A stretch of DNA of 64,000 nt. It comes from Parvibaculum sp. GTDB taxonomy: Bacteria > Pseudomonadota > Alphaproteobacteria > Parvibaculales > Parvibaculaceae. Positions 1-64,000 of this stretch are shown in pieces. A program made the translations under genes and the position numbers. How positions within the stretch are numbered: the stretch's first letter is position 1; each line of letters starts with the position of its first letter. The stretch spans positions 620,001 to 684,000 of the forward strand of contig JAUSMV010000030.1 in assembly GCA_030645235.1 (NCBI GenBank), read 5' to 3'. The notes under the pieces are model-generated. The model saw nothing but the letters and a program-made list of their open reading frames with translations. It was not told the origin of the DNA and did no database searches.

Positions 1-148
1 TTTGCCAACGGGTCGCCGGCCCGATGTCGCCAACCACCCCCCGCGGCGCTTCAACCACATCCCAACCTTCGCAACGCAGGTGCGCGACGGCCACGGCGCC
101 GATAAAGCCATCTGCCCCAGTGACGAGGACTTTGCGCGAAAGGCTCAT
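1..148 (-). CDS. NAD-dependent epimerase/dehydratase, N-terminal part (cut by window edge)
   Basis: Reading the minus strand from an ATG at 148 gives an open frame to the window edge, about 49 residues. It begins MSLSRKVLVTGADGFIGAV, the Rossmann nucleotide-binding loop (GxxGFIG) of extended short-chain dehydrogenases such as UDP-sugar 4-epimerases and dTDP-glucose dehydratases. Family knowledge says this loop binds NAD(P). The substrate cannot be told from so little. It diverges from the gene starting at 323, leaving a 174-bp gap that must hold both promoters. A role in the sugar-nucleotide supply of the neighbouring glycan locus is inferred from position only. Confidence 0.8.
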   Translation of the reverse strand, partial: MSLSRKVLVTGADGFIGAVAVAHLRCEGWDVVEAPRGVVGDIGPATRWQ

Positions 149-322
149 TTGCTATGGCCGGACAATTTAAAGGACAATGAATCAACTGAAAATAATATCT
201 GAGGAAAAACGGGTTGCAAAATCTCAGAAACGACTTCGAATCTCAGTATATGTTAGAATGAACAAGTCTTTTGCTCATGAATACAGCAATCTAATCAGAG
301 TGCGGCCATCTAGCTGACCGCC

Positions 323-2224
323 ATGAGCATAAGTTGGGCCAAAAGTATGGATGCGACAGGTCAAAAGAAAGCCCGACTACTCATAGCTGTTTGGGGCAGT
401 AAATATTTCGATTATTTGACGGAATTTTCACTGCCGTCTTGGCTTGCCCCCGACAACCTTCCCGCATTAGCCCGTTTGGTCGATCTCGAAATTGATTTTC
501 TGACGAGCGATGCAGACGCCCGCAATTTTTCGGCCACGACACATTTTGCCAATCTGCAAGCTATCTGTCCGGTCAATTTCGTATCCATAGACGACCTTAT
601 CGGCCGCGATATGTATACGATCACGCTGACCGGTGCTTTTGGTCGAGGCATGATCCGGCATGGCGAGGGCATGACGGATATTGCATTCATATTTATGAAT
701 GCCGATTTTGTATTAAGTAATGGATCTCTCGCTCATGTCGGCTCACTCATCCTGAGCGGAGAAGAAGCTGTCATGGCGCCGAGCTATCGTTCCACAGAAG
801 AGGCTGTGGCACCACAACTTACCGAGTGGTTCAACTCGCATGATGAGACGCTCAACATATCGTCGCGCGACCTCGTCCGCTTTGCATTACGCGCGCCGCA
901 TCCCACAACAATTGCAAAATCAGTAACACAATCAGGATTTGTTACGCGCCGACCCAATCAGCTCTATTGGCCGGTCGATGACAACACAGTGATCGGACAT
1001 CACCTGCTGTCTTTTATGTTGTGCATAAAGCCGGATCGAGTTGTCACCCATGTCAATTCTTATTGCGATTACAGTTTTATTCAGCATTTTTCTTCACTTA
1101 GAAAACTACATACGATCAGTGATTCAGATGATTTTTTTATGCTCGAAATGCAATCGCATGATTTTGAACGCGACCTTATACATACCGGGGAAAACAGCGC
1201 TGACTACGTTGTTCAGATGACACGACGCTGGGCAACGGCACTCCATTATGAAAACCTGAAACAGCAGCTTGTGTTTCACGACCAGGAATTGCCCGAAAAT
1301 TTTGAATCTCACGCGGTGCGGGCCCATGTATTCATTGAGCAGGTCCTGAAAAAACTTCCGTCGCCGCACGATCACGTTGGCCATCCGCATTGGATCGGTG
1401 GCTTAATAAATTGGAGGCTCCGATCAGACATTCGTATCGTACCGGATGAATTTGACCATGCTGATAACCACAACGGCTTGACCCCGACTTCGGCGAGTCA
1501 GAGATTTCTACGGCTCATTCGCCGGATGAACCGCAATTTCAACGATGATTTACCAAGAGTACACTTCTGGCATTTTTATTGGTCTACATATCGACGTTTT
1601 GCTTCCGAGATCCGGACAGAAAGCGCCCGTGGAGAAATGTTGCTGATACGCGATACGGAGGTTCACGCGAACGGAATCGACCGCCTTGCAAAAAACCGTG
1701 TCGTTTCATGGACGCTCCAGGACCTCTTGCGAGAGTCAGATAAAACGGTGGAGACCGAAGCACATTTTGCCGCCGTCATTCTGCATCCCGACCGTTTGCG
1801 AAATGGAAGGCGTCTGATCGAAGCGCTGCATCGCCGCTTTCCATCGGTCACCAAAATAGCTCTTTTCAGCCCGCTCCATCTAGCTGTATATCCACAAATC
1901 GGCGTTCCGGTTTCTTCTGTACTTCGCTATGTCGATGATATTTTTCCGAACACGACATCAAAAATGAAGTTGCGGTTTTCAGGGCAGCGCCTGCATATGC
2001 TCGCGCATGCTGCAACCATCAAACTCACTTTGATGTTAGAAACGCGACCGCGCATGGCAATTCTGATCGCCGCCGTTTGTGCGCCTTTCCTCATTCTGCT
2101 GGGAATCGCGGGGAGCTGCATTGAGACAATGCGCGGGGACCAAAGTTCGGACGCGTCATATGTGTCTGGCCTTGATATGATAATAGAATTTGGCGAAAAA
2201 GCTTCGACTAGAGACAAAAACTAG
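323..2224 (+). CDS. Large protein of glycan locus, unknown family, C-terminal membrane segment
   Basis: 633 residues; I do not recognise the family with certainty. The N-terminus (LLIAVWGSKYFDYLTEFSLPSW, about residues 19-40) and the acidic stretch FMNADFVLSNGSL around residue 127 resemble the layout of GT-A glycosyltransferase-like proteins in exopolysaccharide loci, but no textbook DxD motif is certain. Near the C-terminus (about residues 573-597) there is one hydrophobic segment (AILIAAVCAPFLILLGIAG), so the protein is probably anchored in the inner membrane by its tail. It leads a plus-strand run with the PhyH-like and methyltransferase genes. A glycan-related enzyme is the most likely role, by context only. 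Confidence 0.6.
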   Translation: MSISWAKSMDATGQKKARLLIAVWGSKYFDYLTEFSLPSWLAPDNLPALARLVDLEIDFLTSDADARNFSATTHFANLQAICPVNFVSIDDLIGRDMYTITLTGAFGRGMIRHGEGMTDIAFIFMNADFVLSNGSLAHVGSLILSGEEAVMAPSYRSTEEAVAPQLTEWFNSHDETLNISSRDLVRFALRAPHPTTIAKSVTQSGFVTRRPNQLYWPVDDNTVIGHHLLSFMLCIKPDRVVTHVNSYCDYSFIQHFSSLRKLHTISDSDDFFMLEMQSHDFERDLIHTGENSADYVVQMTRRWATALHYENLKQQLVFHDQELPENFESHAVRAHVFIEQVLKKLPSPHDHVGHPHWIGGLINWRLRSDIRIVPDEFDHADNHNGLTPTSASQRFLRLIRRMNRNFNDDLPRVHFWHFYWSTYRRFASEIRTESARGEMLLIRDTEVHANGIDRLAKNRVVSWTLQDLLRESDKTVETEAHFAAVILHPDRLRNGRRLIEALHRRFPSVTKIALFSPLHLAVYPQIGVPVSSVLRYVDDIFPNTTSKMKLRFSGQRLHMLAHAATIKLTLMLETRPRMAILIAAVCAPFLILLGIAGSCIETMRGDQSSDASYVSGLDMIIEFGEKASTRDKN

Positions 2225-2333
2225 GTGTTTTTACTGCCTTAACGCCCTTGTCTCGCCACATGCTGCTCCCTATACTTTCCGAGGCGGGCATTCCAAAAAT
2301 CGCACGTTGATTGAGAGCAAGAGCACGCATCCG

Positions 2334-3173
2334 ATGCAGAAAGATTTTAGCTCAGCAGTATTTGACAACTCGAACGGCGCGGGCACTCCAAAAGCATTCG
2401 GTGATGAAATTTCGATGCTTCCGCCACGTGAGATATTTCGCTCAGATCAGCGCGATGAGCGTTTGTTCGGTGGCGAGCTTGGATGCCGCCAAGGTCCGAG
2501 ATTGCGCGATGATGAAGTGACGCGTATCCGTGAGCTGATCAAAGAGCGCCTAGTTTATAACGCAGGAAATCTCAACCGCAAAGAAGTTGATCTGATTTCA
2601 AACTGTTCACTCGATCAGTATCACACTGTCTCGTCACATTTTGATCATCAAAAAATGCTCTGCAAAGCAGGCCGCATTCTCTCAAAAGAAGCGGTTGAAG
2701 AAATTCGTTCGATGTCGATATTTGATTATTTCAAGGAGGGTCTCGGCTCGTTTGACTTGGCCGACGAAGACAATGTTGGCCACGAGCAAGTTTGCTTTCG
2801 TGTGGTGCGTCCAAACATGAAGGAAGACGTCGGGTCACTTCATTGCGATTCATGGTTTTGGGATTACTACAATTGGCCTACACCTGCCGGTCAAAACAGA
2901 CTGAAAGTGTGGGTGCCGATTTGTGTCGATGCGGGTAAGAATGGTTTAATTGCGGTACCGGGTTCGCACACCGAGGACAGACTCTACCAGACAAAGTTGG
3001 CAGGGCACAAAATTGCCTTTGAACCGGGCTTCGACATCAGCAACCTTGACTACCGATTGTTCGACCGTCCGGCAGGAACAACTTTTCTGTTCAACTATTT
3101 CATGCTGCATGTAGGCGCGGCGAATATCTCTGCCACCACGCGCGTCAGTATTGAATTCACGGTTCTCTACTGA
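2334..3173 (+). CDS. Phytanoyl-CoA dioxygenase (PhyH)-family Fe(II)/2-oxoglutarate oxygenase
   Basis: 279 residues from the ATG at 2334. The frame is open further upstream to 2190, but that part would overlap the previous gene and has no family resemblance. The double-stranded beta-helix iron site is visible: HCD near residues 170-172, a distal His in FMLHVGAAN near residue 259, and an Arg about ten residues later (TTRVSIEF) that would bind 2-oxoglutarate. Family members hydroxylate small molecules or sugar and lipid moieties. The substrate is unknown. Lying between an unknown glycan gene and a C-methyltransferase-like gene, it may decorate a sugar or lipid precursor (inference). Confidence 0.8.
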   Translation: MQKDFSSAVFDNSNGAGTPKAFGDEISMLPPREIFRSDQRDERLFGGELGCRQGPRLRDDEVTRIRELIKERLVYNAGNLNRKEVDLISNCSLDQYHTVSSHFDHQKMLCKAGRILSKEAVEEIRSMSIFDYFKEGLGSFDLADEDNVGHEQVCFRVVRPNMKEDVGSLHCDSWFWDYYNWPTPAGQNRLKVWVPICVDAGKNGLIAVPGSHTEDRLYQTKLAGHKIAFEPGFDISNLDYRLFDRPAGTTFLFNYFMLHVGAANISATTRVSIEFTVLY

Positions 3174-3208
3174 ATTTTTCCTTCGATTTGATTTTGAAGT
3201 TAGTTCTT

Positions 3209-4378
3209 ATGCAAGCTTGTGACTGTTGCGGCACGCAAACTTTCCGGCCATTCTTGGAATTTGGAACGCTCCCGCGAACAGGCATATACCTTGCCGCGCA
3301 AGAGAGCCTTACAGTGCCTCAAGCCTCTCTTAATCTTGAGTATTGTGCAGCATGCGGTTTCATCCGACAGGTTCAAGAAATACAACCGAGCATCGACTAT
3401 GCTCACGTTGAACGTGGAACGGCGCAACAACTGCCCCATTATACGACGACGATCATTGACGGGATGAAAAAAAGAGGAATTACAACACAAGACTTCATCG
3501 TCGAAATCGGCTGCAATGATGGTTCTTTTCTCGATGCCCTTAAAGCAAGTGGCTTTGAAAACCTTCTCGGTGTCGAGCCATCGGTTGGTTTATCTCAAAC
3601 CGCGGCCTCTAAAGGTTTCCGCGTTGAGCCTATTCCGCTCACACCCGACAATGCACGTAAGATTATCGGCAAGCATGGGCAAGCCGATGCTGTCGTGTGC
3701 CGCCACACATTAGAGCATGTACCTGCACCGAAGGACCTGATTGCTGCCATCGCCACCCTTCTGAAGCCGGGCGGCATATGTATCATTGAAGTCCCGGACA
3801 CGGATTGGGTTATTGAGCATTTATGCATCCACGAAATCTGGGATGAGCACATCAGCTACTTCCGTCCGGGTTCGCTTCACCGTTTGTTGAAAAGTAAAGG
3901 CTTGAGTGTTCTGGCACTCGATGCCATACGCTTTCGCGACACGCGAAATTTGGTGTGCTTTGCTATGCGTGGCGAAACGCCCGACGCATTGGAGCAAGTC
4001 AGGGATCAAACGACGTTAGAGGATATTGCAAATTGCGCTGATCGCTGGCGCATACTTATCAACTCGTTGCAAAACGCAATCGCGGCGGCTCCAAAGCCTT
4101 TGATCGCTATTGGCGCTTCACACATTCAGATCAATTTTATCAACTTTGCCAAACTCGACATGCAGATTCAGATTTTGATCGACGACGACCCACGAAAACA
4201 AAATCGCCGAGCGCCGATCGGAAAAGGCATCCCAATTATATCAACCGACGATGCCATTGAGAGCATTGTCCAAGGCACGATCCTGAGAACAGCATTTCCC
4301 TATCCCGCATGGATGGACAAAATCACCGACACCATGGCTGCCAAAGGCGTCACAATTATTGATCCGTTTGATTTGTGA
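3209..4378 (+). CDS. Class I SAM-dependent C-methyltransferase with N-terminal zinc-binding domain
   Basis: 389 residues from the ATG at 3209; a TTG at 3188 is also possible. The N-terminus has the paired cysteines CDCCG and CAACG (residues about 3-7 and 47-51), the putative zinc-binding module seen in sugar C-methyltransferases such as TylCIII/NovU. It is followed by SAM motif I (IVEIGCNDGSFLDAL) and the HTLEHV stretch (about residues 95-180). The C-terminal third (AIGASHIQINFINF, DDDPRKQ) matches the C-terminal domain of that family. Family members methylate a sugar-nucleotide carbon, often C3 of a 4-keto sugar. It converges with the glycosyltransferase ending at 4386. Confidence 0.85.
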   Translation: MQACDCCGTQTFRPFLEFGTLPRTGIYLAAQESLTVPQASLNLEYCAACGFIRQVQEIQPSIDYAHVERGTAQQLPHYTTTIIDGMKKRGITTQDFIVEIGCNDGSFLDALKASGFENLLGVEPSVGLSQTAASKGFRVEPIPLTPDNARKIIGKHGQADAVVCRHTLEHVPAPKDLIAAIATLLKPGGICIIEVPDTDWVIEHLCIHEIWDEHISYFRPGSLHRLLKSKGLSVLALDAIRFRDTRNLVCFAMRGETPDALEQVRDQTTLEDIANCADRWRILINSLQNAIAAAPKPLIAIGASHIQINFINFAKLDMQIQILIDDDPRKQNRRAPIGKGIPIISTDDAIESIVQGTILRTAFPYPAWMDKITDTMAAKGVTIIDPFDL

Positions 4379-4385
4379 TCCACCG

Positions 4386-6407
4386 TCAATCTAATAGATA
4401 TTCATAGCGCTTTAGAAAACGAGCACTGATACGGCTTCCAACAAAACCATTATTTGCCAATGCAATGTCGTTGAAACGCTCAATGCGAGACTTATCGTCG
4501 TCACTCAAAATAAACTTACCCCTAACTGTTTCAAATACCTCAACCGTGGCATCAAGCAAATCTTCAGGATCGTTTTCAACGACTTCCAAATTTGCTTTGG
4601 CATAATCTTTAGTGAACTGTGACCAACCGGCGATTGACGAAAACATTTCGCGGAAAGTCAGCAAGCGCCCTGTTGACTTTTCCCGTACAAGTTTTGGTAC
4701 ATAAACATCATCAAGATACCAATTCGGAATAGCAAGAGGCGACCAGTTCGTCAGCGCGCATGGCTTCCCGAACATCGCAGGAACAACGCTGAATCCGGAA
4801 TTGGTTCCAAGAAAAAATTCGCATGTCGCGCAGAACATGACGTCGAAATCCGGGCTTCGGAATTCGCTGGTTGCGTAGTCAATCACTCGCTCGTGGGGCG
4901 CATATGGAGGCATATGCGAATCGCCCAAGCGCACGACCCAACCACCCTGAGCGACAATCCAGTTAATCGCTTCTCTGTAAGTTTCGATTTCAGCATTACG
5001 TGTACCTGGATGCGCCTCATGCCATTTTTGATGAAACCCCGGTGTCCTGACATGCACTCCGACAAACCAAGCGTCACGCGGCAATCCAAAGATACTTTCC
5101 ATTGAGGCGCGAAAATGCGCAGTCTCAGCATTTGTCATGCTAAACAGCGGACCATTCGATCCCGCCTTCCAGGCTCGCTCAACTTCCGCTCCGTGCGGCG
5201 CAAACCATTTGACGACACCATCTGCAGAAGGACCGTACCAAAAATCATCCGTCGTCGCGATCCTCACCTCCGTTGCGGCGCTCTTATCTCCCCCAGTCTC
5301 GCTATCATACAGTCCAACTTTCGTGACGACATCATCGATATGTCCCGGCAGATAATGGACTTGCTCAACATATTTTCCCAGATAGGGAAAGAGCGCCCGT
5401 CCCGGCAATGTTGCGCCGGTGCTCGTGGGGACTATGATGCGACTAACATCGCGCCAACCAAGCTTTGCCGCTTTGATATATGTGTCAATATATGCGGTAT
5501 GCCCGATCGCGATAAAAAAACTATCCCCCAAAAGCCGCGTTTTTGCACTTCCGATACCAAGTTTCGTGCGCGTCTTCTCCCTCGTCGTCGCAAGAATATT
5601 CCAATGACGTTCGGCATCCTGATAGCGACCGGCAAGAAAGTATGTGACCCCGACCTGCAGCCTTAGTAGTGCATCGTCCGGAACCTTCTTGATGCTTCTC
5701 AAATAAAATGGCAATGCGCTAGCGGCATCCCCACTGCTCAAAAATTTGTCACCCATATTGTTCAGGGTGATCGGGAGCAAAGCCATGTACAGCTTCTCCG
5801 GTATTTCAACCGAAGCTCCAGTTTTTTCATTCCAGTTTACAATTGCTTCAATAAGCCCCATAGCGAGATCTGGGACATCAGCCCCCTGAACACTTTCGAA
5901 ACCGTTCAAAATAGTTTCAATGCAATTAAGTGTTGGCCTGTCCTCAAGATAGTCTAGAAGCTTCCGGCCGCTGTGAAACCGTCCGTCATCTTTATCGACC
6001 GCAACAAATTGTGCAAAGGCCTTCATTGCATAATCAAGATCGCGCAGACGGAGAAAACTATTACCGAAAGTGAACATCAGGTCAGGTGCTGTCGCATACC
6101 GAGTCTCAGTTACTTCATTGAAACGTTTACGAAGCTCGTCGCCGTTTCGGCGTCTGGTCAACTTTTCGACCCGGCCCATTAATGCCAGAGCGGCAAAGCG
6201 GCCTCCCGTCTTCTTGGGATCAATCTGAGCAACAGTGTAAACGGTATCAATTTGTCCGCCTAACATCCGGCGTACACTTTGCTCAAATGAATAGAGATTC
6301 TGGTCAACGCGCGGAAGCCAATAGCGGACCAATGAACCGACTCTTGCACTTCGCTGCGACCCTAATGCCGAACGCAGCATCTCCTTCGCGAGAATTCTTG
6401 GTTCCAC
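4386..6407 (-). CDS. TPR-repeat protein with TIGR04372-like glycosyltransferase domain
   Basis: 673 residues starting at GTG 6407 (an ATG lies nine codons in). The first part is helical and includes TPR-like units (for example GNSFLRLRDLDYAMKAFAQ and DAASALPFYLRSIKKVPDD, about residues 110-270). The C-terminal half carries VGVHVRTPGFHQKWH, a YREAINWIVAQGGWVVRLGD block and FFLGTNSGFSVVPAMFGKP, the pattern I associate with TIGR04372-family glycosyltransferases, which are found in polysaccharide and glycoprotein loci. The acceptor is unknown. It is followed on the same strand by nothing and preceded (76 bp away) by the methyltransferase at 6483-7163, so the two may be co-transcribed. Confidence 0.75.
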   Translation of the reverse strand: MEPRILAKEMLRSALGSQRSARVGSLVRYWLPRVDQNLYSFEQSVRRMLGGQIDTVYTVAQIDPKKTGGRFAALALMGRVEKLTRRRNGDELRKRFNEVTETRYATAPDLMFTFGNSFLRLRDLDYAMKAFAQFVAVDKDDGRFHSGRKLLDYLEDRPTLNCIETILNGFESVQGADVPDLAMGLIEAIVNWNEKTGASVEIPEKLYMALLPITLNNMGDKFLSSGDAASALPFYLRSIKKVPDDALLRLQVGVTYFLAGRYQDAERHWNILATTREKTRTKLGIGSAKTRLLGDSFFIAIGHTAYIDTYIKAAKLGWRDVSRIIVPTSTGATLPGRALFPYLGKYVEQVHYLPGHIDDVVTKVGLYDSETGGDKSAATEVRIATTDDFWYGPSADGVVKWFAPHGAEVERAWKAGSNGPLFSMTNAETAHFRASMESIFGLPRDAWFVGVHVRTPGFHQKWHEAHPGTRNAEIETYREAINWIVAQGGWVVRLGDSHMPPYAPHERVIDYATSEFRSPDFDVMFCATCEFFLGTNSGFSVVPAMFGKPCALTNWSPLAIPNWYLDDVYVPKLVREKSTGRLLTFREMFSSIAGWSQFTKDYAKANLEVVENDPEDLLDATVEVFETVRGKFILSDDDKSRIERFNDIALANNGFVGSRISARFLKRYEYLLD

Positions 6408-6482
6408 GAACCCGCCCCCAATCTATGGTCGCACAAAGATACCCGAAATGATTCAGGTCACGAATATCTCGGACTTCAATCA

Positions 6483-7163
6483 CTATTTAGGATGAGCGCA
6501 GACACCCATCAGGTAATGAGCCATGGGATAAAAGCCGGTGTGGACGACCTCGTCATTCATCGAAAATATGAAAACGGAATGGAAATACTTCTCCAGTGTT
6601 GCCTTCAGATCCTTGCCCGTTTTACAATTCACATGTCCCTCCTTGCTTTGCGGCGATGCGTACGCTTGGGATTCGAGTGACGGCATACCAAAAATGGCAA
6701 CACCGGTTGGCGACAACGAGGCGACAGTGTTCGCCAGAAATTTATGCTCAAGGTCGGGCTCAATATGCTCCAGCACGTCAAGTGCATAGATAGCATCAAA
6801 AGTTCCCGAAACGGGCCCGGCAAGCATGTCATGTACAGCCAGATCGAACGGCCAATGCGGATCCATCCGCTCTCTGGCATCCTCTATAAAAAGCGGATCG
6901 AAGTCGACAGCCGTTACATGTCCGACTGTCTGCTGCACAATACGCGTTCCGAACGCGTCAGCACACCCCACCTCGAGCACCTTCTCACGTCCCTCGAAGA
7001 GCCTTGAGACAAATTTGTACCTAACTAAAGTGAAGACAGTACGTTTGGGATCCTGGTTCCAAGATTCGTTGACCATCACCCCAAGCCTAGATACCCCATG
7101 CTTTCTCTTGACGTCGAAAAGCATATTGTATTGCGGTTCTTTGGTCCCCGATCCTGTACTCAC
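6483..7163 (-). CDS. Class I SAM-dependent methyltransferase
   Basis: 226 residues from a GTG at 7163; an alternative ATG lies at 7124. The Rossmann SAM site is plain: motif I VLEVGCADAFGTRIV (about residues 62-76), acidic motif II TAVDFD, and motif IV FDAIYALDVLEHI (about residues 118-130). The size fits a small-molecule or sugar O-/N-methyltransferase. The substrate is unknown. It lies 76 bp upstream of the TPR/glycosyltransferase gene on the same strand, so methylation of the same glycan is a reasonable inference. Confidence 0.8.
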   Translation of the reverse strand: MSTGSGTKEPQYNMLFDVKRKHGVSRLGVMVNESWNQDPKRTVFTLVRYKFVSRLFEGREKVLEVGCADAFGTRIVQQTVGHVTAVDFDPLFIEDARERMDPHWPFDLAVHDMLAGPVSGTFDAIYALDVLEHIEPDLEHKFLANTVASLSPTGVAIFGMPSLESQAYASPQSKEGHVNCKTGKDLKATLEKYFHSVFIFSMNDEVVHTGFYPMAHYLMGVCAHPK

Positions 7164-7234
7164 TTAAGTCTCCCGGCATTGGCCGTTTTGGTATAAACAT
7201 TGAGCACGATCCTACACTGACCCGGCGGCTCTTA

Positions 7235-7253
7235 TCTGATGTATTTTATCAGA
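7235..7253. promoter_or_regulatory. Small inverted repeat in divergent promoter gap
   Basis: TCTGAT and ATCAGA form a 6-bp-arm inverted repeat around a 7-nt AT-rich spacer in the 141-bp gap between two divergent genes. It could be an operator or chance; nothing else identifies it. Confidence 0.25.
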
Positions 7254-7304
7254 ATTTCACCCTTTATAGTCAGCCAAAATAGTCAAGTATCGAGCAAATC
7301 ATAA

Positions 7305-8186
7305 ATGAGCAGTATACTGGTAGTGGGCGGATCTGGCTATTTGGGGCAAAGCTTAAGCCATATTCTGGGTCAGGATGGAGTTGCGACTTATCATAGCAAA
7401 CCAATCGCTGGGGGCTTTTTTTTTGATGCGTCAAAGGATCGATTAAGTGCACACCTGTCCAGCCTGCCCGCCGATCTGAGCCATGTCATTATTACCTATG
7501 GCGTTATTAATCCAGAACTTTGCGCAAGGGATCCCGAAAGAAGCGCCCACATCAATGTTAGTTCCGTTATCAGGGTTTTGAGCGATGCAATGGATGCCGA
7601 TCTCATCCCTATCTTTCTGTCGACCGACTATGTCTTCGATGGAACAAAAGGATCACGCAACGAAACTGAGTTACCCTGTCCGACAACACAATATGGCAGA
7701 CAGAAAGTTGCGGTCGAAAACTGGCTGCAGTCGACAGGTAAACATTGGATCATTGCACGCGCTTCGAAGCTCGTCAGCGGGGCCCTCAATACCCATAGTG
7801 TGCTCGGCCAGTGGGTCAATGACATTAAGGCTGGACAAGAAATGCGCTGTGCTAGCGATCAGATTTTCTCTCCCGCTTTGGTAGATGATGCGGCCGCCGC
7901 GATTTTGCATTTGGCAAATACCAACAGCGCCGGAATATTCCATGTTGCAGGCGAACAGGCTCTCAGCCGTTTTGCATTAGCCGAAACACTAGTGAACGCC
8001 GTCCATCGCGTTGCGCCCGACCTCAGCATCAATCTCAAGAGAGCAAAGCTCGCCGACTTTCCGTTTCTAGAAACACGTCCGCTCAACACGTCGCTTTCGA
8101 CAGAGAAGCTGCGCGCACTTTCCCCGCCACCTTTCCGCAGCATGGAAAGCCTTTGCGCGGAAATAGCGCGCATCAATTTTTCATGA
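7305..8186 (+). CDS. RmlD-like NAD(P)-dependent sugar-nucleotide reductase/epimerase
   Basis: 293 residues. The N-terminal SILVVGGSGYLGQSL is a GxxGxxG NAD(P) site. FLSTDYVFDG and, further on, the YGRQKVAVE (YxxxK) catalytic pair are typical of dTDP-4-dehydrorhamnose reductases and related SDRs. Length matches RmlD. No rmlABC genes are in the window, so reduction of dTDP-4-keto-rhamnose is not supported; a 4-keto reductase for another nucleotide sugar is as likely. Its stop codon overlaps the ATG of the next gene (ATGA), so the two are translationally coupled. Confidence 0.78.
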   Translation: MSSILVVGGSGYLGQSLSHILGQDGVATYHSKPIAGGFFFDASKDRLSAHLSSLPADLSHVIITYGVINPELCARDPERSAHINVSSVIRVLSDAMDADLIPIFLSTDYVFDGTKGSRNETELPCPTTQYGRQKVAVENWLQSTGKHWIIARASKLVSGALNTHSVLGQWVNDIKAGQEMRCASDQIFSPALVDDAAAAILHLANTNSAGIFHVAGEQALSRFALAETLVNAVHRVAPDLSINLKRAKLADFPFLETRPLNTSLSTEKLRALSPPPFRSMESLCAEIARINFS

Positions 8187-9232
8187 TGTCTGCCATGCAC
8201 AGCTTGCGTCTAAGCGCCATTATTCCAAACTACAATCACGCTCCGTTCATTGGCAGAGCGATCGAGGCTCTGCTCAAGCAAAGCACGCCACCTGATGAAA
8301 TTATTGTCGTTGATGACGCATCGACGGATAATAGCATAGAGGTCATCAACGCATTCATCTCCGCCAAGCGCGGGAACATCCGCCTCATTTCACTCGCAAC
8401 AAACGGCGGAGCTATTCCAGCGCTCAATCGTGGATTGAGAGAGGCACGCGGTGAATATATCTATTTTGGTTCCGCCGATGACGTCACGCTCCCGCACTTG
8501 TTTCACTCAATGCTTAATTTACTCGAAGCATATCCATCGGCCGCTCTCGCTTGTGGAGAGACCGCGCTGACCTACGCGAGCGGGAAGATTGTCGGACATC
8601 GCCCGATTGCTCGCCCATCACATACGCCACGATTTTTCTCGCCCGCAGATACAAGGCGCCTAATCGCACATTCCGACCATTGGATACTGACCGGCGCGAG
8701 CGTCTATCGTCGCATGATGATCTCAGAACTTGGTGGTTTCAACGAATCTCTCGAATCTTTTGCCGATGGCTTTGTCAGCAAGCAACTCGCGCTAGGTCAC
8801 GGCTTTTGCTTTGTACCAGACGTCGTCGCCATGTGGAGAATTGATCCAAAGGGATATTCCCGCACAACCGCAGCGGACCCAAACACGTCCAGAATTCTGA
8901 TCAGCAAACTCCGAGAAGTTATAAAAGCCGATCCCGCCTTCCCATTCGGTTATGCCGACCTCTATGAAAGGCGTATCCGCTTTGCTGTTTGCCGTCTGGC
9001 CATAGAAGCAACCCCTCGCAATTTCAATTTGTTGCAAATTTTAGGTCCATCACGCAAGTTCGACCGGTTGAGCCTCACAATTATAAAGCGAGTACGACCG
9101 AGCATTCTGCAACATTCCGTACTTCTCTTCTGGCTTACGTTACATTTTCGTCCGACTTCTCTTTTATCGGTGCTCACGACACATCTCAATCGCTTATGCA
9201 AAACACGAAACGCGATTTCCTCGAAGACCTGA
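8183..9232 (+). CDS. Family 2 glycosyltransferase
   Basis: 349 residues from the ATG at 8183, chosen because it forms an ATGA overlap with the upstream stop. The GT-A N-terminal domain is clear: RLSAIIPNYNHAPFIGRAIEAL, IIVVDDASTDNS, and then FGSADDVTLPHLF (about residues 5-100), where the DD pair would hold the metal and nucleotide sugar. Family knowledge: GT2 enzymes invert and transfer a sugar from a nucleotide donor to a glycan or lipid-linked acceptor at the cytoplasmic face. It precedes the HldE-like gene by 81 bp in the same direction. Confidence 0.88.
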   Translation: MMSAMHSLRLSAIIPNYNHAPFIGRAIEALLKQSTPPDEIIVVDDASTDNSIEVINAFISAKRGNIRLISLATNGGAIPALNRGLREARGEYIYFGSADDVTLPHLFHSMLNLLEAYPSAALACGETALTYASGKIVGHRPIARPSHTPRFFSPADTRRLIAHSDHWILTGASVYRRMMISELGGFNESLESFADGFVSKQLALGHGFCFVPDVVAMWRIDPKGYSRTTAADPNTSRILISKLREVIKADPAFPFGYADLYERRIRFAVCRLAIEATPRNFNLLQILGPSRKFDRLSLTIIKRVRPSILQHSVLLFWLTLHFRPTSLLSVLTTHLNRLCKTRNAISSKT

Positions 9233-9313
9233 TGGCGACAGCAAAAATCACTATATACTTGAACCAATACACTCCCAGCCAAGAGCACCAGCGATGAGCC
9301 AAGGGTAAATGGA

Positions 9314-10816
9314 ATGCAAAGCGCCAACGATCAAGGACATTCGATTGAGGCTATCAGGAAATTGGCGGGACCGGATCGCCGGATCGCTTTCGTGTCCGGC
9401 AATTTCAACGTCGTCCATCCCGGCCATCTTCGCATTCTCAAGTTTGCGAAGGAGAATGCCGACTTCCTTGTTGTCGGCGTGACGCCAGATTCAACCGCTG
9501 GTGTATCACTTCCTGCGACGCTGCGCCTTGAAGGTTTGTTGGCCATCTCGATCGTCGACTATACATTTCTTCTCAGCGAGCCCCCAGAAGAATTCATAGC
9601 ACGTCTCAAGCCTGAAGTTGTCGTGAAAGGCAAAGAGTACGAAGCGAGAGTAAATTCGGAACAATCAACTGTGGAAAGTTACAACGGCAAACTCCTTTTC
9701 AGCTCCGGCGAAATGCGATTTGCATCCTTCAACCTCCTGCAAAAGGAATATTACGAAGCGGATCTTTCAATGATTCGTAAGCCGCTCGACTTCCCCAAAC
9801 GACGCGGATTTCTTGTGCCCGATCTGAAGGCAATTTTGCCCAAATTAGCAGGCCTGCGCGTTCTGGTTATCGGCGATCTCATTGTGGATACCTATCTCAA
9901 TTGCGAACCGCTTGGCATGTCACAGGAAGATCCGACAATTGTAGTGACCCCGATTGATGAAAAATCATTCATCGGGGGGGCAGGCATTGTTGCTGCACAT
10001 GCCGCGGGCCTTGGAGGCAACGTTCATTTCATAACCGTCGCTGGCAAAGACGAATGGATGGAATTTGCAGAATCTGCTTTGCAAAACTCACATGTTAGTT
10101 TCGATATTCTTCTGGATTCGACACGCCCTACCACACACAAAAAACGCTTCCGCGCGAACGGGAAAACTTTATTGCGAGTCAATAATTTGCGTCAGCATGC
10201 CATCAATTCTGAACTCACCGAAGAGATGCTCAACGCTGTTCGCTTACGCTTGAAGCAGACAGACCTCATTTTGTTTTCTGATTTCAATTATGGCTGCCTG
10301 CCGCAACCGCTGGTCGATGCTGTCATTGATATGGCGCGAGAACACGAAATTATGATGGCTGCTGACAGCCAGGCGTCTTCCCAGATTTCAGACATATCAC
10401 GGTTTAAAGGTATGGAACTTGTGACCCCGACCGAACGTGAGGCACGGCTTGCTTTACGAGATCAGGAATCCGGGCTCGTCATACTCGGTGAGCGGCTTCA
10501 GCTTGCTGCGAGTGCACATAATGTCATCATCACACTTGGCTCCGAAGGCCTTCTCATTCACGGCAATCACGAGGGCAACTTCGTAACGGACCGCCTCCCA
10601 GCATTCAACTCATCGCCCAAGGACGTGGCCGGCGCCGGTGACAGTCTTTTCACCTGCACAGCGATGGCACGTTGCGTAGGCGTCGATATTTGGCAAAGCG
10701 TTTACCTTGGCGCACTTGCTGCCGGTTGTCAGGTATCGCGTGTCGGCAATACGCCTTTATCCCTGGAAGAATTGATTACTGAGATTGAAGACCCCGCCTC
10801 ATATTCAACAAACTAA
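9314..10816 (+). CDS. HldE-like bifunctional nucleotidyltransferase / PfkB sugar kinase, domains in swapped order
   Basis: 500 residues. The N-terminal domain (about residues 20-140) is a cytidylyltransferase-like fold with the HPGH signature at residues 35-38 (FVSGNFNVVHPGHLRIL) and VVKGKEYE. The rest (about residues 170-495) is a ribokinase/PfkB kinase with GGAGIVAAHAAGLGG near residue 220 and DVAGAGDSLF near residue 440, whose Asp is the catalytic base. E. coli HldE has the same two activities (heptose-7-P 1-kinase and heptose-1-P adenylyltransferase) but kinase first, nucleotidyltransferase second. The swap argues for an independent fusion. Substrate unknown; a heptose-like or other sugar phosphate is inferred. 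It lies 18 bp upstream of a sugar-1-P nucleotidyltransferase gene. Confidence 0.85.
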   Translation: MQSANDQGHSIEAIRKLAGPDRRIAFVSGNFNVVHPGHLRILKFAKENADFLVVGVTPDSTAGVSLPATLRLEGLLAISIVDYTFLLSEPPEEFIARLKPEVVVKGKEYEARVNSEQSTVESYNGKLLFSSGEMRFASFNLLQKEYYEADLSMIRKPLDFPKRRGFLVPDLKAILPKLAGLRVLVIGDLIVDTYLNCEPLGMSQEDPTIVVTPIDEKSFIGGAGIVAAHAAGLGGNVHFITVAGKDEWMEFAESALQNSHVSFDILLDSTRPTTHKKRFRANGKTLLRVNNLRQHAINSELTEEMLNAVRLRLKQTDLILFSDFNYGCLPQPLVDAVIDMAREHEIMMAADSQASSQISDISRFKGMELVTPTEREARLALRDQESGLVILGERLQLAASAHNVIITLGSEGLLIHGNHEGNFVTDRLPAFNSSPKDVAGAGDSLFTCTAMARCVGVDIWQSVYLGALAAGCQVSRVGNTPLSLEELITEIEDPASYSTN

Positions 10817-10834
10817 TGGTCAGGTCGGTTTCTA

Positions 10835-11542
10835 ATGCGCGCGCTACTGCTAGCAGCTGGAATGGGTACACGTCTTCGTCCTATCACCAACGCGATCCCA
10901 AAATGCCTTGTCCCTATCCACGGACGACCCTTACTGGACTATTGGCTTGAACTCCTATTTGACGACAACGCCATTGAAAGAATACTCGTCAACACTCACT
11001 ATCTTTCGAACAAAGTTGATAGCTTTGTCGCGAACTCGCGGCATCGCGACCGAATTGATCTCATCTACGAGCCGAGTCTTTTGGGGACAGGTGGAACGAT
11101 GGTTGCTAATCGTGAGTATTTTTCGGACAATGCACTCCTTGTGGCGCACGCGGATAATCTCACTGATTTTGACGTCAAAGCATTTATGCAGGCTCACGAA
11201 ATGCGCCCGCAAGGCTGCGTCATGACTATGCTTGCTTTCCGCACTGACGATCCCCGATCATGTGGCGTGCTAGAACTCGACAGACGAAATGTGCTCCAAG
11301 CCTTTTATGAGAAAGTTGCAGAACCACCGACCAATCTCGCCAATGCAGCTGTTTACATCGTGGAACCGGAGGTCATTGCCTTTATGGCTTCACTTGGGAA
11401 AGATTTTATTGACCTGAGCACAGAAGTCATTCCGCATTTTATTGGTCGCATTTTCGTGTTTGAGACAAGTGGCTACCATCGGGATATCGGAAGCGTTGAA
11501 AGCCTGGCACGCGCGAACCTTGAGTTCTCCCCGAAAAATTAA
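10835..11542 (+). CDS. Sugar-1-phosphate nucleotidyltransferase (HddC/RmlA-like)
   Basis: 235 residues. It opens with the pyrophosphorylase signature LLAAGMGTRLRPIT followed by PKCLVPIHGRPLL (residues 4-30), and has the DNLTD metal-binding stretch near residue 108. Length matches short NTP_transferase-family enzymes such as D-glycero-alpha-D-manno-heptose-1-phosphate guanylyltransferase (HddC) and MurNAc-1-P uridylyltransferase. The family makes an NDP-sugar from NTP and sugar-1-P. With the HldE-like kinase just upstream, a kinase-then-nucleotidyltransferase route is plausible. It converges with the gene ending at 11554. Confidence 0.82.
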   Translation: MRALLLAAGMGTRLRPITNAIPKCLVPIHGRPLLDYWLELLFDDNAIERILVNTHYLSNKVDSFVANSRHRDRIDLIYEPSLLGTGGTMVANREYFSDNALLVAHADNLTDFDVKAFMQAHEMRPQGCVMTMLAFRTDDPRSCGVLELDRRNVLQAFYEKVAEPPTNLANAAVYIVEPEVIAFMASLGKDFIDLSTEVIPHFIGRIFVFETSGYHRDIGSVESLARANLEFSPKN

Positions 11543-11553
11543 GACTCATCTTC

Positions 11554-13137
11554 CTAACTCTTTACTACCAAACCTTGTCCAGTGGGGAGCTCTAAAACAG
11601 CGTTCCCACGCGATGACATAAACTGATCAGCAGCTTCTTTTTGCTTGCCAAACAACTTCCAACCATAGTCATCAAAGATGATAATACCGCCAGGGGTTAC
11701 GCGATCGTATAATACGTTAAGGCAGCCAAGTTCCGCGCGCCATGAATTCAGATCAACATGCAGGAAACTCACCTTATCTGGTGCGTTTCCTTTCAGTGCC
11801 TCCGGCAAAAAGCCTTTGTGGACCTTCACCTGAGGCGAGTCCTGAAAACGCGATAATACGCTCTCATATAGTCCTGTTTTTTTGTAAAATTGATTGGAGT
11901 AATTTAAGAATCCATTGTTTCCAGGATAGTCGTCCTCTGACGACAAAGAAGGCGAGAAGCCGTCGAAGGAATCAAACAAATGGAACGCCTTCCGAGCCTG
12001 CGCGATGTCACACATAGCGCAAATAAAGGCCGCCATATCGCCGCGAAAAGTACCACACTCAACAAAATCACCATCAAGCGAAAGGCCGATCCGCGCCGCC
12101 CAAACGAGGGTGTGCAATCTCCATGCAATAGAACCTGATCCCATATATTGATCATACGGATGATCCTTCGGGAATGCTTCAAATGCGGCGGTGAAATCAG
12201 GTTCCTCCATAAAGCCCGCGGCTTTGTCCAATGTCAGCAGACGGTCACCCCAGAAATGCGAAATGTGGCTCCGAGCCGAAACATGGTCCACAACTGCGTT
12301 AAAAAACTTTGTCGCTTCGTCATTTGGACCGGTTGAGAGCCTGTTGATATTCTCGCTGAGGCTCTCATCGGATGCCGCCGCCTTCGCCGGGTCAGACGGG
12401 AATAACACACTATTCGCAGGCAGAAGTCTGATAAGTTTATCAAACTTTGCTTCGTCCAACTTCCAGAAATTGTGCACGCGCACTATCGGCAATTCGCCGA
12501 TTTTTACGCGCGCGCTGTCAATCGCAATGTCGATATAGACTGAATGCGGGTTTACCTTCGCGTAGCCTTGTAGCGCCGACAAACAGTCTCGCGCCTGATC
12601 GACCGTTGTACCCACGCAAAGAGCAAGTGCCATGGCGTCAGCGATGACATGACGTAGAGCATCATTACCGGTGCTGCTGGCATAAGCCACAAACAACAAG
12701 GAGAGCGTCGCAACACGGTCCAACACCGGCGCTTTATCGGAAGCCACCGCCGTCACTGATGTGAGTTCGTAAGCCGGATAGCCCCAGTAGAGAGGATGCG
12801 AAACACCGTCCGGCAAGCCGATGAAACAGGATATGTCGGGTTCATCTTCGGCCGCAAACAACCAGCATCCGAAGAGATTTGCAGCCTCCACCGCTCTGCC
12901 GCTCAAAGCCTCTGTTAATCCACGTAACAAAAGCGAATTAGAATAGCCAACCTCGCCCATCAAATCGGTAATGAACCGGGACGCCTCATTTTGCGTGGGA
13001 CAGACGATGTAGTTATCTGACGCAGATGCCTGAGCGGTACGGCGAACAAGAAAAAGCGGGTGAACACCCAATTGAGTTATTTTGCTCAACATCCCCCGAT
13101 CAAATCTCACCGCTTCATATCCTCTCCACTTGAGCAC
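11554..13137 (-). CDS. TylF-like O-methyltransferase with long unknown N-terminal region
   Basis: 527 residues from GTG 13137 (an in-frame ATG is at 13092). The C-terminal part (about residues 310-527) matches the TylF/macrocin O-methyltransferase family: GDFVECGTFRGDMAAFI, HLFDSFDGFSPSL, HVDLNSWRAEL and TPGGIIIFDDYGW. The first 300 residues are not recognised and look like a helical domain. TylF-type enzymes O-methylate sugars. It is followed on the minus strand only by its convergent neighbour and preceded 18 bp away by the Wzt-like ATPase, so it probably belongs to the exporter operon. Confidence 0.78.
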   Translation of the reverse strand: MLKWRGYEAVRFDRGMLSKITQLGVHPLFLVRRTAQASASDNYIVCPTQNEASRFITDLMGEVGYSNSLLLRGLTEALSGRAVEAANLFGCWLFAAEDEPDISCFIGLPDGVSHPLYWGYPAYELTSVTAVASDKAPVLDRVATLSLLFVAYASSTGNDALRHVIADAMALALCVGTTVDQARDCLSALQGYAKVNPHSVYIDIAIDSARVKIGELPIVRVHNFWKLDEAKFDKLIRLLPANSVLFPSDPAKAAASDESLSENINRLSTGPNDEATKFFNAVVDHVSARSHISHFWGDRLLTLDKAAGFMEEPDFTAAFEAFPKDHPYDQYMGSGSIAWRLHTLVWAARIGLSLDGDFVECGTFRGDMAAFICAMCDIAQARKAFHLFDSFDGFSPSLSSEDDYPGNNGFLNYSNQFYKKTGLYESVLSRFQDSPQVKVHKGFLPEALKGNAPDKVSFLHVDLNSWRAELGCLNVLYDRVTPGGIIIFDDYGWKLFGKQKEAADQFMSSRGNAVLELPTGQGLVVKS

Positions 13138-13155
13138 ATCAGGTGTTACTCAAAC

Positions 13156-14205
13156 TCACGATATCACAAGCATCTCTCTCTTTATTTTGCGCAACTCCTC
13201 GAGCCGCTCAATTGAAGCCTTCTCATTGGGTCGGATTTTTAGCACAGCTTCCAATGTTTCAATTTCGAGATCAACCGGCACATCCTTGCCTTGCTCACTG
13301 AGCAACTTACAAAGCCGTTGCAACATGGCTGGATCACCGACGCTTAATTTGATCGCATGCCAGAGCGCCAACTCTTCGATATGGATCGGAACCGTCTCGC
13401 CACGCTGCACGCTTTCCCGAACCAATTGGAGCATGCGCATGCCGCTCTCTTCATCGTCGCTAGCGGCGCTCTCGGCGACTGACTGATGATAGGCGGCTAT
13501 AACTTCGGTAATGGGACCGTCAGCCATGATACGGCCTTGCTCCAGAAAAATACCACGGTTGCAAATTGCGGACAGAAGGCCAGGTGAATGAGAGGCCATA
13601 ACCAGGATCGATGAACGCTCCGCCAGATCGACAATTCGTTTCTGAGCCTTGTCGGCAAACTGCGCATCGCCCGTCCCCAGGGCTTCATCGACCAGCAAAA
13701 TCTGCGGATTGATCGACGTGGCGATGGAGAAAGATAAACGCATCCCCATACCGGCGGAATAGACACGAACCGGCATGTCCAAATATTCACCCAAACCTGA
13801 GAACTTGGCGATTTCATCGACCTTCGCCAATACCTCTTTCTTCGTCATGCCGAGAAACAGACCGCAATTCACAATGTTTTGATAGCCAGTATCGTCAGGC
13901 TCCATGCCCGCACTCGCATGGAACAAAGCCGAAATATTTCCGTTTATCTCGATAGTGCCCTTTTTCGGTGCATAGATTCCGGACATCGTGCGGAGCAAAG
14001 TCGACTTCCCCGCGCCGTTGTGACCAATCAAACCGACACGTTCTCCCTTGTTGATCTCAATCGAAATATCGTTCAACGCATGTACAATGCCGGCTTTGCG
14101 ATCTATCTCTCCGCCCGCGCGACGCACAAAGCCACGCAACGCACGTCCAACACCGACACGCACAGAAAACTCAACTGAGACATCGTTCAGTTTGATAAAA
14201 GCCAT
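13156..14205 (-). CDS. Polysaccharide ABC exporter ATP-binding protein (Wzt/KpsT-like)
   Basis: 349 residues from ATG 14205 (MAFIKLNDVS); the frame extends 13 codons further up but would then run into the permease gene. Walker A GLIGHNGAGKST lies near residue 57, the signature YSAGMGMRLSF (the YSxGM form typical of polysaccharide exporters) near 150, and Walker B ILLVDEAL near 168. After the nucleotide-binding domain comes a C-terminal extension of about 110 residues. Wzt proteins with a larger C-terminal domain can bind the glycan end; whether this one does is unknown. It begins 1 bp after the permease stop, as in typical wzm-wzt pairs. Confidence 0.9.
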   Translation of the reverse strand: MAFIKLNDVSVEFSVRVGVGRALRGFVRRAGGEIDRKAGIVHALNDISIEINKGERVGLIGHNGAGKSTLLRTMSGIYAPKKGTIEINGNISALFHASAGMEPDDTGYQNIVNCGLFLGMTKKEVLAKVDEIAKFSGLGEYLDMPVRVYSAGMGMRLSFSIATSINPQILLVDEALGTGDAQFADKAQKRIVDLAERSSILVMASHSPGLLSAICNRGIFLEQGRIMADGPITEVIAAYHQSVAESAASDDEESGMRMLQLVRESVQRGETVPIHIEELALWHAIKLSVGDPAMLQRLCKLLSEQGKDVPVDLEIETLEAVLKIRPNEKASIERLEELRKIKREMLVIS

Positions 14206-14206
14206 A

Positions 14207-14989
14207 CTAGTACCAATAGGCCATGCGACGCCGCACACCGGCATAAATCAAAAATGTCGCCAGCGAGCCGACGATAGCCATACCCCCACACCAAATCCAG
14301 TTTTCGGAATCCGGCATGCGTCCGGCGAGGGGTTCGCGTACGATCTGCAGTAAATGATAGAGCGGATTATACTCAACCGCCCAAGCAAGCGACGGCGCGA
14401 TGAGCGCTACTGGCCAGAAAACCGGCGTCACGAATTGCGCCACCTGTATACCAATGCTCACCAGCATTTGAATGTCGCGGGCTTTGAGACAGATGATGCC
14501 AACCAGCATCGCCATCCACACGCAGTTGATTGAGGTCAATAAAAAGCCCGGCACCAGCAAAAGCATAGCGGCATTAGGAGGCGTTTGATAGACGATCATC
14601 AGCGCCACAATGAGCAAGAGATGATGCGCAAACGTGATCGCCAGTTTCCAGATCAATCCGAGGACCAAAACCGGATAAGGCAGATTGATCGTCAGAATTG
14701 TTTGCTGGGCATTCAGGAACACAGCCGTGCCTTCCAATATCGCTGCGGAAATAAAGCTCCACGCGACAAGGCTGGGCGTGAGATGATTTGCGTAACTATG
14801 AAAGTCGGTTTTTAGCACGGACGCCCAAATGAGGCCCATGCAGAGGATAAAAACACCAAGCGACAGCGTATGCCACAGCGGTCCGAGAACGGTTCGGCGA
14901 TACCGACGCGCAACATCAGCCCATCCAAGATGCAGCCAAAGTTGGGTTAGATGCAAAGTGCGTTTGCAATCATCAAACACAGCGTCCAT
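14207..14989 (-). CDS. Polysaccharide ABC exporter permease (Wzm/KpsM-like, ABC-2)
   Basis: 260 residues with about six hydrophobic segments (for example LSLGVFILCMGLIWASVL, LILIWKLAITFAHHLLLIVALM, NPLYHLLQIVREPLAG before the last span). The RRYRRTVLGPLWHTLS N-terminal motif and NPLYHLL are typical of ABC-2 permeases of capsule and O-antigen exporters. With the adjacent Wzt-like ATPase it would move a lipid-linked glycan across the inner membrane. It diverges from the sulfotransferase-like gene, leaving a 254-bp gap in which I see no further gene. Confidence 0.9.
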   Translation of the reverse strand: MDAVFDDCKRTLHLTQLWLHLGWADVARRYRRTVLGPLWHTLSLGVFILCMGLIWASVLKTDFHSYANHLTPSLVAWSFISAAILEGTAVFLNAQQTILTINLPYPVLVLGLIWKLAITFAHHLLLIVALMIVYQTPPNAAMLLLVPGFLLTSINCVWMAMLVGIICLKARDIQMLVSIGIQVAQFVTPVFWPVALIAPSLAWAVEYNPLYHLLQIVREPLAGRMPDSENWIWCGGMAIVGSLATFLIYAGVRRRMAYWY

Positions 14990-15243
14990 TCTGCCTCAGA
15001 ATACGTTATGAGAGGATGTCTGCGACGCCAAACCGCTGATCGTCTCTCGAAATTTAAGAATCCAAATGACCTTTTTTGACTCTATGCAATGGACCCAAAC
15101 CCTCAACTTTCCTCAAAAAGACTACCACATATCGATTCTCAGCTTCCACTATAAGCACTATAGGAGAAAAATACCGGGGCCGCACATCGTGCTGTCCCTC
15201 CCTCGCATAGATTTTCTGCTCTTCACAACGCTTAGAACGCGAA

Positions 15244-16272
15244 ATGGATAATATCGATCTTAACGGCGTCCCTATCGGCGATCTCAATCGGGACGGGCTG
15301 GACCTTTTGGATGACGCAACCTTGCAGTCTTATGCCGCACATTTCGCGCACCATGGATTCGAAAATGAAAGCAGAAACTTTCGCTTACTAACGCAAATTC
15401 TCGATATCTACAAACATCACGACGCTCGGGAATTAGTCGATCTGTTTCATAGGTCGATTCCCTTTCCTTCCTACCCTTGGTTTCAGAGCGAGAGCCTTGC
15501 GTCATACCTGAATTTCTCCGCTCACTATTTTCAACAATTGACGGCGGCGAAAGAGGCCAACCGGCCCAACATCCCCTTCTTTGCCTTTCCAAAGACCGGT
15601 AGCAGTTTTGTCACAAGCACCTTTTCTACCGCCCTCGATATCCCCTTCGGTATAACGAGCGTCGAAGGCCGCCATGCGGTTCCCGCATGGTCAAAACTCT
15701 TCACGTCAGGACCCGGCGTTCTGCACGATCATTTATGGATGAACAAAGCCAACTCGGCGATCTTTCTGACTGCCAAATTTGAAAGAATGATTGTCCACGT
15801 CCGCGATCCGCGTCAGATCATCATCTCCATTGCTCATCACGTACCTGAAAGTCCTACAACAGCGCAAATTTTCGGTGATGTCCGGGTGAGTGACCTGAAG
15901 TCACGCTCCCCCGCTGAAATCATTCAAAACGTCATCGACAGGGGACAGTTCATTTCCGCCTATAACAGGTGGCTCGAAGATTGGCTTGAAGAACGCCATA
16001 AATTTCGGATCATGATTTCACGCTATGAAGTCATGAACGAAGATGTTCATAAATTCTTTCACGACGTTTTGAAATTTTGCAATGCCGATCAAGATGCCGT
16101 CGCCACCACCATGACCTATCTCGACAATCAATCCGACAAAGAGCGCGGGAAGAATTTTAATTTCCGCGCAGGCAGTTCCGACGAATGGAAAGACGTCCTC
16201 AGCGACCAGCAAAAAGACGCCATCGCCCGCCAAATGCAAGGTACCAAACTCCGGGAGCTTTATGAGGACTGA
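15244..16272 (+). CDS. Sulfotransferase-family protein
   Basis: 342 residues. FFAFPKTGSSFVTSTF (about residues 116-131) matches the 5'-phosphosulfate-binding P-loop of PAPS-dependent sulfotransferases, and MIVHVRDPRQIIISI (about residues 181-195) matches the 3'-phosphate-binding motif with its Arg and Ser. Family members transfer sulfate from PAPS to hydroxyls of glycans, lipids or small molecules. Next to a glycan exporter, sulfation of the polymer is a fair inference. Its last 13 bp overlap the 3' end of the convergent methyltransferase gene. Confidence 0.8.
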   Translation: MDNIDLNGVPIGDLNRDGLDLLDDATLQSYAAHFAHHGFENESRNFRLLTQILDIYKHHDARELVDLFHRSIPFPSYPWFQSESLASYLNFSAHYFQQLTAAKEANRPNIPFFAFPKTGSSFVTSTFSTALDIPFGITSVEGRHAVPAWSKLFTSGPGVLHDHLWMNKANSAIFLTAKFERMIVHVRDPRQIIISIAHHVPESPTTAQIFGDVRVSDLKSRSPAEIIQNVIDRGQFISAYNRWLEDWLEERHKFRIMISRYEVMNEDVHKFFHDVLKFCNADQDAVATTMTYLDNQSDKERGKNFNFRAGSSDEWKDVLSDQQKDAIARQMQGTKLRELYED

Positions 16273-17195
16273 TCAGGCTGCGATGACCGCCCCCGCAAGA
16301 GACGCGCCAGAATGTTTTTATATGATCTTGGCTCCGGCCTGTATTTATTGATAAGCACCGAAATACGCTCAAACGCTTGTGGTTCGAAAACAGTCCAATA
16401 GCGATCATGTAAGGCTTTGTTGTCCGTCGTCACACCGGTGGGCACATCAATCGGTGGGACGAATTCGATGTCGTAAACTTTCTTCAGGATCACCTTGATC
16501 ATGACGTCTTCTGTGCGATAGGCATCAACCAGAGGTGATGTTTTTTCTGTTGTCTGCATATTATCCCGGATATTGTCCGGCATAGCGTAAGTGTCACCAG
16601 CTGGCTGCACCGTGAGATAGTTCAAGGTATAGCCATTGCTCCGCGCCAACATCCAAAAGAATTTGGGATTATAATTTACTAAGCCATGATTCATCATGCC
16701 TTGCGCAGGTAGATTATGCATCATAAGCCCGCCAAGTTTCGTCAGATCATGAATGACCTTGAAGGCATTAAGCTGATTGCAAACGTGCTCTGTCGTGCCA
16801 AAATTTGTCACAAGATCATACTGTCCACGATGTCTACGTGGAATGGCATCAACGTTCAGATCAATCGGGATGCTCCCCGGACTTCCATCAATATCAATTG
16901 ACGCGTATTCAAAACCAAGATCGGTCCAGAAACTCCGGGCAAAGGGCGCATCTGCCGCCTGATGCTCCAAAACACCATGCTGAATAGCCTGGGTATGAAT
17001 CTGACTCGATTGATCGGCCGAAGCATCGCGCTCTTTGCCAAACAGTTTATATAGCTTCGTAAGCTCGCTACCTGCTCCCAAAAACGAATTTGAGAGCTGC
17101 TGTGCTCCGATCTCAACCACCCGTTTTGCGTCACTCAACTCGCCTGTATTCTTCAGGAGAGTCAAATCGTAAATCAGGTCACTTCCGATACCCAT
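16260..17195 (-). CDS. Class I SAM methyltransferase-like protein
   Basis: 311 residues. RVVEIGAQQLSNSFL (about residues 25-39) is a motif-I-like stretch, FEYASIDIDGSPGSIPIDLN an acidic motif II, and YDLVTNFGTTEHVCNQLNAF (about residues 126-146) a motif IV/post-IV stretch. I read it as a Rossmann methyltransferase with an unusual insertion between motifs I and II. Substrate unknown. It is the last gene of the minus-strand glycan run and overlaps the sulfotransferase gene tail to tail. Confidence 0.65.
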   Translation of the reverse strand: MGIGSDLIYDLTLLKNTGELSDAKRVVEIGAQQLSNSFLGAGSELTKLYKLFGKERDASADQSSQIHTQAIQHGVLEHQAADAPFARSFWTDLGFEYASIDIDGSPGSIPIDLNVDAIPRRHRGQYDLVTNFGTTEHVCNQLNAFKVIHDLTKLGGLMMHNLPAQGMMNHGLVNYNPKFFWMLARSNGYTLNYLTVQPAGDTYAMPDNIRDNMQTTEKTSPLVDAYRTEDVMIKVILKKVYDIEFVPPIDVPTGVTTDNKALHDRYWTVFEPQAFERISVLINKYRPEPRSYKNILARLLRGRSSQPDQSS

Positions 17196-17336
17196 GAGGC
17201 TTTACCCCTGTTTATGCACCTGACGTCTCTCATCACTAATGTGAGGTACGAGCATCGTAATTGGCGCTAACACAAAATGCCCCGAGACAGTATCACAGCA
17301 ATTCCGTCATGAAAGTCCTGAGTGAACCTATCCTTC

Positions 17337-19283
17337 TCAGCGGGCATTTTCTGGACCAGCCAGCCCGCACTCAAGAATCGCATAGCTCCCTAAGCCCGCC
17401 TCGCCAGGGATTGCAAATTTCATCTTCGATCCGGTTTGGCCGCATTGATACTCGACACGATAATCCTTTTCGCAGCCCCGCGCAGGGTCGCCAAGTTTGC
17501 TCACATCGACACGATAAGCACAGCTCATCTGACCTGTGCAAACGCGCTCAATATCTTTCGTGACATTGCCCCGCCTAGCGCCGCAGTTTTCCCCATAGCT
17601 CGCAGACAGAACCCGAACGCCGTCTTCATGCTTGCCGCTCTGGAGTTTGAGCGCAGTGTCTGGACACATCAGGGAGGCAGATATCTTTCCCGCAGCACCC
17701 GTCACTATGTCCGCACGCAGCGCCTGCGGATTTTTCGAACACTGATAGGCGACAGTCAAGTCGTCCGGAGAACAACCCGGCTGAAGGCGTTTTAGTTTTC
17801 GACTGTCAATGTTGTAGCTGCAAGTTTCCCGCCCGTCACAAACCCGCCGCAACAGATTGGTTGCATTCCCTGCCGTACCTCCGCAAGTCTTTCCATAGGA
17901 GGCGGAAATGACTCCGATGCCCCCATACACAGCGAGTTTTGGAAGAAAGGTCGACACGTAAAGTGCAACAGCAAGAGCCGTCACAACCGGTATCGCGACA
18001 ACGATCAACGCAAGCTGCCGTCCTTTCAGATTGAACACCTTTACGTCTTGGCCACCCCAGAGAGCTTTGAGCCAGCGCCGGACAGGTACATCAAAACTCC
18101 GGTGCAACAGGACGGACGCCAACAAGAGTAGCACCATGCCCGCGGAAAATCGGATGAGTGAACCCGTTACGCCCACTCCGTCACCGAGCGCCGGCTGAAA
18201 CAGCTTGGCGACAAGCACAAAAACCGGAATGTGGATAAGGTATAGTTCATAGCTCGCATCGCCAAACTTCGTCATCCAGCGCGCCGACACAAAGCGCGTC
18301 AGTGGATCCCGATACCGAGCCATGCAGAAAATCAGAATCGCTACGCTTGGTGCCACGGCAAAGCTGTTGCGTAATTTGATGAGCAGCAACGGCGAAACTA
18401 CGTCCATATACATGACCACAGTGATTATGATGATCGTTGCAATGGCCACTGCTTGAAATAATGCTCCAGAGATACGTTCGACTTTTCTAACGGGAATTTT
18501 CTCCACCAGCAGATAGAGCTGCGCGAAAATGCAACCCAAAACAAACTCACCAATTCTCACATAAGGCGAAAAGTAAAGCAGCCAGCGGTAATAAGAATCC
18601 TGATAGGAAGTGACCTGAGATGCGATTTCGCCATATTTCTCAATCGCCCATGGTTCAATCACATTCATGCGATCAAACAAGACCACAATAAACGCCGCCC
18701 AAATGGCACACCAGAAAATGGCGGCCGCAATGGCGATAGAGGGCCGGCGTAACAAAAGAATAATGGGTGCAATGAGAGGGAACGCAAGATAGAAAAACCA
18801 TTCCGTGCTGATCGACCATGTGACGGGTACGGCAAGTCCGATCGCATATATCAACGAATAATCGCGAATGGGTACATAAACCCAGCTTTGTAATGACAAG
18901 AGATAGTAGGGTAAGGCGCGCAACTGAGCATCTGGCTGAAGGAGTTCGCCCGGACGAAGCGTATGGAACGTGAAATCTAGCGCGAGCAAAAGCAGAAAGA
19001 GCGGGTAGAGGCGGACAAACCGCGCCCACATAAAAGCGCCGATGCCGCGCAAGCCACCTTGCGTCACCGATGTCCGGTAGTTGAGATGAATAACAAACCC
19101 GCTCAGGACGAAAAACAACGTCATGCCAAAAGCTGTGCCGCGACCCAACCAATCGATAATGTATGCGTGCTCAGGACCAAAGCGCAGCGTGATCCCTGCG
19201 CCATGAGCAACGGCGACAGATAATGCCGCAATGAAACGCAGTCCGGTGAGTGCGGGGATGTCATTCTTGTCCGAGCTTAACAC
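17337..19283 (-). CDS. Acyltransferase-3 (OafA/NodX-like) membrane protein with two C-terminal SUEL-lectin-like domains
   Basis: 648 residues from GTG 19283. Residues 1 to about 380 are an acyltransferase-3 domain: IPALTGLRFIAALSVAVAHG at the start, VLSGFVIHLNY, STEWFFYLAFPL and about ten membrane spans. Family members O-acetylate (or acylate) surface glycans. After a last span (about residues 420-440) the periplasmic tail holds two similar units, about residues 452-514 and 557-612, each with I/LSASYG, CG...GN.T, VCxGxxxCxY, a GC and a closing V.YQC. This is the pattern of SUEL/rhamnose-binding lectin domains with paired cysteines. The second also has the LGDPA.GC feature. The tail may bind the glycan being acylated (inference). 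Confidence 0.85.
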   Translation of the reverse strand: MLSSDKNDIPALTGLRFIAALSVAVAHGAGITLRFGPEHAYIIDWLGRGTAFGMTLFFVLSGFVIHLNYRTSVTQGGLRGIGAFMWARFVRLYPLFLLLLALDFTFHTLRPGELLQPDAQLRALPYYLLSLQSWVYVPIRDYSLIYAIGLAVPVTWSISTEWFFYLAFPLIAPIILLLRRPSIAIAAAIFWCAIWAAFIVVLFDRMNVIEPWAIEKYGEIASQVTSYQDSYYRWLLYFSPYVRIGEFVLGCIFAQLYLLVEKIPVRKVERISGALFQAVAIATIIIITVVMYMDVVSPLLLIKLRNSFAVAPSVAILIFCMARYRDPLTRFVSARWMTKFGDASYELYLIHIPVFVLVAKLFQPALGDGVGVTGSLIRFSAGMVLLLLASVLLHRSFDVPVRRWLKALWGGQDVKVFNLKGRQLALIVVAIPVVTALAVALYVSTFLPKLAVYGGIGVISASYGKTCGGTAGNATNLLRRVCDGRETCSYNIDSRKLKRLQPGCSPDDLTVAYQCSKNPQALRADIVTGAAGKISASLMCPDTALKLQSGKHEDGVRVLSASYGENCGARRGNVTKDIERVCTGQMSCAYRVDVSKLGDPARGCEKDYRVEYQCGQTGSKMKFAIPGEAGLGSYAILECGLAGPENAR

Positions 19284-19323
19284 GACACTTGCCCCACCAC
19301 CTTCTTAGACCCAAGCGCAAGTC

Positions 19324-20370
19324 TTACATCCTAACCATGACACGGCCTGCGGTGTCACCACCACGCATTGCAGCGATGGCTTTGTTAATATCGTCGAGGC
19401 TAAAACGAGCTGTAACGAGGCGATCGAGATCGATAACACCTTGCGCGTATAGCGATTGGTAGCGTGGTATATCAATCTCGGGAACAGCTTCGCCGCCGTG
19501 CGAACCGCTAATGGATTTTCCGAAATGAAGTGGCAGAGAATAGATCGTTGTGTCACTGCCCTTCTTTGGCACACCTACCAGCACAACACGACCCTGCGGC
19601 TTTGTAATTTCATAACCCATCTGAATGATCGGTGGCTGACCTGTATTGTCGATAAAGACATCCAGACCTTGCACGCCTGTGATTTTCTCGATGGTGGCAC
19701 GCGCATCACTTGTTTTGGCGTTGATTAAATGGGTCGCGCCCAATGAGCGAGCGAGTTCGAGCTTGTTATCATAAAGATCAACAGCGATAATTGGATACGC
19801 CGTCGAGAGAGCGGCCGCCTGAATAATGTTGAGGCCGATGCCACCGGCACCAAAGACAACAACGGACTCGCCAATGTTAATTTTGGCATTGTTAACGACG
19901 ACGCCGAAGCCCGTGGTGACAGCGCAGCCAAACAAAGCAGCGACTTCCATGTTGCTATCAGCGGGAATTTTAGTCAGGCGATTTTCAGAAATGATGGCAT
20001 GCTGGCTGAAAGTCGTGACCCAACCGGCATTGACCTTTTTGCCATCCCACAAATAAGCAGGTGGCTGGGCCTCGATGCCCGGACCTTTACGCCAATGCAT
20101 GACGACTTTGTCATCGGGCTTCACCTGACGCACACCTGCACCGACAGCGAGCACTGTGCCAGACGCTTCATGCCCGAGAAGATGCGGCAGAAATCTATCC
20201 GGACCCTTCGCACCATCGATTTCGCCGATCTGCGAGCCGCAAATGCCGCTATGCTGGATTTGAACAAGCACTTGCCCAACATCGAGAGCGGGCGGCAAAT
20301 CTATCTCCGCAACGACAAGAGGTTGGCGCTGCTCAACAAGGATCGCGGCTTTTGTTTTTGTGGGAAGCAT
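19324..20370 (-). CDS. Zinc-type medium-chain alcohol/polyol dehydrogenase
   Basis: 348 residues from ATG 20370 (MLPTKTKAA). The catalytic-zinc ligands are visible: the Cys in SGICGSQIGE (near residue 46) and the GHE in LLGHEASGTV (near residue 70). The NAD(P) site is VVVFGAGGIGLNIIQAAALS (about residues 179-198). The usual four-cysteine structural-zinc lobe is missing; that region reads WRKGPGIEAQPPAYLWDGKK without cysteines. Family members oxidise alcohols or sugars or reduce the ketone. It is the last gene of the nine-gene operon and lies 10 bp after the methyltransferase, so it likely acts on the same sugar. Confidence 0.85.
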   Translation of the reverse strand: MLPTKTKAAILVEQRQPLVVAEIDLPPALDVGQVLVQIQHSGICGSQIGEIDGAKGPDRFLPHLLGHEASGTVLAVGAGVRQVKPDDKVVMHWRKGPGIEAQPPAYLWDGKKVNAGWVTTFSQHAIISENRLTKIPADSNMEVAALFGCAVTTGFGVVVNNAKINIGESVVVFGAGGIGLNIIQAAALSTAYPIIAVDLYDNKLELARSLGATHLINAKTSDARATIEKITGVQGLDVFIDNTGQPPIIQMGYEITKPQGRVVLVGVPKKGSDTTIYSLPLHFGKSISGSHGGEAVPEIDIPRYQSLYAQGVIDLDRLVTARFSLDDINKAIAAMRGGDTAGRVMVRM

Positions 20371-20380
20371 CAGAGCAGTC

Positions 20381-21049
20381 CTATTCGAAATAGATGAAGG
20401 AATGATCGCCGCTATACCCGGTCTGTTTGAACCACCACGCCCATTCATCCGGCGTGTTAAAGGCTTCGCATGTCACCTGCCAATAGAGGAGGTTCGCCTT
20501 TTCGGTTTCGTTCCGATAAGACTCAACGCAAATATATTTGTGTTTCTTGCCGACGCGCTCCATCTCGCGCAACGCTGGATCAAGGTCATAGTTATGCAGG
20601 TTGTGTAATGTGTTGATCGAGAAGACAAGATCAAACTCATTGTCGGCAAAAGGCAACCTATTGGCGTGGCCCACTTGCACACGGTCTTTTACGCCTTCAA
20701 CGACGTTTTCAATTGCGTATTCAGACACGTCAATGCCGCGTACTTCGACGCCCGACACGACTTGCGTAAAGTCATAAATCAGGAAGCCTTTGCCGCAACC
20801 GATGTCGAGGATCTTGTCACCGGGTTTAATACCGTAGTGGTCGGCCATAGCTTTGGCTACTTTTGCCCAGCGCCCGTCATAGCGGTAGCCACCATAATTG
20901 ACGCGACGATCGCCGTCCCAATAATCAAAACCCCATTTCTTCGCGAGGTCAGCCGCCTTGGCCTTCGGAAATTCGGGGTCGTTGACACGCGCGAGATAGT
21001 CTCGCGTCGTGGCCTTGTGGATGACGGATAGGAAATCGACGTAAGCCAT
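20381..21049 (-). CDS. Class I SAM-dependent methyltransferase (Methyltransf_11 type)
   Basis: 222 residues. Motif I KILDIGCGKGFLIYDF (about residues 79-94), motif II RGIDVSEYAIENV and motif IV NEFDLVFSINTLHNL (about residues 139-153) are all well kept. An N-terminal segment of about 60 residues (MAYVDFLSVIHKATTRDYLARV) precedes the fold. The substrate is unknown. The gene sits 9 bp after the APH-like kinase gene and 10 bp before the dehydrogenase gene, in the operon with the split transketolase. Confidence 0.85.
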   Translation of the reverse strand: MAYVDFLSVIHKATTRDYLARVNDPEFPKAKAADLAKKWGFDYWDGDRRVNYGGYRYDGRWAKVAKAMADHYGIKPGDKILDIGCGKGFLIYDFTQVVSGVEVRGIDVSEYAIENVVEGVKDRVQVGHANRLPFADNEFDLVFSINTLHNLHNYDLDPALREMERVGKKHKYICVESYRNETEKANLLYWQVTCEAFNTPDEWAWWFKQTGYSGDHSFIYFE

Positions 21050-21058
21050 TAAAAATCC

Positions 21059-22081
21059 TCAGTGCTTCAGTGCGGTCAACGCAACTCTGACCTTATCAAG
21101 TTGCATCCGTTTGCGCAGAGACTTTTCAGCCTCCGGATTGGCAAAGCGACGCCGCTTTGCATCATCGGGGAGAAAATCGTTCAGCATGATGCAAGCCCAT
21201 TTCAGTTTTTGAGCCGGCAACAGGATACGGGCGCGACGCTTCAGACCCTCCGCGTCGTCACAAAAAAACATTGTACGCTCAAGGAAGCGCTCGAAATGAT
21301 CGGCCGACACAGGCACCTGCGGTTGGCAAAAGAAGTCCGCCGCCATCTTGGCCGGATCGTCCAGGCCGGCATACTCAAAATCGATAAAAGTGACGCCGCC
21401 GTCTGGGCGCAACAATGCATTGTGAAAGCCGAAATCGGAGGGGGAGACGCAACGTTGAACGGAAGGTAAAACCTGATCGGGTTCAAGTTGGCATATAGCG
21501 AGTTCGGCCTTAATCACCCTTTTGGTTGAGGTCCATACCTTTTCGATCTCCGCCACATAGGATCTGGCTTCCTTACCCGCCTCGTCGTCGATTTCAATCG
21601 CAGCAAGACGTGCGACGCGGCGGTCGATGAGTGAACAATGATCGGCTATACTGAAACAGGCTTCGGAGGCGACGGGCATTTCTTTCGCATATTCAGCGCG
21701 GTCAGCGCCGTTGAGCGCGACAAAAAAATCTGCCGCCATGTCAACATGGCGAGCATTCAGCTCCTGCGTTGAGAGTTTTCGTCCCTCGATAAACTCGTAA
21801 AGACCGATACCGTTCTCTTCGTCCTTGGCAATGGGTTTGGGTACATTCGAAATACCCTGCCCTATTGCATAAACGATAAGTGACCATTCAGCGCCGAGGC
21901 GATCGCGTGGGTCCTGTCCGCTGCGATAATATTTTTTGGCGAGGACACGTTTGTTGCGCAGATGAATTTCATAGACGAGATTATTGCCACCCTCGCGGCA
22001 GGGACAAGCAGAAAATTCGCTAAGGTCCTCGCCTTGAAGAGTGAGAAGCATTTTGACCTGTGTCAAAAATTCATTAGACAC
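21059..22081 (-). CDS. APH-like phosphotransferase (aminoglycoside/choline kinase fold)
   Basis: 340 residues from GTG 22081, overlapping the upstream HAD-like stop by 8 bp. The N-lobe has RVLAKKYY with a candidate ATP-binding Lys. The catalytic loop is SDFGFHNALL (about residues 214-223; D..N in place of HGDxxxxN) and the metal-binding stretch is VTFIDFEYAGLDDPAKMAADFF (about residues 229-250). The family phosphorylates small-molecule hydroxyls, including sugars, choline and homoserine. In this operon it is a candidate sugar kinase acting with the HAD phosphatase-like protein and the isomerase. The catalytic loop lacks the usual His-Gly before Asp, which is worth noting. Confidence 0.75.
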   Translation of the reverse strand: MSNEFLTQVKMLLTLQGEDLSEFSACPCREGGNNLVYEIHLRNKRVLAKKYYRSGQDPRDRLGAEWSLIVYAIGQGISNVPKPIAKDEENGIGLYEFIEGRKLSTQELNARHVDMAADFFVALNGADRAEYAKEMPVASEACFSIADHCSLIDRRVARLAAIEIDDEAGKEARSYVAEIEKVWTSTKRVIKAELAICQLEPDQVLPSVQRCVSPSDFGFHNALLRPDGGVTFIDFEYAGLDDPAKMAADFFCQPQVPVSADHFERFLERTMFFCDDAEGLKRRARILLPAQKLKWACIMLNDFLPDDAKRRRFANPEAEKSLRKRMQLDKVRVALTALKH

Positions 22082-22685
22082 GTGTCACCCCAAGATGGCG
22101 CGCAATGCTACCCCAAGACGTCTGGCGCAACAGGCTTGTATGATCCGTATGAATATCGTCGGGATCAAAGAGGATAGGGCTTACGCCCGAGGGGAAATAG
22201 GAAGCCAGTAAAATTTCCGGCAGATCATCGATGAAAAAATCGCATTGAAGCACGCCGACACGGACGAGTTTCTCTTCTTTGGTGAGTTCAAAATAGGCGC
22301 GGTCGGAGGGGATCAAAGCGCCCTGTTCGTCACGCAACGATGCCTCAACCCAAGTGCGGGCCGCCTCATGCAAATCATATTGCACACCGCGGAAAGGATA
22401 GCGCGTCTTATGACTGACGATAAAAAGCTCATGACCCTGTACCTGTGCCGCACGCATAAAGTCAAAGGCACCGGGATAGGCAATGGCTTCCGCCATGCGT
22501 CCGCCATAGACCGTACCCTGCATTTCGGTCCAGTCATCTTCGCGGCCAATTTTTCGCAGGTGATCGCGCACAGCAACTTTGGTTTGCACTATGTTTGGAG
22601 GAACAAGCCCCGCCTCATGCGCCACTTTGAAAAATAGCGCGTCGTAGCTCACGATTGTGTTATCGAAATCTATTCCGATGCGCAT
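22074..22685 (-). CDS. HAD-superfamily hydrolase-like protein
   Basis: 203 residues from ATG 22685. The start MRIGIDFDNTIVSYDALF holds the HAD motif I (DxDNT/T) with both aspartates. VSHKTRYPF (about residue 93) would be motif II/III territory, and CDFFIDDLPEILLA (about residues 162-175) matches the DD of motif IV. The length suits a small HAD phosphatase. A sugar-phosphate phosphatase (GmhB-like in role, not in sequence) is a guess from the operon. It starts 7 bp after the transketolase C-terminal subunit gene ends. Confidence 0.75.
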   Translation of the reverse strand: MRIGIDFDNTIVSYDALFFKVAHEAGLVPPNIVQTKVAVRDHLRKIGREDDWTEMQGTVYGGRMAEAIAYPGAFDFMRAAQVQGHELFIVSHKTRYPFRGVQYDLHEAARTWVEASLRDEQGALIPSDRAYFELTKEEKLVRVGVLQCDFFIDDLPEILLASYFPSGVSPILFDPDDIHTDHTSLLRQTSWGSIARHLGVTRV

Positions 22686-22692
22686 CGGGCAC

Positions 22693-23616
22693 TCATGCCA
22701 AAGCCGCTTTGATCTTTTGTGCCATGTGTTCAGCGCCAAGGCCCAATTGTTCGCGGGCATATTCCTGTTCGCCTGACAAACGGAAGAATGCGTCCGGTGT
22801 ACCAAAGCGCAGGAACTTCGAGATCTTCACCTCGCCATCAATCAGCCATTCCGACACGGCAGCGCCTAAACCACCAATGAGGCTGTGTTCTTCGATTGTG
22901 GCGACGAGTTTGAACCGCGAGAAGGCTTCGGCAAGGCAAGCTTCGTCGAGCGGCTTTACAGTGTGAAAACTCACGACGCGGGCCGTGATGCCCTGATCCC
23001 TCAACAGTTTCGCGGTATGCATGACTTCGGGCAGCATGTTGCCGGTGGAGAGCAGGCAAACATCCACGCCCTCTTCCACCGTGATGGCCTTGCCGATGGC
23101 GAAGTCTGCAGGGATACCGGCATGGACAACGGGTTCGCCCTTTTTACCCATGCGAATATAGACCGGGTTATCCTGTTTCAGCGCCGCGCGCATAGCGGCG
23201 CGCACTTCCCATGCGTCGGCGGGGCAGACAACTTTCATGTTAGGCAGCGAGCGCAAAATAGCGATGTCCTCGCAAGAGTGATGCGTAGGCCCCAGACCCG
23301 CATAGGACATACCCGCGCCAACAGCGACGATGATAACGGGGGCTTCCTGATAGCAGACATCAACGCGGATTTGCTCAAAGCAGCGCGAGGTAATGAAAGG
23401 CGTGATCGTGTAGGCGATGGGGCGCAAGCCTGACATGGCCATGCCCGCTGCAACGCCCATCATGTTTTGCTCGGCGACACCGCAGTTAAGAAAACGTGAT
23501 TCATGGGCAGCGCGGAACTTATCGAACAGACGGTTGCCAATGTCGCCCGACAGCATGACGACACGCGGATCTTCGTTGCCAAGCTTGGTGAGTTCGTCTG
23601 CGAATGCGTTTCTCAT
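22693..23616 (-). CDS. Transketolase-like C-terminal subunit
   Basis: 307 residues, covering the pyrimidine-binding and C-terminal domains of a split transketolase. MRNAFADELTKLGNEDPRVVMLSGDIG opens it, and FLNCGVAEQNMMGVAAGMAMSG (about residues 42-63) carries the conserved Glu that activates the ThDP pyrimidine ring. HHSCEDIAILRSLPNMKVV follows. The ATG overlaps the stop of the N-terminal subunit gene by 4 bp (ATGA), so the halves are co-translated. Split transketolases of this type sit in many biosynthetic clusters and move C2 ketol units. Its place beside an isomerase and kinases suggests making a longer sugar rather than serving the pentose pathway. Confidence 0.9.
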   Translation of the reverse strand: MRNAFADELTKLGNEDPRVVMLSGDIGNRLFDKFRAAHESRFLNCGVAEQNMMGVAAGMAMSGLRPIAYTITPFITSRCFEQIRVDVCYQEAPVIIVAVGAGMSYAGLGPTHHSCEDIAILRSLPNMKVVCPADAWEVRAAMRAALKQDNPVYIRMGKKGEPVVHAGIPADFAIGKAITVEEGVDVCLLSTGNMLPEVMHTAKLLRDQGITARVVSFHTVKPLDEACLAEAFSRFKLVATIEEHSLIGGLGAAVSEWLIDGEVKISKFLRFGTPDAFFRLSGEQEYAREQLGLGAEHMAQKIKAALA

Positions 23617-24455
23617 GCGAGGCCAAGCTCCTTGTGCGAAATCACAACTTCCTCGGCGGTCGGTGCGCGGTAATGCCAGTTATTGTCGTCTTCCATGAAG
23701 GAGACGCCTTTGCCTTTCACAGTGTGCGCGACAATCGCCACAGGCTTACCGCTGCCGTTCGGTACATTGGCCATCAGAGCGGCGACGGCACCGATGTCAT
23801 GACCGTCAACTTCAACCGCATCCCAGCCAAAGGCTTCCCATTTTTCACGCAAAGGCGCTAGCGCCAGCGTTTCATTAGAACGCGCTGTCGCCTGCCATTT
23901 GTTGTAGTCGATGATGACACAGAGATTTTCAAGATTCTGAGCGGCGGCAAACATCGCCGCTTCCCAAACAGAACCTTCGTTGCATTCGCCGTCGGACATC
24001 AGCGCATAGACACGGTATTTCTGACCTTTGATGCGGCCCGCAAGGGCCATTCCGTTGCCGATCGGCAGACCATGACCGAGTGAACCTGTCGCTGCCTCAA
24101 CACCGGGCAATGAATTTGCAGGCGGATGCTCTGCGAGTTTTCCGCCATCCTTCGTGTAGGTTTCGAGCAGGCTTTCAGGATAGAAGCTGCGAAAAGCGAG
24201 TGCAGAATAAATTGTAGTGGCCGCATGTCCTTTCGAAAGAATGAAGCGGTCGCGGAGTTCGTCCTTGGGTTGCTTCGGATCAATATGCAGCACATGCCAA
24301 TAAGCGGCGGCAACAATGTCACAGCAAGAAAGCGACGAGCCGAGATGCGCGCTACCCGCAGCATGAGACATTTCGATCACTTTGCCGCGCAGACGGCGCG
24401 CAGCATCTTCAAGCGATTTGACGTCTAGATTTGCCTTCGCGGCCTGAACATTCAT
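23613..24455 (-). CDS. Transketolase-like N-terminal (ThDP-binding) subunit
   Basis: 280 residues from ATG 24455 (MNVQAAKANL). The ThDP-binding domain is complete: HLGSSLSCCDIVAAAYW, LSKGHAATTIYSALA, HPPANSLPGVEAATGSLGHG, and the metal-diphosphate site MSDGECNEGSVWEAAMFAA ending in DYNKWQ (about residues 140-190). The usual GDG reads SDG here. Together with the coupled C-terminal half it makes a full transketolase. It lies 32 bp after the dehydratase-like gene in the same operon. Confidence 0.9.
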   Translation of the reverse strand: MNVQAAKANLDVKSLEDAARRLRGKVIEMSHAAGSAHLGSSLSCCDIVAAAYWHVLHIDPKQPKDELRDRFILSKGHAATTIYSALAFRSFYPESLLETYTKDGGKLAEHPPANSLPGVEAATGSLGHGLPIGNGMALAGRIKGQKYRVYALMSDGECNEGSVWEAAMFAAAQNLENLCVIIDYNKWQATARSNETLALAPLREKWEAFGWDAVEVDGHDIGAVAALMANVPNGSGKPVAIVAHTVKGKGVSFMEDDNNWHYRAPTAEEVVISHKELGLA

Positions 24456-24487
24456 CGGAACGGTCTCCTTGCGCTGATCCGACAGGA

Positions 24488-25486
24488 TCAAGGCTTGTGC
24501 ATGTAGTCCGCAGGCAGGCGCTGCAACTGGTCGATATATTTTTCGGCCCAGAGGATTGTATCCTCCAAACCTTGTTCGAGCGAAATCTTATCACTCCAGC
24601 CAAGCTCTGTGCGCAGCTTATCGCTGTTGAGCATATAAGCTGTGTCTTTGCCGGGACGTTCATCCACAATTTCGACGGCTTGTGCCATGTCTTTGCCGAG
24701 GCGCTTGACAATCATCTCGACCAACTCGCAGATCGAAATAAGACGCGGCGTCGAGATGTGGTAAGTGTCACCCAATGTGCCTTTGAGGGCGATGGCAAGC
24801 GTTGCTGCCGACACGTCGCGCATATCAATAAATGAGCGAATCGAATGGCCGCCGCCGTGAAGCTGGAGCTTGCGACCCGTCATCGCAAACAAGATCGTGC
24901 GCGGCACGATGCGGTAAAGCTGCTGACCGGGACCAAAGACATTGGCCGCACGTGTCGAAACAGCCGGAAAGCCATGTTGCTTCACATAAGTCTTAAGACT
25001 CATGTCGCCCGCAGCGCGCGAGACGGCATAGGGCGTTGTCGGATTTAACGGCATATCCTCTTTGATCCAGCCATCTGTGCTGCCATAGACCTCCGGCGTC
25101 GTCACATGGACATAGCGGTCGAGAAAATCGAGATGGCGCAGGCGTTCATGCAAGCGCACGGTTGAAACGACATTGGTCATCATCCAATGGTCCGGATATT
25201 TCCAGCTTTCGCCGACCATGCTTTGCGCGGCGAAATTGACCACGTGGCTTGGACGTACGCGGCGCAGGATTTCATCGAGCTTGTCGAGGTCGTTGTTGAT
25301 ATCAACGGTCTCGAAGGTCACTGTGCCAGCGCGCTTCTGCCATTTGTAAGGCAGAAAGGCATCATGCGGTTCGGGCGAGCGGCTTGTCGCCACAACATCA
25401 TAACCCTGCCCCGCTAGATAGTCGGCAAAGGTCGCGCCGGAAAATGAATTCGAGCCGAGAATAAGAAATTTCTCGTTGGATGACAT
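24488..25486 (-). CDS. NAD-dependent sugar-nucleotide dehydratase/epimerase (extended SDR)
   Basis: 332 residues. The NAD site FLILGSNSFSGATFADYLAG (about residues 7-26) is a slightly altered GxxGxxG. VVNFAAQSMVGESW, the VTTPEVYGS block and PYAVSRAAGD (YxxxR in place of the usual YxxxK; about residues 152-156) follow the fold of dTDP-glucose and GDP-mannose 4,6-dehydratases. The TPEVYG stretch resembles the T-D/E-E triad region of 4,6-dehydratases. The Lys-to-Arg change at the catalytic Lys position is odd and might alter activity. The substrate is unknown; a 4-keto-6-deoxy route or 4-epimerisation is possible. Confidence 0.8.
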   Translation of the reverse strand: MSSNEKFLILGSNSFSGATFADYLAGQGYDVVATSRSPEPHDAFLPYKWQKRAGTVTFETVDINNDLDKLDEILRRVRPSHVVNFAAQSMVGESWKYPDHWMMTNVVSTVRLHERLRHLDFLDRYVHVTTPEVYGSTDGWIKEDMPLNPTTPYAVSRAAGDMSLKTYVKQHGFPAVSTRAANVFGPGQQLYRIVPRTILFAMTGRKLQLHGGGHSIRSFIDMRDVSAATLAIALKGTLGDTYHISTPRLISICELVEMIVKRLGKDMAQAVEIVDERPGKDTAYMLNSDKLRTELGWSDKISLEQGLEDTILWAEKYIDQLQRLPADYMHKP

Positions 25487-25503
25487 ATTGAACTTCTATT
25501 CCG

Positions 25504-26112
25504 TCAATTAGAAACCTGATCGCGCTGCGTATAGAGCCACTGCATGATCATGTGCCCGACAATCAACTGCATGTCTTCTGAAATTTGCATGTCGTCAATA
25601 TTGAAGTGAATAGGAACATCGACCATGCCCAAAGCCTTGCCGCCCGTGTAGCCGAGAATGCCGTAGGATTTCATACCGATGCGCTTGGCTTCGTCGAGCG
25701 CCACCAAAATATTCGGTGAGTTGCCGCTGCCCGACAGCACAATCAGAACGTCGTCGGGGCGCGCCTGCACCGCGAGTTGCAACGAGAAAATCTTGTCATA
25801 GCCCTCATCATTCGCAAGGCAAGTCAGCACGGCGGAATTGGCGGGTAGCGCATGGATGCGAAGGCCTGAACCCGGCTTTTTGGAAATGCCGTAAACAAAA
25901 TCATTAGCAAGGTGGATGGCATTGCCTGCGCTACCGCCATTGCCTGCGATAAAAATCTGACGGCCCGTCTTCCAACAATCGAGGAACTCTTCGGCAAGCG
26001 CCGAAACAGGTGACCAGTCAGTGTCCGCCATCAACGCAGAGAGACGCACCGAATAGTCGGCGAACAAGGCGTTTGATTGGGAGAGCTCTGAGGAACCGCG
26101 CAGATTTTGCAT
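25504..26112 (-). CDS. SIS-domain phosphosugar isomerase, GmhA-like (sedoheptulose-7-phosphate isomerase family)
   Basis: 202 residues from ATG 26112 (MQNLRGS). One SIS domain: IFIAGNGGSAGNAIHLANDF (about residues 45-64), LSGSGNSPNILVALDEA (about residues 117-133) and the C-terminal EDMQLIVGHMIMQWL with the Glu and His used by GmhA. Size and motif spacing fit GmhA, which turns sedoheptulose 7-phosphate into D-glycero-manno-heptose 7-phosphate. The homologue LmbN in lincomycin synthesis acts on an octulose phosphate, so chain length cannot be fixed here. It lies between the epimerase (2 bp) and the dehydratase-like gene (17 bp). Confidence 0.85.
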   Translation of the reverse strand: MQNLRGSSELSQSNALFADYSVRLSALMADTDWSPVSALAEEFLDCWKTGRQIFIAGNGGSAGNAIHLANDFVYGISKKPGSGLRIHALPANSAVLTCLANDEGYDKIFSLQLAVQARPDDVLIVLSGSGNSPNILVALDEAKRIGMKSYGILGYTGGKALGMVDVPIHFNIDDMQISEDMQLIVGHMIMQWLYTQRDQVSN

Positions 26113-26114
26113 AC

Positions 26115-27050
26115 TCACAATACCTCTTTCTGCATCCACTTCAGATTGTGGAAGCGTTCCTCATCCTTCAGAGCATTCTGACGATAGAGGCCAACAATTT
26201 CACTCACGGCGTCTTCAACTGTCTTTTTGGGACGGAAGCCTGTCGCCAGCAGCTTGTCGGAATTCACGCGGTAAGACCGCGGATCGTTCGACGGCGTTAC
26301 GATGATTTCGGCAGGCACGTGTTTTGCGACAAGCTCGGCAATTTGCAGGATCGAGATATTCTCAAAACCTGCATTATAGACGCCGGTGTGCTCGGGATGA
26401 TCGATCAGAAAGAGATAGAGATCCGTGATGTCATCGATGTGAATATTGGGTCGTGTCTGATCGCCGCCAAAGACCGTGATGCGCCCATTGGTTAGCGCCT
26501 GCATAGTCAGCATGTTCACTGACACATCGAGGCGCATGCGCGGTGAAAATCCGCAAACAGTTGCCGGGCGCACGATTTGCACCACCATATCGTCTTTGTA
26601 GGAGAGCAAGATGCGCTCGCCGCACATTTTTGTTTTGTTGTATTCCGAGATCGGTAGCAGCTCGAGATCTTCGGTGACTTGTTCTTCGTCTTTGACACCG
26701 TAGACGCTGCCGGACGATGCATAGATGAAACGTTTAATACCCAGACGCTGCGCCTTGTCGGCAAGCTGCATAGTGGCAAGACAGGAGATTTCCCATGTGA
26801 GCTGCGGGTTGAGATCGCCGCACGGATCGTTTGCCACACTGGAAAGATGGATGATCGCGTCAACGTCGTCGAGATTGACCTCGTCAATGTTGCGGATGTC
26901 GCCCTGCACAACGGTCAGCGCCGGATGCGGCTGGAGGAAGTTTCCAAACCACATAATGTCAAAGGCCGTGACGCTGTGGCCCTTGGCCAATAGCTTCGGC
27001 ACAAGAACGCTCCCCTTATAGCCGCACGCACCCGTCACAAAAATCCGCAT
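26115..27050 (-). CDS. NAD-dependent epimerase/dehydratase, first gene of nine-gene operon
   Basis: 311 residues. MRIFVTGACGYKGSVLVPKLLA is the NAD-binding loop. IIHLSSVANDP, ASSGSVYG and the catalytic YNKTK (YxxxK, about residues 140-144) are classical extended-SDR features, and ITVFGGDQTRPNIHIDDITDLYL is the usual C-terminal substrate-domain stretch. This is close to GDP/UDP-sugar epimerase-like proteins of glycan clusters. It heads the operon that runs down to 19.3 kb, with gaps of 2-32 bp and several overlaps; the 196-bp gap upstream must carry the operon promoter. Confidence 0.85.
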   Translation of the reverse strand: MRIFVTGACGYKGSVLVPKLLAKGHSVTAFDIMWFGNFLQPHPALTVVQGDIRNIDEVNLDDVDAIIHLSSVANDPCGDLNPQLTWEISCLATMQLADKAQRLGIKRFIYASSGSVYGVKDEEQVTEDLELLPISEYNKTKMCGERILLSYKDDMVVQIVRPATVCGFSPRMRLDVSVNMLTMQALTNGRITVFGGDQTRPNIHIDDITDLYLFLIDHPEHTGVYNAGFENISILQIAELVAKHVPAEIIVTPSNDPRSYRVNSDKLLATGFRPKKTVEDAVSEIVGLYRQNALKDEERFHNLKWMQKEVL

Positions 27051-27246
27051 CCGCCCCTCTCCGCCCGTTTACGAGCGCCAAGGAGGCACTCTATCGTTTA
27101 TCAGAGGCGACGCATGACCGCGCAGCACCGCGAAATCTGATCCGGCTCCAAACTAACCCCATTTGTGGTTAATGAAAACCACCCATACTTTTAGGACTTC
27201 ACTAACTATTTATAAACTTTCGGAAAACAGGCATCCGCAAGCCTAA
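27051..27246. promoter_or_regulatory. Presumed promoter gap of the nine-gene sugar operon
   Basis: 196 bp between the OsmC-like gene and the operon head, both on minus. It is AT-rich in its upstream half. A GTGGTT/AACCAC inverted repeat with a 6-nt loop lies at 27165-27182. I cannot name a convincing -35/-10 pair. An end-of-transcript hairpin for the OsmC-like gene or an operator are both possible. Confidence 0.3.
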
Positions 27247-27717
27247 TCAGGGCATATGCCCGGCAATAACGATCTCTGTGCGCAACGAATTGGCAATGAA
27301 GCATTTCTCATGGGCCTCATGATGCAACGCCGCCAATCCGGCGGCGTCTGGTCCCTCGCCGCCAGCAAAGACGATCACGGGCGCCAGCGTGATTCTCGTC
27401 ATGGCCATGCGTCCGCGGTCGTCCTTGGCCATAATACCCGATGCATCATCGCTATAACTAAGAACGGCGTGGCCCGCCTTGGCAGCCAAGGAGAGAAACC
27501 AGAGCATGTGGCAGGATGAGGCTGAGGCGACCAGCGCCTCTTCGGGATCGACGCCGACCGGATTGGACCACGGCAACGGCACGACCAAAGGTGAGGACGA
27601 GGCTTCGACGACCGCGCCGCCATCAAAATGCCAGCTATGGGCGCGGCTATAGCGGTTGTCAGCAAAGCTCTCGCCCTGCTTCAGCGTCCATTCGACTTTG
27701 ACAACATATTTGGACAT
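27247..27717 (-). CDS. OsmC/Ohr-family peroxiredoxin-like protein
   Basis: 156 residues from ATG 27717 (MSKYVVKVEW). The two OsmC-family cysteines are both present: one in VASASSCHMLWFLSLA (about residue 66) and one in HHEAHEKCFIANSL (about residue 137). The family reduces organic hydroperoxides with this Cys pair. The N-terminal part (AHSWHFDGGAVVEASSSP) fits the OsmC subgroup. It stands alone, divergent from mobA across a 301-bp gap. Confidence 0.88.
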   Translation of the reverse strand: MSKYVVKVEWTLKQGESFADNRYSRAHSWHFDGGAVVEASSSPLVVPLPWSNPVGVDPEEALVASASSCHMLWFLSLAAKAGHAVLSYSDDASGIMAKDDRGRMAMTRITLAPVIVFAGGEGPDAAGLAALHHEAHEKCFIANSLRTEIVIAGHMP

Positions 27718-28018
27718 ATACGAATCCACAGAAGTTTGCGTTTTTTTGATTATGCCGGATATTGCAACCAACATCCATCGGCAGTCCCTGCGGTATTACG
27801 TTTGAAGATCTCTGCTAAACCGACTACGAGTTGTGCCAAAAAGGGGCCGTGGATTGAGGGCATAATTGACCAACACGTCGAGCCGCAACAACCACAGATC
27901 ATTCGTGTCAAGAATATTCAGCTTTTGTGCATACGCGTATGAATATCAGATCACAACACTCAACCAGCATGGTAAAATGATATGATTGAAGAGCTTCAAT
28001 ACGACAGGTGAACAGTAA
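27718..28018. promoter_or_regulatory. Divergent gap osmC-like/mobA with two palindromes
   Basis: 301 bp without a supportable gene. It contains a perfect 12-bp palindrome CATACGCGTATG (27930-27941) and an inverted repeat ATTGAAG-AG-CTTCAAT (27985-28000) just upstream of mobA. Either could bind a dimeric regulator; neither matches an operator I know. Confidence 0.35.
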
Positions 28019-28606
28019 ATGCGCGTTGTCGGTGTCATTCTTGCGGGCGGACAGAGCCGTCGCTTCGGTTCACCCAAGGCGCTGGCACCGTGGCGGGGTG
28101 CGACGCTGATTGAGCATGTCGCGCAGCGACTGAGTCCGCAGGTTGCTGACCTTGCAGTTGCGGGTGATGCGGGGCCGCTCAAGAACATCCTATCGCTCAG
28201 CGACAGCGTCTTTGCTGACAAGGGTCCGCTCGCAGGTGTTGCGGCGGGACTTGTATGGGCGGCGTCGCTGGGGGCCGACTATCTCGCCACGGCACCCTGC
28301 GATGTACCGTTGCTGCCGCAAAATTTTGTATCAATGCTCCTTACTCATGCGAACGCGGAGCACTCATGTTCCATTGTACCGCGCATGGGCAAATTCAGCG
28401 AGCATGCCTGCGCGCTCTGGCCTGTGCGGCGTCTCGCTGATGTCACCCACCGGTTGCAAAACGAGCCGCCGCCCTCACTCCACGAGATGCATGCGATCCT
28501 CAACGTGATCGCCGTTGACCTCGCGCCCGCCGCTCTCACCGGCAATTTTTACAATGTGAATACAAAAGCTGATCTCACCCAACTCAGCAAAGACGAATCC
28601 GAATGA
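28019..28606 (+). CDS. mobA: Molybdenum cofactor guanylyltransferase MobA
   Basis: 195 residues. GVILAGGQSRRFGSPKALAPWRG (residues 5-27) is the MobA nucleotide-binding signature with the consensus Arg and Lys. DKGPLAGVAAGL (about residues 68-79) and ATAPCDVPLLP (about residues 95-105, metal-binding Asp) follow. MobA adds GMP to Mo-molybdopterin to give the MGD cofactor of DMSO-reductase-family enzymes, in the cytoplasm. Its stop overlaps the mobB ATG (ATGA). Confidence 0.93.
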   Translation: MRVVGVILAGGQSRRFGSPKALAPWRGATLIEHVAQRLSPQVADLAVAGDAGPLKNILSLSDSVFADKGPLAGVAAGLVWAASLGADYLATAPCDVPLLPQNFVSMLLTHANAEHSCSIVPRMGKFSEHACALWPVRRLADVTHRLQNEPPPSLHEMHAILNVIAVDLAPAALTGNFYNVNTKADLTQLSKDESE

Positions 28607-29109
28607 CGTCGAGCAATTTTGACAAGGTGGTCGGCATTATCGGCTGGAAAAACAGCGGCAAGACAATGCTTGTGAAGGAACTGCCCCGCCACTTCACCGC
28701 GCAAGGCCTGCGCGTGGCGATAGTGAAACGCGCCCATCACGCCCTTGGTGTTGACCACGAAGTCAAAGACAGTTTCGCACATCGGCAGGCGGGGGCACGT
28801 AAGGTCATTGTCACTTCGGCTCGGCGCTGGGCGCATATGCGCGAGATCGACAGTGAGCGCGAACCCAGGTTGAAAGAATTGACGGAACAACTTTCACCCG
28901 CCGATATCGTTCTGGCGGAGGGTTTCAAGCGCGAGGATCACCCGAAGATTGAAGTCTGGCGCGACACGACGGATAGGCTGCCGGCGGCAAGTGACAAGAC
29001 GATCCGCGCCGTTGTGACGGAAGCAAACCCGACATGCTACAGCGGACCCTGTTTCAATCCGTCGGACATTGAGAACATTGCAAAGTTCGTACTGTCATTG
29101 CGGCGCTGA
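28603..29109 (+). CDS. mobB: Molybdopterin-guanine dinucleotide biosynthesis adaptor MobB
   Basis: 168 residues. The P-loop VVGIIGWKNSGKTMLVKEL (about residues 9-27), IVKRAHHALGVDHEVKDSF with the MobB His/Asp pattern, and IVLAEGFKREDHPKIEVWR (about residues 104-122) are the three MobB hallmarks. MobB is a GTP-binding partner of MobA. The gene's stop codon lies inside the 37-bp repeat that recurs after ectR. Confidence 0.92.
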   Translation: MTSSNFDKVVGIIGWKNSGKTMLVKELPRHFTAQGLRVAIVKRAHHALGVDHEVKDSFAHRQAGARKVIVTSARRWAHMREIDSEREPRLKELTEQLSPADIVLAEGFKREDHPKIEVWRDTTDRLPAASDKTIRAVVTEANPTCYSGPCFNPSDIENIAKFVLSLRR

Positions 29110-29139
29110 ACAGAAAGGATTTGGCTGTGCAGACAGTCC
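29103..29139 (+). repeat. Direct repeat copy 1, left border of ectoine block
   Basis: 37 bp beginning GCGCTGAACAG and ending CAGTCC. It matches 37375-37410 at 34 positions, with two A/G differences and one extra T. It contains the mobB stop codon. The two copies have the same orientation and bracket the whole ectoine operon plus ectR. Confidence 0.8.
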
Positions 29140-29366
29140 AAATCTCTTAGGCGAAGCTAGTCTAGAAAAACCCGCCGAAGGAACCACTACCCGAAGCTCG
29201 CCCCGATGATTGGCTATACAGGTCAAACGACAGAAAGCTTCGCCCACCACAGATGAAGGTGCCCTGATCGCCCCAAAAGCCGTCGCAAAACTTAACATGA
29301 ACTCCTCGTTGCATTATCGACGATTGTCGAAACTGGAATAGGAGCCGTCTCTGATTGTTGAACTAT
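29140..29366. other. Intergenic gap between convergent mobB and MFS gene
   Basis: 227 bp after the repeat copy. Short open frames here have no recognisable content, and I see no clear terminator hairpin with a T-run. Confidence 0.4.
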
Positions 29367-30593
29367 TTATTGCCTCGGCGCATGTGGGTCGAGCGACGCG
29401 GACATAGGTGTGGTGCGGGGAAGTATCTGGTAAGGGTGTTGCAATTCATTTGGCACAGGCACACTCATCCGCTGGCGCCAAAGCGCGAAGGCAAGCGCAC
29501 CGATAGCGCAGAACGAAATGAAGATATAGAGGCCGGCCGGACCGAAAGTCGTCATCGCAACGGCACCGATCACTGGTCCAGCTGCGGCTCCAATCGAATA
29601 GGCGAGCACTAGACCTCCACTCGCGCCAACGCGCTCTTCGCGGGTCAGATGATCGTTTGTATGTGCAACACATAACGGATAGAGCGCGAAGGTGAGCCCC
29701 CCGAAAAGCGCACCCAGGATCAGCAATTGGTGCCCGGGCACGCCGACAAGAATGATACCAATGCAGACGGCGACGGTTGCCGCAAAAGTACCTACAATCA
29801 CTCGACGGCGCTCAAACTTGTCCGACAAAAGCCCGATCGGCCATTGCAGCACGACACCACCCAAAATAACGATACTCATGAAGAGAGCCGCTGCCGACAT
29901 ATCCATACCAAGTCGGCTCACATAGACGGCACCAAGGGCATAGAAGGCGCCAAGCATCATGCCCGTGATCGCCGCGCCGACGATGCCAAGCGGCGAAACT
30001 TCATAAAGGCGGCGCAAGGTGAGCGGCGCGCGCGCTTCGAGCACCGGCTCCGTAATACGCGTCACCGCTACAGGTATGACAGCGAGCGACAATAGGATAG
30101 AGGCTGCCATAAATGGCATGGAAGGCTTCTCATGGTTGAGATTGAGCAGGAATTGTCCAATGGCTTGTCCCGCATAAAGCGAAATCATGTAACCAGCGAG
30201 AACCGTGCCGCGCGCTTCAGGCTCCGCGCGTTCGTTGAGCCAACTCTCGAGACAAACGAAAACACCAGCCATGCAAAAGCCATCGACGAGGCGCAAGCAT
30301 GCCCAGAGACTTGCGTCCTGATAAACAGCATAAGTAAGTGTGCTCGCTGAGAAGAGCGAAACGAATGTTGCGAAGGCGCGGATATGGCCGACACGCCGAA
30401 TAAGTGTCGATACACAGAGCGATCCGATTGTAAGGCCAACAAAATAAAACGTCGCGACAAGTCCGATCAAGATTGGCGCCGTGCCATCCGCTTCAAGCTG
30501 CAGACTGATCAGCGTCGACAGAAACCCGCTCCCCGCCATTAGCATGAAGATAGCAACGAAGAGGCTCCGCACCGGCAAGATGGCTGCGAGCAT
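29367..30593 (-). CDS. MFS transporter, YcaD-like, last gene of ectoine operon
   Basis: 408 residues, about 12 membrane spans. RSLFVAIFMLMAGSGFLSTLISL opens it, and CLRLVDGFCMAGVFVCLESWLNE (about residues 95-117) plus the GLLSDKFERRRVIV loop mark the YcaD-like branch of the major facilitator family. The substrate is unknown for the family. Its ATG shares a base with the stop of the ProP-like gene (TAATG), so it is coupled to the ectoine operon. Export or uptake of ectoine, hydroxyectoine or a precursor is an inference from this linkage alone. Confidence 0.85.
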   Translation of the reverse strand: MLAAILPVRSLFVAIFMLMAGSGFLSTLISLQLEADGTAPILIGLVATFYFVGLTIGSLCVSTLIRRVGHIRAFATFVSLFSASTLTYAVYQDASLWACLRLVDGFCMAGVFVCLESWLNERAEPEARGTVLAGYMISLYAGQAIGQFLLNLNHEKPSMPFMAASILLSLAVIPVAVTRITEPVLEARAPLTLRRLYEVSPLGIVGAAITGMMLGAFYALGAVYVSRLGMDMSAAALFMSIVILGGVVLQWPIGLLSDKFERRRVIVGTFAATVAVCIGIILVGVPGHQLLILGALFGGLTFALYPLCVAHTNDHLTREERVGASGGLVLAYSIGAAAGPVIGAVAMTTFGPAGLYIFISFCAIGALAFALWRQRMSVPVPNELQHPYQILPRTTPMSASLDPHAPRQ

Positions 30594-31999
30594 TAACTAA
30601 TGGCCTCCGAAGTAACGTTGTGAGAATCCATCATCTGAAGCTCGCGCATCGATGCGTTCGTTCCGGGAATTTCGGTCCCGCGGAGCGAATGGCCCGCGGT
30701 TTCAACGACGAACATCAGAGCGATCCCTCCGATCACACAGGCACCCATCATAAGGTAAGCCGGTATGAGCGCACTGCCGGTTGCCGCGATCATCCAATCG
30801 TTAACGGCGGGCGCTGTGCCTCCGAAAAGTGAGGTCGAGATGTTATAGGCGATAGCAAAGCCGGCAAGTCGCACGTGTGTCGGGAACATGGCCGGGAAGG
30901 TCGCGGAGATCGTTGCGAGTTGCGGCACATAAAGAAGTCCGAGTACCACAAAACCGATGATCGCGCCGGCGAAACCCGTGGCCATCAAATGGTAGAGAGG
31001 AATGGCGAGCACAAAGAGCCCAACGAGTGAGAACCACCAAAGCGGCTTACGTCCCACCTTGTCCGACAGATGCCCGGCAAAAGGTAGAAACAGCATCATG
31101 AACAACATGCCGATGATCGGCACAACGAGCGACTGATCCGTCGTCAGTCCAAGTTGCGTTGAAAAATAGGTAGGCATGAAGCTTAGTAGCGTGTAGTTGA
31201 CCACGTTGAGCGCGACGACGAGCCCCGCAAGAGCAAGCAGTGATCGCCGATAGTTGGACATGAGGGTCTTCAACTCCGCGCCGACTTCACGCTCCTGTCT
31301 ACCGGCTTGTTCAATTTCTTGAAATACCGGCGTGTCTTCGATCTTCGAACGCAAATAGATACCGACCAGGCCAAACGGGGCTGCAACAAGAAACGGCAGC
31401 CTCCAACCCCAGTCATGCATCACCTCCTCGCCCATCAAGACCAAAAAGCCAAGCATCAGTAACGCACCAAACGAGAACCCGGCAAGTGTACCGAATTCGA
31501 GAAAGCTGCCGAAGAATCCGCGCCTTTGGTCAGGTGCATATTCCGCCATAAACGTTGCAGCGCCGCCATACTCACCGCCCGTCGAGAAGCCCTGCACCAT
31601 GCGCAGCAGAACAAGCAGTAAAGGCGACCAAAACCCAACACTGTCATAAGACGGAATCAGACCTATACAGAAGGTCGAACCAGACATCATCAGAATGGTA
31701 AGCGAAAGCACCGATTTCCGACCGAACCTGTCGCCCAGCACTCCCCAGAAGAGGCCGCCGAAGGGACGTACCAGAAACGAGATGGCGAATGTCGCGAGAG
31801 CGAAGAACGTCGCTTGTTGCGCATTCCCCGGGAAGAGTGCACCGGCAATGTAAACGACACCATATGCATAAATACCGTAGTCAAACCACTCGGTCGCATT
31901 GCCAATGGCCGAGGCCGCGATGGCGCGCCTCATCACGCTGGGCGGCACAGCGCCTTCAGAGCCAGGAGTGCTACCGCCCGCCGGTCCCGCGACCAACAT
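30593..31999 (-). CDS. MHS-family MFS transporter (ProP-like), probable compatible-solute carrier
   Basis: 468 residues. AASAIGNATEWFDYGIYAY (about residues 28-46), RPFGGLFWGVLGDRFGRKSVL (about residues 77-97) and RMVQGFSTGGEYGGAATFMAEY (about residues 132-153) are the signatures of the metabolite:H+ symporter family, which includes ProP (proline/betaine/ectoine). Twelve spans can be counted. The long C-terminal coiled coil that ProP of E. coli uses for osmosensing is not seen. The ATG overlaps the ask stop (ATGA). Uptake of ectoine-type osmolytes is the best-supported role by family and context. Confidence 0.85.
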   Translation of the reverse strand: MLVAGPAGGSTPGSEGAVPPSVMRRAIAASAIGNATEWFDYGIYAYGVVYIAGALFPGNAQQATFFALATFAISFLVRPFGGLFWGVLGDRFGRKSVLSLTILMMSGSTFCIGLIPSYDSVGFWSPLLLVLLRMVQGFSTGGEYGGAATFMAEYAPDQRRGFFGSFLEFGTLAGFSFGALLMLGFLVLMGEEVMHDWGWRLPFLVAAPFGLVGIYLRSKIEDTPVFQEIEQAGRQEREVGAELKTLMSNYRRSLLALAGLVVALNVVNYTLLSFMPTYFSTQLGLTTDQSLVVPIIGMLFMMLFLPFAGHLSDKVGRKPLWWFSLVGLFVLAIPLYHLMATGFAGAIIGFVVLGLLYVPQLATISATFPAMFPTHVRLAGFAIAYNISTSLFGGTAPAVNDWMIAATGSALIPAYLMMGACVIGGIALMFVVETAGHSLRGTEIPGTNASMRELQMMDSHNVTSEAIS

Positions 32000-33441
32000 C
32001 AGGCGGCTTCGCTTTCGGCAACCGGTGCGACACGAGAAACAATAAGTGCCTCATGCAGTTCACGCACCGCCGCATCGAAATCGTCCGGCTTGATAAGGAA
32101 CTGAACATCAACATTGCGAATTTGGTGCTGGAGCCCCAGCACCTCGATGCCCGCGTTACTCAGGGTCGTCATCGCATTCGCGACGAGCCCCGGCTCGCTG
32201 ATATCGCTGCCGATAACGGAGACCATCGCCACGAGGTGCGCAGAAACTTCCGCGCTCGGGAAGCGCTCTTCGAGATCAGCGATAACACGCCGCACCGCCG
32301 TCGATTTACTCGCCAGATAGTGCGTGATCGTATTGGCATTGGATGACTTGCTGACAATCCAGATCTTGTTCTTCGTCAGGGTATCAAGGATGGCGACGTC
32401 GTATCCCTTTTCGCCCACCATGTCTTGCTCGAAGAATTCGAGCGCAAAGAGCGAGCGTAGCCCTGTAATGATCTCAACGCGCGGCTTGTCGGAAACATAA
32501 TCGCCGCAGATCAGTGTGCCGCCATCGTCGCGTTCAAAAGTATTGCGTACCCGAAGCGGAATACCTGCCTGTCGCAAGCCGCGCCCGGCTCCCGGATGGA
32601 TAGCCTCCATGCCAAGATTGGCCAGTTGGTCGGCAACATCATAATTTGTGCGACCAATCTTGCGCGCTTTTTCCCGGCCAACGAGTTTCGGATCGGCGCT
32701 TGAGAGATGAAATTCCTTATGGATGATCGCTTCGTGCGCACCAGTAAGGACCGCTGCTCGCGAGAAGATAATCTCGGAATATCCGCGATCATAACGGCGT
32801 ACCGTTCCTTCTTTGCTCGCGGCGTAGCCCGTCACAATCGGTAGGACGGTCGAGATGTCGATCGAAGAGAGTGTTTCACCAATGCGTTCGTCGAGTGTGA
32901 GCTTAGCGGTGTCGCCCCACCCTGTCAGATCGACAAAAGCGGCATTTACGTCCCTATCACGCAGCAGCAAGGCCGTGCTGTGCGCACTATGTGCTTCTCC
33001 AAGGCAGGCCAGCATTTCGCGAACTGTTACCAGAGGTTCTGTCAACAAGAACTGGCCATGACGGCGCAGCCGGTCGAGATCCTCCAGACAGATGCGCATT
33101 TCATCAATACGAGTGTCGATGAAGTCATCGGCTTCCGCCCGACTTTCCGAGCGAGCGAACATATCGGCATTGTGAGTCCGCATGGCAGCGCGAACAGTAT
33201 ATAACGCTTCCTGCCATGGTGCCCCGGTATCGTCGGAAATGAAGTGTCCAAAGACGCCAGGTTCACCACTCTTCTTATGCTCCAGAAGAAGGTCCGTGAT
33301 ACCGGCATAAGCCGAGACGACAAATATGCGCTCATAAAGGTCAGCACCTTTGCGCCCACCGATCAGAACATTGTCGAAAACCGTCTCGGTCACGGCCATT
33401 GACGTGCCACCAATCTTCTCAACGCTGTGTGCTGTTCTCAC
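31999..33441 (-). CDS. ask: Ectoine-type aspartate kinase (Ask_Ect)
   Basis: 480 residues from GTG 33441, which overlaps the ectD stop as GTGA; the longer frame to 33477 would run further into ectD. VEKIGGTSM (residues 6-14) is the kinase N-terminal signature (K-GGTS), and FVVSAYAGITD and a C-terminal ACT region (VSVIGSDISEPGLVANAMTTL, GLQHQIRNVDVQFLI) follow. Its fusion-free place inside ectABCD-ask and the VRTAHSVEKIGG start fit the specialised Ask_Ect subfamily, which makes aspartyl phosphate for L-2,4-diaminobutyrate supply and is thought to escape the usual lysine/threonine feedback. Confidence 0.93.
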   Translation of the reverse strand: MRTAHSVEKIGGTSMAVTETVFDNVLIGGRKGADLYERIFVVSAYAGITDLLLEHKKSGEPGVFGHFISDDTGAPWQEALYTVRAAMRTHNADMFARSESRAEADDFIDTRIDEMRICLEDLDRLRRHGQFLLTEPLVTVREMLACLGEAHSAHSTALLLRDRDVNAAFVDLTGWGDTAKLTLDERIGETLSSIDISTVLPIVTGYAASKEGTVRRYDRGYSEIIFSRAAVLTGAHEAIIHKEFHLSSADPKLVGREKARKIGRTNYDVADQLANLGMEAIHPGAGRGLRQAGIPLRVRNTFERDDGGTLICGDYVSDKPRVEIITGLRSLFALEFFEQDMVGEKGYDVAILDTLTKNKIWIVSKSSNANTITHYLASKSTAVRRVIADLEERFPSAEVSAHLVAMVSVIGSDISEPGLVANAMTTLSNAGIEVLGLQHQIRNVDVQFLIKPDDFDAAVRELHEALIVSRVAPVAESEAA

Positions 33442-34352
33442 GTTGCAGACTCCATCAGCGGACCAGACACAGAACACAATGGCTTGGCCTCACGGGATGC
33501 GATGAAGAGTGGACGCGGCTTCGTCGCACCGAATGGCCGCGCCAAACGGTTCGTTACGGCATTGTAAACAATGAACGCATTGGAGCGCCCGAATGGCGTG
33601 ATATTGCCGTTCGAGCCGTGCATCAGATTGCAATCAAAGACAACCACCGTGCCGGGATCGCCGAGCGGTGCCACGATCCCGTGTTCGCCCGCGAGCTCGG
33701 TCAGAATCGTTTCGTCGGGTACGCCGTATTCCTGCTTTTTCAGCGACATCAAATAGTGGTTGTCCGGTGTTTGACCGACGCAGGTCACATATTTGCGGTG
33801 CGAGCCCGGCATCACCATCAATGGCCCGTTATTCGGCGTATTAGGTGCGAGCAGGATCGACATGGACAAGGCGCGCATGCGTGGCATCCCGTCTTCAACG
33901 TGCCAGGTTTCAAAATCAGAATGCCAGTAGAATTCTTTACCTTTGAATCCCGGTTTGTAGTTGAGGCGAGACTGGTGGACATAAATGTCATCGTCGAGCA
34001 GAAATCGTGCGACGCCTGCCAACCGCTCATCGGCTACGAGCCGCGCAAGCTGCGCGTTCTGTTCATGGATGCGGAAAATCGAGCGAACCTCATCGCCGCC
34101 GGACTCGGTGACAATCGTGTATGGATCGAGCGCAGAAGGATCGTCAAGAAGCTCTCTCGTTTCGGACTGAAGGAGCTTCACTTCGTGCTCGCTGAAGACG
34201 TTTTCGAGGATGAGATAGCCTTGCTCTTCGAACTGTACCGCCTGTTCACGGCTCAACGGTGCGGTGACATCCCAACTTCGGTGAACGACGGGATCAAGAC
34301 GCAGTAGCACCTCAGCGCGTGCCGCGCATCGCGAAGGATAGAAATCTTGCAT
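33438..34352 (-). CDS. ectD: Ectoine 5-hydroxylase EctD
   Basis: 304 residues, the normal EctD length. The EctD signature around WHSDFETWHVEDGMPRMRA (about residues 143-161) supplies the HxD iron ligands, and the distal His is in NLMHGSNGN near residue 245, followed by the 2-oxoglutarate-binding Arg (FGRSNAFIVYN). EctD hydroxylates ectoine to 5-hydroxyectoine with Fe(II), O2 and 2-oxoglutarate in the cytoplasm. It follows ectC after 23 bp, so the strain should make hydroxyectoine. Confidence 0.97.
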   Translation of the reverse strand: MQDFYPSRCAARAEVLLRLDPVVHRSWDVTAPLSREQAVQFEEQGYLILENVFSEHEVKLLQSETRELLDDPSALDPYTIVTESGGDEVRSIFRIHEQNAQLARLVADERLAGVARFLLDDDIYVHQSRLNYKPGFKGKEFYWHSDFETWHVEDGMPRMRALSMSILLAPNTPNNGPLMVMPGSHRKYVTCVGQTPDNHYLMSLKKQEYGVPDETILTELAGEHGIVAPLGDPGTVVVFDCNLMHGSNGNITPFGRSNAFIVYNAVTNRLARPFGATKPRPLFIASREAKPLCSVSGPLMESAT

Positions 34353-34375
34353 AAGTTCGAGCCTCTGGATCTTGA

Positions 34376-34789
34376 TTAACTGGCAAGCGCCTGCGCCACG
34401 GCCACGTCAGCTTCAACGGGATAGGCACCCGTCTCGTCATGAACTTCACGACCGGTGACCGGCGGATTAAATACGCAAGCAGTAACAATATCCGTGCGCG
34501 GCCGCACGATGTGTTCGTCATGGCTGTTCAGCGCATAGAGCGTGCCCGGTCGCAAATCGTGGACATGCCCCGTACCCAGATCCTCGATCGTTCCCTCGCC
34601 TGCCAGCACGAAGACCGCTTCCACATGGTTTTTGTAATGCATGTGCAGTTCCTTGCCTGCATACATTGTTGTGATGTGGAAGGAGAAGCCCATGCCTTCT
34701 TCCTTCAGGAGAAGGCGAGCGCTCTCCCATCCACCCGTCACAATGTTGCGGTCAGAACTGCGCGTGTCGTCAAGTTTGCGAATAAGCAT
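34376..34789 (-). CDS. ectC: Ectoine synthase EctC
   Basis: 137 residues from ATG 34789 ([16 protein letters not shown]); the frame continues upstream into ectB but without EctC resemblance. This is the usual EctC length. The cupin core is clear: [32 protein letters not shown] (quoted in part: [15 protein letters not shown]) with the metal-binding Glu, Tyr and His, and [14 protein letters not shown]. EctC closes N-gamma-acetyl-diaminobutyrate to ectoine. It starts 16 bp after the ectB stop, with GGAGAAAACC just ahead of the ATG as ribosome binding site. Confidence 0.96.
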
Positions 34790-34805
34790 ATGGTTTTCTC
34801 CTGGT

Positions 34806-36110
34806 TTAATCAGCAGCAACGACGAAGGCAGGCTCATAGGCGCGCCGCACGCAATCTTCGAGAATGTCGAGGCCCTGCACGAGAAGATCATCGTCGATAA
34901 CAAGGGGAGCGAGCACTTTGACAACTTCATCATGCGCACCGCTGGTTTCGATGATCAGTCCACGTTCAAAAGCGACGCTGGTGATGCGTTGAGCAATTTT
35001 GCCGGACTTCACGTCCAAACCTCGCATCATGCCGCGGCCTCGCGTCGAGAGGTCGTGAGCTTCAGCCATTTTCTCAAGCCGCTTGCCGAGATAATTGCCG
35101 CGACGTTTCACATCTTCCATGAAGGCGTCACTACTCCAGAAATGACGAAGCGTAGCGGTCGCTGTCACGAAGGCATGATTGTTGCCACGGAATGTGCCGT
35201 TATGTTCGCCCGGTGACCACTGGTCGAGCTCCGGGTGAAAGAGCGTGAGGGCAAAAGGAAGCCCCATGCCTGAGAGTGATTTTGCCAGTGTCACAATGTC
35301 GGGAACGATGCCGACATCCTCGAAACTGAAGAAACTCCCCGTACGTCCACAACCAGCTTGAATATCATCAACAATCAGCAAAGCGCCGTGGCGCTTGGCG
35401 ATATCAGCAATGCTGCGTAACCATTCCGGTGAAGCGGTGTTGAGACCTCCTTCGCCCTGAACCGTCTCGACGAGAATTGCTGCTGGCGCATCAAGACCAC
35501 TCGACGGATCGGATAGGCGTTGATCGAGCATCTGCGCCGTATCGACATCCGGCCCGTAATAACCATCATAGGGTTCGTGGCTAACATGATTGAGCGGAAT
35601 GCCTGCGCCACCGCGTTTGCCAGCATTACCGGTGCAGGCGAGCGCACCTAGTGTCATGCCATGGAAGCCGTTAGTGAAGGCAACGACATGCTGTCGTCCT
35701 GTGATCTTGCGTGCGAGCTTCAGCGCCGCTTCAACAGCGTTGGTGCCGGTCGGACCGGTGAACATAGCGCGATAATCGAGATTGCGAGGCTTCAGGATGA
35801 GCGTCTCGAATGTATGAAGGAAATCAGCTTTCGCTTCGGTGTGCAGATCAAGGCTATGTGTTATGCCATCCGCCGAGATGTAATCGAGCAATGCTTGTTT
35901 CAGAATTGGATGATTGTGACCATAATTAAGGGTCGAGCACCCCGCAAGGAAGTCAAGGTAGCGTCCATCGTTCTCGTCATACATCCAAACACCTTCGGCG
36001 CGCGTGAACTGGCGCGGCATGGAACGCGCGTAGCTGCGCACCTGCGATTCCATACGGTCATAGATGGCAAGTTTAGGGATGGTTCGTGTCGGACGGGGTT
36101 GAATAGTCAT
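34806..36110 (-). CDS. ectB: Diaminobutyrate-2-oxoglutarate transaminase EctB
   Basis: 434 residues from ATG 36110 ([10 protein letters not shown]), overlapping the ectA stop by 4 bp (ATGA). [50 protein letters not shown] and [20 protein letters not shown] are class-III aminotransferase features with the PLP Lys in [12 protein letters not shown] (about residue 270). EctB turns aspartate semialdehyde and glutamate into L-2,4-diaminobutyrate. Length matches the family. Confidence 0.97.
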
Positions 36111-36766
36111 GTTGCTTCCTTTGCGGATAATTCGAGTTGTGGGGTGAGCAACCTGATCGAGACGAGAAACTCGGTGTCGTGCTCCCCAGCGAAATGGACG
36201 TCGCGTTGGAATATCGGGCGCCGCTGAAGGCCTGCACCGCGGCGACGCGCAAATGAACCGAACAAGGCCCAAGAAGCGTTATTCGCTTCCGTGATCGTGG
36301 TGATAAGCGTTGTGACATCCTTCACTGCCTGCCGCGTCATCAACTCATCAAGCATCCGCTTACCTAATCCCGTCCCTCGTGCAGAGGCATGCACCGCGAC
36401 CTGCCAGACGAAAATCCGGTCCGGTTCGGCCGGCGGACGATAGGCCGAGATCCAGCCGATCATTTTGCCGGCCCGCTCCGCAACGACGCAGGTCTCTTTG
36501 AAATGCGTGCACAAAAGCAGTCCGCAATAGGCCGAATTGGTATCAAGCGGCGGGCAGTCGCGGATCAGCGCTGAAATATCCGCGCCATCGTCCAAACGGG
36601 GAGTGCGAAGGGAGAGCGAGAAAGACTGTTTACGATCCCTGGATGTCGAAAGGCCGCGAGCCTCATCCTGTTCACATATACTAATTGCTTCGTCCTCCGA
36701 AGTTTTTAGTTTTGACTTTATTGCCAATCGCTTAAGAACTAGGCAATATATAAAGGGTTTATGCAT
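36107..36766 (-). CDS. ectA: L-2,4-diaminobutyric acid acetyltransferase EctA (start uncertain)
   Basis: 219 residues if the ATG at 36766 is used; the conserved GNAT domain starts only about 50 residues in (SLRTPRLDDGADISALIRDC). PPLDTNSAYCGLLLCTHF, WQVAVHASARGTGLGKRML (acetyl-CoA loop) and TTITEANNASWALFGSFA are EctA landmarks. EctA acetylates diaminobutyrate at the gamma-amino group. The usual length is about 165-190 residues. A strong promoter-like pair overlaps this ATG, so the real start is probably further in: a TTG at 36727, or a non-standard codon after the GGAGGA at about 36700. No in-frame ATG or GTG lies between. Confidence 0.93.
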   Translation of the reverse strand: MHKPFIYCLVLKRLAIKSKLKTSEDEAISICEQDEARGLSTSRDRKQSFSLSLRTPRLDDGADISALIRDCPPLDTNSAYCGLLLCTHFKETCVVAERAGKMIGWISAYRPPAEPDRIFVWQVAVHASARGTGLGKRMLDELMTRQAVKDVTTLITTITEANNASWALFGSFARRRGAGLQRRPIFQRDVHFAGEHDTEFLVSIRLLTPQLELSAKEAT

Positions 36767-36775
36767 ATTTATCAA
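36747..36775 (-). promoter_or_regulatory. Sigma70-like promoter of the ectoine operon
   Basis: On the minus strand TTGATA (36775-36770) and TATATA (36752-36747) are separated by exactly 17 bp. It faces ectA. The transcript would start near 36740, inside the 5' part of the longest ectA frame. Confidence 0.7.
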
Positions 36776-36823
36776 CCTCTTTGAGTCATTCAGTCACCAG
36801 AAGCGCATAAAAGCCACATTATT

Positions 36824-36840
36824 ACTTCGGTTTTTGAAGT
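36824..36840. promoter_or_regulatory. Inverted repeat in the ectA-ectR gap, possible EctR operator
   Basis: ACTTC and GAAGT arms flank a 7-nt spacer; imperfect pairing extends further on both sides (TTATT / TATTA). It lies upstream of the ectA promoter and just ahead of ectR, where a MarR-type regulator could control both genes. The match to known EctR sites cannot be checked here. Confidence 0.35.
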
Positions 36841-36887
36841 TATTAAGGTGCTTGGCAGGGGACCGGCAAACCGATATTCGTTGGCGA

Positions 36888-37373
36888 ATGGAAAGACAGA
36901 TCACCAACGCAACGCTTCGCGCGATCCGGCGGATTCTGCGCGCGACCGACCAGGGCGGGCGCAAGCTCGCAGCAGCCACCGGCCTTACGCCTTCACAGTT
37001 GATGGTTCTTCAGCAGATTGAGCGAAGCGGCGAGACGACACCGAGCACCGTTGCTGCGGCGCTTCAATTCGGACAGGCGACCGTGACAAATATCGTCGAT
37101 CGACTTGAGGAAGCGGGTCTCGCGACGAGGCAGCGAAACGAACGCGACAAGCGCCAATTCCTGCTCCACGTCACGGAATCAGGCCGCGCCATGCTGGAGG
37201 CAGCACCCGACCTTTTGCAGGAGCGTTTTCGCGACCGCTTTGAAGTACTGCCTTCCTGGGAGCAGGCCATGATCCTCGCCGCACTCGAGCGGCTCGGTGA
37301 GTTGCTGGACGCAACCGACATTGACGCGGCACCGCTGATCGACACGGGCGCTATCGACAGATCGCTCGGATGA
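36888..37373 (+). CDS. ectR: MarR-family regulator EctR
   Basis: 161 residues from ATG 36888 (MERQITNATLRAIRRIL); the frame is open far upstream, antisense to ectA, with no family resemblance. The winged helix runs TPSQLMVLQQIERSGETTPSTVAAALQFGQATVTNIVDRLEEAGLATRQRNERDKRQFLLHVTESG (key parts: QATVTNIVDRLEEAGL recognition helix and the RDKRQ wing, about residues 66-95). EctR-type MarR proteins repress ectABC in methylotrophs and halophiles and lie next to the operon, as here. It is divergent from ectA with about 110 bp between. Confidence 0.9.
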   Translation: MERQITNATLRAIRRILRATDQGGRKLAAATGLTPSQLMVLQQIERSGETTPSTVAAALQFGQATVTNIVDRLEEAGLATRQRNERDKRQFLLHVTESGRAMLEAAPDLLQERFRDRFEVLPSWEQAMILAALERLGELLDATDIDAAPLIDTGAIDRSLG

Positions 37374-37374
37374 C

Positions 37375-37410
37375 GCGCTGAACAGGAAGGATTGGCTGTG
37401 CAGGCAGTCC
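37375..37410 (+). repeat. Direct repeat copy 2, right border of ectoine block
   Basis: 36 bp beginning one base after the ectR stop and matching 29103-29139 (34 identical positions). Same orientation as copy 1. Confidence 0.8.
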
Positions 37411-38161
37411 TGCGCGCACCCGTCTCACCCTGTTTTTCCCTGTTAATAGGGAAATTACAGGGAAATCCGTCAAAATTCGGCACTTTCCTCCGTCTCTCGC
37501 GCCAAAAAACTACGCAAAATCCGTGGCTTACAGACAAATTCCCTGCTTCAAAAAAACAGGGAACATTTTTGAAGCGAACAGGGAAAAGTTTGAAACTAAC
37601 AGAGAAGAATTTTGGCTGAACAGGGAATGGGGAACGCTATGATTTCAAGACGGCTGTAAATGAGAATGGAGATACCTCGTCAACGGGTCCGCATTGCAGG
37701 TTCACTCTCAGATTTTGCCCTGAGGGCATATCAAGAATTTTTGACCTGTTTTTTTCTAGATAACGCAAGACCGTGTCGCTATGCAAAGCGTCGGATAGAG
37801 AAATCTCATCTGTGTAGTGACTCTGAGCTTGCCCTCAACCCTGAGCAGTCGAACTGGAAATTTTGGCTTGATGCGGCGGTATCCAGAATTCGCGTACGCA
37901 TACTATTGAACTCTGTCAGACGTGCGCTTTGCGCCGCCTGCGGGCATTCACTGCCAACCGATAAAGCTTGAATCATCGATGGGTGGCATTTGACTCAGGC
38001 GTAGTTTGGCCAAGGTCAACATTGATTGATCGATCGACGACCTCAATGCACCTCACCTAATGAGGGTGTGAGAACTCCACGAACATCTCGATATTCATCG
38101 TCGCCTCGCGCTTGGTGACAACGATATATTTCCTAACGACGGCGTCGGATATCCACGCCAC
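37411..38161. other. 751-bp non-coding stretch with AACAGGGAA repeats
   Basis: No gene I can support. A 103-codon frame at 37660-37971 (plus) has a CAACG pair near its end but no recognisable family and a composition like noise. On minus, directly after ndvB, a 34-codon frame from GTG 38161 reads VAWISDAVVRKYIVVTKREA and then runs to a stop; it may be a gene scrap. The left part holds the repeats listed separately. Confidence 0.4.
37555..37628 (+). repeat. Iteron-like tandem of four AACAGGGAA units
   Basis: AACAGGGAA or AACAGAGAA starts at 37555, 37577, 37598 and 37619, so the spacing is 22, 21 and 21 bp. Each unit goes on with an AT-rich tract (TTTTG/TTTGA). Looser copies (ATAGGGAAA, ACAGGGAAA) and inverted ones (TTCCCTG) lie within 130 bp upstream. 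Confidence 0.7.
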
Positions 38162-41100
38162 CTAAAGGCGCACGCGAAGATGACGGACACCTTCTCTATC
38201 GTCAATCTCTATGCGCAGTGGCCGTTCATTGAGCGTTACGCCATCGAGGTCGGCCATCACGACGCCTCGGCTATGGCCTTCCGGATTTTCGATAACAATT
38301 TCGTAGCGCGCCGCGCCATGCAGAAAAGTGATCCGAGCCTCGGGCCATGTTGTTGGCAGGCAAGGATCGAGGCAAAGTACCGTGCCCTCAATGCGCAAGC
38401 CTAAGATGCTTTCGATACCCGCACGCTGCATCCAGCCCGCCGAACCCGTGTACCATGTCCAGCCGCCACGCCCGACATGCGGCGCGATCGAATAGACATC
38501 GGCGGCAACGACATAGGGTTCCACCTTGTAGCGATGCACGTCGGCGCGTGTGCGTGCATGGTTGATCGGGTTCAGCATCGCAAAAAGCTCAACCGCTTTG
38601 TCGCCTTGTCCAAGCTCCGCCAGAGCCATGACCGACCAAAGGGCTGCATGGGTGTATTGTCCGCCATTCTCGCGGATGCCCGGCGGGTAGCCTTTGATGT
38701 ATCCCGGATCGAGCGGCGTTTTGTCAAAGGGTGGCCGGAACAGAAGTGCGACGCCATCTTGCGGGCGGACGAGTTCGCGTCCGGCGGACGCCATCGCTTG
38801 TGTTGCGCGCTCGATATTTTTCGAACCGGAAAGCACGGCCCAAGATTGCGCGATGCTGTCGATTTGACATTCGATACTCGCCGCAGAACCGAGTGGTGAG
38901 CCGTCATCAAACCAACCGCGACGATACCATTCGCCATCCCATGCTTCGCGGTCGAGCGATGCCTCAAGCGCTGAGGCGTGAGCGCGCCACGTCACGGCGC
39001 GTTTTGCGTCGCCGCGTGCCTCGGCGAGAGGACCGAATGCGTTTAATGTGGCCAATAGCAACCAGCCAAGCCAAACGCTTTCGCCGTCACCACATGCGCC
39101 GACGCGATTCATCCCGTCATTCCAATCACCTGTGCCGATAAGCGGTAAGCCGTGGCCGCCCGATGCAAGACTGCAATCAAGCGCGAGAGCGCAATGTTCA
39201 TAGAGGGATGCCGATGTGTCGGATATGGTCGGCTGAAAGTAAGCATCGTGTTCATTGGGACCGAGCTTCGGACCTTCTAGAAAGGCAACTATTTCATCGA
39301 GCACGGCATCGTCGCCGCTACCCTGAATGTAATGGGCTGCGATATAGGCGAGCCATACGCGGTCATCTGAGAAATGAGTGCGAATACCCTGACCGGAATG
39401 AGGCAACCACCAATGCTGCACATCACCTTCGATGAATTGTCGTGATGCGGCGTGCAGCAGATGCTGGCGCACCATCGCGGGGCTGGACGCCAGCACCGCT
39501 GTCCCGTCCTGCAACTGATCGCGAAAGCCATAAGCACCGCTTGATTGATAAAAAGCGGAGCGCGCCCAGATACGGCAGGCGATTGTTTGATAGAGCAGCC
39601 AACCATTCAGCATGATGTCCATTGAGCGGTCTGGTGTTTTGACCTGCACCTTGCCGAGGACGTTCGTCCAGAATGTTTCGATTTCGCGCTCCACGATGTC
39701 GAGATCGGCGGCGCGATAGCGTGTGATCAGCGCTCGGGCGTCGCCCGTATTTGCCGCCTGACCAAGAAAGAACGCGATTTCAATACTCTCGCCGGGTTGA
39801 AGCTTAACCGTCGTCCGCATCGCGCAACACGGGTCGAGGCCCGCGCCTGTTGATTTTGAAAACGCAGTCTGCCCGACCAAGGCTTCTGGCTGGCGGAGTG
39901 TTCCGTTGCGCCCGATGAATTCTGTGCGGTCACCCGTCCAGTCATCTTGCAGGTTTTCCATATCGGCAAAAGCAATCTTCGATCCGAAGGGGCCGTTCCA
40001 CAGATTTTGTGCAAAGAGAGCGCCTGTTTCCTGGTCTATCGTCGTTGTCACAAAAGCAGCGGAAGCTTGACGCGATGGGCCTAGCACCCACTCCGCATAA
40101 GCCGTCAAATCCAGACGCCGCACGCGGCTCGAATGGTTGCGCAGCCGCAGGCGCGAGATTTTAATTGGGTCGCAAAGCGATACGAATTGGGTCAGGTCAA
40201 CCGCAATTTCATAGCTCGTATGACTGAACCGGCTGTAGCCGCGACCGTGACGTGCGATATAAGTTGCGTTCTCATTGCGAATGGGTGAGGCCGTGGCGCT
40301 CCAAAGGTCGCCTGTGTCTGCATCCCTGATGTAGAAGGCCTCGCCAGAACGATCGGAGACAGGATCGTTTGACCAGGGTGTCAGCTGATTTTCACGCGCG
40401 TTGCCGGACCACGTGCATCCGCCGCCTTCAACACCAACCTGAAAGCCAAAGCCGGTATTGGCGATGACGTTGATCCACGGCGCCGGTGTTGTCTGACCTG
40501 ATTGCAGGATCGTTACATATTCACGCCCGTCATCGGAGAAACCTCCAAGGCCGTTAAAAAATTCAAGCTCCCTCGTCATCGCGGCATTATCTGACGGGGC
40601 TGTGCTGACGGGTTTTGGACGCTTGATAACCGGTGCTGGATTCAGCGCGCTGCCGGAGGCATGCTCGAGCTGATCGGACAAACGCCCGCGTCGACCGACA
40701 AGAACAACGCGCGAGACGGAGATCAGAAGCGCGCGAGCATCTGCGGACATCAGATCGGATCGCAACACGAAGATGCTGCCTGCGGTGCGTTTATGGTCTG
40801 CTGCGAGGCGCGACTGGTTTGTGCGCACCAATGTCTCAATAGCGATCTGAAGATCTTGCACATAGGATGAGGAGCGATCATTTAGAATGACAATGTCCAC
40901 CGCAAGCTGTTTCATTTTCAGATATTGGAACGCTTGCAGTACCTCATGCACAATGTCGAGATCTTCCGTTTCCGAAATGCGCAAAAGCAGGATTGGGACA
41001 TCACCCGAAATGCCGTAGGGCCAGAGCGAGGACTGAGTGCCCGCACCGCGCAGAATCGTCTCGGAGGAAGGACGCAGCGTTGATGTGGCATAGAGGAGAT

Positions 41101-44100
41101 GACCCGCGAGGCGCTGGAAGTATCCCGCCTCAGACGGGCTCACGCCCAGATGACGAAGCTGAACTTGTGCTTGTGTCCAGGCAAGCGCGGAGGCACGTTC
41201 AAAGGCATTCACGTCGCGGTGTTTGTCGATGAGATCGAGCAGATCTTGCCGCGTCGAAGCCGCCATCGTCCAAAACGCGATCCGCATCGTAGCGCCGGGA
41301 GCAATACGCACACGTCGGCGTTGAGCAAAAATGGGATCAAGCACAACGCCAACCGTACCGGATAATGTGTGTGCTCCGTTCGTGGAAATTGCGGTGCGCA
41401 GGTCTCTGTTGCGTCCGATAAAACGGGCTCTGTCGGTTTCCACTTCCGCTTTTCCGACCGCCTCGCCGTCAAGCACAGCAAGATGGGCAGCCCATATTTC
41501 AGGCTCTTCCGGTGAGCGGCGTCGCCGCGTTGCCAGAATGGCGCTTTCATTGGCGAGGTACTCGGTAACGACAAACAATTTTGAAAAAGCCGGATGGGCA
41601 ATATCTGCGGCTTGCGGGGCAAGCACGATTTCTGAATAGGATGTGATCTCAATTTCTCTGGCGGCAAGGCCTGAATTTGTGATCGATACCCGACGGACTT
41701 CGGCGTCATCTTCGGCTGAGACTACAATTTCCTGAAGTGTCGTGAGGGTGCCATCGACGCGCGTATACTGAGCGCGGTCTTCGTTGAAAATCACTTCATA
41801 AGTATCAGGCTCGATGCCGGCTGGTTGAAATCCGGTAGACCAGACCGCGCCGCTGTCGACGTCCCGCAAGAAGACATACGATCCCCAATCGTCGCATGTC
41901 GCATCCTCTCGCCAGCGCGTGATGGCGTGGTCCCCCCATCGGGTATAGCCGGACCCTACTGCCGTCATCATCACGGTATAGCGACCATTCGAGAGAAGCT
42001 GTGTGACCGGTGTCGGGCATTGCGTCGCGGTGAGACGGCGACCACCCGAAGCGGTCAGGGTCTCGCTCTTCGGGGCTGGCTTTACTTCCGACATCCATGG
42101 GGCAACCGAAGCAACTTCGCGTGGTGAGCGCTCCTGAAGCAAAAGCTCTGTTGCTTGCATCATCGGGTCGGCATGGAACCTTGTTCGCATCACGCCATCG
42201 AGAAGCGTATTGGCGATGGCGACAATGGTCATGCCCTGATGATGCGCCATGAAGGCGCGCACAATTTCGACTTGCCTGCCTTCGGGCACGCGTGAGCGCG
42301 TGTAGTCCAAGGCCTCGTAAAAGCCATAACGGCCTGCGCTGCCTTCCGCTGTCAGCCTTGTCAGATTCTCCACCGCCGCTTGCGGGTTGACCATGCTGGC
42401 GAGCGCTGTTGCATAGGGCGCAATCACCGTGTTGCTTTCAAGCCCACGCTTCAGACCTAGGCCCGGCACACCAAAGTTTGAATATTGATATGTGAGTTCT
42501 ATATCGCGCGCGTTATAGGCGGATTCTGATATGCCCCACGGGATGCCGAGCTTGGTGGCATAGGCGCGCTGCTGATGGACGATCAACCTGTTTGTCTGTT
42601 CAATCAGACTTCCCGCAGGGGCTCGCATAACAAGGGAGGGCATCAGATATTCAAACATGGAGCCTGACCATGAGATGAGTGCAGCGCCGCCAGCAATCGG
42701 TGTGACAGCGCGGCCAAGCCGGAACCAGTGGCGCGCAGGAATGTCACCTTTAGCGATGGCAAAGAAGCTGGCGAGTCGCGCCTCAGAGGCCAGCAGATCG
42801 TAGCAACTCGGATCAAGCTTGCCTTCGGTAACGAGATAACCGATTGAAAGCAACTTGCGGTCATCGTCGAACAAAAACTTATAATCCATTTCAAGTGCCA
42901 TGGATCGTGCTTTTGTCGCAATGGTCACAAGGCGCTCCGTGAGAGATTGCGCATTTATGACATCTCGATGGTGGCTCGCGATGGAGAGGCTGAGCGCGTC
43001 TATCCAGTAGATGAGGTCAGGATCAGCAACACCGCTCTCTGCAGAGAGAACTTTAAAGATGTCAGAGATTGTTTCAGCACGCACCTCAAGCTCGGTAAAT
43101 TCTTTGGCAAAGCTATCGCGATGCGCGGCGGCATAGAGCAACGTTGCGAAACCGTCGATGGCTTCGTTGAGTTGATGCCATGTGGGTGAGTGTGTTTGGT
43201 GCTCTCTACTCAGACGTTCAACTTCGGAGCATACGATCGTCAATGTATCGGTAAGGCTGGAGAAGCATTTTTTCGTATCCGATGGCGCCGTGGACCATTC
43301 CTGACACGCATTGGCAATGGCAATGAGATGACCGGCGAGATTGCCGCTATCAACCGATGAGATATAGGGAGGTTCAAGGACACGCATGTCCTGCGTATCA
43401 TACCAATTGTAGAAATGACCGTGAAAGCGAGCGAGTTTTGACATTGATGAGAGTGTCGCATCAAGACGTTCGGCCAGATCAATCCGGCCTATCCAGCCGA
43501 AGTCATGGGCGCTGACGGCGGATAAAAGATAGAGTCCAAGATTGGTCGGTGATGTGCGATGCGCAATCATCGCGATGTCTTCCTGATAATTGTCAGGCGG
43601 CAACATGTTGTCGAGCGGCGTCACAAAGGTTTCAAAGAAGCGCCACGTCTTGCGCGCGGTCAGGCGCAGAGCTTTAGCATCATCAGGTGTAACTGATATG
43701 TGGCCCGCGATATGCGGGGGACGACTAATCCAGCGCGCGCACATCGGGGCGAATGCCCAGCCGATGACGAAAGGGAGCGCCAGCATCCATGTCCCTGTAC
43801 CGAAAGTGAGGGATGCAGCCAATGTCAGAAGCGCGATGACAACACTGCAGACCATATGCCGATAGAAGCTCACCAGATCGAGGTTGCGACCGAGCGCCGC
43901 TTGAGCGGCGGGGGTCCATTCGAGCAGCTGGCGCCGCGTGACCAGGAGACGGACAAGCGTTCGCATGATGGCATCTGCCATCGACCAGGCTTGATTGGCG
44001 AGCAGGATGACCAGGAGGGCGGACTGAAGGAGGGCTAGACCTAAATCGTCCATGAGCGCGCTGAAATGGCTCCGCATCGTGATCTCAGGATGAGCCGGAA

Positions 44101-46744
44101 GGATCGCCGTGACGATAGGGAAGAATGACGGCAACAGCATTGTCGCCATGATAAAGAGCGTCCATAGCGCAGCGGCGTGAAGCGGTAATGACCACCCCAC
44201 GATGAGGGCGAAAATGAGCGCCGGTGCCGACAGTGTTCGACGTAGGTTGTCGAGCATCTTCCATCGACCCATCGCCGAGATGGCGTTGAACTTGTGATCA
44301 CCATCACCGCGCGGGCCGCATCCCAAAATCCACGGCAAGAGCTGCCAATCACCACGCGCCCAGCGATGATGGCGCGACATCGCGACGTCGTAGCGGGCGG
44401 GAAACTCCTCAACAACCTCAACATCTGAGGCAAGCCCGGCATGCGCGAAGATGCCTTCGAACAAGTCGTGACTCAGTAAAGTAGAATCCGGCACACGATT
44501 GGCAAGTGAATCCTCAAAGCAATCGACGTGATAGATGCCTTTGCCGGCATAAGAACCTTCGCCGAATAAGTCCTGATAAACATCGGAGATAGCTGACCCG
44601 TATGGATCAATGCCGTTCATGCTGGAAAAGACGCGCTGGAACAGCGACCCTTCACGGGCAACGGGCAGCGACGGGGTCACGCGTGGTTGCAGAATGGCAT
44701 AACCTTCAACGACGCGACCAAGCTTTTTATCAAAGCGCGGTCTGTTGAGAGGATGCGCCATCTTGCCGATCAAACGACGCACAGCATCGCGCGGCAACCG
44801 CGTGTCTGCATCGAGCGTGATGACATAGTGGACGTCGACCGGAGCATTGCTGCCTGTTGTGATGAATGTTGTATCGGTGGCACCGCGGAGCAGGCGATTG
44901 AGTTCATGCAACTTGCCGCGTTTGCGCTCCCAACCGATCCAGCATTGTTCACTTTCGTTCCAGACGCGACGCCGATGAAACAGCAAAAAACGTGCGCCAC
45001 CCGGCGCGGCGCCGTAGCGTTCATTCAATTTGGCGATGCCCGCTATCGCCAAGGCGAGCAGTTCATCGTCATCGGCCTCATGTTCGTGGGTTGCATCTGT
45101 CCAATCGGACAGAAGTGCAAAGTGGAGATCCCCTTCAAGACTTGCGAGATGGTGAACTTCTAATCGCTCGATCTGCTCTTCAATCGCGAGAGATGTTGTG
45201 AGCATGGTGGGAACGGCGACGAGCGTGCGCAAATGCGATGGAACGCCGTTGGATAGATCAAGAGCGGGCAGAAGGGTGGCGCCGAAAGCACGCGTGAGAA
45301 TTTGATTGAGAATTGCGACGGATAAATCAATGGCGGGAATAATACCCGCAACTGCCATAAGGCACAGCCACAACCCATCCACGCCAAACGAAGCGAGCTT
45401 GAACAGTGGAATGGCGAGGATCGCAGCAGCCATGATGAGACCGGCCCCCGCATAGCCACGAATGCCGAGAGCCCGGCCTTTGCGGCCAAACCATGCGCGA
45501 ATGCCGGGCGTGAAGCCAATGCCCTTTTCAAATGCGGGGCGCCCGCCTGCGAGCAAATAGTAACCCGGATCGCCTTGTCTTTCGTCTATCACTCCATCGT
45601 ATGAGCATGAAGCGCTCTGTGCTGCCGCGACAGCGCGTTCAGCGATCTCGATTTCAGTGCAGCTTGATCCGCGCGCAAGATTTTCAATGGCGCTGCGATA
45701 TAGATTGCGGGTTGGAAAATCCATCGAAAGATAGACCTTGCAGACCGCGAGCGCATCATCGACGAGACTCGTGCGTTCAAACAGGTCAGACCAATCGACA
45801 TCTGAAATGGAGCGCATACTGGTGATGATGTTGCGAACAGTGACACTGCCCGACCCTTGCCGTTGCAACTCTTTTCGCACCACGGCTTCGGCCGTTGTGC
45901 CTTGCGAGATGAGCCGCTGATCGAGCCAGGTGAGAACCGGCGTGACCTTCGGGTCTTGATCATGCAGCCGATGGATGAGTTCCACCGCAAAGGCATCCGG
46001 GAGCAACATGTGTTCGATATCTGCGAGGACCGACTGAGCGGGTTCGGGCGCGTGTTCCCCAACGCCGAGCAAACGATCGGCCAGCCGATCAGCATCCTGC
46101 CTCGCCACATAGCTATCAACGATGCGACCGGCCAATCGTCTGAGATTTTCGACTAAGACAATGCGCAGCGTAATGGAGACGGCCCACAGCTCGCCGATCA
46201 TCAGGGGTTGCACTTCCTGATAGGCACGGACAAACCGGCACAGCATATCACCGTCAAAGCGACTATCAGCATGGGCAACGAAAGCCCATGCGATACCGAA
46301 GACGCGCGGGTATCCCGCGAATGGCCCATCGGCTAGTTTGGGTAATTGTCGATAGTAACCCGGCGGAAGGTCGCTACGGATCTCGCGGATTTGTCTGTCA
46401 ACCAGATGATAATTGTCGATCAACCATTCGGCTGCTGGTGTTATGGCGCGGCCTTCATCAATGGCCTTAGCAATTTTGAGATGAGCATCGAGCAAAGCAG
46501 CGGCGTTGTCAGCCAATCGACCCGCCAGCGGTAGTCCGCGCGGAGAACCTGATGCTACGGGTTGAGCGCGCGCAAGGCTCCGCGCATGCTCCTCCATGCG
46601 CTCAACGCCGAAAAGCTCTTCGCGAATAGGCTGACGGTTATCCCAGGCGAACGCAGCAGGCGCGCGTCCGAGGAGACTGCGTATGGATGTCTTCAAAGCA
46701 ACCTTTCTTCCGCGTGATTGGATCGGCAAGCACGCAGTCGACAA
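38162..46744 (-). CDS. ndvB: Cyclic beta-1,2-glucan synthase (NdvB/ChvB)
   Basis: 2860 residues, close to ChvB (about 2830). The start is TTG 46744 or more likely TTG 46696 (LKTSIRSLLGR), since no ATG is in frame before residue 50. The N-terminal third has the membrane spans and the GT84 domain: VHYVITLDADTRLPRDAV near residue 644 and RHHRWARGDWQLLPWILG near residue 793. The C-terminal half is GH94-like, ending in a phosphorylase domain with LPLIGTGDWNDGMNRVG near residue 2543, where Asp is catalytic. The enzyme primes on itself, elongates, cyclises and trims beta-1,2-glucan from UDP-glucose at the inner membrane; the product serves in osmoadaptation and host contact. No ndvA exporter is in the window. 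Confidence 0.97.
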   Translation of the reverse strand: MSTACLPIQSRGRKVALKTSIRSLLGRAPAAFAWDNRQPIREELFGVERMEEHARSLARAQPVASGSPRGLPLAGRLADNAAALLDAHLKIAKAIDEGRAITPAAEWLIDNYHLVDRQIREIRSDLPPGYYRQLPKLADGPFAGYPRVFGIAWAFVAHADSRFDGDMLCRFVRAYQEVQPLMIGELWAVSITLRIVLVENLRRLAGRIVDSYVARQDADRLADRLLGVGEHAPEPAQSVLADIEHMLLPDAFAVELIHRLHDQDPKVTPVLTWLDQRLISQGTTAEAVVRKELQRQGSGSVTVRNIITSMRSISDVDWSDLFERTSLVDDALAVCKVYLSMDFPTRNLYRSAIENLARGSSCTEIEIAERAVAAAQSASCSYDGVIDERQGDPGYYLLAGGRPAFEKGIGFTPGIRAWFGRKGRALGIRGYAGAGLIMAAAILAIPLFKLASFGVDGLWLCLMAVAGIIPAIDLSVAILNQILTRAFGATLLPALDLSNGVPSHLRTLVAVPTMLTTSLAIEEQIERLEVHHLASLEGDLHFALLSDWTDATHEHEADDDELLALAIAGIAKLNERYGAAPGGARFLLFHRRRVWNESEQCWIGWERKRGKLHELNRLLRGATDTTFITTGSNAPVDVHYVITLDADTRLPRDAVRRLIGKMAHPLNRPRFDKKLGRVVEGYAILQPRVTPSLPVAREGSLFQRVFSSMNGIDPYGSAISDVYQDLFGEGSYAGKGIYHVDCFEDSLANRVPDSTLLSHDLFEGIFAHAGLASDVEVVEEFPARYDVAMSRHHRWARGDWQLLPWILGCGPRGDGDHKFNAISAMGRWKMLDNLRRTLSAPALIFALIVGWSLPLHAAALWTLFIMATMLLPSFFPIVTAILPAHPEITMRSHFSALMDDLGLALLQSALLVILLANQAWSMADAIMRTLVRLLVTRRQLLEWTPAAQAALGRNLDLVSFYRHMVCSVVIALLTLAASLTFGTGTWMLALPFVIGWAFAPMCARWISRPPHIAGHISVTPDDAKALRLTARKTWRFFETFVTPLDNMLPPDNYQEDIAMIAHRTSPTNLGLYLLSAVSAHDFGWIGRIDLAERLDATLSSMSKLARFHGHFYNWYDTQDMRVLEPPYISSVDSGNLAGHLIAIANACQEWSTAPSDTKKCFSSLTDTLTIVCSEVERLSREHQTHSPTWHQLNEAIDGFATLLYAAAHRDSFAKEFTELEVRAETISDIFKVLSAESGVADPDLIYWIDALSLSIASHHRDVINAQSLTERLVTIATKARSMALEMDYKFLFDDDRKLLSIGYLVTEGKLDPSCYDLLASEARLASFFAIAKGDIPARHWFRLGRAVTPIAGGAALISWSGSMFEYLMPSLVMRAPAGSLIEQTNRLIVHQQRAYATKLGIPWGISESAYNARDIELTYQYSNFGVPGLGLKRGLESNTVIAPYATALASMVNPQAAVENLTRLTAEGSAGRYGFYEALDYTRSRVPEGRQVEIVRAFMAHHQGMTIVAIANTLLDGVMRTRFHADPMMQATELLLQERSPREVASVAPWMSEVKPAPKSETLTASGGRRLTATQCPTPVTQLLSNGRYTVMMTAVGSGYTRWGDHAITRWREDATCDDWGSYVFLRDVDSGAVWSTGFQPAGIEPDTYEVIFNEDRAQYTRVDGTLTTLQEIVVSAEDDAEVRRVSITNSGLAAREIEITSYSEIVLAPQAADIAHPAFSKLFVVTEYLANESAILATRRRRSPEEPEIWAAHLAVLDGEAVGKAEVETDRARFIGRNRDLRTAISTNGAHTLSGTVGVVLDPIFAQRRRVRIAPGATMRIAFWTMAASTRQDLLDLIDKHRDVNAFERASALAWTQAQVQLRHLGVSPSEAGYFQRLAGHLLYATSTLRPSSETILRGAGTQSSLWPYGISGDVPILLLRISETEDLDIVHEVLQAFQYLKMKQLAVDIVILNDRSSSYVQDLQIAIETLVRTNQSRLAADHKRTAGSIFVLRSDLMSADARALLISVSRVVLVGRRGRLSDQLEHASGSALNPAPVIKRPKPVSTAPSDNAAMTRELEFFNGLGGFSDDGREYVTILQSGQTTPAPWINVIANTGFGFQVGVEGGGCTWSGNARENQLTPWSNDPVSDRSGEAFYIRDADTGDLWSATASPIRNENATYIARHGRGYSRFSHTSYEIAVDLTQFVSLCDPIKISRLRLRNHSSRVRRLDLTAYAEWVLGPSRQASAAFVTTTIDQETGALFAQNLWNGPFGSKIAFADMENLQDDWTGDRTEFIGRNGTLRQPEALVGQTAFSKSTGAGLDPCCAMRTTVKLQPGESIEIAFFLGQAANTGDARALITRYRAADLDIVEREIETFWTNVLGKVQVKTPDRSMDIMLNGWLLYQTIACRIWARSAFYQSSGAYGFRDQLQDGTAVLASSPAMVRQHLLHAASRQFIEGDVQHWWLPHSGQGIRTHFSDDRVWLAYIAAHYIQGSGDDAVLDEIVAFLEGPKLGPNEHDAYFQPTISDTSASLYEHCALALDCSLASGGHGLPLIGTGDWNDGMNRVGACGDGESVWLGWLLLATLNAFGPLAEARGDAKRAVTWRAHASALEASLDREAWDGEWYRRGWFDDGSPLGSAASIECQIDSIAQSWAVLSGSKNIERATQAMASAGRELVRPQDGVALLFRPPFDKTPLDPGYIKGYPPGIRENGGQYTHAALWSVMALAELGQGDKAVELFAMLNPINHARTRADVHRYKVEPYVVAADVYSIAPHVGRGGWTWYTGSAGWMQRAGIESILGLRIEGTVLCLDPCLPTTWPEARITFLHGAARYEIVIENPEGHSRGVVMADLDGVTLNERPLRIEIDDREGVRHLRVRL

Positions 46745-47026
46745 CGCGCGCTCACAACGCGTTGCATAGGCCCCTCTGAACGATAGGCAAGAACTGTGGC
46801 ACCGATGCGGCGAAGCGCCGACAAATCATCCGCAAAGCCCCTTGGGGGGCATGGAGAGGAGAATATCGGGACACCGGACTGTGCAGAAAGCATCGGAAAC
46901 TACTCAGGCCATCGTGACAATCCCCCACGCAGCGGTCTTCCGTGAAGTATTGCTTTGACCATTTTGTCCGTTTTGCGCCGATATTGTTGAAAAACCCCGC
47001 CATTGTCGGCGCCGGGGACACGTGAT
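46745..47026. other. Gap upstream of ndvB without a supportable gene
   Basis: 282 bp that must contain the ndvB promoter. Short minus frames (46752-47021 and 46904-47155) have no recognisable content and look like noise over the transposase remnant. Confidence 0.4.
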
Positions 47027-47212
47027 CTCAACGAAGATGCCCGCGATGTCGCCAGAGCCATTGCGGCCACATCCGCTTACGAACGCTCCCGGCATCACCG
47101 CAAGAAGGTTGAGATGCTCTTTGTGCACCTCAAGCGCATTCTCCAGATGGCGCATTTGAGGCTGCGGGGTCCGTGCGGTGCGCGAGACGAGTTCCTGCTT
47201 GCCGCCAACGCC
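47027..47212 (+). pseudogene. Remnant of IS1182/IS5-type transposase, C-terminal piece
   Basis: About 60 codons on plus read NEDARDVARAIAATSAYERS, then RKKVEMLFVHLKRIL and LRLRGPCGARDEFLLAA. This is the well-known C-terminal end of DDE transposases of the IS1182/IS5 type (KKVEmlFAHLKRI...LRLRGP.GA.DEFLLAA). The N-terminal catalytic part is missing, and the frame runs on into unrelated sequence. No inverted repeats were found. It sits between ndvB and tRNA-Gln, a sign of an old insertion. Confidence 0.75.
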
Positions 47213-47310
47213 TCACACGGCGTCCATTGCCGCATAAAGCGCCCCAACGGTCACCCTGCCCCCCCACATCACACTGGTAGTTGGAAAACACCCGGAAAGA
47301 CCGGACTGAT

Positions 47311-47385
47311 TGGCTGGGGCGGGAGGATTCGAACCTCCGAATGACGGAATCAAAATCCGTTGCCTTACCACTTGGCGACGCCCCA
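47311..47385 (-). tRNA. tRNA-Gln (anticodon TTG)
   Basis: 75 nt with encoded CCA. The acceptor stem TGGGGCG pairs with CGCCCCA, the anticodon arm reads ACGGATTTTGATTCCGT with anticodon TTG, and the T-arm has GGTTCGAATCC. Confidence 0.95.
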
Positions 47386-47554
47386 GCAGGACCCTTAGGG
47401 CAAATCAAGTTTGCCGTTCAAAGCGCGGCGGAAGATACAGAGAACATCTGTCCAAAGCAACCGAACGGGGGCCTAAAAATAGCGGCAAAAGAGGCCTGAA
47501 TCTTGGGCTTGCAGGGGCCAAGCGCGGAGGCTATAACGCCGCCTCGGATTGGAA

Positions 47555-47631
47555 CGGAGTGTGGCGCAGTCTGGTAGCGCACGTCGTTCGGGACGACGGG
47601 GTCGGAGGTTCGAATCCTCTCACTCCGACCA
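47555..47631 (+). tRNA. tRNA-Pro (anticodon CGG)
   Basis: 77 nt with encoded CCA. The acceptor stem CGGAGTG pairs with CACTCCG, the anticodon arm CGTCGTTCGGGACGACG gives anticodon CGG, and the T-arm has GGTTCGAATCC. Confidence 0.95.
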
Positions 47632-47768
47632 ATCTGATAATGCTTACGGTGAAGCATTTCCCGAGTTTCCCTACAGAATAGCGAGTGACGGATGCGTTGA
47701 GCCCTGTGGCCCACACGCCACTGTGCCTATTTGACATGCCCTTCTCCCTCCCTATTATGCGCCCTGCT

Positions 47769-47986
47769 TGATGGTTCCTGAGACGTGACCCCGGTCGCGG
47801 TCGAAGGAGGCAAGAGGGAACGGGGTGAGTTTTCACAAAATGAAAGCGATGCCCCGGCTGCCCCCGCAACTGTAAGCGGTGAGGTCCCGTTCAATTAAGC
47901 CACTGTTGCGCTCTTCCTTTTCGGATGGGTGTGATGGGAAGGCGGAACGCGACTGATGACCCGTGAGCCAGGAGACCTGCCACTGA
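47769..47986 (+). promoter_or_regulatory. Cobalamin (AdoCbl) riboswitch
   Basis: The conserved core GCCCCCGCAACTGTAAG lies near 47859-47876, preceded by AAGAGGGAACGGGGTGAG, and the B12 box GAGCCAGGAGACCTGCC is at 47965-47981. The order and spacing are those of class-I cobalamin riboswitches. It precedes the btuB-type gene by about 135 bp, so the receptor should be shut off when B12 is plentiful. Confidence 0.95.
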
Positions 47987-48082
47987 GCGCGTCAACTGCC
48001 GGTGGCCGGGGTGTGTCAACGGGGCGGTATCCGCTCGTCCGGGCCTCGCCTCATTTGCTCTCATTTCATGTCACCGGTCCTT

Positions 48083-48100
48083 GCGGCCGGGGTTGGCCGC
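48083..48100 (+). promoter_or_regulatory. Hairpin between riboswitch and btuB start, possible expression platform
   Basis: GCGGCC and GGCCGC form a perfect 6-bp GC stem with a GGGGTT loop, 11 bases ahead of the GGGGG ribosome-binding run at 48112-48116. It has no T-run, so any control would be at translation, not termination. Confidence 0.4.
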
Positions 48101-48121
48101 TTCGACATGATGGGGGTTCAA

Positions 48122-50098
48122 ATGAACAACTCACACTTTGGGGCGCTTTGTATTTCCGCGCTCACACTCGCCTTGACGACCGCTCCGGCTCACGCCGATG
48201 AGACAATCACCACACAGGAACTGCTGATCACAAGCGGCGCGGAAGCGCGACCGACGAAGGAGATTGCAAGCTCTTACACGATCATTTCTGCCAAAGACAT
48301 TGAGACCTACCAGTACCGCGATGTCGTGGCGGCGCTTCAGACCGTGCCCGGATTGCAGGTCGTGCGCTCCGGCGGCGCGGGGCAGATTGCTTCCGTGTTC
48401 ACACGCGGCGCGAACTCGAACCAGACACTCGTGATGGTCAACGGTCTCGCCATCAACGATCCGTCGTCACCCGGCGGCGCGGCGAACCTCGCCAATATCC
48501 CGATGGAAAATATCGAGCGCATTGAAGTCGTGCGCGGCGCCCAAAGCGCGCTCTATGGCAGCCAGGCCATTGGCGGCGTCATCAATATCATCACCAAGTC
48601 GGGCGGCGACACACCCGTCTCGACCGCCAAGGTGGAAGCCGGCACGCTCGGCACCATCAACACGTCTGCCTCGACCAGCGGCAAAGTGCTGGGGACGGAT
48701 TATTTTCTCTCCGCCTCACGCGACGCCACCGACGGCAATGATGTGACGCCCACATACCTGCGCGGCACACAGACCAAAGAAAAAGACAGCAACGAAGCTT
48801 ACGGGATCTCCGGCAAAGTCGGCTTCCCGATCGGTGACATCGCGAAGTCGAACCTCTCCATTCAATATACGAGTGCGAACACGGATATTGACGATTCAGG
48901 CGACGATGCTTTCTTTACGCCTGTTTACGAGAACTATAACAACCAGATCAAGACGACACGCCTCCTCATCGGCGGCGATGTCAGCGGCAGCTACTTCAAC
49001 AATCGCTGGCGTCCGAAATTTTCAGCCGGTCTCGTGCGCACGATTTCAAACTCCTATGATTATGCGGCGGGTGCCGATGATAGCGTCTATTCCTATCAGC
49101 TCGGATATTCAGGCGACACCAAGACACTCGCTTTCGACAATGCGTTTGATCTGACGGAAAATATCGGCCTGACATTCGGCGAGTCCTATTCAGAAGACAG
49201 CTACGCGGCCAACGGCTATCGCGACTTTACCGGCGGCTTTGTCATCGCACCGAACACTGACGCCGAAACATCAACATCGGCGACTTATCTCGGCGTGAAT
49301 TTCAACATCAATGACAGTTTCTTTCTGACACTCAGCGGTCGCTATGACGTGCCGGAAGATTTCGACAATCGCTTCAGCTACACGATTGCACCGGCCTATG
49401 AAATTGCGTCAACCAATACACGCTTCATGGCGAGCTATGGCACGGGCTTCAAAGCACCATCGCTCTATCAGATGTTTGGTTTTGATCCCAATTCGTTCGG
49501 CAATTTCTATATCGGCAATCCGAACCTGAAGCCGGAAACAAGCAAGAGCTGGGACGCAGGGTTCGAGCAAGGTCTGCTCGACGACAAGCTGCGCCTCGGG
49601 GCGACATGGTTCCACTCCGACATCAAAGACGCGATCTCGATTGTCTTTATCGGCTTTGACTCAACCGCCATCAATAGCGACGAACTTTCAAGCGAAGGGC
49701 TTGAAACGTTCATCTCCTATGATGTGACGACACGCATCAGCACACGGATCGACTATACCTATACGCTGATTGATGCGGATATTTACACCACCACGATGAC
49801 GCGCCGCCCGCGCCACAAGATCGGCTTCACGGCGGATTGGCGTCCGCTCGACGGCACGGTCCTCTCGACCAATGTGCAATGGGTCGATCCCTATCGCGAC
49901 GTGCCGCGTGACGGTTTTGGCTATTATGTTTACCCCGCGCCTTACACGGTCGTGAACGTGGCATTGAGCCAAAAACTTACCGATGCGCTGACGCTGACGG
50001 CGAGAATCAACAACCTGCTCGATCAGAAATATGAACCCGCCCACGGCTTTGAAGCCGCCGGTATTGAGGCTCTGGCGGGGCTGGCCGTGACGTTCTGA
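48122..50098 (+). CDS. btuB: TonB-dependent vitamin B12 receptor (BtuB-like)
   Basis: 658 residues from ATG 48122 (MNNSHFGALCISALTLALTT, a signal peptide cut after AHA), with GGGGG as ribosome binding site; longer starts would enter the riboswitch linker. A TonB-box-like TTQELLITSG comes early in the mature protein, then the plug (SSYTIISAKDIETYQYRDVV, VFTRGANSNQTLVMVNG, IERIEVVRGAQSALYGSQAIGGVINI) and a 22-strand barrel ending in AVTF with terminal Phe. The upstream cobalamin riboswitch and BtuB-like length identify the substrate as cobalamin. It works in the outer membrane with TonB-ExbBD, not present here. Confidence 0.92.
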   Translation: MNNSHFGALCISALTLALTTAPAHADETITTQELLITSGAEARPTKEIASSYTIISAKDIETYQYRDVVAALQTVPGLQVVRSGGAGQIASVFTRGANSNQTLVMVNGLAINDPSSPGGAANLANIPMENIERIEVVRGAQSALYGSQAIGGVINIITKSGGDTPVSTAKVEAGTLGTINTSASTSGKVLGTDYFLSASRDATDGNDVTPTYLRGTQTKEKDSNEAYGISGKVGFPIGDIAKSNLSIQYTSANTDIDDSGDDAFFTPVYENYNNQIKTTRLLIGGDVSGSYFNNRWRPKFSAGLVRTISNSYDYAAGADDSVYSYQLGYSGDTKTLAFDNAFDLTENIGLTFGESYSEDSYAANGYRDFTGGFVIAPNTDAETSTSATYLGVNFNINDSFFLTLSGRYDVPEDFDNRFSYTIAPAYEIASTNTRFMASYGTGFKAPSLYQMFGFDPNSFGNFYIGNPNLKPETSKSWDAGFEQGLLDDKLRLGATWFHSDIKDAISIVFIGFDSTAINSDELSSEGLETFISYDVTTRISTRIDYTYTLIDADIYTTTMTRRPRHKIGFTADWRPLDGTVLSTNVQWVDPYRDVPRDGFGYYVYPAPYTVVNVALSQKLTDALTLTARINNLLDQKYEPAHGFEAAGIEALAGLAVTF

Positions 50099-50116
50099 TC
50101 GTCTGACTACGGATGG

Positions 50117-50154
50117 AAAAAGGGCGCGCGGGAATCACCTTCGCGCCCTTTTTT
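50117..50154 (+). terminator. Rho-independent terminator of btuB
   Basis: AAAAGGGCGCG and CGCGCCCTTTT pair around a 13-nt loop, followed by a run of T; it starts about 18 bp after the stop codon. Confidence 0.9.
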
Positions 50155-50477
50155 GATGCCTCGCGAAAGCGGGGATAGGCAAGTTATCCATCAACTTTGA
50201 GGCTCGGATTCATCAAGATTCTTGCAAGAGATTCGAGGTTTCCATGCAGAGATCGTTGGTTTTTCATTGGTTGGTTTCGAGGGTGCGGCAAAACGAGAAA
50301 TAATCAGGCGGGGATAGTGATTTTTTTCCATTTTATCCTGTTGCCCTCTTCCGTTTTTCTCTCCTCGAAAATCGCGTGTCACCCCTGCCATGTCGCGGGG
50401 TGACGGTTGCGGGTTTGACCGGCGCTCTCTGGGTTGCTTCGCTGCGCTCGCAATGACGGGAGTGAGGAAGCGAAGCG

Positions 50478-50530
50478 CCCCCACCCAAAAAATCTAAGAA
50501 GATTTTTTGACCTCCCCACAAGGGGGAGGT
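50478..50530 (+). repeat. Bipartite palindromic repeat, copy A
   Basis: CCCCCACCC, then an inner hairpin (AAAAAATCT / AGATTTTTT, 4-nt loop), then an outer hairpin ACCTCCCC-ACAA-GGGGGAGGT. Same layout as copies B and C at 52.9-53.1 kb. Confidence 0.85.
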
Positions 50531-50545
50531 GAGGAAGAAAGAAAG

Positions 50546-50676
50546 ACCCTCACCCGTCGGCGTGAAATTAGTCCACCGGACTAATTTCTAATCCGCCTCC
50601 GCCTCTCCCAGAGGGAGAGGACTTTATTGCGAAGGGTACCCCCCTCCCTAGCCCTCCCCCTCAAGGGGGGAGGGGA
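50546..50676. repeat. Further composite palindromes after copy A
   Basis: First an ACCCTCACCC end, then a perfect 11-bp-arm hairpin GAAATTAGTCC-ACC-GGACTAATTTC (50564-50588) and CCTCTCCC-AGA-GGGAGAGG. Then CCCTCCCCCTC-AAGGGGGGAGGGG near 50655-50670. These look like diverged members of the same repeat class stacked in tandem. Confidence 0.65.
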
Positions 50677-50685
50677 TTTAGGGCA

Positions 50686-51534
50686 TCACTTCCCCGTGAA
50701 ATTTGCTTTTCGTTTTTCGACGAAGTGGGCGACGCCTTCTTTGAAGTCGGCGGTGGAGAAACTTTTTTCCATTTCCTTGTCGCCGACTTCCAGCGCCTCG
50801 TCGAAGGACTGGAACAGGGCTTTCCAGATTTGGGCTTTCATGACGCCCATCGAGCGGGGAGACACTGTTTCGGCGAGGGTATTCGCGTAGTCCATCACCG
50901 CGCCCATGAAGTTTTCAGCTTCAAAGACTTTGTTGACGAGGCCGAAACGTTCAGCCTCGGCTGCGGTGAATTTGCGCGATGACATCAGCAGGTCGAGCGC
51001 GTGGGCGGGGCCGATCAGGCGCGGGAGGAGCCATGAGATGCCGTGTTCGGCGATGAGGCCGCGTTGCGCGAAGGCTGTTGTGAATTTTGCGTCCGACGCG
51101 GCAAAGCGGATGTCGGCGTAAAGCGCGAAGACGAGGCCGAGACCGGCGGCGGGACCGTTGATGGCGGCGATGATTGGCTTTTTGATCTGGAACAAATATC
51201 CAAAGCGGCCGCCATAGTGCGGGCTCACGTCCGGCCCCAGTCCGCTTTTGAAATCGAATGTTTCTTCGCGCGCGGCGGCGGCTGTTTCGCGATCTTCCCA
51301 GTTTGTCGGTTTGATCGACTGCAGGAGGTTCATGTCAGCGCCCGCGCAGAAGCCGCGGCCTGCGCCGGTGATGACGATGGCGCGCACGGTGTCATCGTTC
51401 ACGGCGGCGTGGAGCGCGCGTTTGATGCTTTTTTCCATCGCGCCCGTCCAGGCGTTGAGCCGGTCCGGACGGTTCAATGTGATGAGGCCGACGCGGCCCT
51501 TGACCTCATAGGTGATGTCTTCGTATTGAGCCAT
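50686..51534 (-). CDS. Enoyl-CoA hydratase/isomerase (crotonase family)
   Basis: 282 residues from ATG 51534 (MAQYEDITYEV). VGLITLNRPDRLNAWTGAM (about residues 15-33), IVITGAGRGFCAGADMN (about residues 55-71, oxyanion-hole loop) and KPIIAAINGPAAGLGLVFALYADIRFAA (second half-oxyanion hole) mark the crotonase fold. The Asp at GADM and the SDAKFTTAFAQRGLIAEHGISWLLP stretch (Glu near GLIAEHG in place of the usual catalytic Glu pattern) are in the usual places. It is likely in acyl-CoA beta-oxidation. Divergent from the PLP enzyme by 70 bp. Confidence 0.88.
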   Translation of the reverse strand: MAQYEDITYEVKGRVGLITLNRPDRLNAWTGAMEKSIKRALHAAVNDDTVRAIVITGAGRGFCAGADMNLLQSIKPTNWEDRETAAAAREETFDFKSGLGPDVSPHYGGRFGYLFQIKKPIIAAINGPAAGLGLVFALYADIRFAASDAKFTTAFAQRGLIAEHGISWLLPRLIGPAHALDLLMSSRKFTAAEAERFGLVNKVFEAENFMGAVMDYANTLAETVSPRSMGVMKAQIWKALFQSFDEALEVGDKEMEKSFSTADFKEGVAHFVEKRKANFTGK

Positions 51535-51604
51535 TCTGTTTCTCCCCATTTACCTTGCGCAATTTCGCTTTTGAGCGACACTGGCACCTTCATTTTTTAT
51601 ACGG

Positions 51605-52861
51605 ATGCCCGACATGACACTTCCCCTGACACCCATGCCCGATAAGGGAACTGACTGGGACACGCTCAAGGCCGATATGCAAGCACGCGGCGGCAAAGAC
51701 GCCAAGTGGCGTGACGGCAAAACGGCGATTTATGTGTTCAATGCTGGACCCGATGTTGAGCGCGTGCAGAAGGAAGCCTATGCGCTCTATATGTCGGAAA
51801 ACGGGCTCGGGCCTGCGGCCTTTCCGAGTCTGAAGCGGATGGAAGATGAAGTGGTCGGCATGGGATTGTCGCTGCTGCATGCGCCGGAAGGTGCTGCGGG
51901 CAATATCACATCAGGCGGGACGGATTCGATCACCATGGCGATGAAGACGGCGCGCGATTATGGCCGCACCGTCAAAGGTCTCACCGGCAAGCTCAATATC
52001 GTGGTGCCGCGCTCGGCGCATCCGGCTTTCGACAAGGCGGCGAAGGTGATGGAAATTGAAATCCGCCGCATTGCGCTGACGCCGGATTATATGGCGGATG
52101 TTGATGCGATGGCGGCGGCGGCTGACGATCACACGATTATGATTGTGGGGTCGGCCCCGACATTTCCATACGGGCTCATTGACCCGATTGAAAAGCTTGG
52201 CGCGCTGGCGCAAGCGCGCGGGCTGTGGCTCCATGTGGATGCCTGCGTCGGCGGATACATCGCGCCTTTCGTGCGGATGAACGGGGGCGACGTACCGCCA
52301 TTTGATTTTGAAGTCGCGGGCGTTTCGTCCATGTCGGCTGACTTACACAAATACGGCTATTGCGCGAAAGGGGCCTCGACGGTTTTGTTCCGCACGGAAG
52401 CCTTGCGCAAGCATATGATCTTCGATGTGCGCGACTGGCCGGGCGGGCGCATGGTGACGCCGACGCTCGCTGGCACGCGGCCCGGCGGGGCGATTTCAGC
52501 CGCCTGGGCGGTGATGAATTATCTCGGTATTGAAGGTTACCGCGCCAAACACAAACAGGTGACGGATGCGCGCGAGAAGATTGAAGCGGGCGTTGCGGCG
52601 CTTGGCTTTCGCGTGTTGGGCAAGCCACAACTCGGTCTCATCGCCTTCACGCATGACGACGTTGACCCGATGGCCGTCTGGGCGAAAATTTATGAGCGTG
52701 GCTGGTTCACGAGTGTGACGACCGAGCCGCCGGCGCTGCATCTGATGTTGTCGCCGTTTCATTTACAGGTGGCGGACACTTATCTCGCCGATCTGAAATG
52801 GGCGCTCAATGAAGTGCGCGCAGGCAAAGAGGGTGAGAAAAAAGAAGCGCGCTATAGCTGA
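51605..52861 (+). CDS. PLP-dependent lyase, sphingosine-1-phosphate lyase/group II decarboxylase-like
   Basis: 418 residues. NITSGGTDSITMAMKTARDYGR (about residues 101-122) and the later LHVDACVGGYIAPFVRMNGG (about residues 203-222, Asp contacting the PLP ring) precede the PLP Lys in SADLHKYGYCAKG (about residue 247). These are typical of the sphingosine-1-phosphate lyase/glutamate decarboxylase branch. Bacterial members split sphingoid-base phosphates or related long-chain amino alcohols. The length is close to bacterial S1P lyases. Neighbouring acyl-CoA genes fit lipid turnover. The substrate is not proven. Confidence 0.82.
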   Translation: MPDMTLPLTPMPDKGTDWDTLKADMQARGGKDAKWRDGKTAIYVFNAGPDVERVQKEAYALYMSENGLGPAAFPSLKRMEDEVVGMGLSLLHAPEGAAGNITSGGTDSITMAMKTARDYGRTVKGLTGKLNIVVPRSAHPAFDKAAKVMEIEIRRIALTPDYMADVDAMAAAADDHTIMIVGSAPTFPYGLIDPIEKLGALAQARGLWLHVDACVGGYIAPFVRMNGGDVPPFDFEVAGVSSMSADLHKYGYCAKGASTVLFRTEALRKHMIFDVRDWPGGRMVTPTLAGTRPGGAISAAWAVMNYLGIEGYRAKHKQVTDAREKIEAGVAALGFRVLGKPQLGLIAFTHDDVDPMAVWAKIYERGWFTSVTTEPPALHLMLSPFHLQVADTYLADLKWALNEVRAGKEGEKKEARYS

Positions 52862-52918
52862 TTCTTTTAAAACAAATCAGGATCAGGGTGCCTCATCAGG
52901 AAGACTATCACTCTCTTT

Positions 52919-52972
52919 ACCTCCCCCTTGTGGGGAGGTCAAAAAATCTTCTTCAGATTTTTTGGGTGGGGG
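52919..52972 (-). repeat. Bipartite palindromic repeat, copy B (inverted)
   Basis: Reads on minus as CCCCCACCC, inner hairpin AAAAAATCT / AGATTTTTT, then the outer ACCTCCCC...GGGGGAGGT hairpin. It faces copy C across 43 bp, so B and C form an inverted pair. Confidence 0.85.
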
Positions 52973-53015
52973 TTGCAGTATGACGACAGAGTTTGAATCT
53001 CAATCTAGCTTCGTT

Positions 53016-53070
53016 CCCCCCACCCAAAATATTCGAGGCGAATATTTTGACCTCCCCACAAGGGGGAGGT
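53016..53070 (+). repeat. Bipartite palindromic repeat, copy C
   Basis: Same outer sequences as copies A and B, but the inner stem is AAAATATTCG / CGAATATTTT with an AGG loop: both arms changed together, keeping pairing. Confidence 0.85.
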
Positions 53071-53113
53071 TAAGACGAAGAGAAGACATTGACCAAAATT
53101 CCCGCGAGACATG

Positions 53114-53149
53114 AAGAACCCGCTTCGTCACCGAAGCGGGTTCTTTTTA
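53114..53149. terminator. Bidirectional-type terminator between convergent genes
   Basis: AAGAACCCGCTTCG and CGAAGCGGGTTCTT pair with a 4-5-nt loop and a T-run follows on plus (A-run on minus). It lies between the plus-strand PLP enzyme gene and the minus-strand lipoprotein gene and could serve both. Confidence 0.9.
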
Positions 53150-53168
53150 TTCCAAGACCTTCAGCTGC

Positions 53169-53372
53169 TCAATTCTCAGGCGTCAGGGCGTCGTCGATCT
53201 TGCGGCCGGTTTCTTCAGCCGGTCCGGGCGGATCAATCGCATCTTTCATGGACTGACCGGCATCGTCGATTTTTTCGCCGAGTTCTTCCGCCGGACCTTT
53301 TTCCTCGCAAGCGGCGAGCATACCGAAAAGCGGGAGGGCAACAGCAAGGCCGATGATTGATTTGCGTAGCAT
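53169..53372 (-). CDS. Small lipoprotein with internal repeat
   Basis: 67 residues from ATG 53372 (MLRKSIIGLAVALPLFGMLAAC). The signal peptide ends in a lipobox LAAC (Cys at residue 22), so the mature protein is lipid-anchored, about 46 residues, and very acidic. It contains a repeat: PAEELGEKIDDAGQSM and PAEETGRKIDDALTPEN, divided by DPPGP. Many bacteria have such small entericidin-like or stress lipoproteins; I cannot name the family. It follows the DUF3309 gene after 46 bp on the same strand. Confidence 0.75.
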   Translation of the reverse strand: MLRKSIIGLAVALPLFGMLAACEEKGPAEELGEKIDDAGQSMKDAIDPPGPAEETGRKIDDALTPEN

Positions 53373-53418
53373 TAGACGTACCTCATGTTTCGTTTCGACA
53401 GATAGAACGGTGCGGGCG

Positions 53419-53571
53419 CTACAAGACGCCGAGCAGAACCAGCACCAGCAGAATGATGAGCACGGTGCCGAGACCACCGCTGGGGCCATAGCCCCAATTC
53501 GCGCTATAGGGCCAATGCGGCAAGGCACCGGCGACAAGCAGGACGAGAAGAATAATGAGTATTAGGCGCAT
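53419..53571 (-). CDS. DUF3309-family small membrane protein
   Basis: 50 residues, found by reading the minus strand: MRLILIILLVLLVAGALPHW, then PYSANWGYGPSGGLGTVLII and a second hydrophobic run to the stop. This is the DUF3309 pattern (LLGALP.WP.S..WGYGPSGGLG...LLvLLLLG), widespread in alphaproteobacteria, function unknown. Two hydrophobic segments flank the GYGPSGG loop. Probably an inner-membrane or envelope-stress protein, by its occurrence in genomes with similar tiny proteins. Confidence 0.85.
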   Translation of the reverse strand: MRLILIILLVLLVAGALPHWPYSANWGYGPSGGLGTVLIILLVLVLLGVL

Positions 53572-53788
53572 GATGGACCCCATTCAAATAGATTTGTGAT
53601 TACAAGCGCTTAGCTTGTCCGCATCGAGATTGAACAGTCGTTCCTTAGTCGTCGTTATCCAGATTATCAGATTACGATGTGTTCATAATGTGTTGGTGAA
53701 AGGGCCTTCTCGTGGAGAATGGCTTTCCTGATTGTTCCGCCCTGTTACAGTTATGCAAAAGCAAAAACCGGTCGGGGAGGACAGGCGA

Positions 53789-55336
53789 ATGACAGGCATT
53801 ATGCAGTCGGGGGCGAGAATCGCCGACATTGCGAAACTCAATGACAATGCGGCGCGCGCGGCGAGCGGCTTTGAAAGCCTCGGCATCGGCGCGGGCGATG
53901 TGGTTGCGATTTATCTGCGCAATGATTTTGCGTTTTTTGAAGTGTCGGTGGCGGCGGGACTGGTCGGTGCTTATTCGACACCTGCGAACTGGCACAATTC
54001 GCCCGACGAAGCGTCTTACATTTTTCAAAACTCCGGCGCGAAGGCGATTGTCATTCACGCCGATCTTTATCATCCGATCGCCAAGGCTCTGCCTGCCGGT
54101 GTGCCTGTGTTTGTCGTCGAGACGCCAGATGAGATTATGTCTGCTTACGGATTATCGAAAGAGACATGCGCGCTTCCTGCCGGTGTGCCGCTGTGGCGCG
54201 AATGGCTTGCCGGTTTTCCACCCAAGACCAAGGGACCGGACGAGCCGCCGGGCACAATGATCTATACGTCCGGCACAACGGGCCACCCCAAGGGCGTGCG
54301 CCGCGCAAGGCCGAACGCCGAACAGGCCGTGGCGTGGCAAAGCGTGATCGGGCATGTGATGGGCTTTGCGCCCTCCTACGGCGATCCGACCAAGATGGTG
54401 ACGGTTGTGACCGGCCCCATGTATCACTCCGCGCCCAATGCCTATGGGCTATTTGCCTTCCGCGTCGGGGCGAGCGCGATTTTGCAGCCGCGGTTTGATC
54501 CCGAAGAATTGCTGATGCTGATTGAGAAGCACAAGGTCACGCATCTTCATATGGTGCCGACCATGTTTGTGCGGCTCTTAAAGCTGCCGGACGAGGTGAA
54601 GAAGAAATATGATCTGTCATCGCTCAAATTTGTGGTTCATGCGGCGGCGCCCTGCCCTGTGCATGTGAAGCAGGCGATGATCGAATGGTGGGGGCCGGTG
54701 ATTTATGAATATTACGGCGGCACGGAAACGGGCGCTGTCGTCTTTTGCACGTCAGAAGAATATCTGAAGCACCCCGGCACCGTGGGCAAGGCCTTTGCGG
54801 CGGCGGATGTGCGCGTGCTCGACGAGGACGGCAAGGAGCTTGCCAAGGGGGCGACCGGCGAAGTCGTGTGCCGGATGCATTCGCTGCCGGATTTCACCTA
54901 TCACGGCGATGATGAAAAGCGCCGCCGCGCGGAGAAGGCCGGTCTCATCACACTCGGTGATGTCGGCTATCTCGATGATGACGGGTTTCTCTATCTGTGT
55001 GACCGCGCCAAGGACATGATTATTTCCGGTGGCGTCAATATCTATCCTGCCGAGATCGAAGCGGAGTTGCACAAGATGCCGGGCGTCAATGATTGCGCGG
55101 TGTTTGGCATTCCCGACGATGAATATGGCGAGCAGATTTGTGCCGTGGTGCAGCGCTCGCCCAATGCGACGATCTCGGAAGCGGAGGTGCGGGCTTTCCT
55201 GCGCGAGCGGATCGCGGGCTATAAAGTGCCCAAGCGCGTCGAGTTTCACACCGACCTGCCGCGCGAGGATTCCGGCAAGATCTTCAAGCGCAAGCTGCGC
55301 GCGCCGTTCTGGGAGAATGCCGGACGCTCGATCTGA
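53789..55336 (+). CDS. Acyl-CoA synthetase (AMP-dependent, ANL superfamily)
   Basis: 515 residues from ATG 53789 (MTGIMQSGARIADIAKLND), chosen for the GGGGAGG eight bases upstream; ATG 53753 would add 12 residues. The AMP-binding P-loop is MIYTSGTTGHPKGVRRARP (about residues 152-170), the YEYYGGTETG motif lies near residue 310, GDVGYLDDDGFLYLCDRAKDMIISGGVNIYP near residue 385-420, and the C-terminal PREDSGKIFKRKLR holds the catalytic Lys. It joins a carboxylic acid to CoA through an acyl-adenylate. Chain length is unknown. It is followed by a hairpin. Confidence 0.9.
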   Translation: MTGIMQSGARIADIAKLNDNAARAASGFESLGIGAGDVVAIYLRNDFAFFEVSVAAGLVGAYSTPANWHNSPDEASYIFQNSGAKAIVIHADLYHPIAKALPAGVPVFVVETPDEIMSAYGLSKETCALPAGVPLWREWLAGFPPKTKGPDEPPGTMIYTSGTTGHPKGVRRARPNAEQAVAWQSVIGHVMGFAPSYGDPTKMVTVVTGPMYHSAPNAYGLFAFRVGASAILQPRFDPEELLMLIEKHKVTHLHMVPTMFVRLLKLPDEVKKKYDLSSLKFVVHAAAPCPVHVKQAMIEWWGPVIYEYYGGTETGAVVFCTSEEYLKHPGTVGKAFAAADVRVLDEDGKELAKGATGEVVCRMHSLPDFTYHGDDEKRRRAEKAGLITLGDVGYLDDDGFLYLCDRAKDMIISGGVNIYPAEIEAELHKMPGVNDCAVFGIPDDEYGEQICAVVQRSPNATISEAEVRAFLRERIAGYKVPKRVEFHTDLPREDSGKIFKRKLRAPFWENAGRSI

Positions 55337-55371
55337 TCTGCGACAATCCGACCCGATATTGCATGTTTTTT

Positions 55372-55404
55372 GAAACGCCCGCCCCCTTGCGGGCGTTTCT
55401 CTTC
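55372..55404 (+). terminator. Hairpin after acyl-CoA synthetase gene
   Basis: GAAACGCCCGC and GCGGGCGTTTC pair around a CCCCTT loop, 35 bp after the stop. The T-run after it is short (TCTTC), so termination may be moderate. Confidence 0.7.
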
Positions 55405-55449
55405 AAACCATATACTAAGCAACATATATTAAGTGCAATTAGCATTACC

Positions 55450-55476
55450 AGTCTTGCTATCTAATGCAATTGCCGC
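55450..55476. promoter_or_regulatory. Inverted repeat upstream of marR, possible own operator
   Basis: GCATTA and TAATGC arms lie about 13 bp apart in an AT-rich stretch just upstream of the MarR gene. MarR-EmrAB-type operons are commonly autorepressed. The arms match imperfectly beyond 6-8 bp, so this is tentative. Confidence 0.35.
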
Positions 55477-55512
55477 GGAAACCCTGGCAAAACCCTCAAT
55501 CATGAGCCTCGC

Positions 55513-56013
55513 ATGAACCCTCCCGTCCGAAATCCCGGTCTCAATATCGGTTTCCTTGTCGGCGACACGTCCCGCATGTTGCGCCGTATCTTCAATGAAC
55601 GCCTGACGCATCTCGGCATGACGCAGGCGCAATGGCGGGCGCTGGCGCATCTGTCGCGCAATGAGGGCATCAACCAGGTGACGCTGTCGGATCTGCTCGA
55701 TGTGCAGCCGATCACGGTGGCGCGGCTGATCGACAAGCTTGTCGAGGCCGGTCTCGTCACACGCCGCCCTGACCCCAACGACCGGCGCGCGCAACGGCTC
55801 TTCCTCACCGACAATGCGCAAGGCGTGCTCGAACAAATCTGGGAAGTGGCTGACGAGACCTATGCGGTGGTGCTGAAAGGCATCAGCGACACGGAGCGCG
55901 ATACGCTGATCGATCTGCTGGCGCGGCTGCGCACCAATGTCGGCGCGCTTCATCCGTCTGAGGCCATCACCGTGACGAGCCCGCTCTATCCCTTCGACAA
56001 AAACGGCAAGTAA
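55513..56013 (+). CDS. MarR-family transcriptional regulator of the efflux operon
   Basis: 166 residues. The winged helix is clear: MTQAQWRALAHLSRNEGINQ, LSDLLDVQPITVARLIDKLVEAG (recognition helix, about residues 59-81) and RRPDPNDRRAQRLFLTDN (wing with DRRA). N- and C-terminal helices (about residues 10-35 and 100-145) form the dimer. It heads an operon with an EmrA-like and an EmrB-like gene (27-bp gap, then ATGA overlap) and most likely represses it, released by a lipophilic or phenolic ligand. Confidence 0.92.
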   Translation: MNPPVRNPGLNIGFLVGDTSRMLRRIFNERLTHLGMTQAQWRALAHLSRNEGINQVTLSDLLDVQPITVARLIDKLVEAGLVTRRPDPNDRRAQRLFLTDNAQGVLEQIWEVADETYAVVLKGISDTERDTLIDLLARLRTNVGALHPSEAITVTSPLYPFDKNGK

Positions 56014-56040
56014 CCGGTCCCCCTCATGTGAGTCACAGAT

Positions 56041-57129
56041 ATGTCTGAATTGTTCCAGAAAATCACATTGTTCCGGCAGATCTCCGGCACGGCACGCCGC
56101 ATCACAAGCGACCGCGCATCACTGCGACAATTTTTGATGATCGTTGTGCCCGGCATCGCGCTTCTCCTCATCGGCTATGTTTATGTGACCAGCGGGCGAT
56201 GGGTGAGCACGGACAATGCCTATGTCAAAGCTGACATGGTGTCTGTGAGCCCTGATGTGAGCGGGCGCATTGTGCAGGTCTTTATCAATCAGAATGACCC
56301 TGTGAAAGCGGGCGACAAATTGTTTGAGATCGATCCCGAACCCTACAAGCTCAAATTGCAGGAAGCCGACGCGGCGTTGCAGGCGGCCAGCAGCAATGTC
56401 AAATCCATGCAGGCCAAATATCAGATGACGATGGCGCAGCTCGGCCTTGCGAAATCGAACGTTGATTTTTATACGCGCGAGTTCAACCGGCAGTCCTCGC
56501 TCGCCAAAGCCAATGTCGCGAGCCAGTCGAAGCTCGACACGGCGCGGCATAATCTTGAAACCGCTGTGCAGCTCGGCGCGGTGCTGAAGCAAAGCATCGG
56601 TCAGTCCGTGGCGATGCTCGACGACAAGCCGGACGCGCCTGTCGAGGAGCATTCAAGCTATCTGCAGGCCAAAGCCACGCGCGACAATGCGGCGCTGAAC
56701 CTTGAGCGGACCACTGTGCGCGCGCCTTTTGACGGCGTGCTCGGACGCCAGCCGCAAGTGGGCGACAATGTCATCATCGGCACGCCGGTCGTCAGCATCG
56801 TGTCGCAGAAAAATATCTGGGTCGAAGGCAATTTCAAGGAAACGGACCTTGAGAATGTCCATGCCGGACAAGATGCCGAAGTCACCATCGACACTTATCC
56901 CGATCACCCATGGCACGGGCATGTGCTGAGCATTTCGCAGGCGACGGGCTCTGAATTCTCGGTGCTGCCGGCGCAAAACGCGACCGGCAACTGGGTGAAG
57001 GTGGTGCAGCGCGTGCCTGTGCGCATCGCCGTTGACCAGCAGGCGGGCGATCCTGTCATCCGCGCCGGTATGAGCGCAGAAGTCGAAGTCGACACCCATT
57101 CAGGCCACAAGGACGCCGGTGCGCTATGA
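56041..57129 (+). CDS. HlyD/EmrA-family periplasmic adaptor of efflux pump
   Basis: 362 residues. One N-terminal membrane span (FLMIVVPGIALLLIGYVYV, about residues 31-49), then the barrel-sandwich start VSTDNAYVKADMVSVSPDVSGRI (split: VSTDNAYVKADM; VSVSPDVSGRIVQV), an alpha-hairpin coiled coil (about residues 95-200), the return strand RTVRAPFDGVLGRQPQVGD, and a beta-barrel. This is the EmrA type that links an inner-membrane MFS pump to an outer-membrane channel, not seen here. Its stop overlaps the pump gene's ATG. Confidence 0.92.
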   Translation: MSELFQKITLFRQISGTARRITSDRASLRQFLMIVVPGIALLLIGYVYVTSGRWVSTDNAYVKADMVSVSPDVSGRIVQVFINQNDPVKAGDKLFEIDPEPYKLKLQEADAALQAASSNVKSMQAKYQMTMAQLGLAKSNVDFYTREFNRQSSLAKANVASQSKLDTARHNLETAVQLGAVLKQSIGQSVAMLDDKPDAPVEEHSSYLQAKATRDNAALNLERTTVRAPFDGVLGRQPQVGDNVIIGTPVVSIVSQKNIWVEGNFKETDLENVHAGQDAEVTIDTYPDHPWHGHVLSISQATGSEFSVLPAQNATGNWVKVVQRVPVRIAVDQQAGDPVIRAGMSAEVEVDTHSGHKDAGAL

Positions 57130-58658
57130 CGCCGAAGATGCAGAGGGCGCTCGTCACCGGCTCGATCATGCTGGCGACGGTGATGCAGACACTCGACTCG
57201 ACGATTGCCAATGTCGCGCTGCCGCATATGCAGGGCACGATGTCGGCGACGCAGGATCAGATCGCCTGGGTGCTGACCTCCTATATTATCGCTGCCGCTA
57301 TCGCGACGCCTGCCACGGGGTTTCTGTCGCAACGTTTCGGGCGCAAGAGGTTGCTCGCGATTTCCATTGTCGGCTTCACTGTGACGTCGATGCTGTGCGG
57401 GGCGGCGCAGACGCTGGAAGAGATCGTGATCTTCCGCTTGCTGCAGGGAGCCTGCGGCGCGGCCTTCGTGCCGCTCTCACAAGCGATCATGCTCGATACT
57501 TATACGATGGCGCAGCGCGGCGGCATGATGGCGCTGTGGGGCGTCGGCGTGATGGTCGGGCCGATTGTCGGGCCTGCGCTTGGCGGCTACCTCACGGACA
57601 GCTATAGCTGGCGCTGGGTTTTCTATATCAATGTGCCCTTCGGCATTCTCGCCTTTGCCGGTGTGATGGTGGCGCTGACGGAATCCAAGATCGACATATG
57701 GCGGCGCTTTGACTGGATGGGCTTTACCTTCCTCAGTCTTGCTGTCGGCTCGATGCAGCTGATGCTTGACCGTGGCAATTTGCAGGACTGGTTCTCGTCC
57801 GGCGAAATTATTTTTGAAGCACTTGTTGCGGGTTTTGCCTTCTATCTCTTCATCACGCATTCGCTGACGGCCAAAGCGCCTTTCGTCAATATGCAGCTTT
57901 TCACTGACCGCAATCTCGTTGTCGGCGTCAGCATGATGTTTGTCGTGGGCCTCGTGCTTTACGCCACGATGGCGCTGATGCCGCCTTATCTTGAAACGCT
58001 GATGGGTTATCCTGTGACCACCACGGGCCTTGTGCTGGCGCCGCGCGGCATCGGCACGATGATGGCGATGATGCTGGCGGGCCGGATTATCAACCGCGTG
58101 GACATGCGCCATATCATTGCCTTTGGTCTGGCGCTCTCATCCTTCTCGCTCTGGCAGATGTCACAGTTCAATCTCAACATTTCCGAACAGACGATCATCA
58201 TCACGGGCGTTATTCAGGGCTTCGGACTTGGATTTATCTTTGCGCCGCTGACAACGATCTGCTTTGCCACCCTGCCCGCGCATCTGCGCACGGACGGCAC
58301 CAGCATTTACAGCCTGTTGCGCAATGTCGGATCGAGCGTTGGTATTTCAACGGCGGTGGCGCTGGTTGCGACCTATACGCAGATCAACCATGCCAATATG
58401 GTTGAGCGGATGGACCCGACCAATCCGATCTTCCGGCCCGAAGCCATGCCTGCCGGTCTCGCGCTCAACACGCCGATGGGACTTGCCTTTCTCAATGGTG
58501 AAGTGACGCGGCAGGCCGCCGCCATTGCCTATCTCAATGATTTCCGCCTGATGATGTATATGACGGCGCTGATCATTCCGCTCGTCTATCTCATGCGCAA
58601 TCCGACCATGACACCGGAAGACGCCGAGGACGCCGCCAAGCACGCTGTGATGGACTGA
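57126..58658 (+). CDS. DHA2-family MFS multidrug efflux pump (EmrB-like)
   Basis: 510 residues, about 14 membrane spans. LATVMQTLDSTIANVALPHMQGT (about residues 17-39) is motif D1 of the DHA2 family, GFLSQRFGRKRLLAIS is motif A, and GVGVMVGPIVGPALGGYLTDSYSWRWVFYINVPFG (about residues 140-174, motif C) is typical of EmrB/QacA proton antiporters. With the upstream adaptor it forms an EmrAB-type tripartite pump driven by the proton gradient. Confidence 0.94.
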   Translation: MTPKMQRALVTGSIMLATVMQTLDSTIANVALPHMQGTMSATQDQIAWVLTSYIIAAAIATPATGFLSQRFGRKRLLAISIVGFTVTSMLCGAAQTLEEIVIFRLLQGACGAAFVPLSQAIMLDTYTMAQRGGMMALWGVGVMVGPIVGPALGGYLTDSYSWRWVFYINVPFGILAFAGVMVALTESKIDIWRRFDWMGFTFLSLAVGSMQLMLDRGNLQDWFSSGEIIFEALVAGFAFYLFITHSLTAKAPFVNMQLFTDRNLVVGVSMMFVVGLVLYATMALMPPYLETLMGYPVTTTGLVLAPRGIGTMMAMMLAGRIINRVDMRHIIAFGLALSSFSLWQMSQFNLNISEQTIIITGVIQGFGLGFIFAPLTTICFATLPAHLRTDGTSIYSLLRNVGSSVGISTAVALVATYTQINHANMVERMDPTNPIFRPEAMPAGLALNTPMGLAFLNGEVTRQAAAIAYLNDFRLMMYMTALIIPLVYLMRNPTMTPEDAEDAAKHAVMD

Positions 58659-58707
58659 GGCTCCAAGTTTTGACATTGTGTCCCCTTGAGTTACGCACAG
58701 GTGCGCC

Positions 58708-59592
58708 ATGGCTGTTCAGATCCCTTACGTCCGCGAGATCGAGTTCACTTACGGTGACGCAGATGACGTGTCGCCGCTGATCCGGCGCGTTGTGGCGGAG
58801 AACCCGTCGGCCTTCACGTTCAAGGGCACGGGCACCTATATTATCGGACATGGTGAAGTGGCGGTGATTGATCCCGGTCCGATGATCGATGCGCATGTCG
58901 AGGCGATCATGCGCGCGCTGGAAGGCGAAACGGTCAGCCATATTCTCATCACGCATACGCATAGCGACCACTCGCCTGCGGCGAAGCCCTTGAAAAAACT
59001 CACGGGTGCCAAGACCTATGGCTATGGCCCGCATGGCGGCGGCGTGGGCGAGGAAGACGGCGACATGGAATTTGTGCCGGATGTTGAAATCCGTCACGGC
59101 GACATTATCAAAGGCAAGGGCTGGACGGTCGAATGCGTGCATACGCCCGGCCACACGTCGAACCATATCTGCTTTGCGCTCATCGAAGAGAAGGCACTTT
59201 TTACCGGCGATCATGTGATGGGCTGGTCAACGAGTATCGTCAGCCCGCCTGACGGCAATATGCATGACTATATGAAGTCGCTGCGGCTGCTGCTGACACG
59301 CGATGATGAAGTCTATTGGCCGACACATGGTCCGGCGATCCGCGAGCCGAAGCCTTTTGTGCGCGCCTTCATTGCCCATCGCGAAGAACGCGAGGCGTCG
59401 ATTGTCGAGCAGATCAAAGCCGGTCGCACGCATATCAAAGATATGGTGCCGGTGATTTATGCCGCTGTTGATGCGCGGCTTTATCCGGCGGCGGCACGGT
59501 CAGTTTACGCGCATGTGCTGGGGATGATTGAGGACGGGCGGATTGCGGTCACAGGTGAGCCGCGGATGGATAGTGAGTTAAGGCTGGTTTGA
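58708..59592 (+). CDS. MBL-fold metallohydrolase (LACTB2/BLACT-WH type)
   Basis: 294 residues. The metal ligands are all present: THTHSDHSPAA (HxHxDH, about residues 88-98), HTPGHTSNHICF (about residues 151-162), TGDHVMGW (about residues 171-178) and WPTHGPAI with a later His (about residues 211-218). The C-terminal part (about residues 225-290) forms the winged helix found in LACTB2-like proteins. The family includes hydrolases of thioesters and RNA; the substrate is unknown. It follows the efflux pump after 49 bp. Confidence 0.88.
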   Translation: MAVQIPYVREIEFTYGDADDVSPLIRRVVAENPSAFTFKGTGTYIIGHGEVAVIDPGPMIDAHVEAIMRALEGETVSHILITHTHSDHSPAAKPLKKLTGAKTYGYGPHGGGVGEEDGDMEFVPDVEIRHGDIIKGKGWTVECVHTPGHTSNHICFALIEEKALFTGDHVMGWSTSIVSPPDGNMHDYMKSLRLLLTRDDEVYWPTHGPAIREPKPFVRAFIAHREEREASIVEQIKAGRTHIKDMVPVIYAAVDARLYPAAARSVYAHVLGMIEDGRIAVTGEPRMDSELRLV

Positions 59593-59640
59593 GTTTCGCC
59601 GCTCGCGATCAGAGTTAAGCAGCTTTTAGAATATTTCGAC

Positions 59641-59717
59641 TTCGCCCGACTTGATCGGGCGATCCATCTTTACTGCATCGTGTGACGCAAGATGGATGCC
59701 CCGGTCAAGCCGGGGCA
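59641..59717. repeat. Composite inverted repeat between convergent genes
   Basis: Two small hairpins, CGCCCGA-CTTGA-TCGGGCG-type and GCCCCGG-TCAAG-CCGGGGC-type, lie in opposite orientation and are joined by an outer stem ATCCATCTT / AAGATGGAT. The whole can fold as one long palindrome with two side arms. It lies where two genes meet tail to tail and may act as a bidirectional terminator. Confidence 0.75.
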
Positions 59718-59739
59718 AGGCGAGTTTTTGATTAGAAGA

Positions 59740-60480
59740 TCAAACCGCGAGTTTGGCTTTCAGCGCGGCGAGGAAGGCTTCGATGCGGGCGGCGTTGGTG
59801 CCGAGATCGGACATGCCGACGCGGGAGACGGAGCGGACGTCAACTATCGTGCCGGTGCTGCTCTCAACAATGCGGATTGCTACATCGTCTTTGAAGCGGA
59901 GAAGGCCTGTCGTGGCGGTTGCCTCGATGAGACCTGTTTCGGGTTTGGCCGACACAATCGCCCAGCCCATATCCTGCGCCACGCCGCGCGCGGCTTCAAA
60001 GACAACGCCAGCGGGGACATTGAGCGTCAGAGGCGCAAGCGCCGGATAGGCTTTGGCCTGCAATTCGGCGAGGTCGGCAGGGTCTTTGCGATCAAGCGGA
60101 TTGGGCGACGAGGCCCGAAGCGCCACGACGTCCACAAATTGCGGCGGGTTTACAAGGTCCGTCGTGATGTCGTGAATGCGCGGGATGCTGCCGCCTTTGA
60201 TGACGGAGGTCGAAAGCGGCACCATCGCGACACCGGCGAGCACAAGGCCGATGATCGCTATTCCCGCGCCGGACTTTTTGCCTGCCAGCGTGATAACGAG
60301 GCCGATGAGCGACACAATGAGAGCAACGAGACCCAAGGCACCGGCAACCGCGAGGCCAAGGAGCGGGATTTTGAAATCCAGCAATTCATAACGCAGGCCG
60401 ATAATGGCGAGAGCCAAAATCACAATCGCCAATACGGCAAGGCGCAAGCCCCACTGTGCCGTCTTTGATTGGTCGCTCAT
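59740..60480 (-). CDS. DUF1499-family membrane protein
   Basis: 246 residues. Three hydrophobic segments fill the first 90 residues (LAVLAIVILALAIIGL, LLGLAVAGALGLVALIVSLIGL, GIAIIGLVLAGVAMV). The C-terminal half has the DUF1499 features: RIHDITTDLVNPPQF, the YPALAPLTL stretch, GWAIVSAKPETGLIEATATTGLLRFKDDVAIRI (split: GWAIVSAKPETGLIEATATT; FKDDVAIRI) and DVRSVSRVGMSDLGTNAARI. The function of the family is unknown. It starts 26 bp downstream of the end of the acyl-CoA synthetase gene on the same strand and may be co-transcribed with it. Confidence 0.85.
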   Translation of the reverse strand: MSDQSKTAQWGLRLAVLAIVILALAIIGLRYELLDFKIPLLGLAVAGALGLVALIVSLIGLVITLAGKKSGAGIAIIGLVLAGVAMVPLSTSVIKGGSIPRIHDITTDLVNPPQFVDVVALRASSPNPLDRKDPADLAELQAKAYPALAPLTLNVPAGVVFEAARGVAQDMGWAIVSAKPETGLIEATATTGLLRFKDDVAIRIVESSTGTIVDVRSVSRVGMSDLGTNAARIEAFLAALKAKLAV

Positions 60481-60506
60481 ACTCTTCGTCCCCTAAGCCG
60501 GTTTGA

Positions 60507-62147
60507 TTATTCCGCCGCTGATGCGGTCGGAAGTTTATAATCTTTGAACTGCTGGCGCAGCGTGAGCTTCTGAATCTTGCCTGTCGCTGTGTGCGGAATT
60601 TCCTTCACAAAAGCGACATCGTCCGGCATCCACCATTTGGCGATCTTACCTTCCATATATTTCAGAATTTCTTCCTTGGTCGGTGTTTCGCCCTCCTTGG
60701 CGACAACAATCAGCAAGGGGCGCTCGTCCCATTTGGGATGGAGGATGCCGATGACAGCGGCTTCGGCGACTTTGGGATGACCGACTGCGATGTTTTCAAT
60801 CTCAATTGATGAAATCCATTCGCCGCCGGATTTGATCACGTCCTTGGCGCGGTCTGTGATCTGCATATAGCCCTGCTCGTCGAGCGTGGCGACGTCGCCT
60901 GTGTCGAACCAACCATCGGCATCGAGAATATTGCCGCCTTCACCTTTGAGGTAGGCACCTGCAACAGCGGGACCGCGCACCATCAGATGGCCGAAGGCTT
61001 TGCCGTCGCTCGGAAGTTCGACGCCGTTGTCGTCGGTGATTTTCATTTCGACCGTGTAGATGGCACGGCCCTGCTTGGTCTTGACGTCGATCTGCTGCGA
61101 CAGCGGCAGCTTTTCCATGCCCGCTTTGAGCGCGCCAAGCGTGCCCATGGGCGACATTTCGGTCATGCCCCAAGCATGGAAGACTTTGACGTCATATTTT
61201 TCTTCAAAGACTTCGATCATCGAGCGCGGCGCGGCCGAGCCACCGATGACGACGCGATTGAGCGCGGGCAATTTCGCGCCGGTCTTTTCGAGATAGCCGA
61301 GCAGCATCAGCCAGACGGTCGGCACGGCGGCGGTGCAGGTGACACCTTCTGTGTCGAGCAATTCATAAATGCTGGCACCATCCATATTGGCACCCGGCAT
61401 CACGATCTTGGCGCCGACAGCAGGCGCGGCAAAAGCGATGCCCCAAGCGTTGGCGTGAAACATCGGCACGACGGGCAGGATTGCGTCCGACGCTTTCATG
61501 CCGAGCGCGTCGCCCATATTGGCGGCCATGGAATGAAGCACATTGGAGCGGTGCGAATAGAGCACGCCTTTGGGGTTGCCTGTTGTGCCCGATGTATAGC
61601 AAAGGCCGCAGGCTTCGTTTTCATCGCCTGTGACCCATTTGAAGTCGCCCTTTTCGGCTTCGACAATGTCTTCAAAGCAGAGCGCATTGGGGAGCTTCGT
61701 TGCAGGCATATGCGCGCGGTCTGTCATCACCACATAGGCTTTGACGAGCGGCAATTGCGCGGAGATCGCTTCGAGCACGGGCACGAAGGTCAGATCGACA
61801 AAGATCACTTTGTCTTCGGCGTGATTGATGATGTAGACGAGCTGTTCGGCAAAGAGGCGCGGATTGAGCGTGTGGCAGACAGCGCCGAGACCCATGATGC
61901 CGTACCAGGCTTCAAGATGACGCGCGGTGTTCCATGCCATGGTGGCGACAACATCGCCCTTTTTGATGCCGAGACGCTGAAGGGCCTGAGCCGTCTTGCG
62001 GGCGCGCAGATGGACGGCCTTGTAATTGGTGCGGGTGATCGGTCCTTCGATGGAGCGCGTGACGATTTCGCGGTCACCATGGAAACGGGCGGCGTGGTCG
62101 ATCAATGTCGTGACCCGCAACGGCCAATCCTGCATCAAGCCTTTCAT
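60507..62147 (-). CDS. Long-chain fatty acid-CoA ligase-like acyl-CoA synthetase
   Basis: 546 residues from ATG 62147 ([20 protein letters not shown]), with GGGGAGAG ahead of it. AMP-binding P-loop [18 protein letters not shown] (about residues 182-199), [12 protein letters not shown] (about residues 335-346), [33 protein letters not shown] (key part [20 protein letters not shown]) and the C-terminal Lys stretch [14 protein letters not shown]. The [19 protein letters not shown] start is typical of the medium/long-chain synthetase group used for fatty-acid, and sometimes alkyl or aromatic acid, activation. Confidence 0.93.
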
Positions 62148-62372
62148 GTGTCTCTCCCCCGGCAATGTGTCTGTGTCACTAAAGCGGCCCTGCTGCGCCA
62201 AAACGCAGGGGCCGACATGGTTTTGGCGCAGTGTAATGGCTAAAGCCGGTCCTCACAACCATCCGAACGAGGGGGCAGAATTCGGGCTTTGCGGCCCCGT
62301 TTTCCTTGGCAAAATGACGCCTTCACGGCTTAGAGTTCGGCACAGGTAAATCCTCAGGACCAAAGAAGCCTC

Positions 62373-63833
62373 ATGTCAAAAGACCTCCATTTCCGCTCCG
62401 GCGCTGACCTTGCCCGCATGATCCAGCGCCGCGAAATCTCATCGCGCGAATTGCTCGATCATTATGTGGCGCGCGTCGAGGCGCTGGACCCGATGCTCAA
62501 TGCTGTTGTGGCGCGTGACATTGAACGCGCACAACGTCTCGCGGACGAGGCGGACGCGGCGCAGGCACGGGGCGCGCGTCTCGGGCCGTTGCATGGTTTG
62601 CCGATGACAATCAAAGACGCCTATGAGGTGGAAGGCATCACATCGACAGGCGGTGCGCCGCAATGGTCGAACCATGTGCCGACACGCAGCGCCACTGCGG
62701 TTGAACGCTTGCAGCGCGCGGGCGCGATTGTGTTCGGCAAAACCAATGTCCCTTTCATGTCAGGCGATTTGCAGACTTACAATGATGTCTATGGCACGAC
62801 GAATAATCCGTGGGCGCTGGATTGCGGCCCCGGCGGATCGTCGGGCGGGTCGGCAGCATCGCTGGCTGCCGGTTTCACGGCGATGGAGTTTGGTTCCGAC
62901 ATTGGCGGCTCGATCCGCACACCGGCGCATCTTTGCGGTGTGTTCGGGCATAAGCCGACATTCGGCATTGTGCCCAAGCGCGGCCATCTCGGCCCGCCGC
63001 CCGGCTGGTTGCGCGAGGGCGATCTGTCGGTCGCGGGGCCACTGGCGCGAAGTGCTGAAGATTTGGAGATCATGCTGGGGATCACGGCGGGGCCGGACTG
63101 GGACCTGGCGGACGGATGGAAGCTTGATCTGCCGCCGTCGCGCGTGAAAAGCGTCAAGGGCCTGCGCGTCGCGGTGTGGATCGAAGACCCCTATTGCGAT
63201 ATCGACAAGGAGAGCGTGGGCCTGCTCACCAATGCGGCGAAAGCTTTGGCGGATGCGGGCGCGCATGTGGACCGGAACGCGCGGCCAGATTTTACGCTCG
63301 CTGAAATTTCGGAAGTCTATCTGGTGCTCTTGCATTCCTGCACGGGGGCGGGATTTCCTGAAGGCTTACGCGCGAAAATGCTGGAAGACAAAAAGAACCT
63401 TGCCGCCGACGACAAGAGCCATCGCGCGTTGCAGATCATCGGGGCGACGATGAGTTATGCAGATCGTATGGTGTGGGAAGAGCGTCAGGCGCAGCTGCGG
63501 TTGAAGTGGGCGATGTTCTTTAAAGACTATGATGTGGTTCTGTCACCCGTGCTGATGCGGCCTGCCTTTCCGCATGATCACGAAACCAACTGGCACAAGC
63601 GGCGCATGGATGTGAACGGCATCGAACGGCATTACATGGACGTGCTGATCTGGGCGGGGCCTGCCGTTGTTTCATACCTGCCTGCGTCGGTTGCGCCAGT
63701 GGGCCGCACGAGCAAAGGATTGCCCGTGGGCGCGCAGATCATCGGGCCGCATCTCTGCGACCATACGACGATTGCAGTGGCGGGAATGCTTGAGGAAATT
63801 CTGGGCGGGTTTAAAGCGCCAGCGGGGTTCTGA
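62373..63833 (+). CDS. Amidase (amidase-signature family)
   Basis: 486 residues. The Ser-cisSer-Lys triad is visible: the Lys in GLPMTIKDAYEVEGITSTGG (about residue 77), the Ser pair in CGPGGSSGGSAASLAAGFTA (about residues 151-170), and the DIGGSIRTPAHLCGVFGHKPT stretch (key part GGSIRTPA, about residues 177-184). The C-terminal part (SYLPASVAPVGRTSKGLPVGAQIIG) is typical. Family members hydrolyse amide bonds of many small molecules; GatA-like tRNA work is unlikely, as no gatB/gatC are near and the fold lacks GatA-specific cues that I can see. Confidence 0.9.
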   Translation: MSKDLHFRSGADLARMIQRREISSRELLDHYVARVEALDPMLNAVVARDIERAQRLADEADAAQARGARLGPLHGLPMTIKDAYEVEGITSTGGAPQWSNHVPTRSATAVERLQRAGAIVFGKTNVPFMSGDLQTYNDVYGTTNNPWALDCGPGGSSGGSAASLAAGFTAMEFGSDIGGSIRTPAHLCGVFGHKPTFGIVPKRGHLGPPPGWLREGDLSVAGPLARSAEDLEIMLGITAGPDWDLADGWKLDLPPSRVKSVKGLRVAVWIEDPYCDIDKESVGLLTNAAKALADAGAHVDRNARPDFTLAEISEVYLVLLHSCTGAGFPEGLRAKMLEDKKNLAADDKSHRALQIIGATMSYADRMVWEERQAQLRLKWAMFFKDYDVVLSPVLMRPAFPHDHETNWHKRRMDVNGIERHYMDVLIWAGPAVVSYLPASVAPVGRTSKGLPVGAQIIGPHLCDHTTIAVAGMLEEILGGFKAPAGF

Positions 63834-63834
63834 A

Positions 63835-64000
63835 GTGGATATCGAACTCGCAACGAATGATCCGCTCAAGTCGCTGGTGCTTCAGGACATTGAAAAGCTT
63901 GATGACGGCCATGAGCACGAACCCGGCAACAATCATTACGTCTGCAATCTTGTTGTCGTTTCGGATTGGCTGAGGTTTCACATCCGCTTCTATTTCCAAA
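63835..64000 (+). CDS. Hypothetical protein, N-terminal part (cut by window edge)
   Basis: Starting at GTG 63835, one base after the amidase stop codon, the frame stays open for 55 codons to the edge: VDIELATNDPLKSLVLQDIE, then a stretch with HEHEPGNNHYVCNLVVVSDW. Its coding look and its link to the amidase support a real gene. I do not recognise a family. A minus-strand frame over the same bases (63811-63999) is the alternative, but it overlaps the amidase end and is less convincing. Confidence 0.5.
   Translation, partial: MDIELATNDPLKSLVLQDIEKLDDGHEHEPGNNHYVCNLVVVSDWLRFHIRFYFQ

Follow-up and report, generated by a model that had tools for sequence, protein, structure and literature searches.

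A widespread HldE-like fusion with its halves swapped, a candidate anomeric kinase of a second NDP-heptose pathway for surface polysaccharides

The gene at positions 9314-10816 on the forward strand of the window (the whole 64,000-nucleotide stretch of DNA analysed here) encodes a 500-residue protein, here named FUS for short, in which a nucleotidyltransferase (NTase) domain is followed by a PfkB/HldA-type kinase domain. FUS belongs to a widespread family of reversed fusions, which are real relatives of HldE with the halves swapped. Judging from its sequence and its gene neighbourhood, FUS may be the kinase acting on C1, the anomeric position, in a second NDP-heptose pathway that is encoded by the cluster and serves surface polysaccharide, a reading to which we give a probability of about 0.55. 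Such a pathway would run apart from the one that supplies ADP-heptose to the lipopolysaccharide (LPS) core.

FUS is encoded by a single ATG-to-stop frame without an internal stop. Pfam analysis gave a CTP_transf_like match (PF01467) at residues 27-113 (36 bits; cut-off, 21) and a PfkB match (PF00294) at residues 182-480 (83.8 bits; cut-off, 25.8). Together with motifs and an AlphaFold model, these matches define FUS as a reversed HldE-like fusion of group A (see below), with the NTase domain at residues ~18-150 and the kinase domain at residues ~172-493. HPGH (residues 35-38), GGAG (221-224) and AGAGD (439-443) were found within the one frame where the original prediction had placed them, and KGKEYE lies at residues 105-110. 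The catalytic motifs are kept throughout group A (HxGH in 81/81 and GxGD in 81/81 sequences). The AlphaFold model, built with 48 relatives as input, had a mean pLDDT of 89, the confidence being low for the N-terminus and residues 132-138. Its closest solved fold was Burkholderia HldA (4e84; E 3.4e-27), followed by sulfofructose kinase and ribokinases at ~1e-18 and weaker, and HldA was also closest to the kinase domain by sequence.

HldE of enterobacteria consists of a kinase followed by an NTase, and elsewhere the two activities reside in the separate proteins HldA and HldC. In a scan of contigs for relatives of FUS, 179 loci were obtained and the best 80 were kept, all of them full length. 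The search for other swapped fusions that the original prediction had proposed was thus successful: the NTase precedes the kinase in FUS and in all 80 relatives, none of which has the HldE-type order, and also in two more distant groups, B (about 30-36% identity to FUS) and C (about 25-32%). A frameshift or an assembly join does not explain the reversal, because 80 loci on contigs independent of one another share it, the finished chromosome of Herbaspirillum huttiense (L020) among them; nothing spoke in favour of such an artefact, which we regard as practically out of the question. Nor did FUS turn out to be the one-off independent fusion that had been supposed, since it belongs to a large family in which at least three groups can be told apart, and some reversed fusion was present in 28/299 sampled Pseudomonadota genomes (~9%).

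The sources of the 80 loci retained from the 179 were Alpha-, Beta- and Gammaproteobacteria as well as metagenome-assembled genomes labelled as other phyla, labels that may be wrong; cultured members include Herbaspirillum, Rhodopseudomonas, Thalassospira and Ahrensia. For the window's class, 241 genomes were covered: group A members, the close relatives with an identity of 49% or more, occurred only in the window's genome and in G191, and G266 held a divergent relative, designated A2, with 32% identity. Carriage of FUS by phages was considered and set aside, as no relative was found on viral contigs in a scan that reaches close relatives only. We found no NCBIfam model specific for FUS. Our literature searches gave nothing on a reversed HldE or on a cytidyltransferase/PfkB enzyme of polysaccharide synthesis, and no characterised enzyme of the reversed-fusion family was found in the literature searched.

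The closest known systems are HldE and HldA/HldC, which share the two domain families and the HxGH and GxGD motifs with FUS and are nearest to it by kinase sequence and fold. FUS differs from them in domain order, in its altered substrate motifs, in its polysaccharide-cluster setting and, within group A, in the loss of a lysine loop. Against the NCBIfam models for HldE, the kinase scored 198.8 bits (TIGR02198; cut-off, 345) and the NTase 59.9 bits (TIGR02199; cut-off, 181.5). In the kinase tree, the reversed fusions of groups A, B and C came together (98/91) opposite HldE/HldA (95/88), and the NTase tree gave the same separation from HldE/HldC with weak support (63/99), so that FUS lies outside the clade of HldE/HldA/HldC in both. 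The root of the kinase tree is unsure because the branch of the ribokinase outgroup is very long. The simplest reading is a single old reversed fusion that later divided into A, B and C; the separate domain trees favour one old split from HldE/HldA/HldC over the recent independent fusion of the original prediction.

The window's genome also encodes an ordinary HldE (contig C55, 487 aa, kinase first), and ordinary HldE or HldA/HldC is usually retained in genomes with a reversed fusion. The NTase-first order, for which the status of a common form had been considered, is therefore widespread and yet not the usual form of HldE. An ordinary gmhA-gmhB pair lies side by side on contig C58, ~13 kb upstream of FUS and ~3 kb before the start of the window (G000:C58:615927-617137, equal to L171:9928-11138); the pair is near the FUS polysaccharide cluster, and its GmhB could serve the proposed pathway. 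That FUS is a stand-in for HldE, making ADP-heptose for the LPS core with the reversed order being neutral, would agree with its two preserved catalytic signatures and with HldE/HldA/HldC as its nearest families. We nevertheless consider this very improbable, as the ordinary HldE and gmhA-gmhB are already in the genome, FUS falls far under both HldE cut-offs, and it resides in a surface-polysaccharide cluster and is devoid of both the NTase lysine loop and the STT motif described next.

Alignment of the NTase domains revealed that the active-site lysine loop of HldC (KG..RP) is missing at FUS residues 55-71 (window 9476-9526, forward strand). An active-site role of the corresponding kind is documented for Lys69 of BpHldC (PMC7993394). 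The lysine column, as read from an alignment of short domains, was a gap in 23/23 group A sequences and K in 19/19 HldE/HldC, 10/10 group B and 9/9 group C sequences; some K was present in the wider loop region, at no fixed place, in 17/81 group A sequences. Other HldC motifs are also modified in group A: TNG is replaced by VSG, NSD is altered, and KGG has become KG[KRQ]E. The (F/L)xxGRSTT motif of STTR5-type NDP-heptose synthetases is replaced by FSSGExxFSS. The original prediction had taken KGKEYE as a sign of a shifted pocket. The pocket has indeed changed, and KGKEYE is a real, family-wide feature (KG-[KRQ]-E-[HYF]-E; K105 in 79/81 and E108 in 81/81 group A sequences), but as the key change it gives way to the larger deletion of the lysine loop. 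The mean identity of NTase and kinase was 0.54 and 0.57 in group A, where the NTase is less conserved, whereas the NTase is the more conserved domain in group B (0.69/0.63), group C (0.55/0.49) and HldE (0.58/0.44). These comparisons indicate that the NTase pocket of group A is changed, though the domain has not simply decayed, since HxGH is invariant.

The gene labelled NTP encodes a sugar-1-phosphate nucleotidyltransferase (PF00483) at 10835-11542 on the forward strand and starts 18 bases past the end of FUS. It was present in 78 of the 80 group A loci (the best 80 of 179) and lay directly downstream of FUS in 69 of the 76 with enough sequence, whereas a profile search of 18 group B/C loci found none. 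In the class sample of 241 genomes, NTP (E up to 1e-30) was confined to three genomes, those with FUS A/A2. Loop loss and NTP thus correlate, the loop being lost in group A only and NTP occurring in A/A2 only. The HddC structures 6jq8/5xhw ranked second and third among the solved-structure matches of NTP, but its score against the HddC model NF049965 (67.2 bits; NCBIfam cut-off, 300) makes it HddC-like rather than HddC. The absence of the lysine loop with NTP next door suggests that NTP probably took over, or shares, the nucleotidyl transfer step of the group A NTase. A new acceptor for this NTase, in place of a handover to NTP, is the less preferred possibility. It is also conceivable, though unlikely, that the group A NTase is fully active on one NDP-sugar and NTP makes another, the pair serving two sugars: the conserved HxGH, K105 and E108 and the average identity of 54% in the NTase domain are in line with such activity, but the lysine loop is deleted, and only in group A is the NTase under looser conservation than the kinase. 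Moreover, NTP is bound to FUS almost without exception, which fits one shared product better than two. We therefore prefer the handover to NTP.

The window contains a cassette, EPI-SIS-GMD-TKn-TKc-HAD-APH-MT222-ADH, at 27050-19324 on the strand opposite to FUS. All of its genes are on the reverse strand: EPI, a short-chain dehydrogenase/reductase (SDR; 26115-27050); SIS, of the GmhA-like sedoheptulose-7-phosphate isomerase family (25504-26139); GMD, an NDP-sugar 4,6-dehydratase-like SDR (24488-25486); TKn and TKc, the N- and C-terminal halves of a split transketolase (23613-24491 and 22693-23616); an HAD-like protein with a DFDNT motif (22074-22805); an APH-fold kinase (21059-22081); the methyltransferase MT222 (20381-21049); and the zinc alcohol dehydrogenase ADH (19324-20448). 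EPI had its best solved matches in 6vo6/6vo8 (E 2.5e-35; next, 6e-23), of which 6vo6, the nearest, is entitled a putative sugar-nucleotide epimerase/dehydratase; we take it to be Cj1427 of Campylobacter jejuni, a heptose 4-dehydrogenase. The closest match of SIS was GmhA. SIS scored 105.5 bits against the GmhA model TIGR00441 (cut-off, 209.45), a weak test because the genome's ordinary GmhA also fell under the cut-off (183.8). The HAD-like protein, a conserved neighbour of the APH kinase in both group A and group C, gave no match in Pfam, NCBIfam or solved structures. Upstream of FUS on the forward strand are an RmlD-like reductase (7305-8186), a possible member of the unit, and directly upstream a GT2 glycosyltransferase (8153-9232), which we count as setting rather than core. 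The reverse strand at 4386-6407 encodes a 673-residue protein that combines a TIGR04372 glycosyltransferase domain with TPR-like repeats, and related genes recur near FUS in other loci.

The cassette was largely or fully contiguous with FUS in L007, L017, L018, L058, L061, L079 and L082. Of the group A loci (the best 80 of 179), 23 carried EPI, SIS and GMD jointly, 22 of them contiguously, and SIS was within 8 kb of FUS in 25/80. Where a locus has a thiamine-diphosphate (ThDP) enzyme, about half the time this is an E1-type pair in place of the split transketolase. EPI was encoded elsewhere in 36 of 50 FUS genomes (61-94% identity), most of these 50 having been selected for the absence of EPI from the FUS flank. 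In the class sample, cassette-type EPI (E up to 1e-90) occurred in exactly three of 241 genomes, and FUS A/A2, EPI and NTP shared the identical set of three (EPI-FUS co-occurrence, Fisher p 4e-7, with the small number of three positives). Group C has the layout FUS-SIS-EPI-HAD-APH-TKn-TKc in L097 and L100, with similar layouts in L103, L166 and L167. The neighbours in group B are SIS, EPI and often TKn-TKc, together with a transaldolase in 8/10 loci and a UDP-glucose-dehydrogenase-like protein plus a Gfo/Idh protein in 10/10. At L091:2392-12700 and in other group B loci, for example, the reversed fusion is accompanied by a GmhA-like SIS, transaldolase and two SDRs, and cassettes of this type also contain the Gfo/Idh oxidoreductase, the UDP-glucose-dehydrogenase-like protein, a methyltransferase and the split transketolase. 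The presence of transaldolase, transketolase and a GmhA-like isomerase beside an HldE-like enzyme points to sedoheptulose-7-phosphate.

In C. jejuni, GDP-heptose for the capsule is made via GmhA/Cj1424, HddA/Cj1425, GmhB and HddC/Cj1423, followed by the 4-dehydrogenase Cj1427, with GmhB encoded outside the cluster (PMC10680097). The FUS clusters likewise hold a GmhA-like isomerase, a C1 kinase, an HddC-like NTase and a Cj1427-like dehydrogenase, so that each step has a counterpart, with the fusion in the kinase's place. Unlike HddA, however, the kinase of FUS is an HldA-type PfkB kinase behind an NTase domain, and the FUS clusters contain further genes, among them those for the split transketolase or for an E1-type ThDP enzyme. 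In the proposed pathway, for which we infer every reaction, substrate, anomer, nucleotide and product from what was observed (the domain order, kinship by sequence and by fold, linkage and co-occurrence of the genes, and the correlation of loop loss with NTP), SIS would isomerise sedoheptulose-7-phosphate, whose source may be the split transketolase or, in group B, transaldolase. The kinase domain of FUS would then phosphorylate C1, and GmhB or the HAD protein of the cassette may remove the distal phosphate. In groups B and C, the NTase of FUS itself would attach the nucleotide; in group A, where FUS has lost the lysine loop, this step would fall mainly to the HddC-like NTP. Finally, the NDP-sugar would be oxidised or dehydrated by the Cj1427-like EPI, often also with GMD, and might be modified further by the ThDP enzyme or a methyltransferase.

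Several observations speak against this pathway. HxGH is invariant in group A in spite of the supposedly weakened NTase, SIS is beyond 8 kb of FUS in many group A loci, and the cassette of the window is 8-17 kb from FUS on the other strand. HldA produces the beta-1-phosphate and HddC uses the alpha-1-phosphate; the FUS kinase and NTP would thus be mismatched unless one of the two departs from its model or the alpha anomer comes from APH. In groups A, B and C, other sequences stand in place of the HldA substrate motifs SPEAP, QQLIRLD and DPKG, so the substrate may be other than heptose-7-phosphate, and the original suggestion of another sugar or another nucleotide is plausible. In a stronger form, the kinase would act on another aldose phosphate (e.g., a C6 or C8 sugar from the cassette transketolase) and the NTase on a new acceptor, giving a non-heptose NDP-sugar. 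The strictly conserved SQEDPT, SDFNYGCLP and ADSQxSSQ in place of the HldA/HldC substrate motifs, and the ThDP enzyme as part of the cassette, lend this some weight, but SIS and EPI are closest to sedoheptulose and heptose enzymes and transaldolase occurs in group B, so we judge it rather unlikely and retain the NDP-heptose pathway.

A broader scheme is put forward tentatively, as a possibility short of even odds: mobile cassettes for NDP-heptoses or higher sugars may have spread across phyla, in which the ThDP enzyme (split transketolase or E1-type) would extend a 4-keto-heptose by further carbons, yielding a C-branched surface sugar, and the group A fusion, with an NTase no longer transferring nucleotides and an HddC-like replacement, would be caught mid-exchange. 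The two adjacent genes at 22693-24491 on the reverse strand constitute a split transketolase inside a surface-polysaccharide cluster; a review refers to split transketolases solely in Streptomyces, where they are suspected of branching sugars (PMC12247030). In Rhodopseudomonas loci, a TPP enzyme is beside or near FUS-NTP, as at L035:11199-13016 and related loci, where a three-domain enzyme of the acetolactate-synthase/YerE kind lies just downstream; a branched-sugar enzyme of R. palustris, RhopE, is assumed in a review. The bradyrhizose operon of photosynthetic Bradyrhizobium comprises eleven genes, including a dTDP-glucose 4,6-dehydratase-like gene needed for the unusual O-antigen sugar (PMC4743980); its likeness to the FUS cassette is by description only, the genes being unlisted in the text and the retrieved contigs including none named as Bradyrhizobium, and serves as a lead only. 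According to two commentaries, the NDP-heptose synthetases of Tang et al. 2024 occur in mono-, di- and tridomain forms (PMC11573728, PMC11461863). Their kinase/NTase didomain belongs to the same superfamily as FUS, and they carry (F/L)xxGxSTT as opposed to the FSSGExxFSS of group A; the commentaries mention neither a reversed order nor loss of the lysine loop, which the original article may cover.

A class of heptose-like surface sugars probably exists behind the FUS clusters. Enzymes that activate heptose are candidate drug targets, and the immune agonist ADP-heptose is their product. With a relative of different build widespread in surface-sugar clusters, annotations such as 'HldE' or 'PfkB kinase' conflate two pathways. 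The loss of the NTase lysine loop together with the gain of a separate nucleotidyltransferase would be a clean case of an enzyme taking over the step of a fused domain, and the conserved cassette offers an ordered set of about ten enzymes for reconstitution. Elsewhere in the window, also on the reverse strand, are a putative ectoine/hydroxyectoine-like cluster with its own aspartate kinase (31999-36775) and a 2860-residue protein (38162-46744) that resembles cyclic beta-glucan synthase by sequence.
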